Part shown: positions 1 through 54,827 of the stretch, piece after piece
How positions within the stretch are numbered: position 1 is the stretch's first letter
Layout: each line of letters begins with the position of its first letter
Virus record (IMG/VR): IMGVR_UViG_3300021376_000077
Coordinates: 1-54,827 of that record
DNA length: 54,827 nt
Direction: 5' to 3' (one strand)
Source: a virus
Program-made: the position numbers and the translations under genes
The notes under the pieces: model-generated
Databases searched by the model: none
The model's input: the letters and a program-made list of their open reading frames with translations, nothing else
What the model was told of the DNA's origin: nothing

Positions 1-3000
1 AGATTTTGGTCGTGCAGATCTTGGCAGGTCAGTAGGTTGTTTCTTAAATTCCTCAAGAGGTCTGAATGGAATATCCATTAAAGGCTGCATTGCCGCAAAC
101 AGGTCAGGGTATGAGAGGCTCTTGTAGAAAGCTTCTTGTTGAATCGCTTTTAATTGTTTTACATAATGTTGGATTTGACTTGCTGTCATCGTTTCAAGGG
201 ACAACCCAGCTTTTTCTATTTTTTTAAAAAGTTCTACAATGAGATAATCGGTAGTACCTTTAATTGGAGGCTTAGTTCTTGATCTAATTTCGTTTGCCAT
301 CTCTTCCAAAGAGGCAAATTCTCTTGTAAAACTTTTTTGCTTAGCTTCTTGGTAAACTTCAATAGTTGTTTTTAAAGCTCCAATTAAACTGTCTGCTATA
401 TCTTTATCAATCTTGCCAGAACGAGCCTTTTTGATGAGGTTTAAAATCTGAGTTCTTGCTTCAGCAACTTCTGGTGGTATTTGTTGAGGTCTAATGTCCA
501 AATATGGGTTTGGAGTTTTCCCTGATTGCATCTGCAATTGAGTAACACCGGGAATTTTTTCCCCATCTCGATATAGAGGCTCATCTTCTCTACGAGCGGC
601 TAGTCGAGCTTTGAACAGCCTTAGGCGACCGCCATATGATTCTGATGCCTTTTTCCTTATAACTTTAATTTTTGAAATTTCTTCATTGAGCGTTTTTATT
701 TGAAGGTTGTGTTCTTCAATAGCCTTATCAATTTCAACAATTTGAGGATCTGTGGTTAGAACGTTAAAATGTTTTTGCAAATCTCTTCTAACTTTTTCAA
801 GGTCTTTAATCTTTTTTTGGACCGACGCAATTTGCCCTTCTTTAAATTCAATAGCTTTTGATGCTTGCACCGAGCTCACAAGTTCTAGAATCATTTGTCT
901 TCGCTGTTGTTCATAGAAAGTCAAAAATCCATCAATCTCTTCTTTGATAGATTGCTCTGCGGCAACAGCTAGTGCATCGTCTTTGTCATACGGGGCTAAC
1001 TTCTTTGCGAGAGCTGCGCGAGACACCGCTTCGGCATCACCCTGTGCTGCAGCAGCTGTTCTGAGGATGTCAGACAAAATAGCAGTCTGTTTGCTCCCAC
1101 CGCCTGGAACCAAAGCCTGTGCGCCAAAATTTGCTCTTCCTCTACCAAACTGCTGCAGAGTAGATTTGATTGTTGATATATCCATTTGCAATAAACCTTC
1201 AACAGATGCGAGTTGTGGAAGGTTGTCTATATAGACCCTTTCTATGTCACTTATAGGAATTCTTTCAAAAAGGTTTTGGATGAACTGGAGTGTTTGTGCA
1301 ACAGATTTTAAACTGAAATCTGTAGTATCAAAAAGTTTTGCAGCTTCTTGCCAAAAACCTGGTAGAGTAATTTTTAATTTAGAAGCAATATTTCTTATAA
1401 GATCGCCTGTAATTCTGACACCACCCTTACTTACTGCTCTGCCTGATATATAATATGAAGAGGCACCAAGATCTTTTAAAGCACTAAGTATGGCTTGTTC
1501 ATCTTTTTGAATCAACTCAAGAGTTGTTAAAATGTTTTGTTTAGCAACTGTTTCATAATTTTTTTGCAAAGTTTGCATTAAAAGAAAAAGATCTGTTGAT
1601 GTTGCTTCAGCTTGTGTAACAGCATGCAGAACTTTTCCAGTTGCTGGATCAACAAGGTCAAGACCAAAACCTTGTTTAAAAACTTTATTTAAATCTCTTA
1701 AAGCCTGTTCAAGTTTTTGAATTTCTTCATTTATTTTTTTTAAATTGCTTTCTTCTGTTTCAATTTGTTGTTGTAAAATTTTTTTATAATTTTCAAAATT
1801 TGATTTTTGAGCAATTTCTGTTGTTAAAGAATTAATTTGAGCTTTTAAAGCATTAGCTTTTTTTTGATAAGCTCTATATGATGCCATCCCCGCTCTATCA
1901 TCTTTATCGGGCACGCCCTTAGATTCTAGATTTTTTTCAATTTTAGACAGTTCAGTTTCTAACTCTTTCAAATGTTCTTCTGCTTGTTGGCGCTCTTGTT
2001 CAACAACATCTTGAGTTATTTTTTTTAATTTTTCTTGAAGTTTTTTAATATTTTTTAAACCTTTTGATTGTTTTAATCTGCGGAGCTCGTTTTGTACTCC
2101 TTTAGCATCTTGAACCAAACCCTCCTTAACAATTTTCATTTCTTCTGGGGTTAAAGTTTCCAGAGAGCCGAGCCTTGCCCGAAGATCTCCCCCCATAAAA
2201 CCTTTGTCTCGGGGCTGACGACCACGAAACCGAGCGCGTGCAATTTTCCGGTATTGCTCAATCTGCTCTTTGTTTCTTTGAGCCATTGCCTCTCTTTCGG
2301 CTATCAAGCCTTCTGGCGACATCGCCTCGCGCAAAGAAACAATGACAGAAGCGTCGTCTCCGCCAAACTTGGTTCTTAATTTTTCTGTTAATGATTGAAT
2401 TTCTCTCTGATGAGAAATCAAATCAGAGCGAACTTTTATTTTCTGGTCTTTTAAATCTTTTTGTATTTTTTTCTCTTCGGCTATTGTCTTATCAACAATA
2501 GCGACCGCCTCGGCTTGAATTGATTCTTCTGCTCTCATTGTTGGAGAAAGTTGTCCAATCAAAGACCTTCTAACTTGACTTTTTGCTTCAAACAATGATT
2601 TAAGTTTGTTCATTTCTTCATTATTTCCAGATCTGATTGCTTCACTTATTTGTTGTGAAATCAATGCCTGTTCTGCTTCAATTTGAGAAATTTCATTTTT
2701 AATTTGTGGCTGTTGTGCAACAAGCGAGTCGTATTCAGAAACTGCTTTTGTTGTTAATTCTGCAATTTTATTTGCTATTGCTTCGTCTCTGTTACTTTCA
2801 AGTGTTAAAATACTTTGGACCTTCTCTTGAATTTGTTGATCAAAATCTTTCAATCGTTCTTGTAATTTTTCAACACCTCTAAGACGATCTTGTAATGTCA
2901 TTGCAAGAGATGGTTTTGTTTCTTTGCTCACGCCACCCTTGGTGTCTGAAATTTTTGGACCGGCAGTTCCTGCTATGTCTGATGCCTCAAGCTCTTCTCC

Positions 3001-6000
3001 AATCAAAGCCATTGCTGTATTTGTTGCAGCTTTTTCACTTATTACACCGCCACCAGAAACACCCATAACTGCCGAGGTGTGTCTTTTAGAAATTTGCAGT
3101 AATCTTGTTAATTGTTTTAAAATGTCAGCAATTTTTAAAACTTGATCTTCAAAACCTTTTATTTCTTTGAATACGCCTTTGACTACTGGGGCAAAATCAC
3201 CAGGTATAGAAATCTTTACCATATCTGCTAATTCTTTTATAGAATCAAGACCTAGGCCACCAAATTTTTGAGATATGTCTGCTAAAATTGCTTCAAAACC
3301 ACCCTTTGGGTCATCCGTTAGAGCTTTAGCATTACGCAGTCTATTCATCATCGCTTTAAACCCTTCAGGAGCGTTTATTGTACTAGCTTTAACTTGCTGC
3401 ATTAATTCAACAATAGCCCTGACAAGCGATCTTGCAATTTCTGAGGTAACACTCACATACTCGGCTTTAACAACCGACTGAGCATCTAGCACACTGGTCT
3501 CAATGTCTGCGAGGTCATTTGCAATTTTTAATAAATCTTTTGCCCCCCGACCAACGAGAGAAACCGCATTTGCTGATAAAGTTTCAGAAATTTTTTGGTA
3601 CAGATCATCCAAAGCTTTAGTGGCTCTAGAGCTGAGGTCTGATGATTGTTCTTTAAGTTTTTTAGAAGGTTTGGTGACAATAGATTTAACTTCACCAACA
3701 ATATCTTCAGCTTCTTTGGCAATCGTCTTTGCTAATGTTTCATCGGTGGCTTCAGCAACTCTTGCGCCTGCATCCTCTGTTGTCGTTGTGGTTTTACGAG
3801 TCTTTTTTGCTGGCTTAGCTTCGCCTGCTTCAGCCGCAACTTTCTCTCCAGTTGTTTCTATCGTCTCAGATAGAGCAGTATCGGTTGCTTCAGCAACATG
3901 ACCCGTCGCTGTAGTAACTGCTGCTGTAGACTTGCTTGGACCTCTAGGAGCACCTGGCTTAGAAGCAACTGACTTTGTTTTGTTATAAATATCTTTTATA
4001 AAATCTTCTAATGAAATATTAAGAGCTGTTGTGCGATTTTTAAAATCATTCATAATTTTTGTAATATTAAATTTCTTTCCTAAGTTTAACCCCTTGAGTT
4101 CGCGTATTTTTGCGACCATTATTACCTGATCTGAACTGAGCGCTTTCAAAGCATCTTCTGTAGGAGCCACAGCTATGTTGTATATGTCTTCAGCAGAAAG
4201 AAGTGTCTTGGGAATCTTCGGCGCTCTTGGTTTTGTTCCAGTTTTTGGTGCACCGCTTGGAGCAGGGGTTGGTGCAGGTGCTGCTGGTGTTGGTGCAGGT
4301 GTTGGTGGGGTTGGTGCAGGTGTTGGTGGGGTTGGTGGGGTTGGTGTGCTGGCACCCCCTCCTGAGCCGCCCCCAATCGGTGGCTTCATCGGTACCGGGG
4401 GCCTGCCGCCCCCACCGCCTCCACCAGAACCTCTGCCTCCAGGAGGTCTTGGAGCGGGGACCACGGTGGACGGGTCAAAGCCGTATGCTCTCAACACATT
4501 AAAGAACTCCTCAGCCATTCCCCGACCAATAGCAACAGCCTCTGGCATCATTGATGCCATTGCATTCCCGGCACTATCTACAATCGTTTTATAAAAACCG
4601 CCAAGCCCAAGTAATTGTTGAGATGGGGACATCTGCGCAAGGGCTGCTTCTATCTGCATTCTTGCATCTGGCATCAGGCCAGAAAAATCTGGTTGTTGTG
4701 TTTTATCAATATTCAGTTTACGCAGTATTCTGTCAGATTCCTTTCTCTGTCTAGCCGAACCATCTGCAAGTCGGATTGCTTTTTGCAATTCTTGAAATTC
4801 TCTTTTTGTTGCTTTAAGGTAAAAATTATTTCCAATCTGTGTCAGTCTATTTCTAAATTTATATAAAAGATCAGAAGATGTTAGCAACTCTTCCCTAACG
4901 GGGATTAATTCCCTTTTAAGTTTTGAAAAAGGGTTTAAACTAAATGTTTTCATTGAAAAGAACGCAGACTTTAATTGGAAAAATGCACCTACCAAGCGAA
5001 CAATTGGACCCAACATTGCAACAAAAAGTATTGTTATACCCATAACTTTTTTGAATGTTGGGTCAAGTCCACGAACGAACTCTGCTAGTTTTTGTAAAAT
5101 TGGAACTATAAACCCTAATATATCATTAAGCACAGGAACAATTTCTCGGCTTAGTGCTTTCAAAGATTCTCTTGCTCTTTGGTATCTTACTTCGGCAGAA
5201 TTAAGAGATCTTTTTATTTCTTCTTCATACTTAGCAGCAGCCGTTGTTCCCTCGCCACCGCCTTGAACAGCGGTAAACAACACTCTACCGGATTCTGTTT
5301 GAATTTTACCAATTTGGTCATTACCTGCTTTTTGCTGCTCAACTAAATAGCGAGCAAAGTCACCTCTAGCTTTGGTAAATGAATCTGCAATTTGCTTGTC
5401 GCCAGATTGTGAAAGTCTTACAACATTAGACAAATCTTCAAATTTATCGATTTGCATTTTAGAATATTTATCTCCAAGGCCTGCTGCTGCAGCTCTGCTT
5501 TGGACATAGGTTTGCAACAGATTACTGAGTTCTCCCTCTGTTGTTATGGCTTCTTTTTGATTGATAGCAATTGCCTTCAGTCCGCTTGTCATTTGATCTT
5601 GGAATTGAGCAAGGTTTTGAATAGCAACTTCCATTCTTGGTCCTTGACGAACACCGAAAAGCCTTGCAAAAAATTCAAGAGTTCCTTGGGCACCCAAAGA
5701 GCCTCTCTTCATCGCATTAAAGCTGTCTGCTAATCTCTGTAGACTCTGAACTCCAACACCAGACTCAACATTAAAATCTTTATAACTTGCTTTTAGGGTA
5801 TCAATCATTTCACTGTTTTGCTTGGTCGCAGCAATCAATCTTTGTAGAGAAACTTTTACGGAGTTAGCGGAAGCACCCAATTGAAAACCAGCAGAGACCA
5901 TCGGCACCAGAAGAGCAGCAGCCTCGGTCATTGACAAACCAAAAGATGTTGAAGCAGCCGTTAGTTCTGGAAAGCCCTTTGCAATTTCTTTAAGAGATAG

Positions 6001-7026
6001 GGCAGTTTTGTTTTCAACCATGTTGAACATTGCCAACTGACCATTTAATTGTGCAATTACATCAAGATAATCCTCATTGCTCTGAACCAGCAAACCCTGA
6101 TCTCTTCTAACACGCAAAATATTTTGATACAAAGATTTTATGAATTCTTGTGATTGTGAAATATCAACATTACCAAGCTTTTCTACGGCAGCAGTGATAT
6201 CAACCAACCCAGCAAGGGCATCAATTGATTCAATACCCAACTCTGCGTAGTCACCAGCAAGACCCTGGGTTAACTCTCTTGCGACACCATATTTCAAACT
6301 TATTGCGTCAAGTTCTTTGCCAAGACTAGATATTGCTCCTTGAAGGGACATGACTTTGCGACCATTATCAATAAAAGCATTGCCATTTTCAATAACCTCA
6401 ACGCCTGTTCTTTTAGACGCTTCGGCAATATCTTCATATGAGTCACTAATAAGCTTTGTAGTTCTAATGGTTTCTGTTTCAAGCCTTCTATAATTGGCAA
6501 AAGAATTTCTAAGCCAGAAGGCAATCGGGGCGGTAAGTCCCATTGTAATCCGGTTGCCAGCATAAGAAACTTGGGTCGCCAGACTGTTATAGGCTCTCGC
6601 TTGAGCCCTAATATCTTGAGTTCTTACAAGTTTGCTTAAATCTTTTTCAACAGCCTGTTGTGCCCTTAAAGCAACAACAACATTATTAACAGATCTAGCC
6701 TGGGCGGCACTGGATAACGAGCCGGAACGAATTTGTCTTTCAAGCTCTTCTGCAACTTTTTTTGTATTGCGAAAGTGTCCAGCAAGCACAACTTGATGCT
6801 GCGAGGCAATCAATGTGCTCTGTGCAAGGTGGCTATTTGTAGCCGATGTTGATCTAAGCGCTTTTTCTAAAGCCTGCGCTGAGTTTGCTGTTTTTAAAGA
6901 CCTTGAGCCAAATACAGATAGCGAATGAACAACCTGTTGTACTTCTCTGGACATGTTGCCCAGAGCGGTTGTAAGAGCGTCATTGACAGTCGCTTCTACC
7001 CTAACTCTACCTGATTGATCAGCCAT
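1..7026 (-). CDS. Tail tape measure protein, N-terminal 2342 codons (runs off the left edge)
   Basis: Tape measure proteins set tail length and fill the tail tube before DNA ejection. Reading the minus strand from the ATG at 7026 gives an open frame to base 1 with no stop, so the C-terminus lies outside the window. About residues 170-480 look like the TP901-type tape measure core. A hydrophobic stretch lies near residues 660-685, a low-complexity Pro/Thr/Gly/Ala linker near 845-945, and the remainder is charged, Gln/Lys/Glu-rich and predicted coiled coil. The gene follows the tail chaperone pair, as expected. No clear Shine-Dalgarno precedes the ATG. The size (over 2300 residues) implies a very long tail if the usual proportionality holds. 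All plus-strand frames here are shadows. Confidence 0.9.
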   Translation of the reverse strand, partial: MADQSGRVRVEATVNDALTTALGNMSREVQQVVHSLSVFGSRSLKTANSAQALEKALRSTSATNSHLAQSTLIASQHQVVLAGHFRNTKKVAEELERQIRSGSLSSAAQARSVNNVVVALRAQQAVEKDLSKLVRTQDIRAQARAYNSLATQVSYAGNRITMGLTAPIAFWLRNSFANYRRLETETIRTTKLISDSYEDIAEASKRTGVEVIENGNAFIDNGRKVMSLQGAISSLGKELDAISLKYGVARELTQGLAGDYAELGIESIDALAGLVDITAAVEKLGNVDISQSQEFIKSLYQNILRVRRDQGLLVQSNEDYLDVIAQLNGQLAMFNMVENKTALSLKEIAKGFPELTAASTSFGLSMTEAAALLVPMVSAGFQLGASANSVKVSLQRLIAATKQNSEMIDTLKASYKDFNVESGVGVQSLQRLADSFNAMKRGSLGAQGTLEFFARLFGVRQGPRMEVAIQNLAQFQDQMTSGLKAIAINQKEAITTEGELSNLLQTYVQSRAAAAGLGDKYSKMQIDKFEDLSNVVRLSQSGDKQIADSFTKARGDFARYLVEQQKAGNDQIGKIQTESGRVLFTAVQGGGEGTTAAAKYEEEIKRSLNSAEVRYQRARESLKALSREIVPVLNDILGFIVPILQKLAEFVRGLDPTFKKVMGITILFVAMLGPIVRLVGAFFQLKSAFFSMKTFSLNPFSKLKRELIPVREELLTSSDLLYKFRNRLTQIGNNFYLKATKREFQELQKAIRLADGSARQRKESDRILRKLNIDKTQQPDFSGLMPDARMQIEAALAQMSPSQQLLGLGGFYKTIVDSAGNAMASMMPEAVAIGRGMAEEFFNVLRAYGFDPSTVVPAPRPPGGRGSGGGGGGGRPPVPMKPPIGGGSGGGASTPTPPTPPTPAPTPPTPAPTPAAPAPTPAPSGAPKTGTKPRAPKIPKTLLSAEDIYNIAVAPTEDALKALSSDQVIMVAKIRELKGLNLGKKFNITKIMNDFKNRTTALNISLEDFIKDIYNKTKSVASKPGAPRGPSKSTAAVTTATGHVAEATDTALSETIETTGEKVAAEAGEAKPAKKTRKTTTTTEDAGARVAEATDETLAKTIAKEAEDIVGEVKSIVTKPSKKLKEQSSDLSSRATKALDDLYQKISETLSANAVSLVGRGAKDLLKIANDLADIETSVLDAQSVVKAEYVSVTSEIARSLVRAIVELMQQVKASTINAPEGFKAMMNRLRNAKALTDDPKGGFEAILADISQKFGGLGLDSIKELADMVKISIPGDFAPVVKGVFKEIKGFEDQVLKIADILKQLTRLLQISKRHTSAVMGVSGGGVISEKAATNTAMALIGEELEASDIAGTAGPKISDTKGGVSKETKPSLAMTLQDRLRGVEKLQERLKDFDQQIQEKVQSILTLESNRDEAIANKIAELTTKAVSEYDSLVAQQPQIKNEISQIEAEQALISQQISEAIRSGNNEEMNKLKSLFEAKSQVRRSLIGQLSPTMRAEESIQAEAVAIVDKTIAEEKKIQKDLKDQKIKVRSDLISHQREIQSLTEKLRTKFGGDDASVIVSLREAMSPEGLIAEREAMAQRNKEQIEQYRKIARARFRGRQPRDKGFMGGDLRARLGSLETLTPEEMKIVKEGLVQDAKGVQNELRRLKQSKGLKNIKKLQEKLKKITQDVVEQERQQAEEHLKELETELSKIEKNLESKGVPDKDDRAGMASYRAYQKKANALKAQINSLTTEIAQKSNFENYKKILQQQIETEESNLKKINEEIQKLEQALRDLNKVFKQGFGLDLVDPATGKVLHAVTQAEATSTDLFLLMQTLQKNYETVAKQNILTTLELIQKDEQAILSALKDLGASSYYISGRAVSKGGVRITGDLIRNIASKLKITLPGFWQEAAKLFDTTDFSLKSVAQTLQFIQNLFERIPISDIERVYIDNLPQLASVEGLLQMDISTIKSTLQQFGRGRANFGAQALVPGGGSKQTAILSDILRTAAAAQGDAEAVSRAALAKKLAPYDKDDALAVAAEQSIKEEIDGFLTFYEQQRRQMILELVSSVQASKAIEFKEGQIASVQKKIKDLEKVRRDLQKHFNVLTTDPQIVEIDKAIEEHNLQIKTLNEEISKIKVIRKKASESYGGRLRLFKARLAARREDEPLYRDGEKIPGVTQLQMQSGKTPNPYLDIRPQQIPPEVAEARTQILNLIKKARSGKIDKDIADSLIGALKTTIEVYQEAKQKSFTREFASLEEMANEIRSRTKPPIKGTTDYLIVELFKKIEKAGLSLETMTASQIQHYVKQLKAIQQEAFYKSLSYPDLFAAMQPLMDIPFRPLEEFKKQPTDLPRSARPKS
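4292..4342. repeat. 21-bp tandem repeat inside the tape measure linker
   Basis: On the plus strand a 21-bp unit (GGTGCAGGTGTTGGTGGGGTT) occurs twice without change at 4292-4312 and 4313-4333. A 9-bp partial copy and related GGTGTTGGT units flank it. It encodes the Pro/Thr/Ala-rich linker of the tape measure protein. The unit is a multiple of three, so copy number could change without breaking the frame. Confidence 0.85.
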
Positions 7027-7071
7027 AACTATCTGTTGATATTATTACATATTTATTTAATAAAAGCAATA

Positions 7072-7401
7072 TTAATTAGTCTCAAATCCAAGACCAAATG
7101 GCAATGCAACAGCTGCATCTTTTGTAATAACCTTGGGTGGTTCTGGGTCAAACCAATCATCATTAAAGTCAACATCTGCGCCCTGTGCCAAGGCAGCAAC
7201 TTTTATTTGATTATTTATTTCATTATTACAAGCGCGATATAAGAGGAATAGTTCTTCAAGAGTTAAATTTGCCTCTAATTCTTGAAGACTTTTCCACGCG
7301 CCAGTTTTTATAAATATTTCTGATTCATACTTGAGGATCGGTATGTCTCCCCATTCTAGGGGGGTTCCACTACCGTCCTCGCCGGTTAGGAAGGGTCGGA
7401 C
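7072..7401 (-). CDS. Tail assembly chaperone, frameshift extension (gpT-like)
   Basis: This frame has no ATG start but is open through the end of the upstream chaperone gene, lying in its -1 frame. It ends with TAA at 7072-7074, just before the tape measure ATG. A -1 slip on the GGGG run at 7401-7404 (zero frame ATG-GGG-TCC) would join 97 codons of the upstream protein to 109 new residues, giving about 206 aa. The extension is acidic with the look of an alpha-helical gpT domain. Position (between tail tube and tape measure), lack of its own start and frame relationship match the G/GT frameshift arrangement of long-tailed phages. The slip site is inferred; fusion was not demonstrated. Confidence 0.75.
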   Translation of the reverse strand, partial: VRPFLTGEDGSGTPLEWGDIPILKYESEIFIKTGAWKSLQELEANLTLEELFLLYRACNNEINNQIKVAALAQGADVDFNDDWFDPEPPKVITKDAAVALPFGLGFETN

Positions 7402-7691
7402 CCCATTGCAGCAGACATTAATTCACCGAAACAGCGAAGATCAAGTGCGTCTTCAAGCGCATCCTTGTCCTCAGCAAGATCGGGATCAACAGCAAGAAGA
7501 GCAACTGAGGCTGCTTCCACCATCACATCAATATCTTCATCATTAAGGTTGTCCTCTGTCTTCAGATCCTTAACAATTTTCATGAACTTTCTAAGATTGC
7601 GGATTGTAAGAGGGCGGACTGTTCTTTTCTTGCCATCGGCAAAAACAATTTCTTTACCCAAAAACAAATCTTTATTCTTTTCTGTTGCCAT
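7386..7691 (-). CDS. Tail assembly chaperone, short form (gpG-like)
   Basis: This 101-aa acidic protein begins at an ATG 5-6 bases after AAGGAG. It contains a basic segment typical of tail chaperones near residues 20-45 (VRPLTIRNLRKFMKIVKDL) followed by an acidic helical half. Tail assembly chaperones bind the tape measure protein and deliver it for tube polymerisation; they are not in the virion. It sits between the tail tube gene and the tape measure gene, the canonical place. Its last codons overlap the open -1 frame described as the extension, so two products are expected. A strong hairpin lies just upstream and should lower its expression relative to the tube gene. Confidence 0.8.
   Translation of the reverse strand: MATEKNKDLFLGKEIVFADGKKRTVRPLTIRNLRKFMKIVKDLKTEDNLNDEDIDVMVEAASVALLAVDPDLAEDKDALEDALDLRCFGELMSAAMGSDPS
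7401..7404 (-). other. Probable -1 programmed frameshift site
   Basis: On the minus strand the chaperone reads ATG-GGG-TCC. The peptidyl tRNA on GGG can re-pair perfectly with GGG one base back. The zero-frame stop follows four codons later (7386-7388) and the -1 frame stays open for 109 codons. No canonical XXXYYYZ heptamer is present in the overlap, so this is a single-codon slip of the GGG type. Confidence 0.6.
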
Positions 7692-7718
7692 TTATTCTCC
7701 TTATGTAAAAGGGGACAC

Positions 7719-7762
7719 AAAACCCCTAGGTTTTCAGTATACCATACCAACCTAGGGGTTTT
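7719..7762 (-). terminator. Hairpin attenuator between tail tube and chaperone genes
   Basis: Two perfect 14-bp inverted arms (7719-7732 AAAACCCCTAGGTT and 7749-7762 its exact complement) are separated by a 16-base loop. On the transcribed minus strand the stem ends in a short T-rich run (TTTTGTGT). Placed directly downstream of the major tail tube gene, it probably terminates most transcripts so that the tube protein is made in excess over the chaperone and tape measure proteins. Confidence 0.8.
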
Positions 7763-7789
7763 GCGCGATAGTTTGGGTTTTTTAACGAA

Positions 7790-8371
7790 TCAGGATGTTT
7801 GATCCACGATCTTGCCGTACTCGTATCCAACATCTTCCGTCTTTGGAAGGATGCGGAAACCAACAGCAAAAACCGAAGCCTCAGCCCTCTTCATCGTGAT
7901 ATTTGATGCTTCCATCGAGATTGCTCTCTTGGTATAGAACTTACGAGTCTTGACTGCACCAGCGGCTGAGCCCGGGGCTGTGCCTGCGACAACCAGACCC
8001 TTCTCATACGGGAACACCGACTGAGCACCGAACTTGAATGTTCTTGTATTTGCACCATCGTTGTTGTTGATAATCGTATCACCACCAGTGTTCTGGTCGT
8101 AGTTCCATGCGATAGCAAGGTTGTTCAGAGTTGCCTCTGCCATGGTGGTCTTAACCATCACCTTCACCTTTGATTGCACAATTCTGGCGGCATCGCCATA
8201 CTGATCAATTTCAATATCCACCATGTCCGGCTCCCATGAAATCTCAACACCATTCTGCGTAGCGCCGAGGTCACTGAAGGCGTCCATTGCTCCAATTGTA
8301 GTTGCGTTGGCGGAATCGCCAAGCTTGAGTGTGGCCTCACCGACCACGATATTTGACACATTAACTGCCAT
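7790..8371 (-). CDS. Major tail tube protein
   Basis: The 193-aa product has the length and beta-rich make-up of the major tail tube subunit: an N-terminal beta strand segment, the motif GVEISWEPDMVDIEIDQYG near residues 40-60, and alternating hydrophobic strands at the C-terminus. It would polymerise into stacked rings forming the tail tube around the tape measure protein. An AGGAGG Shine-Dalgarno stands 4 bases before the ATG, the strongest in this block, in keeping with high expression. It follows tail terminator-type genes and precedes the attenuator hairpin and chaperone. No sheath gene lies next to it, which suggests a non-contractile tail for this block. Confidence 0.8.
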   Translation of the reverse strand: MAVNVSNIVVGEATLKLGDSANATTIGAMDAFSDLGATQNGVEISWEPDMVDIEIDQYGDAARIVQSKVKVMVKTTMAEATLNNLAIAWNYDQNTGGDTIINNNDGANTRTFKFGAQSVFPYEKGLVVAGTAPGSAAGAVKTRKFYTKRAISMEASNITMKRAEASVFAVGFRILPKTEDVGYEYGKIVDQTS

Positions 8372-8383
8372 AATTCCTCCTAA

Positions 8384-8578
8384 TTATTCGAGGATAAAAA
8401 TTTTTTTTCCTCTTTTGTCACGCCATTTAGCGATCTTTTTTATATGGTTTGGGTGAACTTCTCCAATCCTTTTACCGATTCCTAGAGATTTATTCCACTC
8501 AAAATCATAAACCTTATTTTCTATTTTGACAACATATCCTGGGGTTTTCCCAATGTATGTAATAGTAGTATAGTCCAT
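8384..8578 (-). CDS. Small conserved tail-region protein, function unknown
   Basis: A 64-aa basic protein between the terminator-like and tail tube genes. It reads as two beta strands (MDYTTITYIGKTPGYVVKI) followed by a segment ending in HPNHIKKIAKW. Small proteins of this general design are often found at this position in phage head-tail clusters, without known function. The gene lies on the coding strand with 12 bases to the tube start and 20 from the previous stop. I could not assign a function. Confidence 0.6.
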   Translation of the reverse strand: MDYTTITYIGKTPGYVVKIENKVYDFEWNKSLGIGKRIGEVHPNHIKKIAKWRDKRGKKIFILE

Positions 8579-8598
8579 ACAGTCTTATAATACCATAC

Positions 8599-9015
8599 TT
8601 ATTTTACCACAATTACCATTTTGAAATCTAAATTCATTCTATACACGCCATTTATTTCTAAAGGGGCAACTAGACCCGCTCCGGTTTGATAACTTGAGAG
8701 AATCCTGTAATTGTTGCTGGTTATGCCATTTTGACCATTCACCCCATCTCCAACACTTAATAAATTGATCACCCGGTTAGATATTTGAAAAAGCCTATTC
8801 ATGTCTGTATCAAAAACAGAATATCTTACATAATCGGCTCTTTCCCAAAATGTCTCAACATTTGAGACAGTTGGGTGATAAAAATAAACAACATAGGGCG
8901 CTGGTTCTCCGTCCGTTGCCACCACGGGGAAAAAATTCATTGTTTTTCCAGCGACATTTGCCAGAGTTGAATCATTTTTTAAAAATGTATTAACATCATA
9001 AACACTTATACTCAT
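8599..9015 (-). CDS. Probable tail terminator protein
   Basis: 138 aa, immediately before the tail tube region. The position after the neck protein and before the tube, the length, and a mixed alpha/beta pattern with a basic helix near residues 90-110 (MNRLFQISNRVINLL) fit the gpU/tail-completion family, which caps the tail tube and joins it to the head connector. Its ATG overlaps the stop of the upstream gene as ATGA, so translation is coupled. The assignment rests mainly on gene order. Confidence 0.55.
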   Translation of the reverse strand: MSISVYDVNTFLKNDSTLANVAGKTMNFFPVVATDGEPAPYVVYFYHPTVSNVETFWERADYVRYSVFDTDMNRLFQISNRVINLLSVGDGVNGQNGITSNNYRILSSYQTGAGLVAPLEINGVYRMNLDFKMVIVVK

Positions 9016-9341
9016 CTAAAAACTCCAGCAATTTGATCTTGTAATTTCTCTAGGAGATATGTGTTCAAATCTTGTGTTATTTGTTCTAATGTAATCCCGT
9101 ATTTGTACAATAATACATTTTCATCAACACCAGCGATATCTAATGTTACGGAGTTGTCCATTGCAACAATTTCAATATCCGCATTATCAAATGCGTCTTC
9201 ATGACCATAAACAATTGAATTATAAAAATATTCTCTGGTGGCCTCACCAGCGGAAACAAAAGATTGTTGTATATTGATTTTTGTCATTTGAAGCTTATCG
9301 TAAAACTGGGGGAGGTCAGAATTAATTTTAAACTGCATCAT
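9012..9341 (-). CDS. Probable neck protein (HK97 gp10-like)
   Basis: 109 aa, in the slot normally held by the HK97-gp10-like minor head/tail-joining protein. It is predicted to start with strands and a long helix (INIQQSFVSAGEATREYFYNSI) and has a C-terminal helical region ending LLEKLQDQIAGVFR. It overlaps both neighbours by a few bases (TGATG upstream, ATGA downstream), which indicates one translated unit of connector-complex genes. Function by synteny, not by a diagnostic motif. Confidence 0.5.
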   Translation of the reverse strand: MMQFKINSDLPQFYDKLQMTKINIQQSFVSAGEATREYFYNSIVYGHEDAFDNADIEIVAMDNSVTLDIAGVDENVLLYKYGITLEQITQDLNTYLLEKLQDQIAGVFR

Positions 9342-9730
9342 GATTGTTCCACAACAGTTCTAAGGCTTGCAATAATGTGATGTTTTTTGCCGTTCCAACC
9401 AAATTTTGGCTGTATGGTAATAACTTCAAATGGTCCTGCTTCCAATACATTGCCATATCTATCTTTTAAATTGTATATTCTAGATGTAGTTATGACAGTA
9501 TTAGAGTACTGACCAGGGACAATGATTTGCAGAACAGGAATAAAGTCTTGATACGGTGCGGTTCTAACCTTGGCACCAGCAGAGAACTGATCTTCTGGCG
9601 AGACGGCAATAACCGGGACTGTTTTGTTATATGTGAAAGTATAATACTTTTGACCAGCATCGTTGGTCGTGGTTGTTTTTAAGTGAACATCGGCGGTTTG
9701 ATTATACCGAATAAAGCCAGCGACAGTCAT
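9338..9730 (-). CDS. Probable head closure (stopper) protein
   Basis: 130 aa, beta-rich. It contains the pattern expected of head-closure proteins: an N-terminal strand pair (TADVHLKTTTTNDAGQKYY), a central segment on input parameters (TAPYQDFIPVLQIIVPGQY) and a C-terminal region (GPFEVITIQPKFGWNGKKHH). These proteins close the connector channel after DNA packaging and dock the tail. It lies between the head-tail adaptor and the neck gene and is translationally coupled to both. Confidence 0.55.
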   Translation of the reverse strand: MTVAGFIRYNQTADVHLKTTTTNDAGQKYYTFTYNKTVPVIAVSPEDQFSAGAKVRTAPYQDFIPVLQIIVPGQYSNTVITTSRIYNLKDRYGNVLEAGPFEVITIQPKFGWNGKKHHIIASLRTVVEQS

Positions 9731-10659
9731 TACACAACATAATCCATAATGAAAAGAGTGTAATCCATCAACAACGTATCAACTTCAATATTACCGGTTG
9801 ACTCATAAAAATTATCTTTCATGCTAAACTTTACGACATCAAGATCTACTGAGTAAATCCCATGTCTTCTGTAGGCTGAGTCATCATTCATCGCGTCAGC
9901 GATTAAAAGAATGGCCGCTTGTTTTATATTTTCTGGAACATACTGCCACCCGTAATCGCCCAAGATTGAATATTGGGATGTCTTTTTAAAACGGTTGCTT
10001 AGCATTGTTATGGTTGTGCTTTCCAGTAATGAATTTTTCCATTTAATATAAAATGATGAATTAAAATTAAACGGTTGATATTTTACTTTTTCCATATTAT
10101 CCAAAGTTACCTGAGTTGAGTCATGCAAATTCTGTTCTTCAGATGTCCCAACATCAATCTTCACTGTTTTTAAATTAAAGATTGGTAATGGTAGATGTAG
10201 TTGTTTATAACCATTACCCTCGATTTCAACTGTTTGATTGTAATAAGGTTCAAAATTTTGACCTGTAAAAGCGTTAATAATATTTTTAATTCTTTTTTCA
10301 ATTTTTTCAAATTTATTGCTATTCTGTGGTTCAAGTTCCGGGTATTCCGCAAAGAACTCTTCGTATGTCACATAAGGAACATAGACATTAAAAATTATAG
10401 ATTGCGTGTAGGCCGTATTGGCTACAGTGTATGAAAAATCTGCTCTGTGCTTACCCGCCGATTTTAAAATATACAGACCAGAGGCTTGTTGACCGTATGT
10501 GATGTTATAAATGCCAGCAGAGGCTCTTGTGGCATTTGTAGGACCAGATATAAGATCACCAAACTCATGATAGAGAGAAACAGATACGGCATTGTTGGCA
10601 GGGTCCGCCGGAAGAGTCAGAGTTATGGTTTTAGATGTGTTTATTTTGACTTCATCCAT
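9730..10659 (-). CDS. Head-tail connector/adaptor with an extra N-terminal beta domain
   Basis: 309 aa. Residues about 95-310 resemble gp6-type head-tail adaptors: a helical start (YVTYEEFFAEYPELEP, then a lysine-rich helix), central beta strands, and a C-terminal helix after GWQYVPENIKQAAILLIADAM. The first about 90 residues form a separate beta-rich, Ig-like domain. The adaptor would bind the portal ring and receive the stopper protein. It is the first gene of the morphogenesis block, and a promoter-like -10 box lies 9 bases upstream with no Shine-Dalgarno. The portal and capsid genes that usually precede it are absent here; enzyme cassette A takes that place. Confidence 0.65.
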   Translation of the reverse strand: MDEVKINTSKTITLTLPADPANNAVSVSLYHEFGDLISGPTNATRASAGIYNITYGQQASGLYILKSAGKHRADFSYTVANTAYTQSIIFNVYVPYVTYEEFFAEYPELEPQNSNKFEKIEKRIKNIINAFTGQNFEPYYNQTVEIEGNGYKQLHLPLPIFNLKTVKIDVGTSEEQNLHDSTQVTLDNMEKVKYQPFNFNSSFYIKWKNSLLESTTITMLSNRFKKTSQYSILGDYGWQYVPENIKQAAILLIADAMNDDSAYRRHGIYSVDLDVVKFSMKDNFYESTGNIEVDTLLMDYTLFIMDYVV

Positions 10660-10668
10660 TATGCTTTA

Positions 10669-10674
10669 ATTATA
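10669..10674 (-). promoter_or_regulatory. Perfect TATAAT box 9 bases before the connector ATG
   Basis: The minus strand reads TATAAT with 9 bases to the ATG at 10659, and there is no Shine-Dalgarno in that gap. This spacing would put the transcription start at or near the A of the ATG, the geometry of a leaderless mRNA. No good -35 hexamer is seen 17 bases upstream. It would give the morphogenesis genes their own start after cassette A. Confidence 0.45.
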
Positions 10675-10745
10675 CAGCATATAGATTTAATGAGGAAATC
10701 TAGAAATCTACTAAGATTTATCGGACATTATTTTAATAGCAAATA

Positions 10746-11552
10746 TTATTTTTTGAAAAAGTTGAACCATTTTTTTTCTTTTTGCGCCTCTAAATCGGCT
10801 TCCCTCTGTTTTTTTCTATAAATTTGGTTTCTGTCTGGGGAAACCAGGCCGCCCTCTCCGAGGCCAGAATTAACAATAAATCTAAACATTGATTCATTGC
10901 CCCATAAAATTCTTTTAAAATTATTTTTTCTTATAATTGGCACCATAAACTGTATTGGAGTACCTGCAGGTATTGTAAACTCTTTGTCAGTAGTTATATT
11001 TAATACAACGTGTATTTGATTATAAAAATCTGTGTGGACAATACCTGGTACAACAGTATAGTTTGGATTGGGTTCATGCAGAATTGGTAGCACCATTAAA
11101 GAAACACCTTTTGGTGTTCTAAATCTCCAAGGAGAAACAAGTTTAGGAAATTGTCCAGTTGGTATTGCTTTTATATTTGTTATAGGACAACCATGAACGC
11201 TGTGACTCTCAAAGCCAGAAACTTCAAAAGAACCAAAGTGCCCGTCCAATTGTCCTAATTTTAATTCAAATGTTTTACCATTAATAGATGGTCTTACTGT
11301 AACATCTGTCCAAAGGGGAATTACAAAACCATTTGTAATATAATCGTAGGTTCCTTGGCATCTCCTAAGAGAACCTTTCATCTTTGGTAAATCTTTCCAC
11401 CAAGATGGAAGTTGCTCGGATGGAAGAAATGGTGGTATGTCCATTAAGCGATTGTCTTGTGGAACGATTAATACTTCTCCCCTTTTTGGGGTTGGTAAAT
11501 CTTTTTTATAATATAAAATTTTATATTTGAATTTGTCTGAGCGCTTCGGCAT
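10746..11552 (-). CDS. Cassette A: conserved 268-aa protein of unknown function
   Basis: 268 aa from the ATG at 11552, exactly the length of its cassette B homologue at 39539-40345. Starting at 11567 would add five residues not matched in the homologue. Conserved features are WWK near residue 51, LRRCxGTxDY near 62-71, a PWxF segment near 141, and PNYxVxPGxVHTDxY at about 163-177, followed by a strand and the turn IPAGTP. The HTD triad resembles the HxD metal ligand pair of cupin-type iron enzymes, but no distal conserved His was found, so catalysis is unproven. The rest is beta-rich with a basic, helical C-terminus. It may match a catalogued domain of unknown function such as DUF6065, which I cannot verify. 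It overlaps the halogenase end by 32 bases. Confidence 0.75.
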   Translation of the reverse strand: MPKRSDKFKYKILYYKKDLPTPKRGEVLIVPQDNRLMDIPPFLPSEQLPSWWKDLPKMKGSLRRCQGTYDYITNGFVIPLWTDVTVRPSINGKTFELKLGQLDGHFGSFEVSGFESHSVHGCPITNIKAIPTGQFPKLVSPWRFRTPKGVSLMVLPILHEPNPNYTVVPGIVHTDFYNQIHVVLNITTDKEFTIPAGTPIQFMVPIIRKNNFKRILWGNESMFRFIVNSGLGEGGLVSPDRNQIYRKKQREADLEAQKEKKWFNFFKK

Positions 11553-12984
11553 GATCAACTGTTGCATGTCCTGTCTGATTTAGCTTCGCCTCGGAGACAA
11601 GATAGTTTACCTGCTCTTCGACATCGTATGAGTATATCATTTCAAATGCCCTCTGTGCGGAAAGAAGACCCTGCCCCTGTGCCACATGATAAAAATGAGG
11701 AACTAAAAACATTTCATAATTATTATTACTAATATCATATAAAAATGGCGGACGCTCCTGCCAAAGTTCTAATAGTTCAACAAGATAATCTGGTTTTTCC
11801 ATATGTTTTTGATCTCTCCACATTTGTGAATCCACTCTATCGGAAATGTAATGTAAACATATCATTGCACATATATTTTCCATCATTTTATTCATTTTTT
11901 TATTATATGAATCTTGTAACTTTTTAGAGTTAATATCATAATTACCCAAATTTTGAGTTAAACATCTAATTTGTTGAATTGTTGAACCAATACTTGTGGC
12001 CTCTAGAGGCTCCACAAAAGCTGCCGCTAAGCCAACAGCTACGCAGTTCTTCACCCAAAATTTTTCAAGATGCCCTGGATCAAATCTAAAGGCTCTCGCT
12101 GGTTCAACTTGTCTTTCAAGAAGTTTGGAAACTTCCTGGATTGCTTGATCATCGGTGCAGTGAAGAGATGAATAAACATATCCATTACCTCTTCTGTCCT
12201 GTGTCGGTATTTCCCATACCCAGCCATTTGGCATAGCCCTAGCCCTTGTATAAGGACGTATTTGACCAGAAGGATCAGATTCAGTAGGGAATGCAATAGC
12301 AGAATCCATTTGCATATATTTCTTATAAGAGTTCCATTTTGTATTTCCAAGTTTGGACATCAAAATTCTTTTAAACCCAGTAGCATCAATCCAGAAATCT
12401 GCATCAACAATATCGCCATTGCCAAGAGAAACGGATTGTATATAACCATTTTCACAATTTAAATTTATATTTTCAATTTCAGAATCAATCATTTTAATAT
12501 TTCTAAATATACAAATATTTGTAAAATATTGATTTAATTTGAAAGTATCAAAATGAAACTGATTAACTGACTGATGTGGATAATTAGCATTAACTTTATT
12601 TTCAATTAAAGCTCTTGATGTAATATTTTCTGTGAGGGTTTTATTGTTCTTAATAAGGCCATTATAGAGAGCAAAATAACCAATAGGTTCCTCTGTTGCA
12701 GCATGTGCAACGCTATGGAAATAATCCGGGGTACGGTTGGTCCAGTTTTCAAAACGAATTCCATATTTATGCGTAGCTCTAGACTGCACTAACATGTCTG
12801 CTAATGGAATTTCACACATTTCCATGAAACTTCGCCAGTGCTCGGTTGAGCCTTCGCCAACACCAATAATGCCAATCTTAGAAGAAGATACACAAGTAAT
12901 TTTAAATTTAGGGAAAACTTTTCTTAGGATCAAGGCTGAAATTAGCCCAGCAGTGCCGCCTCCAATAATGGCAATTTTTTTCAT
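11521..12984 (-). CDS. Cassette A: flavin-dependent halogenase (tryptophan halogenase family)
   Basis: 487 aa, close to the usual length of about 500-540. The family uses FADH2, O2 and halide to make hypohalous acid, which a lysine passes to an aromatic substrate. Visible are the FAD-binding GGGTAG near residue 8, the GVGEGST loop at 41-47, the catalytic lysine K73 in ATHKYGIRFENW, the diagnostic WxWxIP at 255-260, and the active-site glutamate E328 in FVEPLEATSIGS. Related phage enzymes are known, including the cyanophage halogenase VirX1. The ATG overlaps the previous stop as ATGA. No flavin reductase gene is nearby, so reduced flavin must come from the host. Substrate unknown; the neighbouring adhesins are candidates. 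Confidence 0.93.
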   Translation of the reverse strand: MKKIAIIGGGTAGLISALILRKVFPKFKITCVSSSKIGIIGVGEGSTEHWRSFMEMCEIPLADMLVQSRATHKYGIRFENWTNRTPDYFHSVAHAATEEPIGYFALYNGLIKNNKTLTENITSRALIENKVNANYPHQSVNQFHFDTFKLNQYFTNICIFRNIKMIDSEIENINLNCENGYIQSVSLGNGDIVDADFWIDATGFKRILMSKLGNTKWNSYKKYMQMDSAIAFPTESDPSGQIRPYTRARAMPNGWVWEIPTQDRRGNGYVYSSLHCTDDQAIQEVSKLLERQVEPARAFRFDPGHLEKFWVKNCVAVGLAAAFVEPLEATSIGSTIQQIRCLTQNLGNYDINSKKLQDSYNKKMNKMMENICAMICLHYISDRVDSQMWRDQKHMEKPDYLVELLELWQERPPFLYDISNNNYEMFLVPHFYHVAQGQGLLSAQRAFEMIYSYDVEEQVNYLVSEAKLNQTGHATVDHAEALRQIQI

Positions 12985-14051
12985 ATAAATTTATATTTAA
13001 TTATTTTCTCTATAATATTTGTATCAAAATTAGTTATTAATTTATTATTTATTACTAATAGTTCTATATCATCCATTGAATTAGTGTCTAGATCAATATT
13101 ATTTACAATACACAATGTATAAACAGAAGACTCTAAAAATGACTTTTCTTTGTACAAAATAGAATTATCAATCGTAAAAGATTTTTTACTATTCTTAAGT
13201 AAAGAATTAAGTGTTTTATATCTAATATGAGATAAAAAATAATTTTCTAATGATTCTGGAAATATATTTTTTTCTTCAATTTCTTGATATATTTCATTAT
13301 TACCCTGTATATATCTGGCAACTCTCATATCTGTTTCCAAGGAATTTATTTCACTTAAAATATCATTTATACCAAGTGCATTTATAAATGCCATTGCTTT
13401 TACGGCAGGACCCTCTTCACTGGAAAATGGAGACTTTGAAACCTCTGACCATTCAAAAATTTGTTTTAAAATACCAGAAAATGTTCTTGAATATGTATTT
13501 ACAATTTGAGTACTTTTATCTTTGAAATCTTGATCTTTTGTATCGGCACGAAAGATATGACCTATACCGCTTGCTGAAAGAACTACCTTCATAGAAATAA
13601 TGTCATATCTAGTTGTTCTTGGATAAAAAGGAACCGGACCAAATTTGTTATAGTCACATCTAACAAATTCTACTCCATTTGATAATGAACCAGTTCCGCC
13701 GTATGTTGATGGTGGTGTGCCAGCAGACGGCAATTCAATTGAATTCCAAAAATTATAAAATGAAAAAGGATGTGTTGTTGATCCTTGAGCAATATCTTGA
13801 AAATTCTCATATGCAAGCATTTGCATAATATAATCACCATTATCACCAACAATTTGATAATCATGATATCCATGCATAGGTGATTTTTCTTTAAAGCAAA
13901 GCAAAACACCATTATCTGTTTGATAATAGTCAACATCAGGTGCTTCAATCAGTCCACCCGTTGTTTTTGCAAATGCTTTAACATCTCCACTTAGATTTGC
14001 TAGATGGAAAAAATCATACTCGAATGGATTAATTTCATTAATATTTTTCAT
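12981..14051 (-). CDS. Cassette A: fusion of a 239-aa-type protein with a GxDP-type helical domain
   Basis: About 356 aa from the ATG at 14051 (ATGA overlap with the hydroxylase stop). No known family recognised. By eye, residues about 190-285 match the C-terminal part of the cassette B 239-aa protein: shared RTxxxxL, EWS, PFxS, EIxxxxxDM, and R[YF][IL][QK]G. The last about 65 residues match the cassette B 82-aa protein: FLESSVYTLCIVNNIDLDT against LLEREIYFLCLKTGVDPEE. In cassette B these two genes are adjacent, so this looks like a gene fusion. It is extremely AT-rich. A structural partner or substrate-presenting protein is possible; function unknown. Confidence 0.8.
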   Translation of the reverse strand: MKNINEINPFEYDFFHLANLSGDVKAFAKTTGGLIEAPDVDYYQTDNGVLLCFKEKSPMHGYHDYQIVGDNGDYIMQMLAYENFQDIAQGSTTHPFSFYNFWNSIELPSAGTPPSTYGGTGSLSNGVEFVRCDYNKFGPVPFYPRTTRYDIISMKVVLSASGIGHIFRADTKDQDFKDKSTQIVNTYSRTFSGILKQIFEWSEVSKSPFSSEEGPAVKAMAFINALGINDILSEINSLETDMRVARYIQGNNEIYQEIEEKNIFPESLENYFLSHIRYKTLNSLLKNSKKSFTIDNSILYKEKSFLESSVYTLCIVNNIDLDTNSMDDIELLVINNKLITNFDTNIIEKIIKYKFI

Positions 14052-14641
14052 ATAAACCACATCACTAAGCTATATTTTACACCAGATGTTACTGGGTGTG
14101 CTATATGGGTGTAAGGGAAATTAGACGGAAACAAAACAAGTTCATTTGTGTTGAGTTTTATTGTTTTTTTGAAATAAGGAAATTCAAGTTCTCCACCTTC
14201 AAAAGATTCTCCAAAACATCCAACTAAACTCAAAACTCTGCTTGTGTCTGGAGAGTGGTCATGGTGTGCGTGATATTGCGAATTATTCTGATATTTTAGC
14301 AATTGCATTCCCTGAATTGACTGTAGATGTAAATCAAAGCAACGTCTATAATCCCATATACATTCATCAATATTGAAAAATATTTCTTTGTATTGTTTTG
14401 CTAAATCTTTAATATCATCAACAACAGTATCATCAAGCAGTGGCCAAACATCGGCTTCCATGGAGCTTCTATATTCTGACTCAGCAGTATTGCCAATATC
14501 ACCAGTAACAGATCTATTCCAAGAAATATACGGCCATGATTTTTCCGTTTCTTTTTCTAAATTTTCTATAAAATCTGATACATCAAAATAATTTTTATAG
14601 ACAAAAACGCACGGCATCTCTTCATATTTTTCAATTAACAC
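14048..14641 (-). CDS. Cassette A: 2-oxoglutarate/Fe(II) dioxygenase, prolyl 4-hydroxylase-like
   Basis: 197 aa from a GTG at 14641, chosen because the resulting start aligns with the cassette B homologue; a TTG at 14650 is also possible. The family hydroxylates amino-acid side chains using 2-oxoglutarate, O2 and Fe(II). The iron ligands are H126 and D128 in YHAHHDHSP (YxxHxD pattern) and H182 in AHPVTSG. K189 in GVKYSLVMWF occupies the 2-oxoglutarate-binding Arg/Lys position of P4H enzymes. GGELEFP near 149-155 matches the conserved jelly-roll strand. It overlaps both flanking genes, so it belongs to one operon with the halogenase. Adhesin proline-glycine or histidine residues are plausible targets, by context only. 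Confidence 0.88.
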   Translation of the reverse strand: MLIEKYEEMPCVFVYKNYFDVSDFIENLEKETEKSWPYISWNRSVTGDIGNTAESEYRSSMEADVWPLLDDTVVDDIKDLAKQYKEIFFNIDECIWDYRRCFDLHLQSIQGMQLLKYQNNSQYHAHHDHSPDTSRVLSLVGCFGESFEGGELEFPYFKKTIKLNTNELVLFPSNFPYTHIAHPVTSGVKYSLVMWFI

Positions 14642-15032
14642 AGTATTCAAAGCTTTCTAACTCTTGATTGTCAATTACAATTTTACAAGATTTTTTGCCA
14701 ATTTCCGATGAATAGATACAGAATTTTGCACGATGTTTTTCTAATAGAAAGGGTTCATGTATATTATCATTAACTAATAATTGAATATTTTTATTAAAAA
14801 TAATATAATCATTATGATACAGAATATTTTGATGAAAATATTGTTTTATATTTTGAAAATAAGAACAATTTCTAAACTCGGGAACTTCAATAATTTCTAC
14901 TTTATCAAAATTACTTTTAGCTTTTTCAATATCTTTACATAAACCAATATTAATTGGTAAATTATTTTTTTTAGATAAAACTGAAGCCTCATCAATTAGA
15001 TTTTCTGAAGGGCAAAACACAACTCTTTTCAT
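14631..15032 (-). CDS. Cassette A: CPSE-motif protein, function unknown
   Basis: 133 aa, no family recognised. It is homologous to the 146-aa cassette B protein at 38518-38958. Both begin with a strand followed by CPSE (VVFCPSENLIDEA and SVYCPSEEFLEEA), then KNxLxIxIG, and both end in a His/Arg-containing strand region. Predicted alpha/beta N-terminus and beta-rich C-terminus. The invariant cysteine near residue 7 could be functional. The order GxDP protein, CPSE protein, hydroxylase is the same in both cassettes. No Shine-Dalgarno is visible; the ATG lies one base after the TAA of the upstream gene, so coupling is likely. Confidence 0.75.
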   Translation of the reverse strand: MKRVVFCPSENLIDEASVLSKKNNLPINIGLCKDIEKAKSNFDKVEIIEVPEFRNCSYFQNIKQYFHQNILYHNDYIIFNKNIQLLVNDNIHEPFLLEKHRAKFCIYSSEIGKKSCKIVIDNQELESFEYCVN

Positions 15033-15033
15033 A

Positions 15034-15267
15034 TTAAAGAGAGTTCAGTTTATTGTTAATTTCTTGATATTTTTTGTACGCATCATATAGATTCGCTTGT
15101 ACACTTGGGGTTTCCCAATCTTTAAAATCTTCGATTTTAGAGAAATCATAAGTATCAGGATCTAAACCAAGTATAACCATTGAAGAATATATTGTAGATT
15201 CAAAACCATTTTTTGCTGCGCTCAATGCAGCTTTTTTTTGTTCATTTGAAAGTGAAAAATTAATCAT
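15034..15267 (-). CDS. Cassette A: small helical GxDP protein
   Basis: 77 aa, two predicted helices joined by the loop LGLDPDTYD near residues 34-42. Four relatives occur in the window as separate genes or a fused domain (38285, 41808, 43126 and the C-terminus of the 12981-14051 protein). All share an alpha-helical start with KxAxL, an aromatic-rich helix end, G[LIV]DP, and a second amphipathic helix ending in K[LF][DN]xL. An AGGAGG Shine-Dalgarno precedes the ATG by 3 bases. It directly follows the His-rich adhesin gene, as the 87-aa relative does for the second adhesin. A role as adhesin or fibre assembly partner is inferred from this pairing. Confidence 0.75.
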   Translation of the reverse strand: MINFSLSNEQKKAALSAAKNGFESTIYSSMVILGLDPDTYDFSKIEDFKDWETPSVQANLYDAYKKYQEINNKLNSL

Positions 15268-15274
15268 TTTCCTC

Positions 15275-16822
15275 CTAAGAATTGATAATTGTTATAACAG
15301 ATCCACCGTTGGCGGAAACACCACCAACAGAACCTCCACTGACATTTGTAGTAGCCGAAATGGGCGTAGCGCTGTCTGTAACTATGATTATACCACCGCC
15401 TCCACCTGATTTACCATTTGTACCAGCCGTAGTGGACCCATTTGTGCCACTAGATCCTGCGCTACCACCAGGACCACCCACACCACCAGGATATGTTCTA
15501 TGACCAACATGAGCCGTTGGACCGCCGATTCTTGCTCTTCCTTGATGATGTTGGCCGTGCAAATCATGCCTTGCTCTAGAAGCATGTGTAATGTGAGAAC
15601 CTTTGGCCCCTACAACGTGATGTGCATCTGCTTCATGGTAATGATTATGCCCAAGAGGACCGGTTGTTGTATTAACATTATGTGCTACAGCACCACTATG
15701 ACCTAATTGACCTCCTGCTGTGTGATCAATGCCATTTTGATGAAAAAAACTAGCGTCAGCACCAACTGGTGCATGACCTGTTGACGCAACGCCATGATGT
15801 GGATTGCTCCCGTGGTGGTGATTGTGAGGATGAACCGGTGTCGCATCGTGTACGGTATAGGCCCATGTTCCGTGAGCATGAGGGGCATATGTTGCAGGGG
15901 TATGACCGCTATGAGGTAAGCCCAATGGATAGGCCCCACTTGAACCAATGCTTATGGTTGGTCCATGCGTTCCATCGCCAGAAATATAATGAGCATGATT
16001 TTGTGTATAGTGAGCAATTGACGCAGCGGGGGCGGTCGTTCCAGTATTACCAACATTACCTAATGTAGCACCAGAGCCAACTGCAATGCTTCCGCCAACC
16101 GTTGCGTTTGATCCTTGAGCTTTAATAACACCAGAACCAGTAATTGATTTGGCACAGATTAAAACAACTGCACCACCAATTCCACCATCACCCTTGATTG
16201 CAGCTGGAACATCAGTTCCTTTAACTCCGTTTGATCCGCTGGCACCCTGTGTTCCAGGGCCACCGGCAGCACCAATATTTCGGCCTGGTAAAGAGCCAGG
16301 TTGTCCTGGCCAAGATGTTGGAGCACCTCCTGCGCCGGTACCGTCTGCAGCAAGCGTTAGCCCTCCCTCAACACCATCTTCTCCACCAGCACCGCCAGAA
16401 AAAGCAATAAAAGCACTATTAGAATCTACATAACCACCAAATATAATATTTTCTAAAGCGTTAAGAACATAAGATGGTGCTTGTGAGGCAATATATGTCG
16501 ATCCCGCAGCATTACCGCCAAGAGATCCTATAGTATTAGAGGCAATGGGGGCTGTTCCTCTTAGAGTTGCAGTTGAAACTGTTGTACCAGAAGCAACGCC
16601 AAGATTTCCATCTAATGTCAAAGTTCCTTTAACAAATACTTTAAAACCGTTTGTGTTTAAATGGCAATTAGAATTAATTGTTAAGTTATTATAATACATG
16701 TCTCTGCTAAGAGAAATATTGGCTACAATAACAACATCGCCATCTGTTCCGACACCGTATACTGAATCATTGCCTATTCTTTGGACTTTTGCTGGCGAAT
16801 TATATTTATCTATTCCTGGCAT
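15275..16822 (-). CDS. Gly-rich and His-rich adhesin (candidate receptor-binding protein)
   Basis: 515 aa. The N-terminal about 90 residues form a beta domain with RIGNDSVYGVGTDGDVV and LNTNGFKVFVKGTLTL, shared with the 239-aa neighbour and with the second pair at 43398-45726. Residues 140-260 are glycine-rich with many PG pairs (WPGQPGSLPG, GGPGTQG). Residues 271-441 are histidine-rich, about 34 His in 170 residues, many as HxH or HH. A further polyglycine stretch covers 446-478. Glycine-rich stretches like these form packed polyglycine II helices in gp38-type tip adhesins, and HxH motifs bind iron in some fibres. Downstream lie the GxDP protein and enzyme cassette A, possible modifiers. Substrate and receptor unknown. 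Confidence 0.75.
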   Translation of the reverse strand: MPGIDKYNSPAKVQRIGNDSVYGVGTDGDVVIVANISLSRDMYYNNLTINSNCHLNTNGFKVFVKGTLTLDGNLGVASGTTVSTATLRGTAPIASNTIGSLGGNAAGSTYIASQAPSYVLNALENIIFGGYVDSNSAFIAFSGGAGGEDGVEGGLTLAADGTGAGGAPTSWPGQPGSLPGRNIGAAGGPGTQGASGSNGVKGTDVPAAIKGDGGIGGAVVLICAKSITGSGVIKAQGSNATVGGSIAVGSGATLGNVGNTGTTAPAASIAHYTQNHAHYISGDGTHGPTISIGSSGAYPLGLPHSGHTPATYAPHAHGTWAYTVHDATPVHPHNHHHGSNPHHGVASTGHAPVGADASFFHQNGIDHTAGGQLGHSGAVAHNVNTTTGPLGHNHYHEADAHHVVGAKGSHITHASRARHDLHGQHHQGRARIGGPTAHVGHRTYPGGVGGPGGSAGSSGTNGSTTAGTNGKSGGGGGIIIVTDSATPISATTNVSGGSVGGVSANGGSVITIINS

Positions 16823-16823
16823 A

Positions 16824-17543
16824 TTAAACCAACTGCGAGTAGATTACTGTTCCGTTTTGGCACCCAGTACCACCAACAACATTTGTGCTTACATTAGCAG
16901 GGAGCGTTGCCTGAGCTGATATTATTATTACAACTCCACCGCCTCCTCCTCCAGAACCGGCAGTCCCTGGTGCGTTAATTGAAGCATTGACAGTGGTTGC
17001 ATCCGTTGATATATATCTAGCACTTAATATTACAACGCCACCACCTGCCCCAGAAGCACCGCCTGCCCCGCCTCTCAAGAATAATGGATTTATTTGAGAG
17101 GCGGTTACTGAGTACCCGCGAACTGCCTGAACCGGCTGATACCAGTACCCACTCTGAGTTGTTTTATCCCCTGTTCCCCCAGCGCTTGTGGTAGGTGCAG
17201 TGGCATTTGCTGTTGCACTATTTCCTCCAAGTGCATTTATAATGTTTCCCCCAGCGGTGGCTCCACCGCCAGCAATACTTCCATTTGCACTAGACCCTGT
17301 TGCAAACCCGATCACAGCACCGTTACGTAATGTTAAAAGATTTTTAACAAACACACGATATCCATTTGTTATTAATTGTATATTTGCTTGAATTTCTAAA
17401 TTAAAATAATACATATCGGATGTCAAAGTAGTATTTGTAGAAATTGTTACAGAACCATCAGAACCAGACCCATAGATAGGGTCTGGAGCATCAATGAATG
17501 ATGCAAAAGCATTGGCTGCTGGATATTTTATAAAACCTGTCAT
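16824..17543 (-). CDS. Gly-rich adhesin-like protein
   Basis: 239 aa, a shorter relative of the next gene. It shows the same N-terminal beta domain: DPIYGSGSDGSVTI near residue 21, then a strand with MYYFNLEI, then LITNGYRVFVKNLLTLRNG. A glycine/alanine-rich second half follows, with SLRGGAGGASGAGGG-like runs and a hydrophobic VVIIISA strand near the end. It lacks the histidine-rich insert. Its counterpart at 45016-45726 stands in the same order before a large adhesin. It probably forms part of the same tip complex. One base separates it from the 515-aa gene. Confidence 0.7.
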   Translation of the reverse strand: MTGFIKYPAANAFASFIDAPDPIYGSGSDGSVTISTNTTLTSDMYYFNLEIQANIQLITNGYRVFVKNLLTLRNGAVIGFATGSSANGSIAGGGATAGGNIINALGGNSATANATAPTTSAGGTGDKTTQSGYWYQPVQAVRGYSVTASQINPLFLRGGAGGASGAGGGVVILSARYISTDATTVNASINAPGTAGSGGGGGGVVIIISAQATLPANVSTNVVGGTGCQNGTVIYSQLV

Positions 17544-17911
17544 TATGTTTCCTCAATTCCAAATACAGCAATATTGATTGCGGTATTTGAACTGCACAGT
17601 GCAGTTATTTGATCAGAGTTTGTATTATTTGCCGTTGATCCATTGTTATTCAAAACCATTGAGCAGTTAAAAGTGACGGTTTCATTTGCAGCAACAGACA
17701 GTGCACTCAATATATCATGAGTATTGGCTTCAGCAACATTTGCTGGTTTTAAACGAACGGTAACTGTTTTTGCACTATTGGTTGTGTTTGTTAAAATAAT
17801 TTGTTTAATAATTGATGTTGTGCTTTGGGGAACAGTATAAATTACGGAAGAGGCTGTTGTTAACTGAGTTGGGCTTGAAGCCCCAGAGAGTCTTTTTTGT
17901 GTTAAAGCCAC
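17543..17911 (-). CDS. Small beta-sandwich tail-fibre accessory protein
   Basis: 122 aa, beta-rich. The pattern is KRLSGASSPTQL, a strand with VIYTVPQSTTSIIKQIILTNT, then a strand with ANETVTFNCSMVL, and a final strand. The same domain appears at 31760 (N-terminal part), 34766, 35264 and 45730. The recurrent signature is K(Q/x)[IV][IV]xxNxT at the second strand and AANETI/V near the centre. It is probably a trimer-forming fibre or decoration module. The ATG overlaps the upstream stop by one base. Confidence 0.65.
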   Translation of the reverse strand: MALTQKRLSGASSPTQLTTASSVIYTVPQSTTSIIKQIILTNTTNSAKTVTVRLKPANVAEANTHDILSALSVAANETVTFNCSMVLNNNGSTANNTNSDQITALCSSNTAINIAVFGIEET

Positions 17912-18123
17912 TACAAAACCTCCATATATAGTCTAATTAAGATATTCCGATTTTCCTGAGAGGAATTACCACCGCCAGAAGAAGAAAATTCCACTACAGC
18001 ATTGGAAGAGTTTTTATAAAAAATTTTTCCATCTGCATAATTAATAGCAAGTTCGCCATGTTCTAGCGAGGCTGGAACATTTGAAGATGTGCCACTATTT
18101 TTAAGCTTTATAGTATTGGGCAC
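17911..18123 (-). CDS. Short fibre-shaft protein with SLxxGELAINYADGKIFYKN start
   Basis: 70 aa. It begins MPNTIKLKNSGTSSNVPASL followed by EHGELAINYADGKIFYKN, a motif common at the N-terminus of phage tail-fibre proteins, and stops soon after a short Ser/Gly run. The neighbouring 298-aa fibre begins with a related segment. It is either a short accessory protein or a fibre gene truncated after its adaptor. It starts 12 bases after the previous stop. Confidence 0.6.
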   Translation of the reverse strand: MPNTIKLKNSGTSSNVPASLEHGELAINYADGKIFYKNSSNAVVEFSSSGGGNSSQENRNILIRLYMEVL

Positions 18124-18135
18124 CTCGGCCTCCTA

Positions 18136-19032
18136 TCAGAATGTGCCACCATCAATTGTAGCAGTATTGGCTGCTAAATTAGCCAGCTGAGCACTATGCG
18201 CTTGAACATCAGTTCCAATTACAAGACCAAGGTTGGTTCTCGCTGTTGCTGTATCAGTGGCTCCTGTTCCGCCATGGGCAACAGCAATGGCAGTTGCTTG
18301 CCAAGTTCCCGTTGCAATTGTGCCTAAAGAGGTAAGACTTGAACCCGTTATCCCCGAACCCAGTGTTGAGCTACTTAGGACAGATGTACCATTGATATAA
18401 AAAGCCTTTCCACTTGCAAGATTTAAATGCTCTGAGGATGTCCAGGCATCTGTAGAATCAACCCAGTTAAAAGTTTTGTTGGAGGCACCCAGAACGGTGA
18501 TGCCAGCACCATCTGCTGTTGTATCATCTGGCGCTGCAACATTGGCAAGAACAACATTTTTATCCTCAACAGTAAGTGTTGCAGTATTTAGTGTTGTTGT
18601 ATTGCCTTGAACAACCAAATCACCGGTAACGGTCAAATCACCAGGAGTTGTAATATTGGGAGCTAATGATATTGTATTCCCAGCAACTGCAATTTGATTT
18701 GCTGTTCCACTTATTACAACTGTTGCATTAGTAATAGCGTTATCAACATAAAGTTTTGTAGTGGCGTGTGTATCAGCAGTTGGCGTAGGAACAATAGTGA
18801 TTCCAGTAAATGTTTTATTGCCAGTTACAGTTTGAACACTGGACAAAGTAAGGTATGCACCAGCACCACCAATTGCTTCTACGCTTGTAGCAGCCCCGCC
18901 TGCGCCTCCTGTGCCTTTGCCATAATAAAGAACATCATTAACTTCATTATATGCAATTTCTGCATTTTCTAAAGAAGATGGCGCACCCGATGCTCCAGAA
19001 GACCTTCTTTTAATTCTAATGGTATTTGCCAT
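18136..19032 (-). CDS. Tail fibre protein
   Basis: 298 aa from the ATG at 19032, which follows GGAGG by 9 bases; an upstream in-frame start would lie before this ribosome site. N-terminal MANTIRIKR and SSLENAEIAYNEVNDVLYYG match the fibre adaptor motif. The middle contains the fibre repeat TPTADTHATTKLYVDNAI, a shaft region (TVTGDLVVQGNTTTLNTATL and VEDKNVVLAN), and the common fibre segment AVAHGGTGATDTATARTNLG near residue 265. The same segments occur in the plus-strand fibres at 23760 and 25297. It would form a trimeric fibre shaft. Confidence 0.75.
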   Translation of the reverse strand: MANTIRIKRRSSGASGAPSSLENAEIAYNEVNDVLYYGKGTGGAGGAATSVEAIGGAGAYLTLSSVQTVTGNKTFTGITIVPTPTADTHATTKLYVDNAITNATVVISGTANQIAVAGNTISLAPNITTPGDLTVTGDLVVQGNTTTLNTATLTVEDKNVVLANVAAPDDTTADGAGITVLGASNKTFNWVDSTDAWTSSEHLNLASGKAFYINGTSVLSSSTLGSGITGSSLTSLGTIATGTWQATAIAVAHGGTGATDTATARTNLGLVIGTDVQAHSAQLANLAANTATIDGGTF

Positions 19033-19033
19033 A

Positions 19034-19309
19034 TTAGTAATTTCCTCCATCTAGTAATGTATTTGCGATGGAATGAACATGGTCAGTCCTCGCAGCAATA
19101 TTTAAAACCCCAACAGATGCCACTCTCGCAATATCTTCTGGGGCTGTTGTCGCATATGATGCATTTGCCAAGTTAATTGTAGCAGGAACGGTGTTAATAA
19201 CACTTACATCATTTGTTTGGATTGTTATTGATGTTACATCGCTATTAGAAACAGTAAGTTGTGTGATGTCCCCAGTTTTGACAGTTAAATTTGTTATTTC
19301 CGCAGACAT
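19034..19309 (-). CDS. Small repeat protein in the fibre-adaptor position
   Basis: 91 aa. The N-terminal half is a run of short beta-strand repeats with alternating Thr/Val (TNLTVKTGDITQLTVSNSD and VTSITIQTNDVSVINT). The C-terminal half contains a RTDHVHSI segment. Its positional equivalent on the plus strand at 23439 also has short repeated strands and an RHTHS segment. Both follow a BppU-like protein and precede fibre genes. Probably a structural adaptor; no family identified. Confidence 0.55.
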   Translation of the reverse strand: MSAEITNLTVKTGDITQLTVSNSDVTSITIQTNDVSVINTVPATINLANASYATTAPEDIARVASVGVLNIAARTDHVHSIANTLLDGGNY

Positions 19310-19638
19310 TACGAAACATCCGGGCTAACCGTCACCTTCCCTTGCAACAAGGTGGTGACCACGCTTCCATTGGTTTGTTGTAAATCATAAACATAAATAC
19401 CTGGCCTAATATTTGCAGAGTTTGCTGATGTCATTGTAAAAGTAAGGGTGCCGTTTGCATTATCTGTTTTAGACACATCAAAAATTGCTGTATTTGAGGT
19501 GGCATGGACAGATGTTTTCATAGATGCGACAAAAGACATTGCCGAAATATTAATATTGGCATTTGCCGAATCTTTTAAACGAACCTCATGAACATAAGTG
19601 TCGCCTCGATGTATTGCAATATTTTTTTCCGCCGCCAT
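19309..19638 (-). CDS. BppU-like beta protein (fibre/baseplate adaptor)
   Basis: 109 aa. Pattern: GDTYVHEVRLKDS near residue 11, a strand with MSFVASMKTS, then a C-terminal IYVYDLQQTNGSVVTTLL and KVTVSPDVS. This fold pattern (an RGDT start, paired strands, and YDL near the end) resembles the N-terminal domain of BppU-type baseplate upper proteins. It is homologous to the plus-strand gene at 23071. It starts directly after the Cys-rich peptide gene. Confidence 0.6.
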   Translation of the reverse strand: MAAEKNIAIHRGDTYVHEVRLKDSANANINISAMSFVASMKTSVHATSNTAIFDVSKTDNANGTLTFTMTSANSANIRPGIYVYDLQQTNGSVVTTLLQGKVTVSPDVS

Positions 19639-19719
19639 CTAGCAATCGCACTCCTCACAGCCACATTCGCAGCACTCGGTGCATTCACAGCCACATCCAC
19701 AATCTTTTGTTCTAGACAT
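19639..19719 (-). CDS. 26-residue cysteine-rich peptide
   Basis: A 26-aa reading frame starting MSRTKDC and continuing with 10 cysteines in its last 20 residues, mostly in CxC spacing with Glu between them. A good Shine-Dalgarno (GAGGT, 5 bases before the ATG) lies inside the 3-prime end of the endolysin gene, and the stop abuts the ATG of the next gene. The spacing and ribosome site argue that it is translated. Cys density is like a metallothionein or iron-sulfur/zinc-binding peptide. Function unknown. Confidence 0.6.
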   Translation of the reverse strand: MSRTKDCGCGCECTECCECGCEECDC

Positions 19720-19729
19720 ACCGACCTCG

Positions 19730-20260
19730 TTACTGACCGGGCTTTGGTAATGCTTTCCACGCTGCTTCCATTTTTGCAGCGTCCTTGGCAAATTCTTGTT
19801 CAAGTTCAATGTGAATCCACTTGCCACCAAATGAGCCAGCATTATCTTTTTCGTTATAAACTTTTACGCCCTTGGCCCCCTCCCCACGCGAGCAACGAAA
19901 ACCTCTTCCATAACCAACCTTTTTGTCAGATTTGTCGGCATCGTATGCGTAGTCATGAATCTCAACAATGCCGAGCTCCTTTGCATACTTCAGGAACCAA
20001 TCCCACATCTCAACGCCAACCTTGCGGTCTGTGTATCCGATGTCCGCAGCTGCCCCAGTGGCATGAACCGACAGGTACTTCTCCATGCCCGGGTCACCAA
20101 TTTTCTTTCCTTCTGTATGCTTATTCCTCATAAGACGGGCCGAGTAGATGCCCATATTGGTTGCTTTCCATCTGCGACCACATGCGGCAACAAACCACTC
20201 GGTTCCCGCGCCAGCTTTTTTGCCGTCAAATGATGGGTAATAAGGATACTTACGAGGCAT
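19730..20260 (-). CDS. Endolysin, M15-type peptidase
   Basis: 176 aa from the ATG at 20260, which overlaps the holin stop as TGATG; a GTG three bases upstream is an alternative. Zinc ligands of the M15/VanY-type carboxypeptidase fold are visible as H66 and D73 in LSVHATGAAADIGY and H150 in GGKWIHIELE. It would cut peptide cross-links of peptidoglycan at lysis. It follows two small membrane proteins that are holin candidates. No cell-wall binding domain or signal peptide is seen. It is distinct from the M15 domain at the right edge of the window. Confidence 0.8.
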   Translation of the reverse strand: MPRKYPYYPSFDGKKAGAGTEWFVAACGRRWKATNMGIYSARLMRNKHTEGKKIGDPGMEKYLSVHATGAAADIGYTDRKVGVEMWDWFLKYAKELGIVEIHDYAYDADKSDKKVGYGRGFRCSRGEGAKGVKVYNEKDNAGSFGGKWIHIELEQEFAKDAAKMEAAWKALPKPGQ

Positions 20261-20454
20261 CACTTAGACCCTTTACCAAAAGCAACATCTTTTGGATTTA
20301 CATATCTCACCAAGACTGGCAGGGTAGCGGCCCAAAGTGCATTAAGGGCAGCCTTGGGATCGCCAGTTGAAGCATATACAGCTACAGCAGCGCCAAGAAC
20401 GCTTCTTGCGTAAGAGGCAATAATAGCCTTGTTTTGTTCAGATAATTTAATCAT
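20260..20454 (-). CDS. Holin candidate
   Basis: 64 aa with one long hydrophobic stretch (SYARSVLGAAVAVYASTG) and a second, shorter one (AALNALWAATLPVLVRYV), and charged ends. GGAGG lies 5 bases before the ATG. It directly precedes and overlaps the endolysin. Small two-helix proteins beside an endolysin are typical holins. The plus-strand 71-aa protein at 22780 has a similar layout. Confidence 0.6.
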   Translation of the reverse strand: MIKLSEQNKAIIASYARSVLGAAVAVYASTGDPKAALNALWAATLPVLVRYVNPKDVAFGKGSK

Positions 20455-20488
20455 AAAAACCTCCTATATGATATATAGACATTATAGC

Positions 20489-20737
20489 CTATTCAGAATC
20501 TGCATGGTTAGTCTTAGCTTTGCTAAAAATGGCTTGAATTTCACTTTGATCAAGTTTGCCATCATCTAAGAAAGCGTTTGCCAAACCCTCAACGACCTTG
20601 GCAACCCCTCCAATTCCTGCCATCAAACATGCTTTCCAAAGATCAACACCAGCAATGGCACCGGCTCCGATAACGCCTAATCCAGACGCTCCAAAGACAG
20701 CTAAAATTCTTAATAACACATTTCTTGTATTAGACAT
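20489..20737 (-). CDS. Small membrane protein, holin or antiholin candidate
   Basis: 82 aa, with a hydrophobic first half (ILAVFGASGLGVIGAGAIAG and then a Gly-rich LMAGIGGVAKVV segment) and a charged, helical C-terminus (DDGKLDQSEIQAIF, which resembles an EF-hand-like loop but lacks the full consensus). An AGGAGA Shine-Dalgarno precedes the ATG. It lies between the surface protein and the second holin candidate. A holin/antiholin pair is plausible but unproven. Confidence 0.5.
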   Translation of the reverse strand: MSNTRNVLLRILAVFGASGLGVIGAGAIAGVDLWKACLMAGIGGVAKVVEGLANAFLDDGKLDQSEIQAIFSKAKTNHADSE

Positions 20738-20745
20738 AATTTCTC

Positions 20746-22689
20746 CTATTCATCATTACTAAGCATTACGCTTATGTAATGAACCAAAAAAGCAACAGAT
20801 GTTGCAATTAAGGTAATCTTTCTAGTATCCCCAGAAAGTGTTGCAAAAACAATAATAGTGCTAGATATTGTAAATGCAAGAGCAGCGGTTTCTTTGCTGA
20901 ACTTTTTAATAAAATTCCATATACTGAATTTTTTCATTCCATCCTCCGTGTATTTATAAATACTATTTGTGGTGTAACTTTCATCATCACCATTTGGCCC
21001 CTCAATCTCGGGAGCCTCCTCATCCTCCTCTTCCCCCTCCTCTTCTTTTTTAAAAGCAGAATTGCTGTCTGATGGCTTGGGGGAGTTTAAACCTCCGCCA
21101 GAACCTCCTGAGCGTGGTTCTGGGCCTCTGACGGGGGCTGCGGCTGCTGCGGTGGCAATGCTTGCTATAGCAAGAAGAGTCCTTCTTTCTTTAACTGGAA
21201 TTGCCGACCCTGTTGGTACATAATCATCAAAACCATCTGCATAAATGTTTATTTCTTCTTCAAAAGCTTCTCTGACTTCTGCCGGGGCATCCTGAACAGC
21301 TTCAATAATTTGAGTTTTTTCTTCTTCTGTTATATCTGAAGTATCAATTGATTGAAAAACCTGTGTGGCTTGTTCTTGCGTTATTTCTTGCAAAACATCT
21401 TTATTTGTAGCCAAATCAACAGCTTCTTCTGTTGTTATAGTTTCTGTAATTTCAGGAATAGTTGTCGTTGTTGGTATTGTTGTTGGGATTGGTAGTGTTG
21501 TTGTCGTTGTACTTGACAATGTTGTTGTCGTTAAACTTGGTGTAATAATCAGTGTAGTGGTAGTGTTTGGAATAGTCGTTGTGGAGGTTGTTGTAGATGT
21601 TGTCGTGGTTTGTTGCACCGTGGTTTCTGGTACCGTGGTTGTTTGCTCTACCGTGCTTGGCGATAACAATATTGTTGTACTGGTGGTTTGAGGAATAGTA
21701 GTAGTCGTTGTAGTTGTTGTAGTGGTAGTAGTGGGCGGAGTAGGATCAATCACCACGGCATCAACAGTTGCCTGGGGTCCGTACATACAGGACCCAGCAC
21801 CCTCTCCGACGCATGGGGCTGTCCCTGCCTGAATCTTAAATCTCACTGGTCCGTATCCAGTTGTTCCAGGCCACATCCATGGGCCGAGGCTGTATGAAGT
21901 ATTTACGGCGTATGTCCACACCCCCCAACCACCAGCTTCTACCCCATCAACCAGGTCATGAAACAAAATGTTGTACATATATGGGGCAGTGTTGCTTGGT
22001 GTTGGGGCGTTCCAACTCAAAACAACATTTCCATCGTTGTCTGCTACCGCTGTGAGATTTTGAACAGAGTTAAAGTATGGCGCTATCGTTGTGGTTGTAG
22101 TACTGGTAGTAGTCGTGGTTGGCGCAACGACAGTCTTCGTAAAAGCAGAGGCGGGAACCACCTGCCATCCCGAACCTATATCCCAGTAGAGAGTCGTATT
22201 GGCTCCGCCACCATTTTCGTAATACCAATATGTGATTGGCTTGGAAACTCCAGCGCTAAAAGAAACGTACTGTGACGGGTTGCCCCAGCCGCCCTTGTCA
22301 ACCCAGTTGTTGTCTATCAAAACATTGTCTATATAGAGTTTGGTTCCGTCATCCGCAGCGGGCAAGAACCTAAACGAGCCAGTCACGGGCAGGGTTATGT
22401 GACCTTCATACTTAACAATAAAGTCTTCGTACATGTTGAACAGCGGTGCATTGTCAAAGTTCTGATTAATCTGAGTGAGAGTGGTGGTTCCAACGACCGG
22501 GCGACCGCTGACCGTGGGGAGTGGAGGCGAATTGTTGTAGCCAAAGTTGTTGTAAACGGTTACACTAAGTCCTGGTTCGGCTTGGGCAGAAATACCGCCA
22601 ATTCCTACCATAGGCGAAATAAATGAGCCGCCAATCGTCGCAAGTAAAATCCAGCTGCCACTTCTGCGGCGAAGTTTCCCGGGGGACAT
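20746..22689 (-). CDS. Surface protein: PA14 domain, fibronectin III domain, Thr-rich linkers, C-terminal membrane anchor
   Basis: 647 aa. The first about 37 residues form a Sec signal peptide (RRRSG, hydrophobic core, AQA before EPG). Residues about 38-190 resemble a PA14 domain (VKYEGHITLPVTGSFRF, DDGTKLYIDNVLIDN). About 210-310 form a fibronectin type III domain (LTAVADNDGNVVLSWNAPT). Long Thr/Ser-rich stretches follow near 195-205 and 315-415, then an acidic helical region, an RRTLLAIASIA segment, a Glu-rich linker, and two hydrophobic C-terminal helices. It would be exported and anchored in the membrane with a carbohydrate-binding-like head. It is the first gene of the leftward transcript. 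Superinfection control, lysis or envelope modification are possible roles. Confidence 0.75.
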   Translation of the reverse strand: MSPGKLRRRSGSWILLATIGGSFISPMVGIGGISAQAEPGLSVTVYNNFGYNNSPPLPTVSGRPVVGTTTLTQINQNFDNAPLFNMYEDFIVKYEGHITLPVTGSFRFLPAADDGTKLYIDNVLIDNNWVDKGGWGNPSQYVSFSAGVSKPITYWYYENGGGANTTLYWDIGSGWQVVPASAFTKTVVAPTTTTTSTTTTTIAPYFNSVQNLTAVADNDGNVVLSWNAPTPSNTAPYMYNILFHDLVDGVEAGGWGVWTYAVNTSYSLGPWMWPGTTGYGPVRFKIQAGTAPCVGEGAGSCMYGPQATVDAVVIDPTPPTTTTTTTTTTTTIPQTTSTTILLSPSTVEQTTTVPETTVQQTTTTSTTTSTTTIPNTTTTLIITPSLTTTTLSSTTTTTLPIPTTIPTTTTIPEITETITTEEAVDLATNKDVLQEITQEQATQVFQSIDTSDITEEEKTQIIEAVQDAPAEVREAFEEEINIYADGFDDYVPTGSAIPVKERRTLLAIASIATAAAAAPVRGPEPRSGGSGGGLNSPKPSDSNSAFKKEEEGEEEDEEAPEIEGPNGDDESYTTNSIYKYTEDGMKKFSIWNFIKKFSKETAALAFTISSTIIVFATLSGDTRKITLIATSVAFLVHYISVMLSNDE

Positions 22690-22779
22690 AGAAACCTCCT
22701 GAATTTAAATCTTACCACTTATTAAAAACTTCTAAATTTAACGCTTTGTGATAAAATTCAAGGTGGCGAAGGAGAATTC
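22690..22779. promoter_or_regulatory. Divergent start region between leftward and rightward genes
   Basis: This 90-bp AT-rich gap separates oppositely transcribed genes, each with a strong Shine-Dalgarno: AGGAGG for the leftward gene (complement of 22695-22700) and AAGGAG at 22769-22774 for the rightward holin. On the minus strand TGGTAAGAT at 22709-22717 fits an extended -10. On the plus strand a weaker TGTGATAAAAT lies at 22747-22757. Convincing -35 boxes were not seen. Base composition changes visibly here. Confidence 0.5.
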
Positions 22780-22995
22780 ATGAATACAAAATTCGCAAAA
22801 GAAGCAGCAGAGAGGGCAGTAAGAACTTTCTTCCAGGGATATCTGGCTTACTGGATGGTAAATGGGGCGGATTTTGACAGCCTGATTGCAGGCGACAGCT
22901 TAAAGGCTGGAGTCGTTGCCCTTGCGCTATCAGTAGCCATGAGCCTTGGTTTAAAAAACGTTGGGCCAAATAAAGGCTCAGCGAGCGCCGTCTGA
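22780..22995 (+). CDS. Holin candidate, first gene of the rightward block
   Basis: 71 aa with an amphipathic N-terminus (AKEAAERAVRTFFQGYLAYW) and a hydrophobic segment (GVVALALSVAMSLGL) followed by a short polar tail. The size and layout match the left block 64-aa holin candidate. Here no endolysin gene adjoins; the next gene is the BppU-like protein. AAGGAG stands 5 bases before the ATG. It starts the second set of adaptor and fibre genes. Confidence 0.55.
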   Translation: MNTKFAKEAAERAVRTFFQGYLAYWMVNGADFDSLIAGDSLKAGVVALALSVAMSLGLKNVGPNKGSASAV

Positions 22996-23070
22996 TTATT
23001 CCTAAATCAAAAGGCATTCCTCATCTACAATAATTTCATGCGTTTCTAGCAGCAGAGGAGCTGGCCAAAC

Positions 23071-23442
23071 ATGCTTTCAGGCGTTTACAACATAACCTGC
23101 GAGCAGGGAGCTACGTTCGTAAGGCTGATTGAGCTTGAGTATCCAGACCCACTAGAACCAGATGTGTATCTAGATTTTGACCTATCTGGATTTACCGCTC
23201 GTCTTCAGGTACGTCGAACTATAGAAAGCTCAACATTTTTTGTTGAACTAACGTCCGAAAATGGTGGGATAGAAATGCAGCCGGGTGGAATATTAAACGC
23301 AATGCGTGTATATATGGATGACGAACTTACTTCAACAATTCCATCTGATGGTGTTTATGACTTAGAAATAGAGTCGGCGGCCGGGGAAGTGTCAAGAGTT
23401 ATAAGAGGAACATTTACTCTATTGCCGCAGGTAACACGATGA
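23071..23442 (+). CDS. BppU-like beta protein (fibre/baseplate adaptor)
   Basis: 123 aa, homologous to the leftward gene at 19309-19638: both start with a QGATF/RGDTY strand, contain a central strand with DLSGFTARLQVRRT or MSFVASMKTS, and end with YDLEIESAAG or YDLQQTNGS and a terminal strand. It resembles the N-terminal domain of BppU-type proteins. It is followed with a 4-base overlap by a small repeat protein, in the same order as in the left block. Confidence 0.6.
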   Translation: MLSGVYNITCEQGATFVRLIELEYPDPLEPDVYLDFDLSGFTARLQVRRTIESSTFFVELTSENGGIEMQPGGILNAMRVYMDDELTSTIPSDGVYDLEIESAAGEVSRVIRGTFTLLPQVTR

Positions 23443-23747
23443 GCAACGTTCCCAACAATGTAGTCATAGTTCAAGATGTTCCCAATCAGGTAATAGTCAA
23501 CCAAGACGCACCGAATCAGGTAGTCGTCAGAACTGGCGGACAGGCTGGAAACACAAGAAGACATACTCATTCGCAGGCAATGGCCTCTACTGAATGGGTG
23601 ATTAACCACACGCTCGGAGGGAAGCCATCCGTTACTATCGTCGATTCTGCAGATACGGTAGTAGTTGGTGAGGTAACATATAACAGTAATTCGCAAGTGA
23701 CGGTAACGTTTACTGCGGCTTTCTCCGGATATGCATATCTAACATAA
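23439..23747 (+). CDS. Small repeat protein in the fibre-adaptor position
   Basis: 102 aa. The first 32 residues are three short repeats of the form [DN]xPNxVxVxxD (NVPNNVVIVQD, DVPNQVIVNQD, DAPNQVVVRTG). A segment NTRRHTHSQ follows, then a beta domain (STEWVINHTLGGKPSVTIVD) common in phage fibres. It overlaps the previous stop as ATGA. It is the counterpart of the leftward 91-aa gene by order and by the repeat-plus-HTH layout. Likely a fibre-docking module. Confidence 0.6.
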   Translation: MSNVPNNVVIVQDVPNQVIVNQDAPNQVVVRTGGQAGNTRRHTHSQAMASTEWVINHTLGGKPSVTIVDSADTVVVGEVTYNSNSQVTVTFTAAFSGYAYLT

Positions 23748-23759
23748 AGGCGAGGCCAA

Positions 23760-25241
23760 ATGGCGACTAAATTCGTAACAAACTTAGACCTCGTACAGAA
23801 TCAAATCCTCAATGGTCGGTTTGAGTCTGTCGCCAGTGACCCAGAATCTGGCAACTTTGAAGGTCGCCTAATATACAACAGCACCGAAAAGACAATAAAA
23901 GTCTACACCGGTTCTGCATGGAGAAAGATGCTCCATGGTGTCTCTATCGCTGGTGATTCTTCTTCTGCTCTAAGCGTTTCTGAGTCAAATGGCGCTATTA
24001 CCCTTACGCCAAATCTAGCAACCGGTTCAGATGACGGAGTTATGTCCGCAGAGGACAAGGCAAAGCTTGATGCCGCAACAGCCTCCGATTCGATAAGCAC
24101 CCTGGTCATTCGTGATGCCAACGGAAGATTTCAGGTTGCGACTCCTGTAAGCGGCCTCGACGCTGCAAACAAGTCTTATGTTGACTCTGCCCGCACTGGC
24201 CTAGACGTAAAAGCATCTGTCAAGGTTGCTACCACTGGTGCTATCACTCTTTCTACTGGCCTCGAAGCTGGCGATACAATTGACGGTTACACGCTTGTTG
24301 CAGGTGACCGTGTTCTTGTAAAAAACCAAGACACCCCATCCGAAAACGGTATTTATGTAGTCGCTGAGTCTGGAGCACCAAGCCGTTCCGACGACGCTGA
24401 TTCTTCTGCAGAAGTCACTCCAGGGCTATTCACCTTCGTCGAGCAAGGTACTATCAACGCTGACTCTGGATGGGTTCTGATTACAGATGCACCAATTACT
24501 CTCGGCACAACCGGTCTATCATTCTCGCTCTTTTCCGTTGCTGGCAACATTCTGGCGGGCGATGGCCTCCTAAAGACGGGAGACGTTCTTTCTGTTCGCG
24601 TTGATGATGATGCGGCAAGCCCAACTCTCGAGATTTCTAGCGACAGGTTGCGCATCGCATCAACTGCTGCAGGTAGCGGTCTAAGCGGTGGCGGCGGTAG
24701 CCCGCTTGCGGTTAATGTCGCTGCTGCTGGCGGTATAGAAATATCGTCAGACAACTTACAAATCAAGGTTGACGGCGCAGTTAATGGACTAGAGACAACA
24801 TCGAACGGCCTACATCTAAAGTCAAATATGGCTGGCACAGGCCTTACATTTACTGCCGGCGTTTTGTCTGTCGACGCAATCGACCTCGACTCGTCAAGCG
24901 GTGGGGGCGTAACAGGGCTACTGCCTATCGCTAACGGCGGTACAAATGCCTCGACAGAGTCGCAGGCTCGCACAAATCTTGCCGCTACTTCGCCAACTGG
25001 TGCAAATACCAATACGCCAGTACTTGCCCGCGTAGCCTCTAAGGTAATCGGAGATGGTGCAAGCACCTCATACGCAGTGACCCATAATTTCGGAACTAGA
25101 GCAGTTGTTGTTCAGGTGTTCGATTCTTCCTCGTATGATACCGTAATTGCGGACGTAGTTCGCACCACAACAGATTCAGTAACTGTGACGTTTTCTTCCG
25201 CTCCGGCATCAAACGCTTTTACGGTTGTTGTAACAGGCTAA
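23760..25241 (+). CDS. Tail fibre protein
   Basis: 493 aa. It starts with a shaft adaptor (NLDLVQNQILNGRFES) and contains the segments DANKSYVDSARTGLDV-like near residue 138, DTIDGYTLVAGDRVLVKNQ near 172 and GIYVVAESGAP near 196. These belong to a module found in many phage fibres (a self-contained beta domain with VLVKNQxTxxxNGIYVV). Later come GLLPIANGGTNASTESQAR and a terminal beta domain with a STSYAVTHNFGTRAVVVQVF strand pair, which also occurs twice in the next gene. A long shaft with receptor-facing domains is expected. Shine-Dalgarno-like GGCGAGG precedes the ATG. Confidence 0.8.
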   Translation: MATKFVTNLDLVQNQILNGRFESVASDPESGNFEGRLIYNSTEKTIKVYTGSAWRKMLHGVSIAGDSSSALSVSESNGAITLTPNLATGSDDGVMSAEDKAKLDAATASDSISTLVIRDANGRFQVATPVSGLDAANKSYVDSARTGLDVKASVKVATTGAITLSTGLEAGDTIDGYTLVAGDRVLVKNQDTPSENGIYVVAESGAPSRSDDADSSAEVTPGLFTFVEQGTINADSGWVLITDAPITLGTTGLSFSLFSVAGNILAGDGLLKTGDVLSVRVDDDAASPTLEISSDRLRIASTAAGSGLSGGGGSPLAVNVAAAGGIEISSDNLQIKVDGAVNGLETTSNGLHLKSNMAGTGLTFTAGVLSVDAIDLDSSSGGGVTGLLPIANGGTNASTESQARTNLAATSPTGANTNTPVLARVASKVIGDGASTSYAVTHNFGTRAVVVQVFDSSSYDTVIADVVRTTTDSVTVTFSSAPASNAFTVVVTG

Positions 25242-25251
25242 GGTTTACATA

Positions 25252-25267
25252 GCACCTCGAGGGGTGC
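25252..25267. promoter_or_regulatory. CTCGAG-centred inverted repeat between fibre genes
   Basis: GCACCTCGAGGGGTGC lies in the 55-base gap between two fibre genes, 30 bases before the next ATG. The outer five bases (GCACC/GGTGC) are complementary. Its reverse complement shares CACCCCTCGAGG with the element at 38069-38080. It could be a weak hairpin or an operator; no T-run follows. Confidence 0.35.
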
Positions 25268-25296
25268 CCAAATAGAAATCAGTTGAGGCTGGGTTC

Positions 25297-28200
25297 ATGA
25301 CAAGATTCGTAGGCACACCACTACGTGGAATTGAATTTTCATCTCCCAGTGACGAAGCGCTCTCTGCTCGTGTTGTAAGTGACGGCGTTGCACGGATTAG
25401 AATTGATGCCGGTGGCCGAATTACCTGGTCTAGTGGTTCTGCGACTGGCGACGTTAATCTGTATCGCGATAGCGCAAATACTCTTAAATCCGATGACAAT
25501 TTTGTCGCTGCTGGCGGAGTAACAACATTTACAACAAACGGTGTCCCAGCAGCTGCAAGTCCTGACGGCACTATTGCTGTTGACACAACTAATGATGTTT
25601 TCTATTACAGAAGCGGCAGTGAATGGCTGCAAGTGTCTTCTGGTGCGAGTGTTGTTATCTCTCCCACAGAACCCGCCGGTGCATCCTCTGGGGACCTGTG
25701 GTTTGACTCGGATACAGAAGTTCTCTACATTCTTAATGGGGCGACGTGGGTTAGCGTCAGTGGTTCGCTCACCCTTTCCGAACTGGACGACGTTTCAATC
25801 ACCGCACTCGAGGTTGGGCATGTTCTCAAGTATAACGGTACCAACTGGGTTAACGACCTAGAGGCAGGGTATAACAACGCTCACACTGAAATCATTGGTG
25901 ACGGCACAACGACACTGTTTGTGCTCACTCATAATTTTGGGACACGTGACATTTTTGTTCAATGCCGCAACAATGCTTCGCCATATGAAAACATTAACGT
26001 TCGCTGGGAAGCAACAACCGAAGACACGGTCACCCTTGACTTCTCTGTAGCGCCTTCAAGTAACGCAGTACGAGTCAATATCTATGCGAGTGTCGGTGTC
26101 GTTGGACCAAGCGCATACTCGCAAACAATTGGCGACGGAACCAATGTCGACTATGTCATTACGCACAACATGCAAACCCGCGATGTTGTCGTGTCGGCAC
26201 GGAATACTTCATCCCCGTACGAAGTCATTGACATCAACTGGGAGGCAACAAGTACCAACACAATTACTGCTAAGTTTCAGACACCTCCATCGAGTAACTC
26301 AATCCGTGTATCTGTTTACGCAGCCGCTGGTGTGGCTGGCGTAACAACTATCCAAGGTACAGCAAACGAAGTAGAAGTATCGAGTAGCACTGGTGGCGTA
26401 ACCGTTGGTCTCCCAACAAATGTCACGGTCTCTGGTTCAATGTCCTCATCGACACTATTTGTTGATTCGATTGAAGTCGATACAACTGGTGCGACGAACG
26501 GTCAGTTCCTTGGCTTTAACGGCACAAAGTTTTTACCAACAGCAATCCCGACAATCAATACTCTCGATGATGTTGGCGACGTAACCATTACGTCGGCTGC
26601 TTCGGGTCAATTCCTTAAATGGAATGGCACCGCATGGGTAAACGATGCTATTGACTTGGGAACTGACACAACAGGAAATTATGTAGGAGATGTAACTGGC
26701 GGTACTGGCGTCACCGTCACACACACCCCGGGTGAAGGCTCTAGCCCAACTATCGCAATTGGTCAGGCCGTTGGAACTGCAGATAATCCTACTTTTGCTG
26801 GAGCGACTCTCGGCAATATAAGAGTTGGCGTTACTGATGACTCTACAATTGACACAACTAGTGGTGGAATTAACATAGGTCGTGCTTCATTTGAAACTCC
26901 ACCTAATGGTGGAATTAACATATGGCCAGTACTTAGGGTTAACGCTGGTGCTGTCACTGGGGGACACGTTGGTATCTTTGGTGGCGAAGCGAACACCTCA
27001 GATGGGTCTGGCGCAGCACAGGGTGGCAGTGTAACTATTCTTGGGGGGTGGGGGGCTGACAGTTCGACATCAAATACAGGCGGTAGCGTTTTTATTGATG
27101 CCGGTCGAGGCTTTTCCGGGGGCATTCCGGGGTCAATAACCACTGACGGAAACATTTATATCGGCGATTACGACGCTGAAGCAGTGTATATTGGACGAAC
27201 TGGTAAAACGACTACTGTCAATGGAAACTTGACCGTTTCTGGTAACCTTACGGTCTCTGGAACAACTACTTCAATTAATACTGAAACACTGACAATTGAT
27301 GACAACATCATTGTTCTGAACAACAATGCGACCGGTGCACCTTCTCAAAATGCCGGAATTGAAGTTGAACGCGGTTCTTCAGCGAATGTTGACCTTCGTT
27401 GGAATGAATCAACAGATAAATGGCAATTCACCAACGACGGAACAACATATAAAGACCTTGGCTCGGGTGGGGTTACAGTCTCCGACACAGCACCGTCGTC
27501 ACCAGCGGCGGGGGATATGTGGTACGAATCAGATACTGGCTCTCTCTATGTTTATTACGACTCATTCTGGGTAGAAATCGGTCCAGGTGCTGTCTATGAC
27601 CAAATCATCGGGTCGATACAAGCCAAGGGTGATTTACTTGTTGGTACAGCATCACAAACGATTGGTCGCGTTGCGGTCGGTTCAAACGGTACACGCCTAA
27701 CAGCAGACAGTTCTACCTCGACTGGTGTCGCGTGGGTAGCTGACTCTACAAATACGGTAATTGACGCCAAGGGCGACCTTCTTGTTGGTAGCGCTGCGGA
27801 TACTCTAGTTCGTCTTGCTGCAGGTTCTAATGGGCAGTATTTAGTTTCCGATTCCAGTCAGGCTTCTGGTGTTGGTTGGGTTAGTCAGAATACTCGTAAT
27901 TTACTATATAACGGTGCGATGCAGGTATCGCAACGAGGAAACTCGGCTACTTTTATTAGCTCAGGGAGTAATTATTTAACAGCAGACAGATGGGCTGTTG
28001 GCGCAAGTTCTCTTGGTACATGGACTCAAGAAGTTGCTTCTGCTTCTGATGATTTCCCGACTGGTTCTGGTTTTCGCAAATCACTCAAAATGACTTGCAC
28101 GACTCAAGATGCGTTTCCCTCTAGTACAGACGTAATGCTAATTCAACAAAAACTTGAAGGTCAGGATTTGCAGTCCATTTGCAAAGGAACGTCGTCTGCG

Positions 28201-28872
28201 CAACAACTAACCGTTTCATTTTGGGTTAAGTCGGGCCTTACTGGGACATACATTTGTGAGTTGTATGACATTGACAACACTCGCCAAACGAGCAAGGCAT
28301 ACACGGTAAATGCCGCAAATACTTGGGAATTTAAAACACTGACGTTTGCTGCGGATACAACTGGTGCTTTTGATAACGACGCAAACGGGTCAATGACTAT
28401 GATGTTTTATCTTGGTACGGGTGCGAGTTGGCAAAGTGGCAGTTTGCAATCGTCATGGGCTTCTGCATCAACCGGAAATCGTGCAGTAGGACAGGTCAAC
28501 CTCGCTTCGGGGCAAAATGCTTCTGTCAACTATTGGCAGATTACTGGTGTTCAATTAAATGTTGGGCCAGTAGCAGCACCGTTTGAGCATAAGTCATTCG
28601 GAGAGGAACTAGCACTCTGCCAGCGATACTTTGAAGCACAAGGAACCCTAGCCGCATCTGGCGATTACCTGTTCGTCAATTCCCTCTATATCGCAAGCAC
28701 AACTTGGTTCCTCAATGTGCCTTTCAAGGTGACTAAGAGAGCCACACCCACTATCACAGTTTATACTTTTGGCACTTTTCTTGGCGTTGATAGAACTTTC
28801 AAAGATGGTTTCAATGCGTTTTGGTCAAGCAACGGCGTGATGTACGGATTCACCGCATCGGCAGAACTATGA
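25297..28872 (+). CDS. Long tail fibre protein with C-terminal carbohydrate-binding-like domain
   Basis: 1191 aa, the largest complete gene in the window. It contains, in order: an N-terminal adaptor, a FYYRSGSEWLQVSSG segment, two copies of the terminal beta domain seen in the previous fibre (TLFVLTHNFGTRDIFVQC and VDYVITHNMQTRDVVVSA), shaft repeats, the fibre motif NLTVSGNLTVSGTTTSINTE, and a C-terminal about 330 residues beginning RNLLYNGAMQVSQRG with TADRWAV and ending in the LCQRYFEAQ motif and ASAEL terminus. The LxNGxMxxxQRG...DRW...LCQRY domain recurs at 31760, 33339 and 35620 and is typical of phage receptor-binding fibres. The stop overlaps the next ATG (ATGA). Confidence 0.8.
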   Translation: MTRFVGTPLRGIEFSSPSDEALSARVVSDGVARIRIDAGGRITWSSGSATGDVNLYRDSANTLKSDDNFVAAGGVTTFTTNGVPAAASPDGTIAVDTTNDVFYYRSGSEWLQVSSGASVVISPTEPAGASSGDLWFDSDTEVLYILNGATWVSVSGSLTLSELDDVSITALEVGHVLKYNGTNWVNDLEAGYNNAHTEIIGDGTTTLFVLTHNFGTRDIFVQCRNNASPYENINVRWEATTEDTVTLDFSVAPSSNAVRVNIYASVGVVGPSAYSQTIGDGTNVDYVITHNMQTRDVVVSARNTSSPYEVIDINWEATSTNTITAKFQTPPSSNSIRVSVYAAAGVAGVTTIQGTANEVEVSSSTGGVTVGLPTNVTVSGSMSSSTLFVDSIEVDTTGATNGQFLGFNGTKFLPTAIPTINTLDDVGDVTITSAASGQFLKWNGTAWVNDAIDLGTDTTGNYVGDVTGGTGVTVTHTPGEGSSPTIAIGQAVGTADNPTFAGATLGNIRVGVTDDSTIDTTSGGINIGRASFETPPNGGINIWPVLRVNAGAVTGGHVGIFGGEANTSDGSGAAQGGSVTILGGWGADSSTSNTGGSVFIDAGRGFSGGIPGSITTDGNIYIGDYDAEAVYIGRTGKTTTVNGNLTVSGNLTVSGTTTSINTETLTIDDNIIVLNNNATGAPSQNAGIEVERGSSANVDLRWNESTDKWQFTNDGTTYKDLGSGGVTVSDTAPSSPAAGDMWYESDTGSLYVYYDSFWVEIGPGAVYDQIIGSIQAKGDLLVGTASQTIGRVAVGSNGTRLTADSSTSTGVAWVADSTNTVIDAKGDLLVGSAADTLVRLAAGSNGQYLVSDSSQASGVGWVSQNTRNLLYNGAMQVSQRGNSATFISSGSNYLTADRWAVGASSLGTWTQEVASASDDFPTGSGFRKSLKMTCTTQDAFPSSTDVMLIQQKLEGQDLQSICKGTSSAQQLTVSFWVKSGLTGTYICELYDIDNTRQTSKAYTVNAANTWEFKTLTFAADTTGAFDNDANGSMTMMFYLGTGASWQSGSLQSSWASASTGNRAVGQVNLASGQNASVNYWQITGVQLNVGPVAAPFEHKSFGEELALCQRYFEAQGTLAASGDYLFVNSLYIASTTWFLNVPFKVTKRATPTITVYTFGTFLGVDRTFKDGFNAFWSSNGVMYGFTASAEL

Positions 28873-29033
28873 CTTACCGAATCAAACAAAACGAAGCACA
28901 CATTGTTGTTTTTCGCACAACAGATGGTGCGTGGATACCTTGCGATGAGGCAAACATGGACTATCAGGCGTATCTGACATGGCTTGCTGAAGGCAACACA
29001 CCTGAACCGTGGGAGGCCCCCCATGCCGATTGA
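28869..29033 (+). CDS. Small fibre-linked protein with C-terminal GNTPEPWEAPxAD
   Basis: 54 aa from the ATG at 28869, overlapping the fibre stop as ATGA. It begins MTYRI, has a WIPCDEANMDYQAYLTWLAE segment and ends GNTPEPWEAPHAD. The YxxWLAxGNTPEPW motif is frequent at the ends of phage tail and fibre proteins. Copies occur after three other fibres (33223 truncated, 34445, 36672). It may be a fibre assembly factor or a chain-terminal subunit. Its last bases overlap the start of the next gene. Confidence 0.7.
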   Translation: MTYRIKQNEAHIVVFRTTDGAWIPCDEANMDYQAYLTWLAEGNTPEPWEAPHAD

Positions 29034-29187
29034 TTTTCCAAACTCACCAACTACTAATGATTTTTATACTGTTGGAAACCGCACATGGCGCTATGACGGC
29101 GAAAAATGGGTCATCTTGAACGAGGCTGCTAACCAACAAAACCAGCTGTATGACATGATGGTCATGATGAATATGGAGACCAACTAA
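29023..29187 (+). CDS. Short fibre N-terminal-type protein
   Basis: 54 aa from the ATG at 29023, which overlaps the last codons of the previous gene. It reads MPIDFPNSPTTNDFYTVGNR, then WRYDGEKWVILNEA, ending in a Met-rich helix. FPxxPTxxxxxxxxxxxWxYDGxKW is a widespread module near the N-terminus of phage fibres. Genes starting MPI at this same overlap follow the other GNTPEPWEAP genes too. Probably a shaft cap or adaptor. Confidence 0.65.
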   Translation: MPIDFPNSPTTNDFYTVGNRTWRYDGEKWVILNEAANQQNQLYDMMVMMNMETN

Positions 29188-30059
29188 TGGCTAACAAGCG
29201 CTTCGACCATGCACCAAAGTTTGTTGTCAAAGACGATTCTGTTGTTATTCAACAGGCGGCTGGTTCTAGCGCATCTTTGCTTGACGTTAAAGACCATACT
29301 GGCTCATCCTTAATGTCAATCACGTCTACTGGCGCGATGACTGGCGCAAATCTTACTAGCCCTGCGCTGACGGGTACGCCAACTGCGCCAACAGCGACAG
29401 CGGGAACTAATACAACCCAAATTGCAACTACAGCGTTCGTGCGTACTGAGTTGTCCAATCTTGTTGATGCTGCTCCGTCTGCTCTCGATACCCTGAATGA
29501 ACTTGCCGCTGCGCTTGGTGACGACGCAAATTTTTCTTCCACAATAACAACTGCTCTTGGACTAAAAGCACCGCTAGCGAGTCCTACATTTACTGGCACT
29601 GTTGTTTTACCAAGCAATACATCTATCGGCGCAGTTTCAAGCACGGAATTGCAGTATCTTGATGGGGCAACAAGTTCAATACAAACGCAACTGAACTCTA
29701 AGGCTAATACAGCAAGCCCAACTTTGAGCGGAACAACAACGGTTAGCACGTTAAATATTACTTCTTCTTATCAGTTGAATGGTAATACTCTGGTTAATCT
29801 TAGATTTGCAGAGGTTAGTCAAGTACTGACCGCTAGTGCTGCTGATTATCTTATTAATCTTCCACCTGGGGTTGATATGTTTAATTTTGTTAGCATAACC
29901 CCAATTAGCAATTTTGATAATAATATTGTTTGGCTTTTCGGCTGGGCTTTAGGTCACTGGGGTGGTATCCACGAGCCTTATCAAATCCGTATAAGAGCGC
30001 AGTTGGGTAACGGAGTCCATCTGGGCGCCGCAGTTTTTAGGGTGTATTACCGTGGATAA
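29187..30059 (+). CDS. Tail fibre protein
   Basis: 290 aa. N-terminal MANKRFDHAPKFVVKDDSV, then a shaft region with the TPTAPTATAGTNTTQIATTAFV repeat, the conserved VDAAPSALDTLNELAAALGDD helix near residue 95, KAPLASPTFTGTV, and QYLDGATSSIQTQLNSK. A C-terminal about 80-residue beta domain follows, ending FRVYYRG. Its first two thirds parallel the 417-aa gene at 30155, so the two share shaft modules but have different tips. TAATG overlap with the previous gene. Confidence 0.8.
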   Translation: MANKRFDHAPKFVVKDDSVVIQQAAGSSASLLDVKDHTGSSLMSITSTGAMTGANLTSPALTGTPTAPTATAGTNTTQIATTAFVRTELSNLVDAAPSALDTLNELAAALGDDANFSSTITTALGLKAPLASPTFTGTVVLPSNTSIGAVSSTELQYLDGATSSIQTQLNSKANTASPTLSGTTTVSTLNITSSYQLNGNTLVNLRFAEVSQVLTASAADYLINLPPGVDMFNFVSITPISNFDNNIVWLFGWALGHWGGIHEPYQIRIRAQLGNGVHLGAAVFRVYYRG

Positions 30060-30061
30060 TT

Positions 30062-30154
30062 ATGATTTCGGTTTGCACCAGCACCTACAACAACAACTGC
30101 GACCAATTATGTGTTATTGTCTCGAGTCACCGTGGTGGGGGAGTAGGAAAGTAG
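30062..30154 (+). CDS. Tiny ORF of the ISVCTSTYNN repeat, copy 1
   Basis: 30 codons: starts MISVCTSTYNN, includes DQLCVIVSS, and stops TAG directly before the next ATG (TAGATG). It begins 2 bases after the previous fibre stop. A 24-codon relative lies at 37991-38065 with the same framing relative to a fibre stop. The DNA carrying both is a 62-bp repeat, so the coding reading may be incidental to a regulatory element. Confidence 0.35.
   Translation: MISVCTSTYNNNCDQLCVIVSSHRGGGVGK
30065..30126 (+). repeat. 62-bp dispersed repeat, copy 1
   Basis: Identical at 57 of 62 positions to 37997-38058. Both copies start ATTTCGGTTTGCAC and end GTCTCGAG and lie immediately after a fibre gene and before a new gene block. 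They contain GACCAATTATGTG followed by TATTGT, with TGn before TATTGT, which fits a weak extended -10 promoter. No -35 at the expected spacing. Confidence 0.8.
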
Positions 30155-31408
30155 ATGGCGCGTCAAAGGTTTGACACTGCACCCGAATTCAGGGTGGCTG
30201 ACGACTCTGTTGTAATTCAACAGGTCGCTGGCTCGTCTGCGCCCCTACTTGAACTAAAAGACCACTCTGGTTCAACTTTAATCACCGTTCATTCGACAGG
30301 ACAAATGACCGCAACGGTTGCTCCATCGTTTGTTTCTGCTTCACTGACAGGAACACCGACCGCACCAACAGCGGCTGCTGGAACGAACACGACGCAGGTG
30401 GCGACTACCGAATTCGTGCGAACTGAGTTGTCTAATCTTGTCGACGCCGCTCCATCTGCTCTCGACACTCTGAATGAACTTGCCGCAGCTCTTGGTGATG
30501 ACGCAAACTTTGCGACAACAGTAACAAATGCGTTAGCAGACAAAGCACCTTTGAATTCGCCTGCTCTCACAGGCACGCCTACTGCCCCCAACCCAATCAC
30601 TGGTGATAACAGTGCGCAAATCGCCACTACCGCGTTTGCTAACGCTCTAGTCGAAGCATTTCTGCCTGCTGGAATGATTTCCCCATACGCTGGCTCTTCT
30701 GCACCAAGCGGGTGGCTGCTTTGTGCAGGTCAAACAGTTAGCAGGACTACATATTCGCGGCTTTTCTCCGCGCTTGGCACAACGTACAATATAGGAGAGG
30801 AAGCGGGTACTGATTTCCGTCTTCCAGACTTACGTGGGCGTACAATCGCGGGTGTTGACAACATGGGCGGCTCGGCAGCATCGCGGCTGTCGTCTGCAAC
30901 AATTTCAAGTGGTGCTGATGCGCTTGGGCGCGTTGGTGGCGCAGAAACGCACGTTTTGACAGAAGCCCAATTGGCTAGTCACACGCACGTTCAGAATTCT
31001 CATAATCACACTCAAAACGAGCACACGCACGCGAACGCTTTGACTGGAAGCACGGTTTTTGCGTCCAGTAACCACACCCATCCTAGTCACGGCTCACTCC
31101 ATGCAGCAGTTGGTGCGACCAACAGCGATGCTGGCAGAATTGCTTACATTGCAGGAGGTGTGTATGCCAACCCTTCTACATACTCAATTGTGGGTGGTGG
31201 TTTGGTAGTTGGCCAGAACTTTAACCACAATACCCCTGTTTATGGAGACACTGGAGGAAACTCCGCAAACCTATCCGTAGGTCTTAGTAATGCAGGTCAA
31301 ACTGCGACAAACCAAGCACAAACTGCAACCAACCAAAACACAGGCAGCAACTCTGCCCACAACAACGTGCAACCAACAATGGTTCTCAACTATATCATCA
31401 AGGCATAA
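30155..31408 (+). CDS. Tail fibre with phage tail collar domain
   Basis: 417 aa. The first about 170 residues parallel the 290-aa fibre (RFDTAPEFRVADDSV, TPTAPTAAAGTNTTQVATTEFV, VDAAPSALDTLNELAAALGDD). Residues about 170-235 form a tail collar domain: LPAGMISPYAGSSAPSGWLL, CAGQTVSRTTYSRLFSALG, TDFRLPDLRGRTIAGVDNMGG. The C-terminal part is His/Asn-rich (SHTHVQNSHNHTQNEHTHAN) and ends VQPTMVLNYIIKA, the classic end of this fibre type. HxH motifs in such fibres can coordinate metal. It follows the first copy of the 62-bp repeat. Confidence 0.85.
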   Translation: MARQRFDTAPEFRVADDSVVIQQVAGSSAPLLELKDHSGSTLITVHSTGQMTATVAPSFVSASLTGTPTAPTAAAGTNTTQVATTEFVRTELSNLVDAAPSALDTLNELAAALGDDANFATTVTNALADKAPLNSPALTGTPTAPNPITGDNSAQIATTAFANALVEAFLPAGMISPYAGSSAPSGWLLCAGQTVSRTTYSRLFSALGTTYNIGEEAGTDFRLPDLRGRTIAGVDNMGGSAASRLSSATISSGADALGRVGGAETHVLTEAQLASHTHVQNSHNHTQNEHTHANALTGSTVFASSNHTHPSHGSLHAAVGATNSDAGRIAYIAGGVYANPSTYSIVGGGLVVGQNFNHNTPVYGDTGGNSANLSVGLSNAGQTATNQAQTATNQNTGSNSAHNNVQPTMVLNYIIKA

Positions 31409-31409
31409 C

Positions 31410-31745
31410 ATGTTTACACAAGAAGAACTGCATGAACTTAGCATGATGGCGCAAGCAATTTGGGATTTGCGCCCCAACGCGACATGGGAATTGCCGCGCC
31501 CTGATTTTGATTCACTTGTTTGGAAAGATGAAGTTCAAACTAAACCAGATTGGGCAGATGTTGAAGCGCGCATGGTCATCCTTAAAGAGGAATACGATGC
31601 GCGCGCATGGGTTCGAGAGCGCCTCGCGGCATACCCTTCTATTGCCGACCAACTAGACCTCATTTACCATGGCGGTATTGATGCATGGCGTGAGACAATT
31701 AAAGAAATCAAGACTCGTATCCCGAAGCCTGAAGAGTCGATTTAG
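31410..31745 (+). CDS. Fibre-linked protein with YPSIADQLD motif
   Basis: 111 aa from the ATG at 31410, one base after the collar fibre stop. The N-terminal half is acidic and Trp-rich; the C-terminal half reads RLAAYPSIADQLDLIYHGGI then a short helix and a Lys/Pro end (KTRIPKPEESI). YPxIxDQLDxLYH...W...I..VK..[YI]PKP is a recurrent ending of phage tail-associated proteins. Probably a fibre assembly or accessory protein. Confidence 0.65.
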   Translation: MFTQEELHELSMMAQAIWDLRPNATWELPRPDFDSLVWKDEVQTKPDWADVEARMVILKEEYDARAWVRERLAAYPSIADQLDLIYHGGIDAWRETIKEIKTRIPKPEESI

Positions 31746-31759
31746 GTGATGAGGTAGTT

Positions 31760-33223
31760 ATGCCGTTTCAACATAAACGCTTAGTTGGGCCGCTTGCACT
31801 GACAACAAGTTCAACGCTTGTGTATACAGTGCCTGCGAGCAAGACATCAATCGTGAAGCAGGTTGTAGTCGCGAATACGACTGGTAGTTCTGCCACGTTT
31901 ACTTTGCGCATTGGGGCTAGTACTGCGTTGTTTAATGCGGTTACTGTTGCCGCTAACGATTCCCTTCTGATTAATTTGTCGCAAGTTTTGGAGACTACTG
32001 AGACTCTTTATGCTTCTGCTTCGGCAAACACAACTTTGAATCTGACAATTTCTGGTGTCGAGAATGATGGTCCGCTAGAACCGACAGAGACATACATTGC
32101 GGACAATGCAATAACAACCCCTAAATTATCAAATGCTTCTGTCACAACAGATAAGTTAGCAGCAGATGCTGTTACAACAGCCAAAATTGCTAATAATGCT
32201 ATTACACAAGCAAAACTTAGCACAGATGTTCCGTTAAGTGGAATGAGGAATGTGCTGATAAACGGCGGGTTTGATGTTTGGCAACGCACCACTAGCAGCG
32301 AGTATTCGGCATCCCTATCAACCGCCGAATGGAAAGCCCCAGACCGTTGGTGGACAGCCCAATTAGCAACAGCAAGCACTTTGATTGTCGAGCGTAAACC
32401 TGCCGATACAACAAACTTCAACTACGGTTGCCGTGTCCAACGAAAATCTCTCCAGACAGGAACTGGCACAATTTATTTCGGGCAAACGCTAGAAAGCGTT
32501 ACGTCAAAAGCGTGTGCCGGAAAGCAAGTTACGTTGTCTTTCTATGTAAAAAAGGGGGCCAATGCCCCTTCAACATTTGATGCCGTTGTCTACGGCGGGA
32601 AAGGGACAGACCAAACATCTGGTGCATTATTCTCAACGGGCTTTACGAGCGGGGCAAATTTGCTGTCGCAGACTGTTACGCCGACCACAACTATGACGAG
32701 GTACATCTACACGTTTGCTGTGGACAGCACCTATACCCAGTTGGCTCTTTGGTTTAAGTGGACACCTTCTGGTACAGCGGGTGCAGATGAGTGGTTCCAG
32801 TTTGAGGGTGTCCAATTGGAGCAAGGCACTCAGCCGACCCCGTTTGAGCAACGCCCTATCGGTGTTGAACTAGCACTCTGCCAGCGGTATTATCAAATGA
32901 TTGTGTCTGGAAATAGCAAATCAATTGCACATGCTTATATGGCATCTACAACTGCATGGGAATCTATAATTAACCTACCTGTCCCCATGCGCTCGGCGGC
33001 GACTATTGATTTAGCAACAACGGTTGGTGGAGCTCAATATTTTGGCGTATACGTAAACAATTTTGAACATAGCATTAACGCTATTCCTAACTCGGATTTT
33101 GCTTCGGCAGATAGATTTAGGGTGTATGGAGTAATAGTTGGCTCAACCAGTACAGCTGGTGCATCGGGAATGTTTTATACCAGAAACGCCGCTGCACGCT
33201 TAGCGGTTTCAGCGGAGTTGTGA
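31760..33223 (+). CDS. Tail fibre: beta-sandwich head, shaft linker, carbohydrate-binding-like tip
   Basis: 487 aa. Residues 1-112 are the small beta-sandwich module (MPFQHKRLVGPLALTTSS, VKQVVVANTTGSS). A coiled linker of TTxKLxxxxVTTxK repeats follows, then AITQAKLSTDVPLSGMRN near 150-168, which is nearly identical at DNA level in the next fibre. The tip, from about 169, has NVLINGGFDVWQRTT, WKAPDRWW, EGVQLEQGTQPTPFEQRP and LCQRYYQM, ending AVSAEL. It is likely a receptor-binding fibre. The stop overlaps the ATG of a truncated accessory gene (TGATG). Confidence 0.8.
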   Translation: MPFQHKRLVGPLALTTSSTLVYTVPASKTSIVKQVVVANTTGSSATFTLRIGASTALFNAVTVAANDSLLINLSQVLETTETLYASASANTTLNLTISGVENDGPLEPTETYIADNAITTPKLSNASVTTDKLAADAVTTAKIANNAITQAKLSTDVPLSGMRNVLINGGFDVWQRTTSSEYSASLSTAEWKAPDRWWTAQLATASTLIVERKPADTTNFNYGCRVQRKSLQTGTGTIYFGQTLESVTSKACAGKQVTLSFYVKKGANAPSTFDAVVYGGKGTDQTSGALFSTGFTSGANLLSQTVTPTTTMTRYIYTFAVDSTYTQLALWFKWTPSGTAGADEWFQFEGVQLEQGTQPTPFEQRPIGVELALCQRYYQMIVSGNSKSIAHAYMASTTAWESIINLPVPMRSAATIDLATTVGGAQYFGVYVNNFEHSINAIPNSDFASADRFRVYGVIVGSTSTAGASGMFYTRNAAARLAVSAEL

Positions 33224-33336
33224 TGTACAGGATTTCGACAGACCCAATTAGTGGTTCGCAATCCGTAGTGCTTGTTGAGGCAACGTGGTGGATTCCAATG
33301 GATGAAGCCAACTCCGACATTAGTTATAATGGATAA
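33223..33336 (+). pseudogene. Truncated copy of the GNTPEPWEAP accessory gene
   Basis: 37 codons starting MYRISTDPISG, with SVVLVEATWWIPMDEANSD, then a premature end ISYNG-stop. It matches the 54-aa gene at 28869 up to DEANxD (MTYRI..., VVFRTTDGAWIPCDEANMD) but lacks YQAYLTWLAEGNTPEPWEAP. It sits in the same place, overlapping the stop of a SAEL-ending fibre. It is most simply a decayed or shortened copy. Confidence 0.6.
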
Positions 33337-33338
33337 AT

Positions 33339-34448
33339 ATGACCGGTATTAGACGAATATCAGATTTAGGAACACAGGGTGTTAAGACTATTCTTGATGG
33401 CTCTGTACAGACAGCTGACATAGCTAATAATGCTGTTACACAAGCAAAACTTAGCACAGATGTGCCATTAAGTGGGATGCGTAACAACATCATCAACGGT
33501 GATTTTAAAATCAACCAACGGCAATTGTTGTCACGCTCCACCACGGGGTATCTCCATGACCGTTGGAGACTTGAGTGCGCCGGAGGCTCCACCACATATA
33601 GCACTCAGGCGTTTACTCTGGGAAATGAAATATCTGGTTTTGAACCAGCAAACTTTGCTCAATTAGCAGTTTCCGGTCAATCATCGGCAAGTCATTATTC
33701 TGTTTTGCACCAATATATTGAAGGCGTTAGGACGTTCGCTGGACAGACGGTTACTGTGTCTTTTTATGCAAGAGCAACATCTGGCACGCCGAAAATTTCT
33801 CTTGAGTTAGCTCAATACTTTGGGACAGGAGGTTCACCTTCTAACACTGTAAATACAAATGGAGGAATTGTGACTTTGTCAACAACATGGTCACGATACT
33901 CATTGACTGTTGCAGTCCCCTCTATTAGCGGGAAAACTGTAGGGTCAGTTGACGATGCACTGATAGTTCAATTTTGGCTTTCAGGTGGGAGCGACTACTC
34001 AGCAAGAATAAATTCTATGGGGATACAGAACAGCACTTTTCAAATTTGGGGAATACAAGCCGAACCAAACGTTCAGGCCACACCTCTAGAAATCAGGCCA
34101 CACGCTTTGGAGTTGCAACTGTGCCAAAGGTATTACTACGAGTTGCGAGGTTGGGGCTTCGACGATGGGTTGTGTCAAGGACATTACTACTCCACTACGC
34201 AGTTGTGGTGCGTCATCCAGCATCCAGTGCAGATGAGGAAAGGGCCGGTTTTTGCCCTGGCTAACGGGGTTTACAACGCCTATGCAATATCGCAAGGGAA
34301 CCCAGTGACGACAGCGGCTCAGTATTCTGGCACGCCACAAACATCTACAGTGTATTTTTCTGTTTTAAACGCTCGCACCCATGGTGTAGGTGGGTGGATT
34401 GCTACCGCTGCTGGAATTATGTATTTCAATTCGGAGTATTTTGGATGA
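33339..34448 (+). CDS. Tail fibre with carbohydrate-binding-like tip
   Basis: 369 aa. A short N-terminus (MTGIRRISDLGTQGVKTILD) leads into the shared linker AVTQAKLSTDVPLSGMRN, then NNIINGDFKINQRQLL, LHDRWRLE and a jelly-roll-like domain, with the LELQLCQRYYYE motif near residue 260. The C-terminal domain differs from other fibres and ends MYFNSEYFG. The head module of the previous fibre is absent, so it may depend on that one for attachment. ATGA overlap with the next small gene. Confidence 0.78.
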   Translation: MTGIRRISDLGTQGVKTILDGSVQTADIANNAVTQAKLSTDVPLSGMRNNIINGDFKINQRQLLSRSTTGYLHDRWRLECAGGSTTYSTQAFTLGNEISGFEPANFAQLAVSGQSSASHYSVLHQYIEGVRTFAGQTVTVSFYARATSGTPKISLELAQYFGTGGSPSNTVNTNGGIVTLSTTWSRYSLTVAVPSISGKTVGSVDDALIVQFWLSGGSDYSARINSMGIQNSTFQIWGIQAEPNVQATPLEIRPHALELQLCQRYYYELRGWGFDDGLCQGHYYSTTQLWCVIQHPVQMRKGPVFALANGVYNAYAISQGNPVTTAAQYSGTPQTSTVYFSVLNARTHGVGGWIATAAGIMYFNSEYFG

Positions 34449-34621
34449 TGTATTTTTACAACGATGTTGAATTTTTGGGAAATGTGAAACGCCTTGTGTG
34501 CTACAAGAACGATGACGGTTTGGATTGCTGGCTTCCTGATGGGGAAGCCAATGTGTATTACCAGCAGTGGGTTGCTGAAGGCAACACACCCGAACCGTGG
34601 GAGGCCCCTGATGCCGATTAG
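34445..34621 (+). CDS. Small fibre-linked protein with C-terminal GNTPEPWEAPDAD
   Basis: 58 aa from the ATG at 34445 (ATGA overlap; a second ATG follows at 34448). It carries a DGLDCWLPDGEANVYYQQW segment and ends VAEGNTPEPWEAPDAD, the same ending as at 28869 and 36672. The central WxPxxEANxxYQxW part is also conserved. Same role as its relatives, unknown but tied to the preceding fibre. Confidence 0.68.
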   Translation: MMYFYNDVEFLGNVKRLVCYKNDDGLDCWLPDGEANVYYQQWVAEGNTPEPWEAPDAD

Positions 34622-34721
34622 TTCGTTCTCCGCTCCGTCCGCGATGGAACGGGTCGGCAGGGGTGCTACTATATCCGCGTTTACGGATACGGGAACTAGG
34701 AGCCAGCATGAGTGCGTCTAG
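34611..34721 (+). CDS. Short MPISS ORF, probably a remnant fibre start
   Basis: 36 codons beginning MPISSFSAPSAMERVGRGAT at an ATG inside the end of the previous gene, as for other MPI-starting genes at 29023, 35620 and 36835. It stops after QHECV without a recognisable fibre domain. Probably a fibre N-terminus whose tip has been lost. Confidence 0.35.
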   Translation: MPISSFSAPSAMERVGRGATISAFTDTGTRSQHECV

Positions 34722-34765
34722 CGTAAATCGAGGACTCCGCCCAGGGGTGAGCACAAGGAGTAGTA
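34709..34765 (+). pseudogene. Frameshifted remnant of a GLRPGV fibre start
   Basis: The frame starts MSASSVNRGLR and then stops. Adding one base at the CGCCAGGGG run restores PGVSTRSS, giving a match to the start of the 186-aa gene at 37434 (MTISSNATGLRPGVCTSST). The Shine-Dalgarno AAGGAG of the next gene lies inside it. Short match, moderate support. Confidence 0.4.
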
Positions 34766-35263
34766 ATGGCTTTCACTGAGAAAAGACTGTTTAATAGTGG
34801 TGTTGCTAGTCCGCTTGCATTGACAGCTAATACTGATACGACCATTTACACCTGTCCGACGAGTCAGACGACGACTACTATTCTTAAACAAATTGTGATG
34901 ACTAACACTGGGGCGTCTTCGACAACGTTTTCAATATCCCTAGTTCCATCTGGTGGTTCCGTTCAAACGTCAAATAGAATATTCAATAGCGTGTCAATCG
35001 CGTCTAATGAAACAATTATTCTAGATGTCTCGCAAATCTTGACATCTGGTGACTTCATTTCTGCTCTTGCTGGTGCATCTGGTGTGAATATCACTATGTC
35101 TGGCGTAGAAAACGCCGGCGGAATGGTTATCTCGGGCTTGGCTGACAGTGCGGTCACGACGGCAAAAATTGCTAATAGCAACGTCACAGCGGCTAAACTA
35201 GGTCCAGACGCTTTTATAGCCAACAATCAGGCTGGCGCAATAGTTCTTATGGAGATGATGTAA
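34766..35263 (+). CDS. Beta-sandwich fibre head protein
   Basis: 165 aa. Residues 1-115 form the small beta-sandwich module (MAFTEKRLFNSGVASPLALT, ILKQIVMTNTGASSTTF, SIASNETIILDVSQI). The last 50 residues hold a linker with SAVTTAKIANSNVTAAKLGPD, the same type of linker that joins head and tip in the 487-aa fibre at 31760. Here head and tip are on separate genes, the tip probably being the 351-aa protein two genes downstream. Confidence 0.7.
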   Translation: MAFTEKRLFNSGVASPLALTANTDTTIYTCPTSQTTTTILKQIVMTNTGASSTTFSISLVPSGGSVQTSNRIFNSVSIASNETIILDVSQILTSGDFISALAGASGVNITMSGVENAGGMVISGLADSAVTTAKIANSNVTAAKLGPDAFIANNQAGAIVLMEMM

Positions 35264-35620
35264 ATGGCTACCGGGGACAGAACAGAAACACGAGTACTAG
35301 GTCCAGTAGAACTACCGACAACACCTGGACTCATCAATGGCAACCCGAGCAACGCCGTCGCTGCGAGCCGTGTTTGGGTTGTAAAGCAAATTGCCCTATG
35401 TAATAGAACGGGAACAGACGCGCTTGTGTACCTTGCCCTAGCCCCAAACGGTGTCTCCATTGCAAACAGCCACTACTTCATGTGGGCGCTCCCTATTGCC
35501 GCCTCTGACACCCTGGTTCTTGATACGGGAATTGTGATGGTAACTGGCGACCAGTTTTATGGATATGCCGACCGTGCTGGTGTGAATATCATTGTTAATG
35601 GTTGGGTGAAAGAAGTCTAA
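35264..35620 (+). CDS. Beta-sandwich fibre accessory protein
   Basis: 118 aa, another member of the module: VWVVKQIALCNRTGTDALVY near residue 37, an LPIAASDTLVLDTGIVM strand, and a closing VNIIVNGWVKEV. It begins directly after the previous stop with an ATG and its TAA overlaps the next ATG (TAATG). It is likely a decoration or joining subunit. Confidence 0.68.
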   Translation: MATGDRTETRVLGPVELPTTPGLINGNPSNAVAASRVWVVKQIALCNRTGTDALVYLALAPNGVSIANSHYFMWALPIAASDTLVLDTGIVMVTGDQFYGYADRAGVNIIVNGWVKEV

Positions 35621-36675
35621 TGCCTATATCATCTGCTTTAGGTTCGTCTGCGTTGCTGCCTGCTGGCCTCGGGTTTCGTAACAAAATCATCAACGGCGGG
35701 TTTGATATCTGGCAACGTGGTACGTCGTCGTTCACGACAAACGGCGCATATACGGCAGACCGCTGGGTGATGAATTTGACGGGAACTGGGACAGCGCAAA
35801 CTGTTAGCCAGGTTGCCTTTACCGCTGGCAACCCAATCTCTAACCAAGAACCGGCTTATCACATTCGCAATGCTGTAACCGGTGGTTCTGGCACATCTTC
35901 GCTTGTTGTGTTGACGCAAAAAATTGAGGATGTCAGAACGTGTGCGGGCCAGCCTGTTACGGTTTCTTTTTGGGCGAAGGTGACAAGCGGAACAGCCAAC
36001 CTTGGTCTTGACTTGTACCAGGAGTTTGGGTCGGGTGGTTCGGCAACTGTTGGCGGTATCGGTGCGCAGAAGTTTGCGTTGACAACTTCGTGGCAGCGGT
36101 TTACGGCACTTATCAACGTGTCATCTATTAGTAGCAAAACAATTGGGACCAACAATTTTCTTGCTTGCCGTTTTTGGTTTTCGAGTGGCTCTGATTACAA
36201 CTCGCTGAATAATTCGCTTGGCATCCAGTCTGCGACTTTTGATATTTGGGGTGTGCAGGTTGAGCAGAACTATCAGCCGACCCCGTTTGAACAACGCCCT
36301 TTTGCTGTTGAAGTTTCTTTATGCCAACGCTACTTTAGCAAATCATTTCAATTAGAAACAGCGCCCGTAAATGGGAATGGTACTGGTGATAATACAGGAA
36401 ATAATCTTGTTGTATGGGCACCAACTGTTGGCAATTCTTATTCAGCAGCAATTAAATTTCCAGTAAGGATGCGTAGAACTCCTGACATCACACTCTATAA
36501 TGCCGAGACATCAACACCTAACACATGGAGTGTATACAACAGTTCTGGTTCAATAAATAACTCGTATTCTGTAGTAGTTGGAACTCGTAATGAAATATCT
36601 GTATTGGTTTACGCTACATCTATTACAACTATCACTGTTTCTAACGGAGCATGGTCAGCGAGTGCGGAATTATGA
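35620..36675 (+). CDS. Tail fibre tip, carbohydrate-binding-like
   Basis: 351 aa from the ATG at 35620 in a TAATG overlap; a start 18 bases upstream is less likely. It begins MPISSALGSSALLPAGLG and goes directly into FRNKIINGGFDIWQRGTSSF, AYTADRWVMN, a jelly-roll-like body, GVQVEQNYQPTPFEQRP, and SLCQRYFSK. The C-terminus differs from other tips and ends WSASAEL. Compared with the 31760 fibre it lacks the head domain, which is encoded separately at 34766. ATGA overlap with the next gene. Confidence 0.78.
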   Translation: MPISSALGSSALLPAGLGFRNKIINGGFDIWQRGTSSFTTNGAYTADRWVMNLTGTGTAQTVSQVAFTAGNPISNQEPAYHIRNAVTGGSGTSSLVVLTQKIEDVRTCAGQPVTVSFWAKVTSGTANLGLDLYQEFGSGGSATVGGIGAQKFALTTSWQRFTALINVSSISSKTIGTNNFLACRFWFSSGSDYNSLNNSLGIQSATFDIWGVQVEQNYQPTPFEQRPFAVEVSLCQRYFSKSFQLETAPVNGNGTGDNTGNNLVVWAPTVGNSYSAAIKFPVRMRRTPDITLYNAETSTPNTWSVYNSSGSINNSYSVVVGTRNEISVLVYATSITTITVSNGAWSASAEL

Positions 36676-36845
36676 AAAAGTATTTTATAACCAATTCTGA
36701 CCCTTTGTGCGGTATTAGTGTTGCTCGTCTTGATGATGACGGAATAATTACATGGCTTGGCGTCCCAAATGAGGATTTAGAATACCAAGAATGGCTCGCC
36801 GCTGGCAACACACCCGAACCGTGGGAGGCCCCTGATGCCGATTAA
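36672..36845 (+). CDS. Small fibre-linked protein with C-terminal GNTPEPWEAPDAD
   Basis: 57 aa from the ATG at 36672. N-terminus MKKYFITNSDPLCGISVARL, then WLGVPNEDLEYQEWLAAGNT and the PEPWEAPDAD end. It overlaps the SAEL-ending fibre upstream and the MPI-starting gene downstream, exactly as at 28869-29033. This strict fibre/small protein/MPI gene order suggests a repeating unit. Confidence 0.7.
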   Translation: MKKYFITNSDPLCGISVARLDDDGIITWLGVPNEDLEYQEWLAAGNTPEPWEAPDAD

Positions 36846-37437
36846 CAATTACATAGCGTCCTCTGCCATTGCTAAACCAGGAGTATGTACTAGTACTACT
36901 CGTCCTGCTAGTCCTTATGAGGGTCAGTTTATTTACGAAACAGATACAAGCAAAACATTGTTGTGGACTGGTTCTTTATGGGTTACTCAAAATTGGGCTG
37001 GTCAATGTGCATTTTCGGCGTATAACCCAAGCAATATACAAATTTGTAGTAGCGGAACATCAACAAACGTTTTATACCCATATACAGAAAGATATGACCT
37101 AGGAAGCAACTTTAATGCAACTACTGGAGTTTTTACTGCTCCAGTTTATGGTGTCTATTCTTTTTCTATTGTTTTGCACGCAATGGGAATCTCTGCCAGT
37201 ACTGATTTCCTTTTCGTTAATATGACTGGCAACATTAACGTTGAGTTTATGGTCGTTTCGGGAACTAGTAATGAAAATTATAATACTAGTGGACAAGGAA
37301 CACTTTCCACAGTTTTGAACGCTGGAGAAGTAGTGGGGCCACCAACTGTTGGGACAAACACAGCACAAGGTGCGGCGTACTGGCGTGGTGGAAATACTTT
37401 TAATAGTTTTACTGGAATGTTGGTGCGCCCACTATGA
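36835..37437 (+). CDS. C1q-like fibre tip protein
   Basis: 200 aa from the ATG at 36835. The N-terminus carries PGVCTSTTRPASPYEGQFIY and LLWTGSLWV, a fibre adaptor. Residues about 60-200 match the C1q/TNF-like jelly roll: SNFNATTGVFTAPVYGVYSF (the hallmark GxFTxPxxGxYxF), TVLNAGEVV, and a closing NSFTGMLVRPL. C1q-like domains form trimers and bind diverse ligands. It would be the tip of a short fibre. Start and stop overlap neighbours. Confidence 0.72.
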   Translation: MPINNYIASSAIAKPGVCTSTTRPASPYEGQFIYETDTSKTLLWTGSLWVTQNWAGQCAFSAYNPSNIQICSSGTSTNVLYPYTERYDLGSNFNATTGVFTAPVYGVYSFSIVLHAMGISASTDFLFVNMTGNINVEFMVVSGTSNENYNTSGQGTLSTVLNAGEVVGPPTVGTNTAQGAAYWRGGNTFNSFTGMLVRPL

Positions 37438-37994
37438 CCATTTCATCTAACGCTACAGGACTAAGACCGGGGGTCTGTACGTCGTCTACTAGGCCGAGCA
37501 ACCCGTTTACGGGGCAGATTATCTACGAGACTGACACGGGTTATCTGCGTGTGTGGGACGGTTCAGCGTGGGACTACCTCAGCCAGTCTGCGGATAACAC
37601 GGCTGCGTTACGCCCAGCGGCAGGTCTGATTGGCACGGTGGCTAATTGGGCAAGCAACACTAAAACTGTTAGTTCGGCATCTCCAACAGTTGACTTGTAT
37701 GACCAAACCTTGAATTTGGTCGGTGGAAGAAATTACAAATTGAACTGGTCTTTTGACGTATTCCATTCTGCTGCCGTTACATGGTTTCTATATGTTTACG
37801 TCAACACTGTGTTTACGGGGACGTTGGCATTTTCTAACTCGTACCAAATTGGTACATCGTGGATTTACCCAAATACCACTACGTCATCAAAACGCATACA
37901 ACTTAGGGCGTCGTACAACTCGGGGGCTGGAACCGCCTATTTTGGAAGTTTGGCAATAGGTGGTGTGTGGCTTGAGGACGTCGGTCCTACGTGA
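37434..37994 (+). CDS. Short tail fibre protein
   Basis: 186 aa. The N-terminus MTISSNATGLRPGVCTSSTR and NPFTGQIIYETDTGYLRVWD parallels that of the C1q-like protein. The C-terminal about 110 residues form a different beta domain with RNYKLNWSFDVFHSAAVTWF and a closing GGVWLEDVGPT. This suggests two tips on the same adaptor. The stop TGA overlaps a GTG that opens the second tiny ISVCTSTYNN frame. Confidence 0.7.
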   Translation: MTISSNATGLRPGVCTSSTRPSNPFTGQIIYETDTGYLRVWDGSAWDYLSQSADNTAALRPAAGLIGTVANWASNTKTVSSASPTVDLYDQTLNLVGGRNYKLNWSFDVFHSAAVTWFLYVYVNTVFTGTLAFSNSYQIGTSWIYPNTTTSSKRIQLRASYNSGAGTAYFGSLAIGGVWLEDVGPT

Positions 37995-38065
37995 CCATTT
38001 CGGTTTGCACTAGCACCTACAACAACACCCCCGACCAATTATGTGCTATTGTCTCGAGCGTATAA
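37991..38065 (+). CDS. Tiny ORF of the ISVCTSTYNN repeat, copy 2
   Basis: 24 codons from a GTG overlapping the fibre stop as GTGA: MTISVCTSTYNNTPDQLCAIVSSV. It is the relative of the frame at 30062. Of the five base differences between the DNA copies, one is synonymous and four change residues, which does not by itself favour coding. Kept as low-confidence. Confidence 0.3.
   Translation: MTISVCTSTYNNTPDQLCAIVSSV
37997..38058 (+). repeat. 62-bp dispersed repeat, copy 2
   Basis: 57 of 62 positions match 30065-30126. This copy precedes enzyme cassette B. Just downstream TATAAG (38061-38066) and a CTCGAG palindrome follow. The end of the repeat (CTATTGTCTCGAG) and the sequence at 38074-38090 (CTCGAGGGCACAATAG) form an imperfect inverted repeat with a three-base bulge. 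Confidence 0.8.
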
Positions 38066-38071
38066 GTACAC

Positions 38072-38081
38072 CCCTCGAGGG
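38072..38081. promoter_or_regulatory. Palindrome CCCTCGAGGG before cassette B
   Basis: A perfect 10-bp palindrome 45 bases before the first ATG of cassette B, paired with the CTCGAG at the end of the 62-bp repeat. The inverted arrangement could be an operator for a dimeric regulator or an RNA hairpin in the leader. No T-run, so a terminator is unlikely. Confidence 0.4.
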
Positions 38082-38125
38082 CACAATAGTTGTAAAGAGT
38101 TTCCGCAACAAGGAGTGATGACAAA

Positions 38126-38281
38126 ATGGAAGAACAGCTCGACCCGCAAACACTTATCGACGAACTCGTCAGGCGCATCCAAACACTAACGCTCGAAAAC
38201 GTGGTGTTATCAGCGCGCCTCACAGCAGCAATCAAATCACAAAACGAAACAACTGCCAGCGGAGACGACACAGGGCAGTAA
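38126..38281 (+). CDS. Small coiled-coil protein at the head of cassette B
   Basis: 51 aa with AAGGAG ending 10 bases before the ATG. Starts MEEQLDPQTLIDELVRRIQT; Leu/Ile/Val at heptad spacing through LTLENVVLSARLTAAIKSQN predicts a single coiled coil, then a polar tail. No family recognised and no counterpart in cassette A. It is likely translated from the leader that follows the 62-bp repeat. Confidence 0.6.
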   Translation: MEEQLDPQTLIDELVRRIQTLTLENVVLSARLTAAIKSQNETTASGDDTGQ

Positions 38282-38284
38282 ACA

Positions 38285-38521
38285 TTGGTTACCATCAATC
38301 GCTCCGTCGCCATGATGGACTCGCTCAAGCAGGAGCTGTTTACGCTGTGCATCCAGAATGGCATTGACCCAGAGACGCTGGACATCGAAAATCCAGATTC
38401 CGACCCAGCAATAGCGGCGTCTACTCCTCACGAGCATAACTTCTATGCAATTCGTAGAATTAAGCAGGTATGCGAGGGATACGTCTTGGCTAAAGGGAAG
38501 TTTGATAATCTAGCCGAGTGA
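38285..38521 (+). CDS. Cassette B: small helical GxDP protein
   Basis: 78 aa from a TTG at 38285; ATGs at 38312 and 38315 would remove the first nine or ten residues, but relatives have longer N-termini, which supports the TTG. Helix, then CIQNGIDPETLDIENPDSD, then a second helix ending AKGKFDNLAE. It is closest in arrangement to the 87-aa gene at 43126 (NGIDPDDIDISNPFEN, LQGKIDSLS). Its stop overlaps the GTG of the CPSE protein (GTGA), as the small protein precedes the CPSE gene in cassette A. Confidence 0.7.
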   Translation: MVTINRSVAMMDSLKQELFTLCIQNGIDPETLDIENPDSDPAIAASTPHEHNFYAIRRIKQVCEGYVLAKGKFDNLAE

Positions 38522-38958
38522 TTCGTTCGGTTTACTGCCCTTCTGAGGAGTTCCTTGAAGAGGCGCAATCTTTAGCTGAAAAAAATAGCCTGTCTATAAC
38601 TATTGGACGGTCGGAATCTATGGAAAATATAGATTTTGACGAAACCAGGGTATGCATTGTCCACATCCCCACAATTCACATTTTTAATATTTCATCGCCG
38701 ACCCTTCCGATTGGACTGATGCAGGCTTTTGGGTATACGTGTGATTACATTGATTTTAAGAAAGATGGCAATACTCCGATACTGAAAGTCAGGTATGGGC
38801 ATAATTTTTCAGAAGAAATAAAAATACAGCCTTTTTATCTAGAGTCCCATATAGCAAAGTATTCGCATAGATTTTCTTCGGCAGGCATACATGATGTGAG
38901 TATTGTTGTTGCCGGGGAAGAATATGTCAAAAATTACACATTTGAGGTGACGGAGTGA
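38518..38958 (+). CDS. Cassette B: CPSE-motif protein, function unknown
   Basis: 146 aa from a GTG in a GTGA overlap. It begins MIRSVYCPSEEFLEEAQSLA followed by EKNSLSITIG, matching the cassette A protein at 14631. The C-terminal half is beta-rich with HIAKYSHRFSSAGIHDVSIV. No catalytic motif recognised apart from the invariant Cys near residue 7. Its stop overlaps the next GTG, so it is translated together with the hydroxylase. Confidence 0.75.
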   Translation: MIRSVYCPSEEFLEEAQSLAEKNSLSITIGRSESMENIDFDETRVCIVHIPTIHIFNISSPTLPIGLMQAFGYTCDYIDFKKDGNTPILKVRYGHNFSEEIKIQPFYLESHIAKYSHRFSSAGIHDVSIVVAGEEYVKNYTFEVTE

Positions 38959-39542
38959 AGATAGAAGTTTTAGCGCCATGCATCAACTATTACACAGAGG
39001 TATATGACGCTTATCCATTAATAGAAATGCTTGAAGAGGAGGCCGATAAATCGTGGCCTCGGATGGAGTGGGCGAGGTCATCTACCGGGCAGGCTGGTAA
39101 TACATCTGTAAATGAGTACCGCTCGTCAATGGAAATGTCCTTGCTACCGATTATGACCGAAGAGGACATACCGGAGTTAAACCACATAAAAGATGGGTTT
39201 CATAAAATATACAGTGAAATAGATAAGTGCGTCTGGGACTACAGAAACCAGTATGAATTATTTATTTCTCGTCACGAGCCATTTAGTGTTTTGAGGTATG
39301 AGAATAGCGCTGAATACCATATACATACAGACTCGTCCCCAGAGAACGGAAGAGTCATGAGTATGGTTGGGTACTTTAACGACGGATATGAGGGCGGAAA
39401 ATTGGAGTTCCCATTATTTAATGTAGAAATTCAGCCAGAGGCCGGCTCTGTAATCCTCTTTAGTTCGGCATATCCATACCAACATGCTGCACACCCAGTA
39501 ACGAAAGGCACCAAGTATTCCTTGGTGACGTGGTTCCAGTGA
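38955..39542 (+). CDS. Cassette B: 2-oxoglutarate/Fe(II) dioxygenase, prolyl 4-hydroxylase-like
   Basis: 195 aa from GTG (GTGA overlap). The iron ligands are H124 and D126 in EYHIHTDSSPENGRV and H180 in HAAHPVTKG; K187 in GTKYSLVTWF would bind 2-oxoglutarate. GGKLEFP near 137-143 is the conserved core strand. It keeps EYRSSME and KSWPRMEW from the cassette A enzyme, well above chance, so the two are clear homologues. GC content is much higher than in cassette A. It overlaps the next gene in GTGA. Confidence 0.88.
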   Translation: MKIEVLAPCINYYTEVYDAYPLIEMLEEEADKSWPRMEWARSSTGQAGNTSVNEYRSSMEMSLLPIMTEEDIPELNHIKDGFHKIYSEIDKCVWDYRNQYELFISRHEPFSVLRYENSAEYHIHTDSSPENGRVMSMVGYFNDGYEGGKLEFPLFNVEIQPEAGSVILFSSAYPYQHAAHPVTKGTKYSLVTWFQ

Positions 39543-40345
39543 GAAAAGTAAAGTACAAGATTGCAAATTTCACTTCGGATATTCCGAGAGTGAAAAAAAA
39601 CGAAATGCTTATAATTCCGCATACAAACCTACTGTGGGAAGTGCCTCCATTTACGAATAGAAACAACAAGCCAGAGTGGTGGAAAAATCTAGAAAAGGGG
39701 AAAGGCTCTCTCCGGAGGTGCCATGGAACTATTGACTACCTGTCTCTGGGCGTCACATTTTCGCTATGGACAAATGTTCACGTAAGACCGACAGCGAACA
39801 ACAAAAGTTTCGAGCTCAAGCTGGACCAAATGGGCGCACCAGAAATGAGGCCAGAGTTTAGAACCGAATGGTTCCCGTACTCCTCAACGGAGGGGTGTCC
39901 GTTTGCAAAAAACAGAGAAATACCTGAAGGCGACTTTCCCAAGCTGGTTACGCCCTGGATGTTTAAAACTGCACCAGGGTATTCCACACTAATCCTTCCG
40001 ACCCTATTTGAGCAAAATCCCAACTATTCAGTTTTGCCGGGAGTTGTTCATACCGACTACTACCACGCAATAAATATTGTTCTCAATATACATACTAAAA
40101 ATGAGTTCACTATACCGATAGGGACCCCCATGTATCAGTTGATTCCATTTAAGAGGAGCGACAATACCTCCGAAATAATCAAGGGCAACGAAAGCATGTG
40201 GAGATTTGTAAACGGAAGAGGTGTTGGCCAGCACTACTTGGGCGATTTTGACAGAAGAATTTCGTACCGCAGGGAGTTGGCGCGAGCCGATGATTCTGTG
40301 GAAAAAGAAGACAAGTCGCTTATTGAAAGAATCCTGAGAAGATGA
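39539..40345 (+). CDS. Cassette B: conserved 268-aa protein of unknown function
   Basis: 268 aa from the GTG at 39539 (GTGA overlap), preferred over a GTG nine bases upstream; this gives the same length as the cassette A homologue. Shared residues: PEWWKN near 45-50, LRRCHGTIDY near 58-67, LVTPWMF near 137, PNYSVLPGVVHTDYYHA near 161-177, FTIPIGTPM, then KGNESMWRFV. The HTD at 171-173 is invariant between copies. Here the gene precedes the halogenase; in cassette A it follows it. Its ATGA overlap couples it to the halogenase. Confidence 0.75.
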   Translation: MRKVKYKIANFTSDIPRVKKNEMLIIPHTNLLWEVPPFTNRNNKPEWWKNLEKGKGSLRRCHGTIDYLSLGVTFSLWTNVHVRPTANNKSFELKLDQMGAPEMRPEFRTEWFPYSSTEGCPFAKNREIPEGDFPKLVTPWMFKTAPGYSTLILPTLFEQNPNYSVLPGVVHTDYYHAINIVLNIHTKNEFTIPIGTPMYQLIPFKRSDNTSEIIKGNESMWRFVNGRGVGQHYLGDFDRRISYRRELARADDSVEKEDKSLIERILRR

Positions 40346-41805
40346 TTAAAACAATATGTGTTGCTGGTTCAGGAACGGCTGGGAACATATTCGCCTTGAT
40401 GCTTAGGCAGGCATTTCCGTCATGTGAAATCATAAAGGTCTACTCTCCAGAAATAGGCATAGTTGGCGTCGGTGAGGGCTCGACTGAACACTGGAAAATG
40501 TTTATGAATATGTGTGAAATCCCATTAGGGGAGATGATTGTAGAGACTTCAGCTACACACAAACTAGGAATTAGGTTCGAAGGGTGGACAAATCACACCC
40601 CTGATTATTTTCACAGTATTAGCGGCAACGAGTATCTAAACCAGTTTGGGCTAATGGGGCTGTACTCGGGTCTTAATGAAAACAGAAAACTTCTAACTAA
40701 TTCAATTTCTTATAGAGGTCTTATAGAGCATTCCGTCCACTCGAAAGACCCACACAACAGGACAAATCAGTTTCACTTTGACACTTTCAAGCTCAATAAA
40801 TACTTCGAAAAGCTGTGTATTCAAAGGAATATAAAACTTGTAGAGGCTGAGATAAAAAATGTGGAAATTGATGTGGAAAACGGACGAATAAAGTCCCTTC
40901 ACCTAGACAATAATAAAGCTGTCAGTGCTGACATATTTATTGACGCAACGGGTTTCAAAAGAGTGCTGATGTCGGCCGTCGGCGCAAATAAATGGAAGTC
41001 ATATTCTAAATTCCTCCCTATGAATGCGGCAATCGCATTTCCTTCAGCTTTGCCAGAAGACAGAAAAATAAACCCCTTCACTAGGGCTATAGCAAAATCA
41101 TCTGGGTGGATGTGGGAAATTCCCACACAAGAGAGACGTGGCAACGGTTATGTGTACTGCTCTGAATTTATTTCTGAAGAAGAGGCTGTTAATGAGGCGT
41201 CTACTCAGGTCGGCTTCGAGGTTGAACCAGCAAGAAAGTTCTCAATAGACCCAGGTTGTCTTGAGGAGCAATGGGTGAAGAACGTCATTTCAGCAGGACT
41301 ATGTTCAAGTTTTGTCGAGCCACTCGAAGCAACCTCCATAGGTTCAACAGTGATGCAATCTGTGGCGGCAGTTAGGTATTTGGCTGGATACAACGGAAGC
41401 CCGGTTTTGGCAAAAAACTACAACGCGCGGATGAATGAAATGATGGAGAATCTCGTGTCCATGATTTCTCTTCACTATCTCTCAGATAGGGGAGATACGG
41501 AATTTTGGAGATTCGCCCAGGGGCTGGATAGGCCGGAATATCTGGTCGAACTTCTGGAGCTTTGGGCAGTGAGACCACCGACAGAGGGGGACATGAAGAA
41601 GGGGCAATATGAGTTATTCCATGAACCCCATTTCTGGCATGTAGCTCAGGGCCAGGGGCTCATCAGCGCTGACGCCTCCTCGCGTATAATTGACATGCTT
41701 GGTATTAGGCAGGCAGTCAACAAAAAAATATGGGACCTCAAGGTTGAGCAAACCGCTGAACCAGTGATTGACCATCTAAAAGCACTACTTGCTCTAAAGG
41801 AGTAA
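40342..41805 (+). CDS. Cassette B: flavin-dependent halogenase (tryptophan halogenase family)
   Basis: 487 aa, the same length as the cassette A enzyme. FAD-binding GSGTAG near residue 9, GVGEGST at 42-48, catalytic lysine K74 in ATHKLGIRFEGW, WxWxIP at 256-261 and active-site glutamate E329 in FVEPLEATSIGS are all present, so the protein should be active. NQFHFDTFKLN near 142 and RRGNGYVY near 265 are the longest blocks shared with copy A. The ATG overlaps the 268-aa gene stop. FADH2 must be supplied by another reductase. Target unknown. Confidence 0.93.
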   Translation: MIKTICVAGSGTAGNIFALMLRQAFPSCEIIKVYSPEIGIVGVGEGSTEHWKMFMNMCEIPLGEMIVETSATHKLGIRFEGWTNHTPDYFHSISGNEYLNQFGLMGLYSGLNENRKLLTNSISYRGLIEHSVHSKDPHNRTNQFHFDTFKLNKYFEKLCIQRNIKLVEAEIKNVEIDVENGRIKSLHLDNNKAVSADIFIDATGFKRVLMSAVGANKWKSYSKFLPMNAAIAFPSALPEDRKINPFTRAIAKSSGWMWEIPTQERRGNGYVYCSEFISEEEAVNEASTQVGFEVEPARKFSIDPGCLEEQWVKNVISAGLCSSFVEPLEATSIGSTVMQSVAAVRYLAGYNGSPVLAKNYNARMNEMMENLVSMISLHYLSDRGDTEFWRFAQGLDRPEYLVELLELWAVRPPTEGDMKKGQYELFHEPHFWHVAQGQGLISADASSRIIDMLGIRQAVNKKIWDLKVEQTAEPVIDHLKALLALKE

Positions 41806-41807
41806 AA

Positions 41808-42056
41808 ATGGGTATAGAACAGTTTCTATCTGCGGAAGATAAAAAGGCTGCACTTGGGGAGGTTAAGTCACTCCTTGAAAGGGAGATTTATTTCCTGTGC
41901 CTGAAAACGGGCGTAGACCCGGAAGAGATTGACCCAGAGACGTTTACCGCTCAGGGGGTAATCAATCCCGTGCCCGTGAGCATGATGACGTACCAAATAA
42001 TTGAAACCCATTGTAAGAATCTAGTAGCGGTTACAGCAAAACTAGCGACAATGTAG
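41808..42056 (+). CDS. Cassette B: second small helical GxDP protein
   Basis: 82 aa, preceded by AAAGGAG. It starts MGIEQFLSAEDKKAALGEVK, then LLEREIYFLCLKTGVDPEE and a second helix. The N-terminus resembles the cassette A 77-aa protein (LSNEQKKAALSAAK), while the middle matches the C-terminal domain of the 356-aa fusion protein. The next gene encodes the other part of that fusion. Confidence 0.72.
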   Translation: MGIEQFLSAEDKKAALGEVKSLLEREIYFLCLKTGVDPEEIDPETFTAQGVINPVPVSMMTYQIIETHCKNLVAVTAKLATM

Positions 42057-42066
42057 GGCCCGGATT

Positions 42067-42786
42067 ATGGTATGGCCCCAGTATCTAACGCTACCAAATG
42101 AGGTAATTTTTAGACCACCGGCAACGGAGCCGCCTGGTTACAATGGCGTTTTTCAGTTAATGAAAAGCTTTTTTGTTGTTGAAGGTCTAAATGTTCCCAG
42201 AACTGGGCGTTGCGAGAATCTTTGCTATAGCTCGGACTCCCCGGTTGTTGGCACAAAATATGAAAGCGAAGTAAACCTACTCGGAAAGAAGTCACCATTT
42301 TCCGGCACCTCACTAAAGACAGAGAATCTAAAAGTAGTGCGGTGGGTAATGGATGTAAAAGGGCTGTTTTCTATTGTGTATCTGGAATACACAGAACACC
42401 CAGTCGTCTATGGTGAATCGAGAGACTCTTTCTATTTGGAACAGGACGACTCCCCGTCAGCGATGTGGGTTGGCAGAACTCTTCCAGAGCTTTTCAAAAA
42501 CATGAGAGAATGGTCCATCCTTCTGGATGACCCCTTCAATTCTGACCACCCCGTTGCACAGATTTCCAAAGCTGCATTTGATTACATGGGCACCCCAGAA
42601 TGGGTGTATGAGGAAATAGATAATATGCCCGATATGCATTTATCTAGATTTCTCAAGGGCGATGAAAACTATAGAGAGCTCGTATGGGGGTTCCCTCAGT
42701 TTTCTAACGAAATGATTGATTGGCTTGACAGCCACTTTAAAGCCAATAAATTCAAATCTCTTGAGCAGATGCTTGAGGAAATGTAA
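42067..42786 (+). CDS. Cassette B: 239-aa protein, homologue of the N-terminal part of the cassette A fusion
   Basis: 239 aa, no family recognised. The N-terminal half is beta-rich (LKVVRWVMDVKGLFSIVYLE); the C-terminal half is helical, with VGRTLPELFKNMREWS, DDPFNSD, a YEEIDNMPDMHLSRFLKGDE segment and a helical end. The helical half aligns with residues about 190-285 of the cassette A fusion protein. It is the last sizeable gene of the rightward block. A substrate-presenting or structural partner of the enzymes is possible. Confidence 0.68.
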   Translation: MVWPQYLTLPNEVIFRPPATEPPGYNGVFQLMKSFFVVEGLNVPRTGRCENLCYSSDSPVVGTKYESEVNLLGKKSPFSGTSLKTENLKVVRWVMDVKGLFSIVYLEYTEHPVVYGESRDSFYLEQDDSPSAMWVGRTLPELFKNMREWSILLDDPFNSDHPVAQISKAAFDYMGTPEWVYEEIDNMPDMHLSRFLKGDENYRELVWGFPQFSNEMIDWLDSHFKANKFKSLEQMLEEM

Positions 42787-42863
42787 TGACATTACAGGAA
42801 GAAAAACTTTACAAAGAAGCCCAACCGTACAACCACGGATTTTTCGTTTTATGGTCTGATTGA
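42786..42863 (+). CDS. Short terminal ORF
   Basis: 25 codons, MTLQEEKLYKEAQPYNHGFF to the stop at 42861-42863. The ATG overlaps the previous TAA (TAATG), so it could be translated. It may be the remaining start of a lost gene. No similarity recognised. Confidence 0.3.
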   Translation: MTLQEEKLYKEAQPYNHGFFVLWSD

Positions 42864-42878
42864 AACATTTAAATCAGA
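42855..42878. terminator. Possible bidirectional terminator between convergent genes
   Basis: TCTGATT (42855-42861) and AATCAGA (42872-42878) are complementary, with a 10-base loop. A second ATCAGAC arm lies at 42888-42894. It sits between converging operons, where a terminator is expected, but the T-run is poor on both sides. Confidence 0.35.
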
Positions 42879-42913
42879 TGTTCAGACATCAGACAGAATA
42901 TCTGGCCTATAAA

Positions 42914-43129
42914 TCACCAATGCCCGACTGGGCACTCGGCGTGCTGTAGACGCACCTTGAGGTTCATAAAACAACCACACTTACGACACTGGTTTGTCGC
43001 TTCAATAAAATGAGGGCATTCGGTACATATTGAGTACCTATTACGCGCTTCTTCATCGGATGCGTATTTGGTCGACTTCCTGAAAAAGTCTAAAGGAGAG
43101 GCTTTTTTACCGCGATTTTCTCTTGTCAC
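42914..43129 (-). CDS. Small Cys-rich zinc-ribbon-like protein
   Basis: 71 aa from a GTG at 43129, which overlaps the upstream stop as GTGA; the longer ATG-initiated frame would overlap the upstream gene by 49 bases. Residues about 35-71 carry CTECPHF, CRKCGCFMNLKV and AECPVGHW: CxxC, CxxCxC and a final Cys, a pattern seen in small proteins of many marine and freshwater phages, presumably zinc-binding. Function unknown. It is the last gene of the leftward baseplate-adhesin block. Confidence 0.7.
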   Translation of the reverse strand: MTRENRGKKASPLDFFRKSTKYASDEEARNRYSICTECPHFIEATNQCRKCGCFMNLKVRLQHAECPVGHW

Positions 43130-43389
43130 GAAAGAGAGTCTATCTTGCCTTGCAACATGGCGTAAGCATTGCACAGTTCTTCAATTCGTGACACCTCGAT
43201 TGATTTACTGGGATTCTTTTCGTCATCTTTAAGTGATGCCAAAATTGAGTTTTCAAATGGGTTGGAAATATCTATATCATCAGGGTCTATCCCATTGATG
43301 GCCAGCAGTCTGAACAACTCTGTCGCTATTTGTGACTTAGCAGCAGAAAGCGAAGCCATTTTCTGTATGTTTGAAATTTCAAGTTTCAT
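43126..43389 (-). CDS. Small helical GxDP protein next to the second adhesin
   Basis: 87 aa, helix-loop-helix with INGIDPDDIDISNPFENSIL and a C-terminal helix ending MLQGKIDSLS. It follows the 538-aa adhesin gene by 8 bases, as the 77-aa relative follows the 515-aa adhesin. TAGGAGAAG ahead of the ATG gives a good Shine-Dalgarno. This repeated pairing supports a link between the GxDP family and the adhesins. Confidence 0.75.
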   Translation of the reverse strand: MKLEISNIQKMASLSAAKSQIATELFRLLAINGIDPDDIDISNPFENSILASLKDDEKNPSKSIEVSRIEELCNAYAMLQGKIDSLS

Positions 43390-43397
43390 TTCTTCTC

Positions 43398-45014
43398 CTA
43401 ATTATTAAGAACAATTATCTGCATTCCTGGAGTGCCAGCTATGCTCCACGGGGGAATCGGTAAGCTTGATGTACCACCAGAGGTGTCAATTGATATCCCG
43501 GAAGGTGGGGATGTCTCGGTAACCAATATTACTCCTCCTCCGCCCCCAGGATTGCCATTAGTTCCTTCTGTTACTGAGCCAGCAGTTCCCGCTGGTCCGG
43601 CCAATCCAGCTACCCCTGCAGCACCACCAGGCCAATCGAAGGAATAGTGCCCTACGTTTAGAACTGGTCCAGCATGTCTGTGTACATTTACATCATGGGC
43701 TCGGGGCGCTCTATGGTGTACGGTGTACTGGCCGGTAACGTATTGTATGCCGCCGGAGAACCCGCCTTGACCGCTGTTATTTGCCCCAGTATGGTTCACG
43801 TTGGCGTTGTGATGATAATGAACAGGGTTATCAAGTTGCATGTGCGCATAATTACCCGCTGGAGCTCCACCGGTAGATGAAGGAGAGGAAAAGTGATTAT
43901 GGTTTACCCCATTTATAGAAGTAAAATCACCGGCGAACGGAACAAAGTTATTTAGTATCCCATGGTCATGGTGGGTTGCTGCCGCAAAAGTCGGAATACC
44001 ACCTATTGATGCTGAGTAATGCTCTTCATACACATATCTTTGAGACGCAGAGCTGGCATGACTCATGATAAATGAGCCATTCGTTGGGTCTGGAAAACCA
44101 GCCGTACGCGCGCCAGCATGTGAATGCGGCAGTGGGGTTGTGTGGTGGTCCTGTCCACTGTGGTGCGCTGGCCTAGTGTGATGGTATGTATAAAAGGCAA
44201 CAGCGTGTCCAGTCTTAGCGGCTGGAGAAGAGCCTCCCGAACCAGGCGAGCCTCCATGCATTGGCCCTGGCGCTATTGCCGGTGTTTTATCAATTCCATT
44301 CCTTCCTTGACTAAAAATTGTTCCACTTCCAGCGACAGTCTTTGCCGCGACTATTACAACAGGTCCACCAAAACCTCCTGCTCCGCCAACCCCCGCTGTA
44401 CCCGGCGAAGCCAAAGCGCCTCTTGTCCCTGGCGTTGCATCCGAGCCTTTTCCACCAGGAACACCATGGTTGTTTGCATCTGGTGGATACTGTCCAGGAC
44501 TACCGCCTGTACCGGCAGAACCGGGCCATGTTGCAGGGGAATCTGTACCGGGTGTTAGTGTTCCATTTGTTCCAGATGTTCCTCCGGAACCGCCAGAAAG
44601 CTGCCTCAAAATCCCAGAAGACTCCCGGTATGAGCCAGATACAGCAGATTGCACATCATTTAAAATAGATGCGGGTATTTGTGTTGCTGTTGTTCCAGGA
44701 CCAGCTCCGCCTATTGAGTAAATTACCGCAGTAGAAGATGGTGTATTCCCAGATACAGTACCGGAAGTAACAGTTGTATTGCTTTTCACACCTATGGAAC
44801 CATTTATCGTCAGTGCACTTTTCACAAAAACCCTGAACCCATTCGTGTTTAGATGAACCCCAGAATTTATTGTTAGATTGTTATAGTGCATGTCCCTAGA
44901 TAGCGAGGTGTTGGCTGAAATAACAACGTTTCCATCCACGCCACTTCCATAGACAGAATCGTTGCCAATTCTTTGTTTAAAGGTTTTATCTGGAAATCTT
45001 ACGAGCGAACCCAT
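43398..45014 (-). CDS. Gly-rich and His-rich adhesin, second copy
   Basis: 538 aa, homologous to the 515-aa protein. The N-terminal about 90 residues match closely (QRIGNDSVYGSGVDGNVVIS, SLSRDMHYNNLTINS, HLNTNGFRVFVK). Residues 140-265 are Gly-rich with many PG pairs; residues 270-456 are His-rich but share little sequence with the other copy; residues 463-495 are again Gly-rich, with GLAGPAGTAG and a GGGGG run. The conserved frame with a divergent His-rich centre suggests selection on the central part for binding. The target is unknown. Confidence 0.75.
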   Translation of the reverse strand: MGSLVRFPDKTFKQRIGNDSVYGSGVDGNVVISANTSLSRDMHYNNLTINSGVHLNTNGFRVFVKSALTINGSIGVKSNTTVTSGTVSGNTPSSTAVIYSIGGAGPGTTATQIPASILNDVQSAVSGSYRESSGILRQLSGGSGGTSGTNGTLTPGTDSPATWPGSAGTGGSPGQYPPDANNHGVPGGKGSDATPGTRGALASPGTAGVGGAGGFGGPVVIVAAKTVAGSGTIFSQGRNGIDKTPAIAPGPMHGGSPGSGGSSPAAKTGHAVAFYTYHHTRPAHHSGQDHHTTPLPHSHAGARTAGFPDPTNGSFIMSHASSASQRYVYEEHYSASIGGIPTFAAATHHDHGILNNFVPFAGDFTSINGVNHNHFSSPSSTGGAPAGNYAHMQLDNPVHYHHNANVNHTGANNSGQGGFSGGIQYVTGQYTVHHRAPRAHDVNVHRHAGPVLNVGHYSFDWPGGAAGVAGLAGPAGTAGSVTEGTNGNPGGGGGVILVTETSPPSGISIDTSGGTSSLPIPPWSIAGTPGMQIIVLNN

Positions 45015-45015
45015 G

Positions 45016-45726
45016 TTATATGACCTGCATGTAAAAAACTGTCCCAGCGTTTTGACCAGCTACATCCGTAGCCACTCCAGATGGAAGTGAAACCCCACTT
45101 GAAACAATTAATATGACTCCTCCACCGGCAGGTGCTGTTCCTGGAGCCCTAAACGATGCAGTTCCTGATGATGGTCCACCTATGTATCGAGCAGAAACTA
45201 CCACAACTCCACCACCCGGCTGGCTGTTCCCACCAGCGCCGCCCCTAAGGTATGTTGGGCCACCCCCAGATGCGGTGATAGAATAACCAGTTATCGCCTG
45301 ATGTGGAACTCTAAAATATTCAGTGCCGCCTAATGCTGCGGTAGGTGGAGTAGCGGTAAATCCAGAAGCTGAACCACCAAGGCTATGGGTAACCGATGTA
45401 GACGCTGCACCACCCTGCTGTATGGAGCCAGCGGTTGAAAACCCAGTAGTAAAACCAATTACCGAGCTAGAGCCAAAACTGAGAGTTCCCTTTACGAATA
45501 TTCTGTATCCGTTTGGCGCTAGTCGTACTCCAGAGTTAATAGACAAGTTCTGAAAATGAATGTCTCGAGTCATTGAGTAGACGTTCCCAGATGGGGTCAT
45601 GCTTAAAACTGCGCTAGACCCGTCTAGGGTGGCGTTGCCATCCATCCCGGTTCCATATACCGGGTCGGCTGAGTCAAGAAACTGCGCTAGTGTATTTTGC
45701 GCTGGGTAGCGCTCAATGCCAGGCAT
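45016..45726 (-). CDS. Gly-rich adhesin-like protein, second copy
   Basis: 236 aa, homologue of the 239-aa protein at 16824. It shares DPVYGTGMDGNATLDG, a strand with MTRDIHFQNLSINSG, LAPNGYRIFVKGTLSF, and a Gly-rich second half (YLRGGAGGNSQPGGGVVVVS) with a hydrophobic end. It lacks a His-rich insert. One base separates it from the 538-aa gene. Confidence 0.7.
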   Translation of the reverse strand: MPGIERYPAQNTLAQFLDSADPVYGTGMDGNATLDGSSAVLSMTPSGNVYSMTRDIHFQNLSINSGVRLAPNGYRIFVKGTLSFGSSSVIGFTTGFSTAGSIQQGGAASTSVTHSLGGSASGFTATPPTAALGGTEYFRVPHQAITGYSITASGGGPTYLRGGAGGNSQPGGGVVVVSARYIGGPSSGTASFRAPGTAPAGGGVILIVSSGVSLPSGVATDVAGQNAGTVFYMQVI

Positions 45727-45729
45727 CGA

Positions 45730-46065
45730 TTACTCCTCATAGGCATTGATTGTTACGGAGACAGTACCGCCAGCTCCACAGTAAAAGTAAAGCCTATCTG
45801 TTGAAGCCATCCGAATATTTGTATTGAAAGTTATGGTCTCGTTTGCTGCTATTGACTGACCATTGAATATTCTGTTTACTGAAGTTTCTGACCCAGTAGT
45901 CGAAACGCCAAAAGTAACAGTTGTAGCAGAGCCGGAATTACAAAAAATAACCTGCTTAACTACCCCGGTCGTGGCAGTCGGCGAATAACGCCCTGTTGCC
46001 GTATCAGATGACCAGCTACCAGTTGGGACTGCCTTGGGGCCAAATCTCACTGCATCCAGACTCAT
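45730..46065 (-). CDS. Small beta-sandwich tail-fibre accessory protein
   Basis: 111 aa of the same module as 17543, 34766 and 35264: GVVKQVIFCNSGSATTVTFG, then SIAANETITFNTNIRM and a closing strand VSVTINAYEE. It stands directly before the Gly-rich adhesin pair, as the 122-aa gene does in the left block. Overlaps the 162-aa gene by 4 bases. Confidence 0.65.
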   Translation of the reverse strand: MSLDAVRFGPKAVPTGSWSSDTATGRYSPTATTGVVKQVIFCNSGSATTVTFGVSTTGSETSVNRIFNGQSIAANETITFNTNIRMASTDRLYFYCGAGGTVSVTINAYEE

Positions 46066-46550
46066 GCGGATACCTCCATAATTGTTTTAAGCTGCAAATC
46101 TCTGAGGTTCGTTGCATAAGAAATCGAACCGCCAGTACCGAAGTTTACAGAAGACCCATCTGTGCCAGAGAAGCTAACGGTGTTGCTCACCGTAAGCGTT
46201 TTAGTGTCGGCAACTGTTATCGTTGCCCCGACCGCCGGGGGCGTAAGGGTAACTCTGTTGACGACTATGGGGGTTTGCAACTTTTCGGTCGTAATTGTCC
46301 CATCGCCAACAACAAACTGCTCTGAGTCAACCCATGCAACTCCGTTGTAATACTGAACCTTTTGTTCGTTAACTAGATAAACGAATCTCCCCGGGGCGAG
46401 GGCGGGTTTTGTAATTCCGTCTCCAAAGGCATTATTTCTGGCTGTTGCATTTGCAAAGATGGCAACAACCTGGTCCATGAAATAGCCATTGAGCTCGTCG
46501 TCCGAGAGCACCTCACCATTTCTGAAAATTTTTACACCGAGACCAGCCAT
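46062..46550 (-). CDS. Baseplate-to-fibre adaptor
   Basis: 162 aa. MAGLGVKIFRNGEVLSDDEL then NGYFMDQVVAIFANATARN and APGRFVYLVNEQKVQYYNG. The arrangement of a start with GEVLxxxxLNxYxMxQxVxxFxxxxxR followed by PGxFxYLxxxxxxxYYxG is common at the N-terminus of fibre proteins that dock to the baseplate. The second half is a beta shaft (TVADTKTLTVSNTVSFSGT). It follows tail protein I, which is the usual place of a fibre adaptor. Confidence 0.7.
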   Translation of the reverse strand: MAGLGVKIFRNGEVLSDDELNGYFMDQVVAIFANATARNNAFGDGITKPALAPGRFVYLVNEQKVQYYNGVAWVDSEQFVVGDGTITTEKLQTPIVVNRVTLTPPAVGATITVADTKTLTVSNTVSFSGTDGSSVNFGTGGSISYATNLRDLQLKTIMEVSA

Positions 46551-46605
46551 ATGCCCTCCAGATACTTGATAATTTTACCATTTGAATAAAAATGAATGAG
46601 CACTT

Positions 46606-48117
46606 TTACCTTCGCACTTGACCTACGTCTGGGGTGGTAGGAACATTCGTACCAGGGTTTGCGTAGGAGAAAGTGTCCGCTGTAACTGCGGTTACCGTGT
46701 ATGTACCACTAAAAGGCCCACCAGAGGCGTCTACATCTATAACCTCAACAATGTCACCAACCAGAATCCCGTGTGTTCCGTCTGTGGTAATTGTTGCGAC
46801 ATCACTTGACCTTGATTTTGAAAGAACATCGAACCAGTCATAACCGTCGTTTGTCTCTCCAATCGGAATACCACTAGATGAGCCGACTATGCCAAGAACT
46901 GGGTTACCCACCGTGAACTCGAACTCATCTTTAGCTTCATGATAGATTTTGTACCCCATCGGCCTAGCGTCTTCCACCGACTGGAGGATTAACTCGCTTG
47001 ATTCAAGTTCAGCGACACAATCGGAAGTTTCATTAACCAAGGTTTGAATAAGTATCTTGAATGGGTCGCCAAGGTATTCCGGTGTTATAGCTACCGCATA
47101 TGTAGAGGGGTTTCCGTTTTTAGTAAAATGAAGGCACTGTTTTGCAGATTCCAAGAGAGCCTGTCTGCTCCCTGCAGCAATTCCGTAAAACCCTGTTGAT
47201 AATTGCCATCTTTCATATGACCGCTCAGCTTCTGAAGACGGCAAATATGGTGAACCAGAAGAGCTGTATACGTTTTTTCTAGATTTTGTCCCAACGAATT
47301 GAGCCAGCCATGGAGCGTATCTGGGATTTACGTAATATGGGTTTGACAAGGTGCTGTGAACATTGTTGATTGTTATTTGCTCTTGAAGCGAGTTCAGAAC
47401 ATACGGCTGGTGCTCATATAGGGCCTTGTACTCCTCAAAAGCATCATCGGCAGAAGCAGTCATACAGTCTATTAGACGATGCATCGGCATGGTTGGGTCT
47501 GTTTGCTGAGAGTCAATATCCCAATAAAAGTCCGGCATAAGCAGTCTCGAGCTATGAACAAATATATTTTCATAATACATTTGGTCATCTATTAGGTTCG
47601 GAGAAGTTATGTAAACAATAGAACCATTATGTCCACTTACTTCAATTCTCGCCTTTACCGCGTAAGTTGCTGAAGAACTTATTGGGATAGTAAGCAAATT
47701 ACTTCGTATCGTGGTGAAAGAACCTGGATATACGGTCTTGGTTAGTGGTGTTACTGATGTGTGGGCTTGTGTTGATAGATGTAGGTATGTTGTTACGGTA
47801 CAGACCGATGGGGTTATGATTTTTGCATTAAACGAAAATCTTCTAGCGTTATCGCCTACAAGTAACTGTGTTTCAAAGTCTGTGTAAACATGAATATCAG
47901 CTCCAGTGACTGGATTTATGTTTAGTGAGTACCTTGAGAGCACGCTGTAGGGTTCAGGTACTATTTCTATGGTCGGTGTTATTGATAGAGATGATGAGCC
48001 AACACGCCACCCTGCATCATAAGAATACGAAGAAGTTATTTCAGATGGATACCCCGTAGAGCGAGATTTTACATACAGCCCGGTTTGGTCGCTAAATCGA
48101 TTAACTGTTTTTGACAT
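46606..48117 (-). CDS. Tail protein I-like (baseplate-fibre junction) with C-terminal inserted beta domain
   Basis: 503 aa. N-terminal about 200 residues are beta-rich. The middle contains RYAPWLAQFVGTKSRKN and RWQLSTGFYGIAAGSRQALL then ESAKQCLHFTKNG, typical of gpI-type tail proteins, which join the wedge to fibres. The last about 75 residues (SKSRSSDVATITTDGTHGIL to the end) form a beta domain also found within the neighbouring baseplate J protein. Two bases separate it from the J gene. Confidence 0.75.
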   Translation of the reverse strand: MSKTVNRFSDQTGLYVKSRSTGYPSEITSSYSYDAGWRVGSSSLSITPTIEIVPEPYSVLSRYSLNINPVTGADIHVYTDFETQLLVGDNARRFSFNAKIITPSVCTVTTYLHLSTQAHTSVTPLTKTVYPGSFTTIRSNLLTIPISSSATYAVKARIEVSGHNGSIVYITSPNLIDDQMYYENIFVHSSRLLMPDFYWDIDSQQTDPTMPMHRLIDCMTASADDAFEEYKALYEHQPYVLNSLQEQITINNVHSTLSNPYYVNPRYAPWLAQFVGTKSRKNVYSSSGSPYLPSSEAERSYERWQLSTGFYGIAAGSRQALLESAKQCLHFTKNGNPSTYAVAITPEYLGDPFKILIQTLVNETSDCVAELESSELILQSVEDARPMGYKIYHEAKDEFEFTVGNPVLGIVGSSSGIPIGETNDGYDWFDVLSKSRSSDVATITTDGTHGILVGDIVEVIDVDASGGPFSGTYTVTAVTADTFSYANPGTNVPTTPDVGQVRR

Positions 48118-48119
48118 GT

Positions 48120-49580
48120 TTATACCGAAACGTAAGTAAATATTATGCCTGTCGGGTCCAGTGAAGGGGCCCAGCCTTTACGGGAAGGCTCGAGGTCCGT
48201 GGCGAGCTGAGTCAACCACCCATCTGCGGTAGTTCCAATTAAGGAAAGAGATTGGACATATCTAACACCAGGGATTTGGCTAATTAAGCCGATAATTACA
48301 TTCTTTCTTACGATGTCTTCGTGCGTTGGGAATCCAGACGGGCTTAAGTATTCAATTACTGTATTTTCAATAATTTGTTCTAGAGGTTCCCTATCGTATG
48401 CTGTATCCAAAACTATTGAACCCTCTATCGAAAGAGGAAGAATTCCCATATTTTCTACGTTGACAGTGAGGCCACCTATTGCTGCCTCTGCTACAGCAAG
48501 TTTGATTATTTCTTTTTGTTCTGTTTCGACAAATCCACCAAGACCATAAACATATGTTGCTATATGACCGACAACCTCTTTGCCGCGCACTGCTGTTCCA
48601 GAATCTGAAGTAGACGATACGTTTCCTCCGGCGCTCAAATATGAAAAAGTAGTTGAAGTAATTGCAGTAACTTCTACTTCTCCGTCAAAAGCTCCAGAAG
48701 GAGAGCCCGCAGCAGATATATCACTTACCGTAATTATGTCACCGACAAGTATCTGGTGAGCTTCCGATGTTGTCAGCGTTGCAACACCAGATGCCCTTGA
48801 TTTAGTGGTAATAGAATAAGTTTTTTCTGTGTCTCTATTACCAACGTCTGGGTCACCGTTTGTTAGGTCATAAGTTCTAACTCTTCCTACATAGCCGACG
48901 TAATTATTTGCTATAAATGCATCAACCTGAGTTGACTTTGCAAGAGTGGAAGATAGGGACGAAAGATACGATGTGGCTCTCGACAGGAATTCTGCAGAGT
49001 TTTCTTCATTAAAACCATTTTGGAAGTAGCTGCCAGCAGCAACGCTAAGTATTTCTGTGGACGGGGAAAGAATCAGCAGCGACTCCCCTTCTGCAATAAC
49101 TGGTATAACACCGGGCAAAAATGCTTCACACAATACTGTTCCCGATGGGTACGGGTCCCCACCAACGTATGACTCGTCTGCCGGTATATCGAGCGATTCA
49201 ACTGTCTGAAATACAATCTCAGTTGTTTCATCTTCGAAGGTGTAGGGGTATCCAAATAGCGTTCCCGAAGCTATTGTTGCCCCCTCGTAGGAATCAGCCG
49301 TTATTGTTACGGACATTTCTGCAGGAATAGCGGGTCTCTGCGTAACGCCCATCATGGAAAGTATTCCAGACATAACACTATCTGGGAGCCTGTTGAGACC
49401 AGTTGCCATCTGCCACCCAATATATGAAATTGCCTGGAACATGGCGTCTTCCACTGTTCCAACTCGCAAATTAAACTCCGGGAGAGTCAATCTCGCCATT
49501 TCTATAGCTTCGAGATAAAGGTCTCCCGGAGTCTTGTCGAAAATTGTCAAATCTACGTACTGCGAAAAATCAGCCGTCAT
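48120..49580 (-). CDS. Baseplate J-like protein
   Basis: 486 aa. Baseplate J family features: a start with LPEFNLRVGTVEDAMFQAIS, AEMSVTITADSYEGATIASG, a central GGFVETEQKEIIKLAVAEA helix and the C-terminal PLEQIIENTVIEYLSPSGF. It would form the wedge arm that holds fibres. Residues about 260-345 are an inserted beta domain (SRASGVATLTTSEAHQILVG, TTFSYLSAGGNVSS) also at the end of the tail protein I gene. It stands between the gp25-like wedge and tail protein I, the standard order. Confidence 0.85.
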   Translation of the reverse strand: MTADFSQYVDLTIFDKTPGDLYLEAIEMARLTLPEFNLRVGTVEDAMFQAISYIGWQMATGLNRLPDSVMSGILSMMGVTQRPAIPAEMSVTITADSYEGATIASGTLFGYPYTFEDETTEIVFQTVESLDIPADESYVGGDPYPSGTVLCEAFLPGVIPVIAEGESLLILSPSTEILSVAAGSYFQNGFNEENSAEFLSRATSYLSSLSSTLAKSTQVDAFIANNYVGYVGRVRTYDLTNGDPDVGNRDTEKTYSITTKSRASGVATLTTSEAHQILVGDIITVSDISAAGSPSGAFDGEVEVTAITSTTFSYLSAGGNVSSTSDSGTAVRGKEVVGHIATYVYGLGGFVETEQKEIIKLAVAEAAIGGLTVNVENMGILPLSIEGSIVLDTAYDREPLEQIIENTVIEYLSPSGFPTHEDIVRKNVIIGLISQIPGVRYVQSLSLIGTTADGWLTQLATDLEPSRKGWAPSLDPTGIIFTYVSV

Positions 49581-49581
49581 C

Positions 49582-49881
49582 TCATCCCTCCGTTATAACA
49601 AATGAAAAACTTACACCAGCAGTGCCGTCTGTTTTTGTATTCACTGATAAGGAGGTAATTTCTACCTCAGGAACATAACGTGCAGCATTCAAAATAAATA
49701 AACCCCTATCAATCGAGGTAAAAGACGGGTCATTGACCCCAAAAAATGGGGAATACGGGTGTGTTCGAGGCTCAGTGAGGATAGCCATTGTCAATAGTTG
49801 TGCGTAATAATCCTCAGAACCGTCACGAAGAAGCTCTAGGCCGTCAGAGCCAAATCTTATAGGAAATTTAATTGTGTTCAT
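49582..49881 (-). CDS. Baseplate wedge protein, gp25/gpW-like
   Basis: 99 aa. The body has ELLRDGSEDYYAQLLTMAIL, TEPRTHPYSPFFGVNDPSF and a closing strand region. Small proteins of this length ahead of baseplate J belong to the gp25-like family, which nucleates wedges (and sheath in contractile tails). CAGGAG precedes the ATG by 10 bases inside the short upstream ORF. One base separates it from the J gene. Confidence 0.75.
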   Translation of the reverse strand: MNTIKFPIRFGSDGLELLRDGSEDYYAQLLTMAILTEPRTHPYSPFFGVNDPSFTSIDRGLFILNAARYVPEVEITSLSVNTKTDGTAGVSFSFVITEG

Positions 49882-49963
49882 TGTTTTCGCTCTCCTGAAT
49901 AATACATTTTAATTCATTTTTTAACCCTAATGCGACGTCATTTGTTGCCGATATTGAGGTCAT
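49868..49963 (-). CDS. 31-residue ORF between spike and wedge genes
   Basis: 31 codons from an ATG overlapping the spike gene stop as ATGA; MTSISATNDVALGLKNELKC begins it. It ends 14 bases inside the wedge gene. The start overlap and the otherwise unexplained gap of 78 bases suggest it is translated, perhaps as a coupling leader for the wedge gene. Function unknown. Confidence 0.5.
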   Translation of the reverse strand: MTSISATNDVALGLKNELKCIIQESENNEHN

Positions 49964-50673
49964 GTTAAGTCCCCTGTGAGTAGGTAAGAATTTAAATCAA
50001 CACATACTAGCGTCGCCACTGAATAGCGCGCCCTTAGGCTTAAGGAACGAGCCGTGTCAACAGATACTCCAGCTCCTGGGATTATTGTAAAAGTTCCAGT
50101 CGCACGTCTAGCAAAATCAACTTTTTGACCAATCGCGAAACCTGTTGATGAATTAATCTCAAGCGTGCATGTTGTTGTGTTGTATAAAAGTTTTCCAGCC
50201 GCAGAAGCACCTAGGGGGCCATTAGAGACAGCCTCAACGGGTTGCGCATTGCTCCACAGGGAGACCCATGATTCTCCATCCCACAAAAAGTAAGAATTAG
50301 TATCTGTAGCGTAGGCGAGACAGCCCTCCGGTAGAGCAGCAACAACTTCCGGGTATATTGCTGTGGACTCCATGATTAAAATCATTGATTGATTAATAGG
50401 TCTTGCGTTTCCAAAAACAACCATAGAAGTCATTGCCTGGTTAGAGAAAGCACAGAGCACCGTGTCGTCAATTATCATCTTGGTGCTTTGCGTTACGCCG
50501 AGGGGCATTAGGGGGCCATATGAAATTCCAAGAGCCTGCACATATATTACTATCCGTCCATCTGGGTAGGCCTTGGTGACAACACCTTGATACATCTCCC
50601 CTGGTCTCTTAGGGGCAGATGCTGCCTTATCGCGACGAACTGGGGCGTTCTGAATTCCATAATCTGAAATCAT
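49960..50673 (-). CDS. Baseplate spike/OB-fold protein (gpV/gp5-like) with a fibre-like C-terminus
   Basis: 237 aa. Residues about 25-100 have the OB-fold pattern of spike proteins: YQGVVTKAYPDGRIVIYVQA, then GPLMPLGVTQSTKMIIDDTV and SMVVFGNARP. The C-terminal half carries YATDTNSYFLWDGESWVSLW, a segment common in fibres, then a beta-rich end. It would cap the tail tube at the hub. It overlaps the hub gene by 4 bases. Confidence 0.7.
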   Translation of the reverse strand: MISDYGIQNAPVRRDKAASAPKRPGEMYQGVVTKAYPDGRIVIYVQALGISYGPLMPLGVTQSTKMIIDDTVLCAFSNQAMTSMVVFGNARPINQSMILIMESTAIYPEVVAALPEGCLAYATDTNSYFLWDGESWVSLWSNAQPVEAVSNGPLGASAAGKLLYNTTTCTLEINSSTGFAIGQKVDFARRATGTFTIIPGAGVSVDTARSLSLRARYSVATLVCVDLNSYLLTGDLT

Positions 50674-52610
50674 GATGCGCCTGGAGTGTTTTCGAATTTC
50701 CCATTTGGAAATCTTTTTTTCATAACTTCTAATTGCTGTCTAGATATGAGTTTTCCATAAATAGATGCGTTGGCTATTGCTTCTTTTGTTGTGTTTCCAC
50801 GAGCTTTGGCAAGAAACAAACCAGAAGATTCCGCATATCTAAAAGAGCTTGTATCTGATTCGATATAACCACCAACTATTTTGTTTTGTATGACTGCGAT
50901 TTGCTTACCATGTATCGGTGTTGGAACAGAAATAGTTACCCTATTCCCCATGACATTGATACTATTTATTCTAAATAAAGTTGTTGATGCGGCTAGCCTT
51001 GATGAGCTAGATGCGTTTTTAAAATCTACAGGTAATATTGTTAGTGTGTCGTTGACCTGTAGGTCAGATACAGAGTCAACCCCCAGATGCAAATATGGTG
51101 CCTTCTGAAAAGAAACAGATGAAGCAACGGGAACAAGCCCAGATGCATCTGAAGACCTAAAAAAGCTGAGAATTTGACACCTAGAAAGTTGAACAGGTAC
51201 AGAACCAGAAGAAAGCACTTTTGTCCATATTTGTGGAACCAAAAGAGCGTAAGGCTTGCCACCGTTTACCCCGCTTTTTCTAGTCACAAAAGTTGCTGAA
51301 TATAAGGTTCTTGGTTCATTGTCAACCATAAACACCGGCCTAGACCATAGGTTTATGTTCCCTGTTTCAAAAATGCCCTTAGTTTTCGGGGGGTAGTTGT
51401 ATGGGAGTGACGCACTAGGGAGTGGAAATATGTTTAAGTTTGCTGGCGGAGTAAAAAATCTAGGTATGTTGTCCTGTTTAAAAACTTGATTCTGCACAAC
51501 AGAAGTATTGGCCAAGACGTCTATCACCTGCGGACCCCTTTTGCCAATTTCTAAGTCTTTTATTTCTTTTTCTTCTTTTTCTGGCTTCTTAAAAGATATA
51601 TTCACGGGGTCTGGAACCAGGTCACTGAATGTGACTGAATCGATTAGGTAGTAGCCATTAAACGTTGGTACGCCGTCTATTTTTATTGTCATTCCGGGAC
51701 GAAGACGGACGGCGTTCGCTCTGTCGATAATTGCATTGCCACTCCCATCGAAAGGATTATTTTCCGAAATCGTCACGTTTGGAACAGATAGAAGCTGTAG
51801 TGAATTTCTGGCTGATGACTCGATTGTTGGCTGAAAAGAAAACGGCTTCACTGAAGATTGTTGAAAGTGTGACTTATATATCACCGGTATGTACTTATTT
51901 TGTTTTGAGTCTGACTTTTTCTTGGTTTTCTTTTTACTCAGGGGAACTTCGTGTGTACCCCATCTCTTCAGGAGGAACTTTTCTGAAGCAAATACCAGAT
52001 ATCCGTCAACTTCAAAAACTACGAATTTAGCTTCTGTAGCCAGATTTGTTATAACATCCCACACAGAGTCTGCTTTATTTCCGCCCGATGCTTTATTTAT
52101 CTGCTGTTTTTTGTTCGTACTTTGTCCAAAAAACTTAAGACCATATTTTTTCGCTGCCTGCTGCACAAAGGCGGTTCCGCTACCCTTTATACTGCCTGGT
52201 CTCCTATCTCTTTTCATTTGTTGAATAGCCCTCGAGTAGCAGCGAACCTCCACGGTTGGGCTTGCTCCTGGCCCCTGAGATACCGTAACGTTGGCTATCT
52301 CAAAAAGCTGTGTTTGCTTTTCTTTTACATCGGGATTCCTTGTCCCCTCAATCGTCCCAAATGTTTCTGTTACATAGGCAACAATTCTTCCTATTGAGAA
52401 ATAGTTGTTCTCGAGCATTTTGAGACCAGTATCGCTTACGCTAAAAGATATTTCACTTGACATATTCATCGCATAACTAACGTTTAGGTTTATAAGGTTT
52501 GCCCTTACGTCGGCAATTTGGTAGTTCTTTTCGTCTACGAAGTAGATAACACCGCCCGCCTGTCTTAGGAGACTTGTTGGTGTCGGCAAATAGGTTATCG
52601 AAGCAGGCAT
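50670..52610 (-). CDS. Baseplate hub protein (gpD/gp27-like)
   Basis: 646 aa. The order after the gpU-like protein, and motifs such as VWDVITNLATEAKFVVFEVD then GYLVFAS, RAIQQMKRDRRPGSIKGSGT and FNGYYLIDSVTFSDLVPDP, indicate a tail hub protein of the gpD/gp27 type, with two beta domains and a C-terminal extension. The hub trimer joins tail tube and spike. It overlaps the next gene by 4 bases and starts right at the end of the previous one. Confidence 0.75.
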   Translation of the reverse strand: MPASITYLPTPTSLLRQAGGVIYFVDEKNYQIADVRANLINLNVSYAMNMSSEISFSVSDTGLKMLENNYFSIGRIVAYVTETFGTIEGTRNPDVKEKQTQLFEIANVTVSQGPGASPTVEVRCYSRAIQQMKRDRRPGSIKGSGTAFVQQAAKKYGLKFFGQSTNKKQQINKASGGNKADSVWDVITNLATEAKFVVFEVDGYLVFASEKFLLKRWGTHEVPLSKKKTKKKSDSKQNKYIPVIYKSHFQQSSVKPFSFQPTIESSARNSLQLLSVPNVTISENNPFDGSGNAIIDRANAVRLRPGMTIKIDGVPTFNGYYLIDSVTFSDLVPDPVNISFKKPEKEEKEIKDLEIGKRGPQVIDVLANTSVVQNQVFKQDNIPRFFTPPANLNIFPLPSASLPYNYPPKTKGIFETGNINLWSRPVFMVDNEPRTLYSATFVTRKSGVNGGKPYALLVPQIWTKVLSSGSVPVQLSRCQILSFFRSSDASGLVPVASSVSFQKAPYLHLGVDSVSDLQVNDTLTILPVDFKNASSSSRLAASTTLFRINSINVMGNRVTISVPTPIHGKQIAVIQNKIVGGYIESDTSSFRYAESSGLFLAKARGNTTKEAIANASIYGKLISRQQLEVMKKRFPNGKFENTPGAS

Positions 52611-54307
52611 TATGATACGCCCCTGGCGCGTAGCGCCCCATCTGTTGCCGTGGAATTATATCTATCTATAGCTGCCTGTACTCTTGCATAATCCTTACTT
52701 GGAATTGTCCAGTAAGAACATTTGGCATTTTTTGTCTGCCTCTCAATAAGTTTCTGTGCCTTTAGAGCCAGTGCTAGCCCTGAGTTTACGGGGAGTTGCT
52801 GCAGGTTAATCTTAAGTTTGTTGGCGCCCGACAGTGTGGTTCCGGCGGCCCCTCTTCCACAACCCTCGATTGTTTCTCCATCTTTTGGCGGAGGAGGATT
52901 CCACGGTGGTGGCTTTGGGAACTTAATTAAGTCAACAAGTTCGTGCGGAAACTCCGTTAGAGTTATGTCGCATGATGCTCTGCTTATTGAGCCATTAACG
53001 TTTCTGTAGACAGATGTAACACTAAATTCTGATATTACAAATAGAGCGCCCGCATTGCTTGAGTTCTTAAACGGAAATTTCAGCTGAGTTGACATTATTT
53101 CGTCAAGACCCATAAACACTATCGGGTAAGGAGACAGCGATATTTTTCTTAAATTGTTCAGCTGCTGGTCCACCGACGTGGTTATAACTTTTCCATCTAT
53201 TGCGCTATCAAGCGTTCCTGATGTGTCAGATGAAACAAGGAATGTGAAAGAAACCTGCATCAGCTTGTAGCTCTGCCAGTCAACTATTGGCCTATTGGCT
53301 ACTCGTTCTATGGTTGACCAGTTAGAGCCTATTGAGCTATATGAAATTTGATTAGGTTTATGCAAGAACTGGTGCGACAGGGGTGCGATTGTGTTATCGG
53401 TAACCTGCATTAATTTGGGTGTCACTGGCACTTGCGCAAGTGTTCTCGGTGCACCAGCTGCATTGATAAGCTGTCCTCTTGACCTTTGAGCATCCCCCAC
53501 GCTGACAGATATATTAACTGGCATTCCAGCTGAACGAGAAGCAACAGCACGTGGAGTAGAGGTTGATAAAGCGGCTCTGGTAGCTAGGGCCTCCGAGGAT
53601 TTTGCATCAACAAGGGCTATGGCCTGTTCTCGAGTTTTGCCAATAGATACAAGTTCATCAACTTGTGCTAGGCGTATCGATTCCCCGGCTGCAGCCATAA
53701 GCGAATCCGTCGACTGACCAGAAGTGTCCCTGGTAAAAAGAACGTCAAGCATGAATTGGGTGTCTCGTGTTCCAGGTGCGGAAAACTTGGCAAAAGGATA
53801 AAATTTATTTTCAAATGGGTTATGCCAATACCCGGGGTAGACAAGGTCCCCATTGTCGTCATTGACTGCTGTATACGTCTGGGAGCTTTCCACCCAAACC
53901 TGTATGTTGCTGTAAGAGTATGGGTTTAGTGATGAATTAAGAGGGAATTTCTTTAATCGAGCAGTGGCTACATACAGTTTATTGCCGGAATATTTATGCG
54001 TGAAGACCGGAAAAGAACCTGTATATTTTCTTCGCAGCTGCGTAGGTCTCGTCACCACTCTTTTTTCATATTTAATACGAGATTGCTCGACAAGTTCGTC
54101 CCCCGCCGTGTACTGGACATATGAACCCATTAGAGGTAATGGCATCCAGTATTCGTCTTCGTCCAACCTTGACGAAGAGACGCCATCGGGCTGTGTTCTA
54201 AATAGGTGATAGACCGGATATCCGGGGTATAGAACACCTACACCGTTTTGTATCTTTCTCACCTCTACGTAAAAATATGTATTTCTGATAGCTTGGTTTA
54301 CAGGCAT
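52610..54307 (-). CDS. Large tail protein with gpU-like domain
   Basis: 565 aa. N-terminal about 200 residues form a beta-rich region not recognised (YFYVEVRKIQNGVGVLYPGY). An Ala/Arg/Ser helical linker is near 210-260. Residues about 320-460 contain STIERVANRPIVDWQSYKLM then QVSFTFLV, the pattern of gpU-type or distal tail proteins. A proline-rich linker (PPPWNPPPP) and a C-terminal domain follow. It lies between the tape measure and hub genes. It likely forms a ring at the tail end. Confidence 0.6.
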   Translation of the reverse strand: MPVNQAIRNTYFYVEVRKIQNGVGVLYPGYPVYHLFRTQPDGVSSSRLDEDEYWMPLPLMGSYVQYTAGDELVEQSRIKYEKRVVTRPTQLRRKYTGSFPVFTHKYSGNKLYVATARLKKFPLNSSLNPYSYSNIQVWVESSQTYTAVNDDNGDLVYPGYWHNPFENKFYPFAKFSAPGTRDTQFMLDVLFTRDTSGQSTDSLMAAAGESIRLAQVDELVSIGKTREQAIALVDAKSSEALATRAALSTSTPRAVASRSAGMPVNISVSVGDAQRSRGQLINAAGAPRTLAQVPVTPKLMQVTDNTIAPLSHQFLHKPNQISYSSIGSNWSTIERVANRPIVDWQSYKLMQVSFTFLVSSDTSGTLDSAIDGKVITTSVDQQLNNLRKISLSPYPIVFMGLDEIMSTQLKFPFKNSSNAGALFVISEFSVTSVYRNVNGSISRASCDITLTEFPHELVDLIKFPKPPPWNPPPPKDGETIEGCGRGAAGTTLSGANKLKINLQQLPVNSGLALALKAQKLIERQTKNAKCSYWTIPSKDYARVQAAIDRYNSTATDGALRARGVS

Positions 54308-54827
54308 TACGAACGCTCCCTGGCTATTGATTCGGCACGCTTTATCTTCTGCATAACAACATTGGCTATTTCTTCTGGCGAACTATTGCCACCATTGATG
54401 TGGAATGTATATGTATTACCACCACTGCTTGAAGTGCCAGCGACAGCGGTGGAAGACATCGTATTAACAGATGGCGTCATTGCATCGCCTATCGCGCCAG
54501 GACCCGGGACGACGTGCAGATGTCTGCTGCCAGCTGTTCCATGGAATTCAGCAAAACCACCCGACTGGCGAGTTAGCACTGCATACTGGCCAAGATTCTG
54601 ACCAACAAGGTCTATCGCTCTCCCCGTTACATGGTCTGAGTTTATTGAGCCAAGATTCCCAGTCCTGTATGAGGAAGTAATTGTTCTGTTGCCAGTTAGT
54701 TGCGCATTTATTGCGCCATGGCGAGCCATTGTCTGCGATAGACGCGAAGAAGTTGTATCACCAACAGAAGAGCCACGAGGAGTTGATGTGTCAGCTTTTT
54801 CTGCAATAAGTTTTATAAACTTATTCG
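54307..54827 (-). CDS. C-terminal end of a tape measure protein with M15-type peptidase domain (runs off the right edge)
   Basis: The minus-strand frame is open to base 54827 and ends at 54307, giving 172 residues plus stop. It contains SDHVTGRAIDLV (zinc ligands His and Asp) and GSRHLHVVPG (third His), the M15 D,D-carboxypeptidase pattern, then a tail of YTFHINGGNSSPEEIANVVM, typical of tape measure C-termini. A peptidase at this end would help local cell-wall entry at infection. Base composition is richer in GC than the other tape measure fragment at the left edge. Confidence 0.7.
   Translation of the reverse strand, partial: NKFIKLIAEKADTSTPRGSSVGDTTSSRLSQTMARHGAINAQLTGNRTITSSYRTGNLGSINSDHVTGRAIDLVGQNLGQYAVLTRQSGGFAEFHGTAGSRHLHVVPGPGAIGDAMTPSVNTMSSTAVAGTSSSGGNTYTFHINGGNSSPEEIANVVMQKIKRAESIARERS

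Follow-up and report, generated by a model that had tools for sequence, protein, structure and literature searches.

What is the substrate of a halogenase and an oxygenase that a virus encodes beside the adhesin of its own virion? We addressed this question in a viral DNA stretch of 54,827 nucleotides (IMG/VR record IMGVR_UViG_3300021376_000077; hereafter the window), for which an original prediction had proposed that six overlapping genes act in the modification of phage structural proteins. All six open reading frames were confirmed on the minus strand at 10746–15267 (cassette A; Table 1). Neighbouring genes overlap by 20, 13, 4 and 47 bases; only the GxDP and CPSE genes, which are separated by a 1-base gap, depart from the overlap that had been claimed throughout. 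As predicted, cassette A is flanked by a Gly-rich adhesin pair (15275–17543) and a head–tail adaptor (9730–10659), the latter matching phrog_442 (E = 8e-8). The protein described as 268 aa long has this length when counted from its second ATG and 273 aa when counted from the first. A second, diverged paralogous cassette, overlooked in the prediction, lies on the plus strand at 38518–42786 and faces an adhesin pair of its own (cassette B). The four core genes of cassettes A and B are 31–52% identical, gene by gene.

Table 1 Cassettes A and B and their adhesin pairs, with positions in the window.
Feature	Position	Strand	Length (aa)	Basis or relationship
adh2 A, short Gly-rich adhesin/anchor, without His	16824–17543	−	239	Homologue of 45016–45726
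Adhesin A	15275–16822	−	515	Sequence and composition; homologues found
GxDP protein, small, directly behind adhesin	15034–15267	−	77	Homologues at 43126–43389 and 41808–42056
CPSE protein	14631–15032	−	133	AlphaFold2, Foldseek
2OG-Fe(II) oxygenase A, P4H/PKHD-like, TTG start	14048–14650	−	200	PF13640, conserved residues
'Fusion' protein, GTG start	12981–14060	−	359	Homologue of cassette B 42067–42786
Flavin-dependent halogenase A	11521–12984	−	487	PF04820, PDB relatives, conservation
'268' protein, dUTPase-like beta-clip fold	10746–11567	−	273	AlphaFold2, Foldseek, motif column
Cassette B CPSE protein	38518–38958	+	146	32% identity to A
Cassette B 2OG oxygenase	38955–39542	+	195	43% identity to A
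Cassette B '268' protein	39530–40345	+	271	48% identity to A
Cassette B halogenase	40342–41805	+	487	52% identity to A; PF04820 E = 2e-98
Cassette B GxDP protein	41808–42056	+	82	Sequence comparison with A
Cassette B homologue of 'fusion' protein	42067–42786	+	239	Sequence comparison with A
GxDP protein behind adhesin B	43126–43389	−	87	Sequence comparison with A
Adhesin B, 5.8% His	43398–45014	−	538	36–42% identity to adhesin A by segment
adh2 B	45016–45726	−	236	44% identity to adh2 A

Both enzymes had been predicted to keep their catalytic residues, and they do so in the window and among their relatives. In a profile search, halogenase A matched PF04820 with E = 7e-104 and a score of 348.6 bits (cut-off 21), and it contains the GxGxxG motif, K73, the WxWxIP motif and E328. 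The Gly positions of GxGxxG, Lys73, Glu328 and a Ser are each conserved in 67/67 halogenases; within WxWxIP, the first Trp and the Pro are likewise invariant (67/67), while the second Trp is kept in 58/67 (Phe in 9) and the Ile in 66/67. Oxygenase A matched PF13640 above the cut-off (E = 1.5e-12) and contains an iron triad of H129-x-D131 and H185, with K192 as the basic residue for 2OG. Conservation is similarly high here, with H129 in 58/58 sequences, D131 in 57/58, H185 in 54/58 and Lys or Arg at position 192 in 58/58. The closest solved structure, 3dkq, matches weakly (E = 0.005). The enzyme is P4H/PKHD-like, sharing the HxD...H...K motif and the family match with PKHD/P4H-type 2OG hydroxylases (PF13640), and protein hydroxylation is its predicted activity.

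The solved structures closest by sequence to halogenase A are Xcc4156 (6Y1W) and BrvH (6FRL), with E of about 1e-59 (PMC5945002, PMC7336383). Alignments with most true Trp halogenases end near residue 414, whereas those with BrvH and Xcc4156 reach residues 436–442. BrvH has an open active site, lacks the loop that holds Trp and does not turn over free Trp; it has been likened to MibH, the peptide-Trp halogenase of the lantibiotic NAI-107, which acts on a residue only within a peptide and is a precedent for the mechanism (PMC5945002). Halogenase A is most similar to these open-site enzymes that refuse free Trp, and its own activity is predicted from sequence. Unlike halogenase A, BrvH and Xcc4156 are bacterial enzymes without phage or adhesin context, and MibH, likened here by description, belongs to a bacterial RiPP pathway and has a small-peptide substrate, not a virion adhesin.

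Folds were modelled for two of the remaining cassette proteins. The AlphaFold2 model of the '268' protein (pLDDT 88.8) finds dUTPases as its best Foldseek matches (E = 2e-4; TM by target length 0.53–0.73). Against the dUTPase profile PF00692, however, it scores 15.4 bits, under the Pfam cut-off of 22, and the column of the motif III catalytic Asp holds His in 53, Asn in 11 and Asp in 1 of 65 relatives. On these two features a dUTPase function was rejected for the '268' protein, which also differs from dUTPases by its position in a tail cassette. The CPSE model (pLDDT 94.8) has a short alpha/beta N-terminus and an Ig/TIG/filamin-like beta-sandwich, and its Foldseek matches are Ig-like. We infer that the CPSE protein is an adaptor, and that the GxDP protein is a tail-fibre chaperone or connector.

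Across viral contigs, enough sequence was available at 45 distinct halogenase loci, and in 45/45 the adhesin pair lies at most 8 kb from the halogenase. The same 45 loci contain '268' in 44 cases, the 2OG oxygenase in 43 and GxDP in 32. The gene order adhesin–GxDP–CPSE–2OG–halogenase–268 is preserved with short overlaps over deep divergence, in dozens of distinct contigs. Because the genes, including the adhesins, recur in this order in so many contigs, the arrangement is not a product of chance, and chance clustering was rejected. Linkage and co-inheritance alone could stem from block recombination. Using tblastn, we found no homologues of the cassette adhesins in named phages. One locus lies in a Gammaproteobacteria MAG (L258), which is too little to name a host.

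Adhesin A consists of an N-terminal domain, Gly-rich segments, a His-rich tip and a Gly-rich C-terminus, with 34 of its 35 His residues between positions 271 and 441. The tip is hypervariable, Gly-flanked and of low complexity, rich in Gly, His, Asn and Tyr. Across the adhesins, the most His-rich 180-aa segment has a mean His content of 19% and encloses a median of 94% of all adhesin His, while the adjoining adh2 contains 0.7%. Median adhesin His is 6.4% at loci with the halogenase (n = 63) versus 2.1% at those without (n = 26; AUC 0.998), where homologous adhesins have little or no His. Tip identity is often 25–35% at adh2 identities of 0.85–0.97, and His content and the halogenase persist. 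Where adh2 is nearly identical, similarity between adhesin tips tracks the halogenase (rho 0.64) and '268' (0.67) more closely than the genes between them (0.50 and 0.51). The architecture resembles the gp38-type polyglycine adhesins of S16 (PMC6851490), which sit at the distal tail-fibre tip and carry hypervariable segments between Gly-rich motifs; the likeness is one of Gly-rich motifs, and the S16 type has neither a described enzyme cassette nor a His-rich tip.

On the adh2 tree, the His contrast between loci with and without halogenase forms one single split, and for this reason the assignment of His as the modified residue is weak. The proposed targets, Tyr, Trp, His or Pro, can be narrowed to His first in this family, on that single phylogenetic contrast. 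The halogenase of S-SRM01 adjoins a gp38-type adhesin without His, whose tip is rich in Trp and Cys, and that of DSL-LC01 adjoins collagen-like proteins with <1.5% His. With the labels on one branch and these two phages breaking the rule, we rejected His content as proof of substrate. We know of no precedent for a flavin-dependent halogenase that halogenates protein His.

A second, independent family of Gly-rich adhesins repeats the linkage and the trend in His content. In 7/7 distinct named phages, a halogenase lies 1–3 kb downstream of the Syn10-type Gly-rich protein, and further viral contigs show the same arrangement, with 2.2–4.5% His versus 0–1.6% in distant homologues without halogenase. 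In cyanophage Syn10 lies the locus of VirX1 (PDB 6QGM), like halogenase A a phage PF04820 enzyme with catalytic Lys and Glu. This locus encodes Gly-rich proteins, two halogenases and a homologue of '268', as well as seven proteins of 2OG/JmjC type; three of the seven exceed the Pfam cut-off. JmjC_2 is the family of ribosomal-protein hydroxylases. The VirX1 gene lies directly behind the Gly-rich tail proteins and before the '268' homologue and the run of oxygenases. It differs from the cassette in that VirX1 is only ~29% identical to the cassette halogenase, the adhesin N-terminus is different and no CPSE or GxDP homologue was recognized.

We consider it probable, at roughly 0.6, that the cassette works as a protein-tailoring operon reserved for the tail adhesin of the same phage, whose receptor-binding tip it hydroxylates and halogenates. 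The claim of structural-protein modification is supported in part: comparative genomics favours adhesin modification over the other readings, owing to the 45/45 linkage, the second Gly-rich family with the same linkage and the similarity of the halogenase to open-site enzymes. That a single genome contains the cassette twice and the adhesin pair twice also counts in its favour. Before virion assembly, the 2OG oxygenase would hydroxylate side chains in the Gly/His/Asn/Tyr-rich tip and the halogenase would halogenate tip side chains, with His as the leading candidate, followed by Tyr and Trp. The tip would be presented by the Ig-like CPSE protein and by '268' with its dUTPase fold, both in a non-catalytic adaptor or chaperone role, and GxDP would help to assemble the adhesin. 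Reduced flavin, 2-oxoglutarate, Fe and halide would be drawn from host and water. As a benefit, the tip would probably acquire a chemistry (hydrophobicity, metal affinity, stability) that departs from the encoded sequence. No halogenated or hydroxylated phage adhesin was found in the freely accessible literature searched.

Alternatively, the halogenase and oxygenase could be auxiliary metabolic genes of use to the infected cell, as has been proposed for cyanophage prnA; their substrate would be a small molecule in free form (Trp, indole, a pigment or a signal), with the adhesin site as an insertion hotspot. Published proposals are metabolic or antibiotic (PMC2984593, PMC10452541), and VirX1 is treated as a small-molecule iodinase that takes a wide range of small aromatic compounds in vitro (PMC8407142). 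Several cyanophage halogenases have photosynthesis, tRNA and sugar genes as neighbours and lie at a distance from tail genes, and those of P-SSM2, Syn1, S-PM2, S-MbCM6, S-B64, S-SCSM2R and HTVC008M are distant and not beside adhesins. These phages rule out that all phage halogenases are adhesin-linked, and the link therefore holds for certain clades; the original prediction had named such genes without nearby adhesins as evidence against itself, which these distant enzymes provide in part. Within the present clade, however, the conserved adhesin-to-268 order, the tip composition that tracks the cassette, the relationship to BrvH and the lack of any other pathway genes make action on a small molecule unlikely.

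Another possible target is a different macromolecule, for example the envelope or receptor of the host, or a further tail protein such as adh2; its modification would block superinfection or aid release. They are encoded in a structural cluster, and related loci without the halogenase contain glycosyltransferase-like and methyltransferase-like genes; by contrast, we noted neither a signal nor a secretion feature in the enzymes, and the composition link concerns the adhesin tip, not the His-poor adh2. We regard such a target as improbable. We give similarly little credence to the idea that the His-rich tip binds metal (Zn, Fe, Ni or Cu) in its own right and that its association with the halogenase reflects the shared ancestry of one lineage rather than an enzyme–substrate pairing. 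His/Gly-rich proteins do bind metals, as in the Nereis jaw, and the single split on the tree fits this explanation, but the second adhesin family repeats the His trend, and the tips turn over fast, yet keep their His content and their halogenase. A RiPP-like system, in which a small protein such as GxDP is the substrate and the adhesin a bystander, is suggested by the small conserved proteins adjoining both enzymes and by the MibH precedent, but is very improbable given that GxDP proteins in the window contain 0–1.2% His with no leader/core layout by eye, are missing from ~30% of loci and are encoded a second time behind adhesin B, away from the enzyme genes. Inspection of the cassette open reading frames of at least 60 aa showed no short leader/core precursor peptide.

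Tailoring of the adhesin tip, if true, would mean that viruses use encoded enzymes to extend the chemistry of receptor-binding proteins past the 20 amino acids, adding a further level to host recognition, one that the adhesin sequence by itself does not reveal. It would also give VirX1-like viral halogenases, currently listed as auxiliary metabolic genes, a native role, and provide a source of flavin-dependent halogenases acting on protein side chains, possibly His. The gene arrangement suggests that many uncultivated water phages, carrying a halogenase/hydroxylase operon behind a Gly/His-rich adhesin gene, chemically decorate their own attachment proteins. More tentatively, aquatic tailed phages may halogenate and hydroxylate the receptor-binding tips of their adhesins. 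Here the halogenase would act on imidazole rings in the His-rich tip, and the native substrate of VirX1 might be explained in the same way.

The 'fusion' protein of cassette A is related to its cassette B counterpart through residues 192–289, which align with residues 137–237 of the latter (BLASTP E = 1.6e-5), and its C-terminal stretch resembles the GxDP protein by eye.

Cassette A comprises six ORFs, most of them sharing overlaps of 4–47 bases, and it lies between an adhesin and the head-tail connector, as the original prediction had placed it (see table). Its halogenase and 2OG oxygenase matched Pfam families at 7e-104 and 1.5e-12, respectively, while no Pfam family scored above cut-off for GxDP, CPSE, 'fusion' or '268'. 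Both enzymes had been predicted to retain their catalytic residues, and across the window and relatives these are essentially invariant. The system proved larger than first reported: the genome holds a paralogous cassette, B, and the predicted cassette is therefore one of two. The four core genes of cassette B are 31–52% identical to those of cassette A, and it faces a second adhesin pair with a GxDP gene of its own. The window itself, a viral record of 54,827 bases from IMG/VR, appears to be a fragment, because the leftmost ORF passes its end and neither a terminase nor a capsid gene was recognised within it.

Features of the window around the two halogenase cassettes
Feature	Position	Strand	Content or setting
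Long ORF	1-7026	-	Probable tape measure; extends past left end of window
Head-tail adaptor			Downstream of cassette A
Cassette A	10746-15267	-	Order GxDP, CPSE, 2OG oxygenase, 'fusion', halogenase, '268'
Gly-rich adhesin gene pair	15275-17543		Upstream of cassette A
ORF, 647 aa	20746-22689	-	Without PHROG match; between adhesin-side genes and plus-strand tail fibres
Cassette B	38518-42786	+	CPSE, 2OG, '268', halogenase, GxDP, 'fusion' homologue
Short Cys-rich ORF	42914-43174		Flanked by cassette B and adhesin B; about ten further halogenase loci have homologues

Scanning viral contigs with '268' and halogenase pairs yielded 101 loci. From the best 80 by similarity, 45 halogenase loci, including both window loci, had sufficient upstream sequence after near-duplicates were dropped. 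Both adhesin genes lay within 8 kb of the halogenase in all 45, a figure that applies to this clade because the loci are the best by similarity. Among the same loci, '268' was present in 44, the 2OG oxygenase in 43, GxDP in 32 and CPSE in 31; the adhesins were upstream on the halogenase strand in 44/45, with cassette B the sole exception. One related halogenase (L073) has different Gly-rich proteins upstream. Adhesin and cassette also occur on a 72.8-kb contig (L258) of a Gammaproteobacteria MAG (SP183), possibly a host hint or else a phage contig binned into the MAG.

In the adhesin, a conserved N-terminal domain and a Gly-rich C-terminus enclose Gly-rich stretches and a hypervariable middle. 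The middle is extraordinarily rich in His: its most His-dense 180-residue segment averages 19% and contains a median 94% of the protein's His, and the adjoining adh2 averages 0.7%. An adhesin-based search found related adhesins with no halogenase nearby; most of these loci retain CPSE together with 2OG enzymes (one or two) and '268' genes (one to three), with other genes, some glycosyltransferase- or methyltransferase-like by eye, at the halogenase's place. Adhesin His content was 2.7–11.6% with a halogenase (n=63) versus 0–2.9% without (n=26), which amounts to one evolutionary contrast because a single branch (SH-aLRT 98) divides the groups on the adh2 tree, so that the Mann–Whitney p-value is not readable as one from independent loci. 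Tyr followed the opposite trend. In two halogenase-free loci (L151:7995-17297 and L147:8001-16184) there are two 2OG enzymes, as many as three '268' copies and glycosyltransferase- or methyltransferase-like genes; the adhesin tips there bear other repeats (NEIRLVEARLN-like and YPGNNYSY/NYGSNPT-like), as though the make-up of the tip tracked the enzymes present.

In 89 pairs sharing at least 75% adh2 identity, similarity of the tips correlated with that of '268' (0.67) and the halogenase (0.64) ahead of 2OG (0.51), CPSE (0.50) and adh2 (0.17), values that are suggestive only, since the pairs are non-independent and the differences modest. Block exchange alone would not predict this ranking, because CPSE and 2OG usually sit between tip and halogenase.

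Loci of the Syn10 type are a line of evidence independent of the window's adhesin family. In cyanophage Syn10, the source of the halogenase VirX1, Gly-rich proteins lie directly upstream of two halogenase genes, followed by a '268' homologue and an oxygenase series; the downstream genes scanned gave above-cut-off Pfam matches to 2OG-Fe(II) oxygenase families and JmjC_2, and further ones weaker 2OG matches. The Gly-rich protein occurs in seven distinct named phages, with a halogenase 1–3 kb downstream in 7/7. The S-CREM1 annotation names its '268' homologue a triphosphate nucleotidohydrolase, and 2OG and JmjC genes come next. Viral contigs show the same arrangement, their halogenase-adjoining proteins having 2.2–5.2% His and distant homologues without a halogenase 0–1.6%, a rough comparison because the latter are remote. 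Locus L276 has three Gly-rich proteins, then four halogenase-like genes. Elsewhere, the halogenase has a tail-fibre-like protein on one side and a gp38-type adhesin on the other (S-SRM01) or lies behind collagen-like genes (DSL-LC01); these adhesins contain little His but much Trp, Cys or Tyr, and aromatic tips in general may be the shared feature. The S-SRM01 adhesin (L297:11494-12582) lacks His altogether, its tip being Trp- and Cys-rich.

An operon tailoring the phage's own adhesin tip best explains the cassette, with a probability of roughly 0.6. The halogenase would act on the tip, with His as its leading candidate residue, and hydroxylation would also take place. Bromohistidine occurs naturally, in a sponge (PMC8659048). 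Xcc4156 and BrvH, bacterial flavin-dependent halogenases, lead the PDB sequence matches of halogenase A. BrvH has a solvent-open site, refuses free Trp and was likened by its authors to the peptide halogenase MibH (PMC5945002); VirX1 likewise combines a large open site with a broad range (PMC8407142). These features fit a protein substrate, short of proof. Adaptor roles are suggested for CPSE, which is small and Ig/TIG-like (AlphaFold2, pLDDT 94.8), and for '268', whose Pfam score is under cut-off and whose confident AlphaFold2 model (pLDDT 88.8) resembles dUTPase in fold, but in which His or Asn replaces the motif III Asp.

In the published accounts consulted, phage halogenases figure as genes for metabolism or antibiotics (PMC2984593, PMC10452541). 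We found no description of an adhesin-linked halogenase cassette in the literature searched, which lay outside subscription journals, and its newness rests on that search and on the mechanism being right. The predicted proximity to adhesins held in all 45 clade loci and the seven Syn10-type phages but not in P-SSM2, Syn1, S-PM2, S-MbCM6, S-B64, S-SCSM2R or HTVC008M; more than one role is therefore likely for phage halogenases. In pelagiphage HTVC008M, a run of 2OG/phytanoyl-CoA-type oxygenases (L005:1971-4844) adjoins neck genes, and the halogenase lies ~4 kb beyond it, beside the terminase.

Follow-up and report, generated by a model that had tools for sequence, protein, structure and literature searches.

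A glycine-rich, adhesin-like phage protein with a histidine-rich loop is a candidate substrate of the halogenase and oxygenase from neighboring genes

A family of glycine-rich, adhesin-like proteins of freshwater phages bears a long loop rich in histidine, and its genes nearly always sit next to those of a flavin halogenase and an iron oxygenase; sequence comparison marks these proteins as candidate self-modified phage attachment proteins. We tentatively favor, as possible rather than probable, the reading that they are virion adhesins whose flexible aromatic loop would be modified by the neighboring halogenase and oxygenase. The member analyzed here, A515, is encoded in IMG/VR record IMGVR_UViG_3300021376_000077, positions 1 to 54,827 (the window, that is, the whole 54,827-nucleotide stretch).

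Results

Anatomy of the histidine-rich protein

The protein and its partner are encoded as follows.

15275..16822, reverse strand: A515, Gly-rich adhesin-like protein with a His-rich insert, 515 residues
16824..17543, reverse strand: A239, Gly-rich partner with an N-domain related to that of A515, no His

Glycine accounts for 19.8% of A515. Of its 35 histidines, 34 reside within residues 271-441 (DNA positions about 15500-16012) and make up 19.9% of this block, in agreement with the one in five residues given by the original prediction. The clustering is not due to chance, as 33 of the 35 histidines occupy a single 170-residue stretch, a concentration equalled in 0 of 5000 shuffles. The block is inserted in the Gly-rich part of the protein, preceded by GGxGG-type segments and followed by PGGVGGPGG...SGGGGGIIIV, so the anticipated glycine-rich frame is present on both sides. 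Base-composition bias was ruled out as the source of the block because the adjoining Gly-rich A239 has no His and its homologues are His-poor (median 0.8%, n=232). The A515 N-domain weakly matches phrog_13336, a family with no described function (E 0.003, and 1e-7 for the homologue B538 listed below), and the match is confined to this domain.

Finer details of the original prediction did not hold. Many of the histidines had been placed in HxH or HH motifs, but the block contains 7 HxH and 5 HH, each against 6.5 expected from its composition; an HxH excess over residues 54-441 (p 0.03), computed without conditioning on the block, disappeared upon conditioning. The PG dipeptides described as numerous amount to 7 in the whole protein against 5.0 expected, which is not a significant over-representation (P 0.21), and none is found in the His block.

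An AlphaFold model of the A515 monomer, computed with 34 homologues, is confident for the N-domain and the Gly domain and leaves residues 295-437 without structure at pLDDT 30-45, values that are compatible with metal-induced folding or with order in the trimer. No preformed metal centre was seen in this monomer. The adhesin model had no match in the PDB, a search in which, in our judgement, Foldseek may handle PGII poorly, and among viral models it matched phage proteins and giant-virus collagen-like proteins. Sequence matches to COP1 and AAA proteins, returned as PDB homologues of the adhesin, resemble low-complexity Gly matches and were rejected as not credible. The predicted disorder of the His block, its composition-level HxH count and the lack of a similar solved structure in our searches lend no support to the metal-binding centre proposed initially, although a flexible His-rich chain may bind metal.

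Two related cassettes in a chimeric window

The window contains two cassettes, each with a His-rich adhesin. The first comprises, besides A515 and A239:

17543..17911, reverse strand: A122, conserved small protein, upstream of A239 and A515
15034..15267, reverse strand: A77, small protein directly downstream of A515
14631..15032, reverse strand: A133, cassette protein
14048..14650, reverse strand: 2OG-Fe(II) oxygenase (PF13640, HxD...H...K invariant)
12981..14060, reverse strand: A359, cassette protein
11521..12984, reverse strand: flavin-dependent halogenase of family PF04820 with its catalytic Lys and Glu
10746..11567, reverse strand: phrog_7084/DUF6065-like protein, dUTPase-like fold

The second cassette and the zone joining the two parts of the window are:

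45730..46065, reverse strand: B111, counterpart of A122
45016..45726, reverse strand: B236, Gly-rich partner of B538
43398..45014, reverse strand: B538, His-rich adhesin of the second phage, homologous to A515
43126..43389, reverse strand: B87, counterpart of A77
42067..42786, forward strand: C239, second-cassette protein
41808..42056, forward strand: C82, another homologue of the small A77/B87 protein
40342..41805, forward strand: flavin-dependent halogenase
39530..40345, forward strand: phrog_7084/DUF6065-like protein
38955..39542, forward strand: 2OG-Fe(II) oxygenase
38518..38958, forward strand: C146, counterpart of A133
21719..22592, no strand: chimera junction zone, in a PA14/Thr-rich gene (20746-22689) common to both phages

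A search of the window identified B538 as 39% identical to A515, with 31 His gathered at the same place, and recovered the pairs or sets A122/B111, A239/B236, A77/B87/C82 and A133/C146 along with the two oxygenases, halogenases and phrog_7084 proteins. Duplication of the cassette within one genome was rejected since the matching contigs, where compared, carry only one side. Contigs G001 and G002 match window positions 1-21434, and G003 (6637-18776) and G004 (16523-22592) match within the left part, all at 99.8-100% identity and all without copy B. Contigs G005 (119 kb) and G006 match the right part and lack the left part where tested; within the stretch compared, the G006 match begins only at 21719. 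G004 and G006 are 96.8% identical over 871 bp of the PA14/Thr-rich gene, and the G+C content rises stepwise at the junction inside this gene. As the left-matching contigs lack copy B, the right-matching contigs lack the tested left part and the switch falls inside a common gene, we conclude from these contig comparisons that two related phages, each contributing one cassette, are joined in the window at ~21.7-22.6 kb, as an assembly chimera or, alternatively, a rare recombinant. Inferences that treat both halves as one genome therefore need rechecking. The second phage also encodes another His-containing fibre, a collar-type tail fibre (30155-31408) with repeats such as TQNSHNHTQNEHTH.

The cassette enzymes retain their catalytic residues

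Both halogenases score far above the curated PF04820 cut-off of 21 bits (348.6 bits for the first cassette and 324.1 for the second) and harbor the GxGxxG motif as GGGTAG, THK with an invariant K73, EPLEATSI, and WxWxIP as WVWEIP or WMWEIP; they are predicted flavin-dependent halogenases. Their nearest solved relatives are annotated as tryptophan halogenases, with VirX1 among the matches, and weak, sub-threshold matches extend to LodB, QhpG and GoxB. Flavoproteins of this superfamily can act on protein-bound residues. The oxygenases, which score 48.7 and 58 bits against PF13640 (cut-off 27) and in which H129, D131, H182 and K192 of the HxD...H...K signature are invariant, are likewise predicted members of the 2OG-Fe(II) family. 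The phrog_7084 protein is DUF6065-like with a dUTPase-like core, and almost all cassettes encode it, whether they have a halogenase or not.

The aromatic residue of the loop switches with the halogenase

Scanning viral contigs with proteins and profiles yielded 258 structural homologues, many of them redundant. Among 50,697 phage records, there was no known isolate with the adhesin. The usual gene order in halogenase-bearing members is A122, the small Gly-rich protein, the large His-rich protein, a small protein, A133, the oxygenase, the halogenase and phrog_7084. In the family alignment the insert is variable and is bordered on either side by invariant Gly columns. The anatomy put forward originally, a His block within an adhesin-like protein rich in Gly, is thus upheld and conserved in many phages, and the long His-rich block is a trait of a family and not of A515 alone.

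We grouped the cassettes into clusters at 75% identity and assigned dominance by comparing His with Tyr in the most aromatic 120 residues. The insert is His-dominant in 60 of 61 halogenase-bearing clusters, L179 being the single exception, and Tyr-dominant in all nine clusters with a complete cassette and no halogenase, which contain 18-33 Tyr and 0-10 His per 120 residues (Fisher p 1.5e-10, a statistic that ignores ancestry). The highest value is 48 His in 120 residues, in L148, which has repeats such as PGGHHHT. An earlier comparison of 47 clusters with a halogenase and 18 without, the latter mixing cassette and distant members, found His 6.8-fold higher with the halogenase (p 4e-9, the largest difference) and Pro 1.65-fold higher; Trp and Tyr were discarded as residues rising with the halogenase because their proportions are the same in both sets. 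In one halogenase-free locus (L112:1958-4186), a long NYP/TYP-type Tyr-rich repeat replaces the His block, and the protein has 71 Tyr and 0 His.

The oxygenase is found with His-rich and Tyr-rich forms alike and the halogenase with His-rich forms only, and for this reason it is the halogenase, rather than the hydroxylase, that we connect with the His block. The proposal that A515 is a candidate substrate of a neighboring enzyme accordingly stands in outline, but it had named the hydroxylase, which goes with both forms, and had left unnamed the flavin halogenase, which is the enzyme that tracks His.

An N-domain tree built from 115 columns and 72 rows shows a single change of halogenase state, and a branch with strong support separates the Tyr-rich halogenase-free forms from the others; many independent gains or losses of the halogenase were dismissed since the tree requires one change only. 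The correlation between His and halogenase thus amounts to a single evolutionary contrast followed by long maintenance, and shared ancestry could explain it, as both states change together only once.

The linkage was also recovered from the enzyme side. A halogenase-profile scan gave 569 loci, of which we analyzed the 80 closest to the query, a sample that for this reason favors its close relatives and that includes repeated contigs. Within this sample, the large adhesin lies within 7 genes of the halogenase in 72 of 80 loci. In five of the eight remaining loci, no more than 2 kb of sequence precedes the halogenase before the locus is truncated, and L164, L201 and L202, each with at least 3.5 kb of upstream sequence, are true exceptions. 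The peak His content of the 72 adhesins has a median of 26 per 100 residues and reaches at least 10 in 71 of them, as compared with a median of 3 for the 1088 other open reading frames of the halogenase loci, 13 of which reach at least 10.

Halogenases and Gly-rich tail genes in cyanophages

The halogenases of cyanophages Syn10, S-CREM1, S-WAM1, P-TIM40 and S-RIM44 (isolate Np_42_0711) come after Gly-rich tail-region genes, some of which are annotated as collagen-like, PE-PGRS or tail fibre. VirX1, identical to CPUG_00131, is the second of the two paired Syn10 halogenases (PDB 6QGM matches along the full length), and Gly-rich tail genes whose products contain His lie immediately upstream of its gene. 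The Syn10 and S-CREM1 Gly-rich proteins match Pfam Gly_rich_2, and all 12 records matching the Syn10 protein come from phages also found in the halogenase searches. The ten cyanophage Gly-rich proteins compared, all from halogenase-bearing phages, have 6-13 His in the Gly domain, with conservation at a few invariant positions. The association is not general, since the neighbors of several other cyanophage halogenases are metabolic or of other kinds.

Related arrangements vary in composition. In S-SRM01, a gene annotated as adhesin tip complex directly behind the halogenase (L300:11374-12462) encodes a Gly-rich protein that frames a stretch rich in Trp and Cys and has no His. Shortly downstream of the S-CREM1 halogenase and collagen-like gene, nine consecutive genes (L305:12559-18049) comprise eight annotated as 2OG-Fe(II) oxygenases and one as JmjC. 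In Actinomycetia phage DSL-LC01 (L298:8088-11927), collagen-like genes adjoin a divergent halogenase, and the product of the gene immediately upstream is Tyr-rich (40 Tyr), not His-rich.

Discussion

In T2-type gp38 adhesins, hypervariable loops project from a body rich in Gly (PMC12892980). A515 resembles the polyglycine tip adhesins of this type (S16, PP01) in having a variable loop region between Gly-rich segments, and a surface adhesin role is proposed for it; it differs by its very long His-rich loop, its halogenase cassette and the lack of a credible sequence or Foldseek match to solved structures. As an His-bearing phage surface protein it is also reminiscent of the iron-binding HxH fibres of the T4 gp37 type, although without their HxH enrichment and without an ordered metal site in the model. 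The cassette halogenase shares with VirX1 its PF04820 membership (E 3e-44) and a genomic setting with Gly-rich, His-bearing tail genes, yet the two are distant (~29% identity for the best Syn10 match) and the adhesin neighboring VirX1 belongs to another family (Gly_rich_2).

We propose that ordered N-terminal and Gly-rich domains would display a long, flexible, aromatic-rich loop on the virion surface. The His-rich loop would be the protein substrate, in the infected cell, of enzymes from the same cassette, above all of the flavin halogenase through imidazole halogenation, and the 2OG-Fe(II) oxygenase would probably hydroxylate loop residues. The effect of such modification would be to tune how the loop adheres, how stiff it is or how it binds metal, and the modified loop may serve virion adhesion or robustness. 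Tyrosine is usually halogenated more easily than histidine, which counts against His as the target. Halogenated histidine occurs in nature (PMC8659048), and the Nereis jaw proteins Nvjp-1 and Nai11527, Gly/His-rich structural proteins reported to be zinc-bound, with Nvjp-1 probably halogenated, indicate that Gly/His-rich chains can be both (PMC13120676). These animal proteins provide an analogy in mode of action, and we do not claim homology. We know of no enzyme that halogenates them.

Several readings do without modification of the loop. It could act as a flexible tip that binds metal (Zn, Ni, Cu or Fe) or responds to pH, with operon history as the only link to the halogenase. Up to 48 His in 120 residues and the PGGHHHT repeats of L148 resemble metal-binding His-rich proteins, but the model has no preformed site in a disordered block, HxH and HH are not enriched, and the presence of Tyr in place of His exactly in the halogenase-free clade is left unexplained; we consider this reading unlikely. 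Still less probable, in our view, is an unmodified hypervariable, low-complexity receptor-binding loop that binds no metal and in which the lineage decides between His and Tyr as the aromatic residue. The gp38 loops (PMC12892980) and the variable insert between conserved Gly columns are consistent with it, whereas it does not account for the way in which halogenase, oxygenase and DUF6065-like genes stay linked to the adhesin across dozens of diverged phages.

The usual auxiliary-metabolism reading, in which the cassette enzymes act on a small molecule or a host component and the adhesin gene is a mere neighbor, agrees with published proposals of antibiotic protection of the host (PMC2984593, PMC9964418) and with the cyanophage halogenases located among metabolic genes. 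We nonetheless regard it as improbable, and the most doubtful of these explanations, as the cassette has no recognizable pathway genes, its neighbors are structural-type genes and adhesin His content tracks halogenase presence. Modification of the adhesin loop by the cassette enzymes thus remains our preferred, if tentative, reading.

Phage halogenases have long been known from cyanophage genomes, and the published roles considered here are speculative (PMC2984593 and PMC9964418 among them); our literature search found no paper on phage halogenases acting on tail proteins. Here, the residue composition of a structural protein can be predicted from whether a halogenase gene is nearby, and this offers a concrete, testable protein substrate. 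It is conceivable, though somewhat doubtful, that, throughout a class of aquatic phages, a cassette traveling with the adhesin gene serves to halogenate and hydroxylate a dedicated His-rich loop of the adhesin post-translationally, and that this is the natural role of such viral halogenases, perhaps including VirX1. If so, viruses would own an enzymatic means to tune their attachment proteins chemically, and these phages would be a source of protein-acting halogenases.

Follow-up and report, generated by a model that had tools for sequence, protein, structure and literature searches.

Halogenases have been known in phages since the first cyanophage genomes, and the published guesses about their role are antibiotics or secondary metabolites. 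The clusters of halogenases with 2OG dioxygenases in jumbo cyanophages have been read as biosynthetic and directed at secondary metabolites (PMC7824862), and the views given in a cyanophage paper (PMC2984593) and a lake-phage paper (PMC10611076) favour secondary metabolites as well. A different precedent is MibH, a flavin halogenase that acts only on Trp in its gene-encoded peptide (PMC10373908). In regard to phage fibres, HxH motifs in T4 gp37 and in fibres of other phages bind, or are proposed to bind, iron (PMC11705849).

The locus described here resembles these systems in part. Like the jumbo cyanophage clusters (PMC7824862), it combines a halogenase and a 2OG dioxygenase within a phage, but the cyanophage clusters also contain carbamoyl transferases, cupins and phosphatases, whereas here a compact set is fixed behind a pair of fibre genes. 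Carbamoyl transferases, cupins and HAD phosphatases are absent from the Pfam matches of the window's cassette, with neighbouring unknown ORFs only sampled. The likeness to MibH, which halogenates a RiPP peptide, would lie in a flavin halogenase with a gene-encoded substrate; in MibH that substrate is an antibiotic precursor, while for the cassette halogenase the proposed substrate is the phage fibre. The literature searched makes no mention of a fibre link for phage halogenases, and the cassette itself is likewise undescribed there.

Two related cassettes in the window

The window, meaning the whole stretch of DNA analysed, is a virus record of 54,827 bases. Cassette B comprises seven ORFs at 38285-42786, all on the + strand. 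Its features, those of its fibre region and those of the related cassette A are as follows, with phage 1 and phage 2 standing for the left-hand and right-hand parts of the window.

38285..38521, +: GxDP small protein 1, 78 aa, TTG start; aligns with the window's other three GxDP copies
38518..38958, +: CPSE protein, 146 aa; 31.6% identity to 14631-15032
38955..39542, +: predicted 2OG-Fe(II) dioxygenase of prolyl-4-hydroxylase type (Pfam PF13640, 1.9e-15)
39530..40345, +: 271-aa protein of the f268 family; fold predicted to be dUTPase-like, catalytic Asp replaced
40342..41805, +: predicted flavin-dependent halogenase, 487 aa (Pfam PF04820, 2e-96)
41808..42056, +: GxDP small protein 2, 82 aa (blastp and GxDP alignment)
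42067..42786, +: 239-aa protein (p239 family), predicted fold without a PDB match
42914..43174, -: Cys-rich 86-aa protein, DUF6171-like (PF19668, 1.8e-5, below cut-off)
43126..43389, -: GxDP small protein 3, directly behind fibre 2; 7e-8 to 15034-15267
43398..45014, -: fibre 2 of phage 2, 538 aa; 36-42% to 15275-16822
45016..45726, -: fibre 1 of phage 2, 236 aa, Gly-rich; 43.7% to 16824-17543
10746..15267, -: cassette A of phage 1, matching families of cassette B in blastp
15034-15267, -: GxDP of cassette A
14631-15032, -: CPSE of cassette A
14048-14650, -: 2OG hydroxylase of cassette A
12981-14060, -: fusion of 239-aa and GxDP types in cassette A, 359 aa
11521-12984, -: halogenase of cassette A
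10746-11567, -: 273-aa protein of cassette A, counterpart of the 271-aa protein
15275..17543, -: fibre pair of phage 1 (fibre 2 at 15275-16822, fibre 1 at 16824-17543)
21434..21719, no strand: chimera joint, in the low-complexity Thr-repeat part of ORF 20746-22689

An earlier note had described this region as a second, rearranged copy of the cassette, with the same families recurring on the other strand. The recurrence of the families holds, with matches far above chance. In blastp the two halogenases are 51.6% identical over 486 aa, the 271-aa protein and its counterpart 47.9% (1e-85), the 2OG hydroxylases 43.3% (6e-64) and the CPSE proteins 31.6% (1e-13); the GxDP proteins match at about 1e-5 to 1e-7, and the 239-aa protein matches the 359-aa fusion at 1e-5. 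The rearrangements are real as well. The order of the halogenase and the 271-aa protein (called the 268-aa protein in the note) is swapped between the cassettes, and the fusion is split in cassette B, as the C-termini of long 239-type proteins align to the GxDP profile (hhalign E 7e-7). The gene order of cassette B is unusual, since the 271-aa protein lies ahead of the halogenase in only 3 of the 76 cassettes that have it, cassette B being one and locus L131 another. Its strand is unusual as well, being opposite to that of its fibres (43398-45726, -).

The notion of a second copy within one genome, on the other hand, did not survive comparison with other contigs, because these hold the halves apart, each with one halogenase, and because the window ends in two different tape-measure genes. 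Window positions 1-21434 match contigs 3300020578_000067 (63.5 kb) and 3300020190_000108 (44.5 kb) at 99.9-100% identity, and both contigs stop precisely at 21434. Three further contigs (3300020183_000184, 3300021424_000003 of 119 kb, and 3300020179_000114) match 21719-54827. Each of these five contigs carries a single halogenase. Across the joint, 3300020183_000184 runs on into 6.9 kb of differing sequence, with an intact 684-aa version of the joint gene and its own M15-type endolysin replacing the left half. The left end of the window lies inside a gene for a 5369-aa tape-measure protein and the right end inside a different one of 1655 aa. A tail sheath (5.6e-35) and a tube are present in the right-hand phage. 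In the left-hand one are a major tail protein and a head-tail adaptor, and no tail sheath was noticed in its 63.5-kb fragment. Between the window's two phages, blastp found only the cassette and fibre-related genes in common.

Thus, the window is very probably a chimeric contig, with 1-21434 from one phage and about 21719-54827 from another that has a contractile tail, and cassette B is very probably the single copy of that other phage, joined on by the assembler. A real mosaic phage carrying both cassettes is most improbable. A true double-cassette lineage, described below, is known from other contigs, but a mosaic here would require two tape-measure genes and two tail types in a phage whose halves are also found on contigs of their own, and beyond the joint one of these contigs runs on with other sequence; the joint, moreover, falls within a low-complexity repeat, and the GC content of the halves is 0.387 and 0.462. 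As a general caution, paired related cassettes on a single metagenomic contig may be an assembly artefact.

Predicted proteins of the cassette

The 487-aa protein is a predicted flavin-dependent halogenase (PF04820), its activity likewise predicted. Mapped through an alignment with PyrH, the catalytic residues K74 (PyrH K75) and E329 (PyrH E354) are each present in 83/83, as are the glycines of the FAD motif GxGxxG, here GSGTAG. In the WxWxIP motif, W256 and P261 are conserved in 83/83, I260 in 80/83 and W258 in 75/83, with F in the other 8. PDB matches include PyrH, RebH, PrnA and VirX1, and entry 5uao, the structure of MibH, is matched at 9e-45. The cassette halogenase shares the GxGxxG motif, the WxWxIP Trp, the Lys and the Glu with PyrH, RebH, PrnA, BrvH and cyanophage VirX1, with a profile match over most of its length, but unlike these enzymes it is coupled to tail-fibre genes and to a partner of predicted dUTPase fold. 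The profile alignments to PrnA and PyrH end near query residue 410, so that neither predicts its substrate preference. The majority of the characterised relatives use small aromatics or free tryptophan as substrates, which counts against the fibre as substrate.

The hydroxylase is a predicted 2OG-Fe(II) dioxygenase of the prolyl-4-hydroxylase type, with prolyl hydroxylation putative. Among 78 relatives, the iron triad and the 2OG Lys are retained at H124 and D126 (76 each), H177 (77) and K187 (73). Its nearest solved structures are bacterial prolyl 4-hydroxylases (PDB 3itq/5hv0, E 6e-8), and it shares the 2OG fold, the HxD...H motif and the Lys with the Bacillus anthracis type.

The AF2 model of the 271-aa protein (pLDDT 86.5) resembles dUTPases (PF00692) with a Foldseek E of 1.3e-4 and a VIA Z of 9.9 over 128 residues at rmsd 4.9, and the protein has a motif-3-like stretch. 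It differs from dUTPases in being longer, in standing nearly always beside the halogenase and in the replacement of the catalytic Asp of motif 3, the position being His in 51 and Asn in 23 of the 74 relatives with a residue there. We therefore rejected a dUTPase function, and regard the protein as probably a non-catalytic member of a dUTPase-like fold. Among 50,697 phage records it gave one weak match, in Cyanophage S-RIM4 (E 5e-7). The 239-aa protein (AF2 model, pLDDT 88.1) has no fold match in the PDB (best Foldseek E 0.93, VIA Z 2.2), which does not imply a novel fold, and the CPSE protein (38518..38958) has no Pfam or PHROG match.

Linkage of the cassette to a fibre pair

Across about 80 non-redundant halogenase loci, from uncultivated phages of water, the cassette lies directly behind two Gly-rich fibre genes. 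Where IMG/VR was searched from the halogenase (closest 80 loci sampled), the usual order is fibre 1, fibre 2, GxDP, CPSE, hydroxylase, halogenase and 271-aa protein, with p239 before or after. The 83 non-redundant halogenase cassettes from all scans include the hydroxylase in 78, the 271-aa protein in 76, the fibres in 75, GxDP in 70 and CPSE in 66. Searches from the other side agree. Anchored on fibre 2, the halogenase was found in 32/32 non-identical loci whose contig extends past the fibre by more than 6 kb, the 8 loci that have none all being ended by the contig end; anchored on fibre 1, it was found in 31/31 loci under the same condition (more than 6 kb), and 13 others were cut. The 271-aa protein led to a halogenase in 50/53 loci, and 12/13 CPSE-anchored loci agree with the linkage. 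These anchored sets overlap and sample the viral contigs closest to the window's proteins. For p239 and CPSE, profiles of all members were too divergent for searching, and closer subsets worked.

The fibres, which the earlier note left out of the system, are the most consistent partner of the cassette families. One phage lineage with two fibre pairs has two full cassettes, one per pair, with halogenases 48% identical, and it was found in two assemblies that are 99.9% identical over 21 kb; double copies of the cassette therefore exist in another phage lineage, but not demonstrably in this window. One genome scan gave three MAG contigs that carry the cassette; the fibre pair is complete in two of them, and the third is cut. 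We interpret all three as phage and rejected a bacterial chromosomal origin. Accessory genes vary; additional 2OG enzymes occur, and one locus carries a sulfotransferase-like gene behind the cassette. Some loci have an ORF of 200-290 aa ahead of the halogenase; its kinship with p239, which we considered, found no support in hhalign, and one member is weakly methyltransferase-like (E 0.045). A known defence system was also rejected, PADLOC having returned a generic 2OG domain only.

The families are congruent and travel together among otherwise unrelated phages. Mantel correlations between distance matrices range from 0.52 to 0.89 among cassette families (all p=0.001), with the halogenase correlating at 0.89 with the 271-aa protein, 0.83 with fibre 2, 0.72 with CPSE and GxDP, and 0.67 with the hydroxylase. 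The tail genes nearby show no such parallel, with r about 0.2 or less. The gene immediately upstream of the fibres gave 0.21 (N 60), an imperfect control in that paralogues occur in the same phages, and another gene of the fibre region gave 0.18 (N 44). The single-copy controls, small at N 9-11, gave 0.04 for the M15 endolysin, -0.06 for the tube and 0.17 for the adaptor. The earlier note's argument that the families work as one system is therefore well supported by co-occurrence in about 80 non-redundant loci and by these correlations. Single members alone, which the note had considered damaging to that argument if frequent, are rare for the halogenase, the 271-aa protein, CPSE and the hydroxylase, but GxDP and p239 also recur as a separate set adjoining a Cys-rich gene and with no halogenase nearby. 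The Cys-rich 86-aa protein recurs beside GxDP and p239, and its membership of the cassette is uncertain. Related halogenases (34-38% identity) of cyanophages P-SSM2 and S-H38 and of pelagiphage HTVC008M also stand without the rest of the cassette.

In the family alignments, fibre 1 is Gly-rich with few His, and fibre 2 has Gly-rich segments flanking a His-rich middle. Most of the fibre 2 sequences listed are rich in HxH motifs (1-15), and a few show weak His clustering only, with a maximum of 5-7 His per 60 aa. Median identity within fibre 2 is 0.75 in the His-rich part, compared with 0.79 and 0.82 elsewhere, a modestly faster divergence that is not decisive. No homologue of fibre 2 was found in isolated phages among the 50,697 phage records. 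The cassette fibres resemble collagen-like phage fibres in being Gly-rich but differ by the His-rich middle, and their hydroxylation is putative. The middle may bind metal, because HxH motifs in T4-type fibres bind iron (PMC11705849).

A possible role in fibre maturation

On balance, we lean towards the cassette being a tail-fibre maturation module that hydroxylates and halogenates the Gly/His-rich fibre. We infer the fibre as substrate, the 271-aa protein as partner of the halogenase, and GxDP and p239 as fibre-handling proteins. Before virion assembly, the hydroxylase and halogenase would alter Pro, His, Tyr or Trp side chains of the fibre; the protein of dUTPase-like fold, nearly always paired with the halogenase, may hold or present the substrate, and GxDP and p239 may act as small, chaperone-like proteins that handle the fibre. 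The modified fibre, possibly metal-binding, could be sturdier or better at host binding. The Nereis jaw protein, a Gly/His-rich, halogenated, metal-binding material, is a useful analogy. The linkage from the fibre side, complete among the loci sampled, the parallel divergence, the two cassettes with two fibre pairs, the conserved active-site residues and the precedent of MibH all speak for this model, and the halogenases of P-SSM2, S-H38 and HTVC008M, which stand without the cassette, and the GxDP and p239 genes with no halogenase nearby speak against it. Linkage and correlated distances indicate common inheritance and are not proof that the fibre is the substrate.

Alternatively, the cassette may make a halogenated, hydroxylated metabolite or decorate a host polysaccharide in the course of infection, its proximity to the fibres reflecting the nature of both as variable, adaptive cargo. 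This follows the published reading of the cyanophage clusters (PMC7824862; also PMC2984593 and PMC10611076), and the sulfotransferase-like gene behind one cassette would suit it. We nevertheless consider it rather unlikely, as we saw in the cassette no genes of the carbamoyl-transferase, NRPS/PKS or sugar type, the fibre-side linkage, complete among the loci sampled, is tighter than cargo requires, and two-fibre phages carry two cassettes. It is distinctly less likely that the His-rich middle binds iron or zinc in the manner of T4 gp37 and that the cassette mainly aids metal loading or folding, halogenation or hydroxylation of His being secondary. The abundant HxH motifs of most fibre 2 sequences listed and the iron precedent in phage fibres (PMC11705849) favour metal loading, but a halogenase is unnecessary for it, T4-type fibres bind iron with no such genes, and the His clustering of a few fibre 2 proteins is weak. 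Modification of nucleotides or DNA, in which the dUTPase-fold protein would bind nucleotides and the two oxidative enzymes modify a base, draws on that fold and on a weak TET/JBP match of the hydroxylase (0.0034); we hold it to be very unlikely given the His or Asn at the motif-3 Asp position in 74/74, the match of the hydroxylase to prolyl hydroxylases in the PDB, and a fibre linkage that it leaves without reason.

Our preferred reading, fibre maturation, fits into a broader discussion of what phage halogenases act upon. One halogenase clade, together with a hydroxylase and a defined fibre pair, recurs in phages that otherwise share almost nothing, and the fibre is thus a concrete candidate substrate. 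That phages carry enzymes dedicated to hydroxylating and halogenating the tail fibres they make, with a halogenated Gly/His-rich structural protein as the product, is a serious possibility that we place just short of probable. If true, the chemical treatment of the fibre would amount to a form of virion maturation that the literature searched does not describe, and the finishing of fibres by phages would bear on host recognition, fibre stability, metal binding and protein-halogenating enzymes.

Cassette sets in tandem and members found apart

Two complete sets of fibre pair plus cassette stand in tandem in one phage lineage, represented by L316 (3300042545_001591) and L317 (3300042291_001557), and the halogenases of the two sets are 48% identical to each other.

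At loci L196-L207, the Cys-rich gene, GxDP and p239 form a repeatedly found set that adjoins large ORFs, with halogenase absent nearby. The 271-aa family is duplicated in tandem at L103 and L104, where halogenase is absent within the stretch examined. Actinomycetia phage DSL-LC01 (L125) carries a more distant halogenase (23% identity), which follows shortly after a pair of genes with collagen-like annotations; a single hypothetical gene lies in between.

Accessory ORFs

Additional ORFs accompany some of the cassettes:
L132:11438-12130, a gene resembling sulfotransferases (PF13469, 2e-6) that follows the cassette
L161:7775-8482 and similar, ORF of 200-290 aa preceding the halogenase in about 20 cassettes in which p239 was not found

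One member of the latter group shows a weak likeness to methyltransferases (E 0.045).

Fibre repeats and the probable joint in the window

The starts of two adjacent fibre genes in the window carry repeats with 79.8% identity (29367-29554 and 30344-30531).

Positions 21434-21719, inside a Thr-repeat, are very probably a junction between two phages. Other findings from the first reading that treat both halves of the window as a single genome need to be read again.
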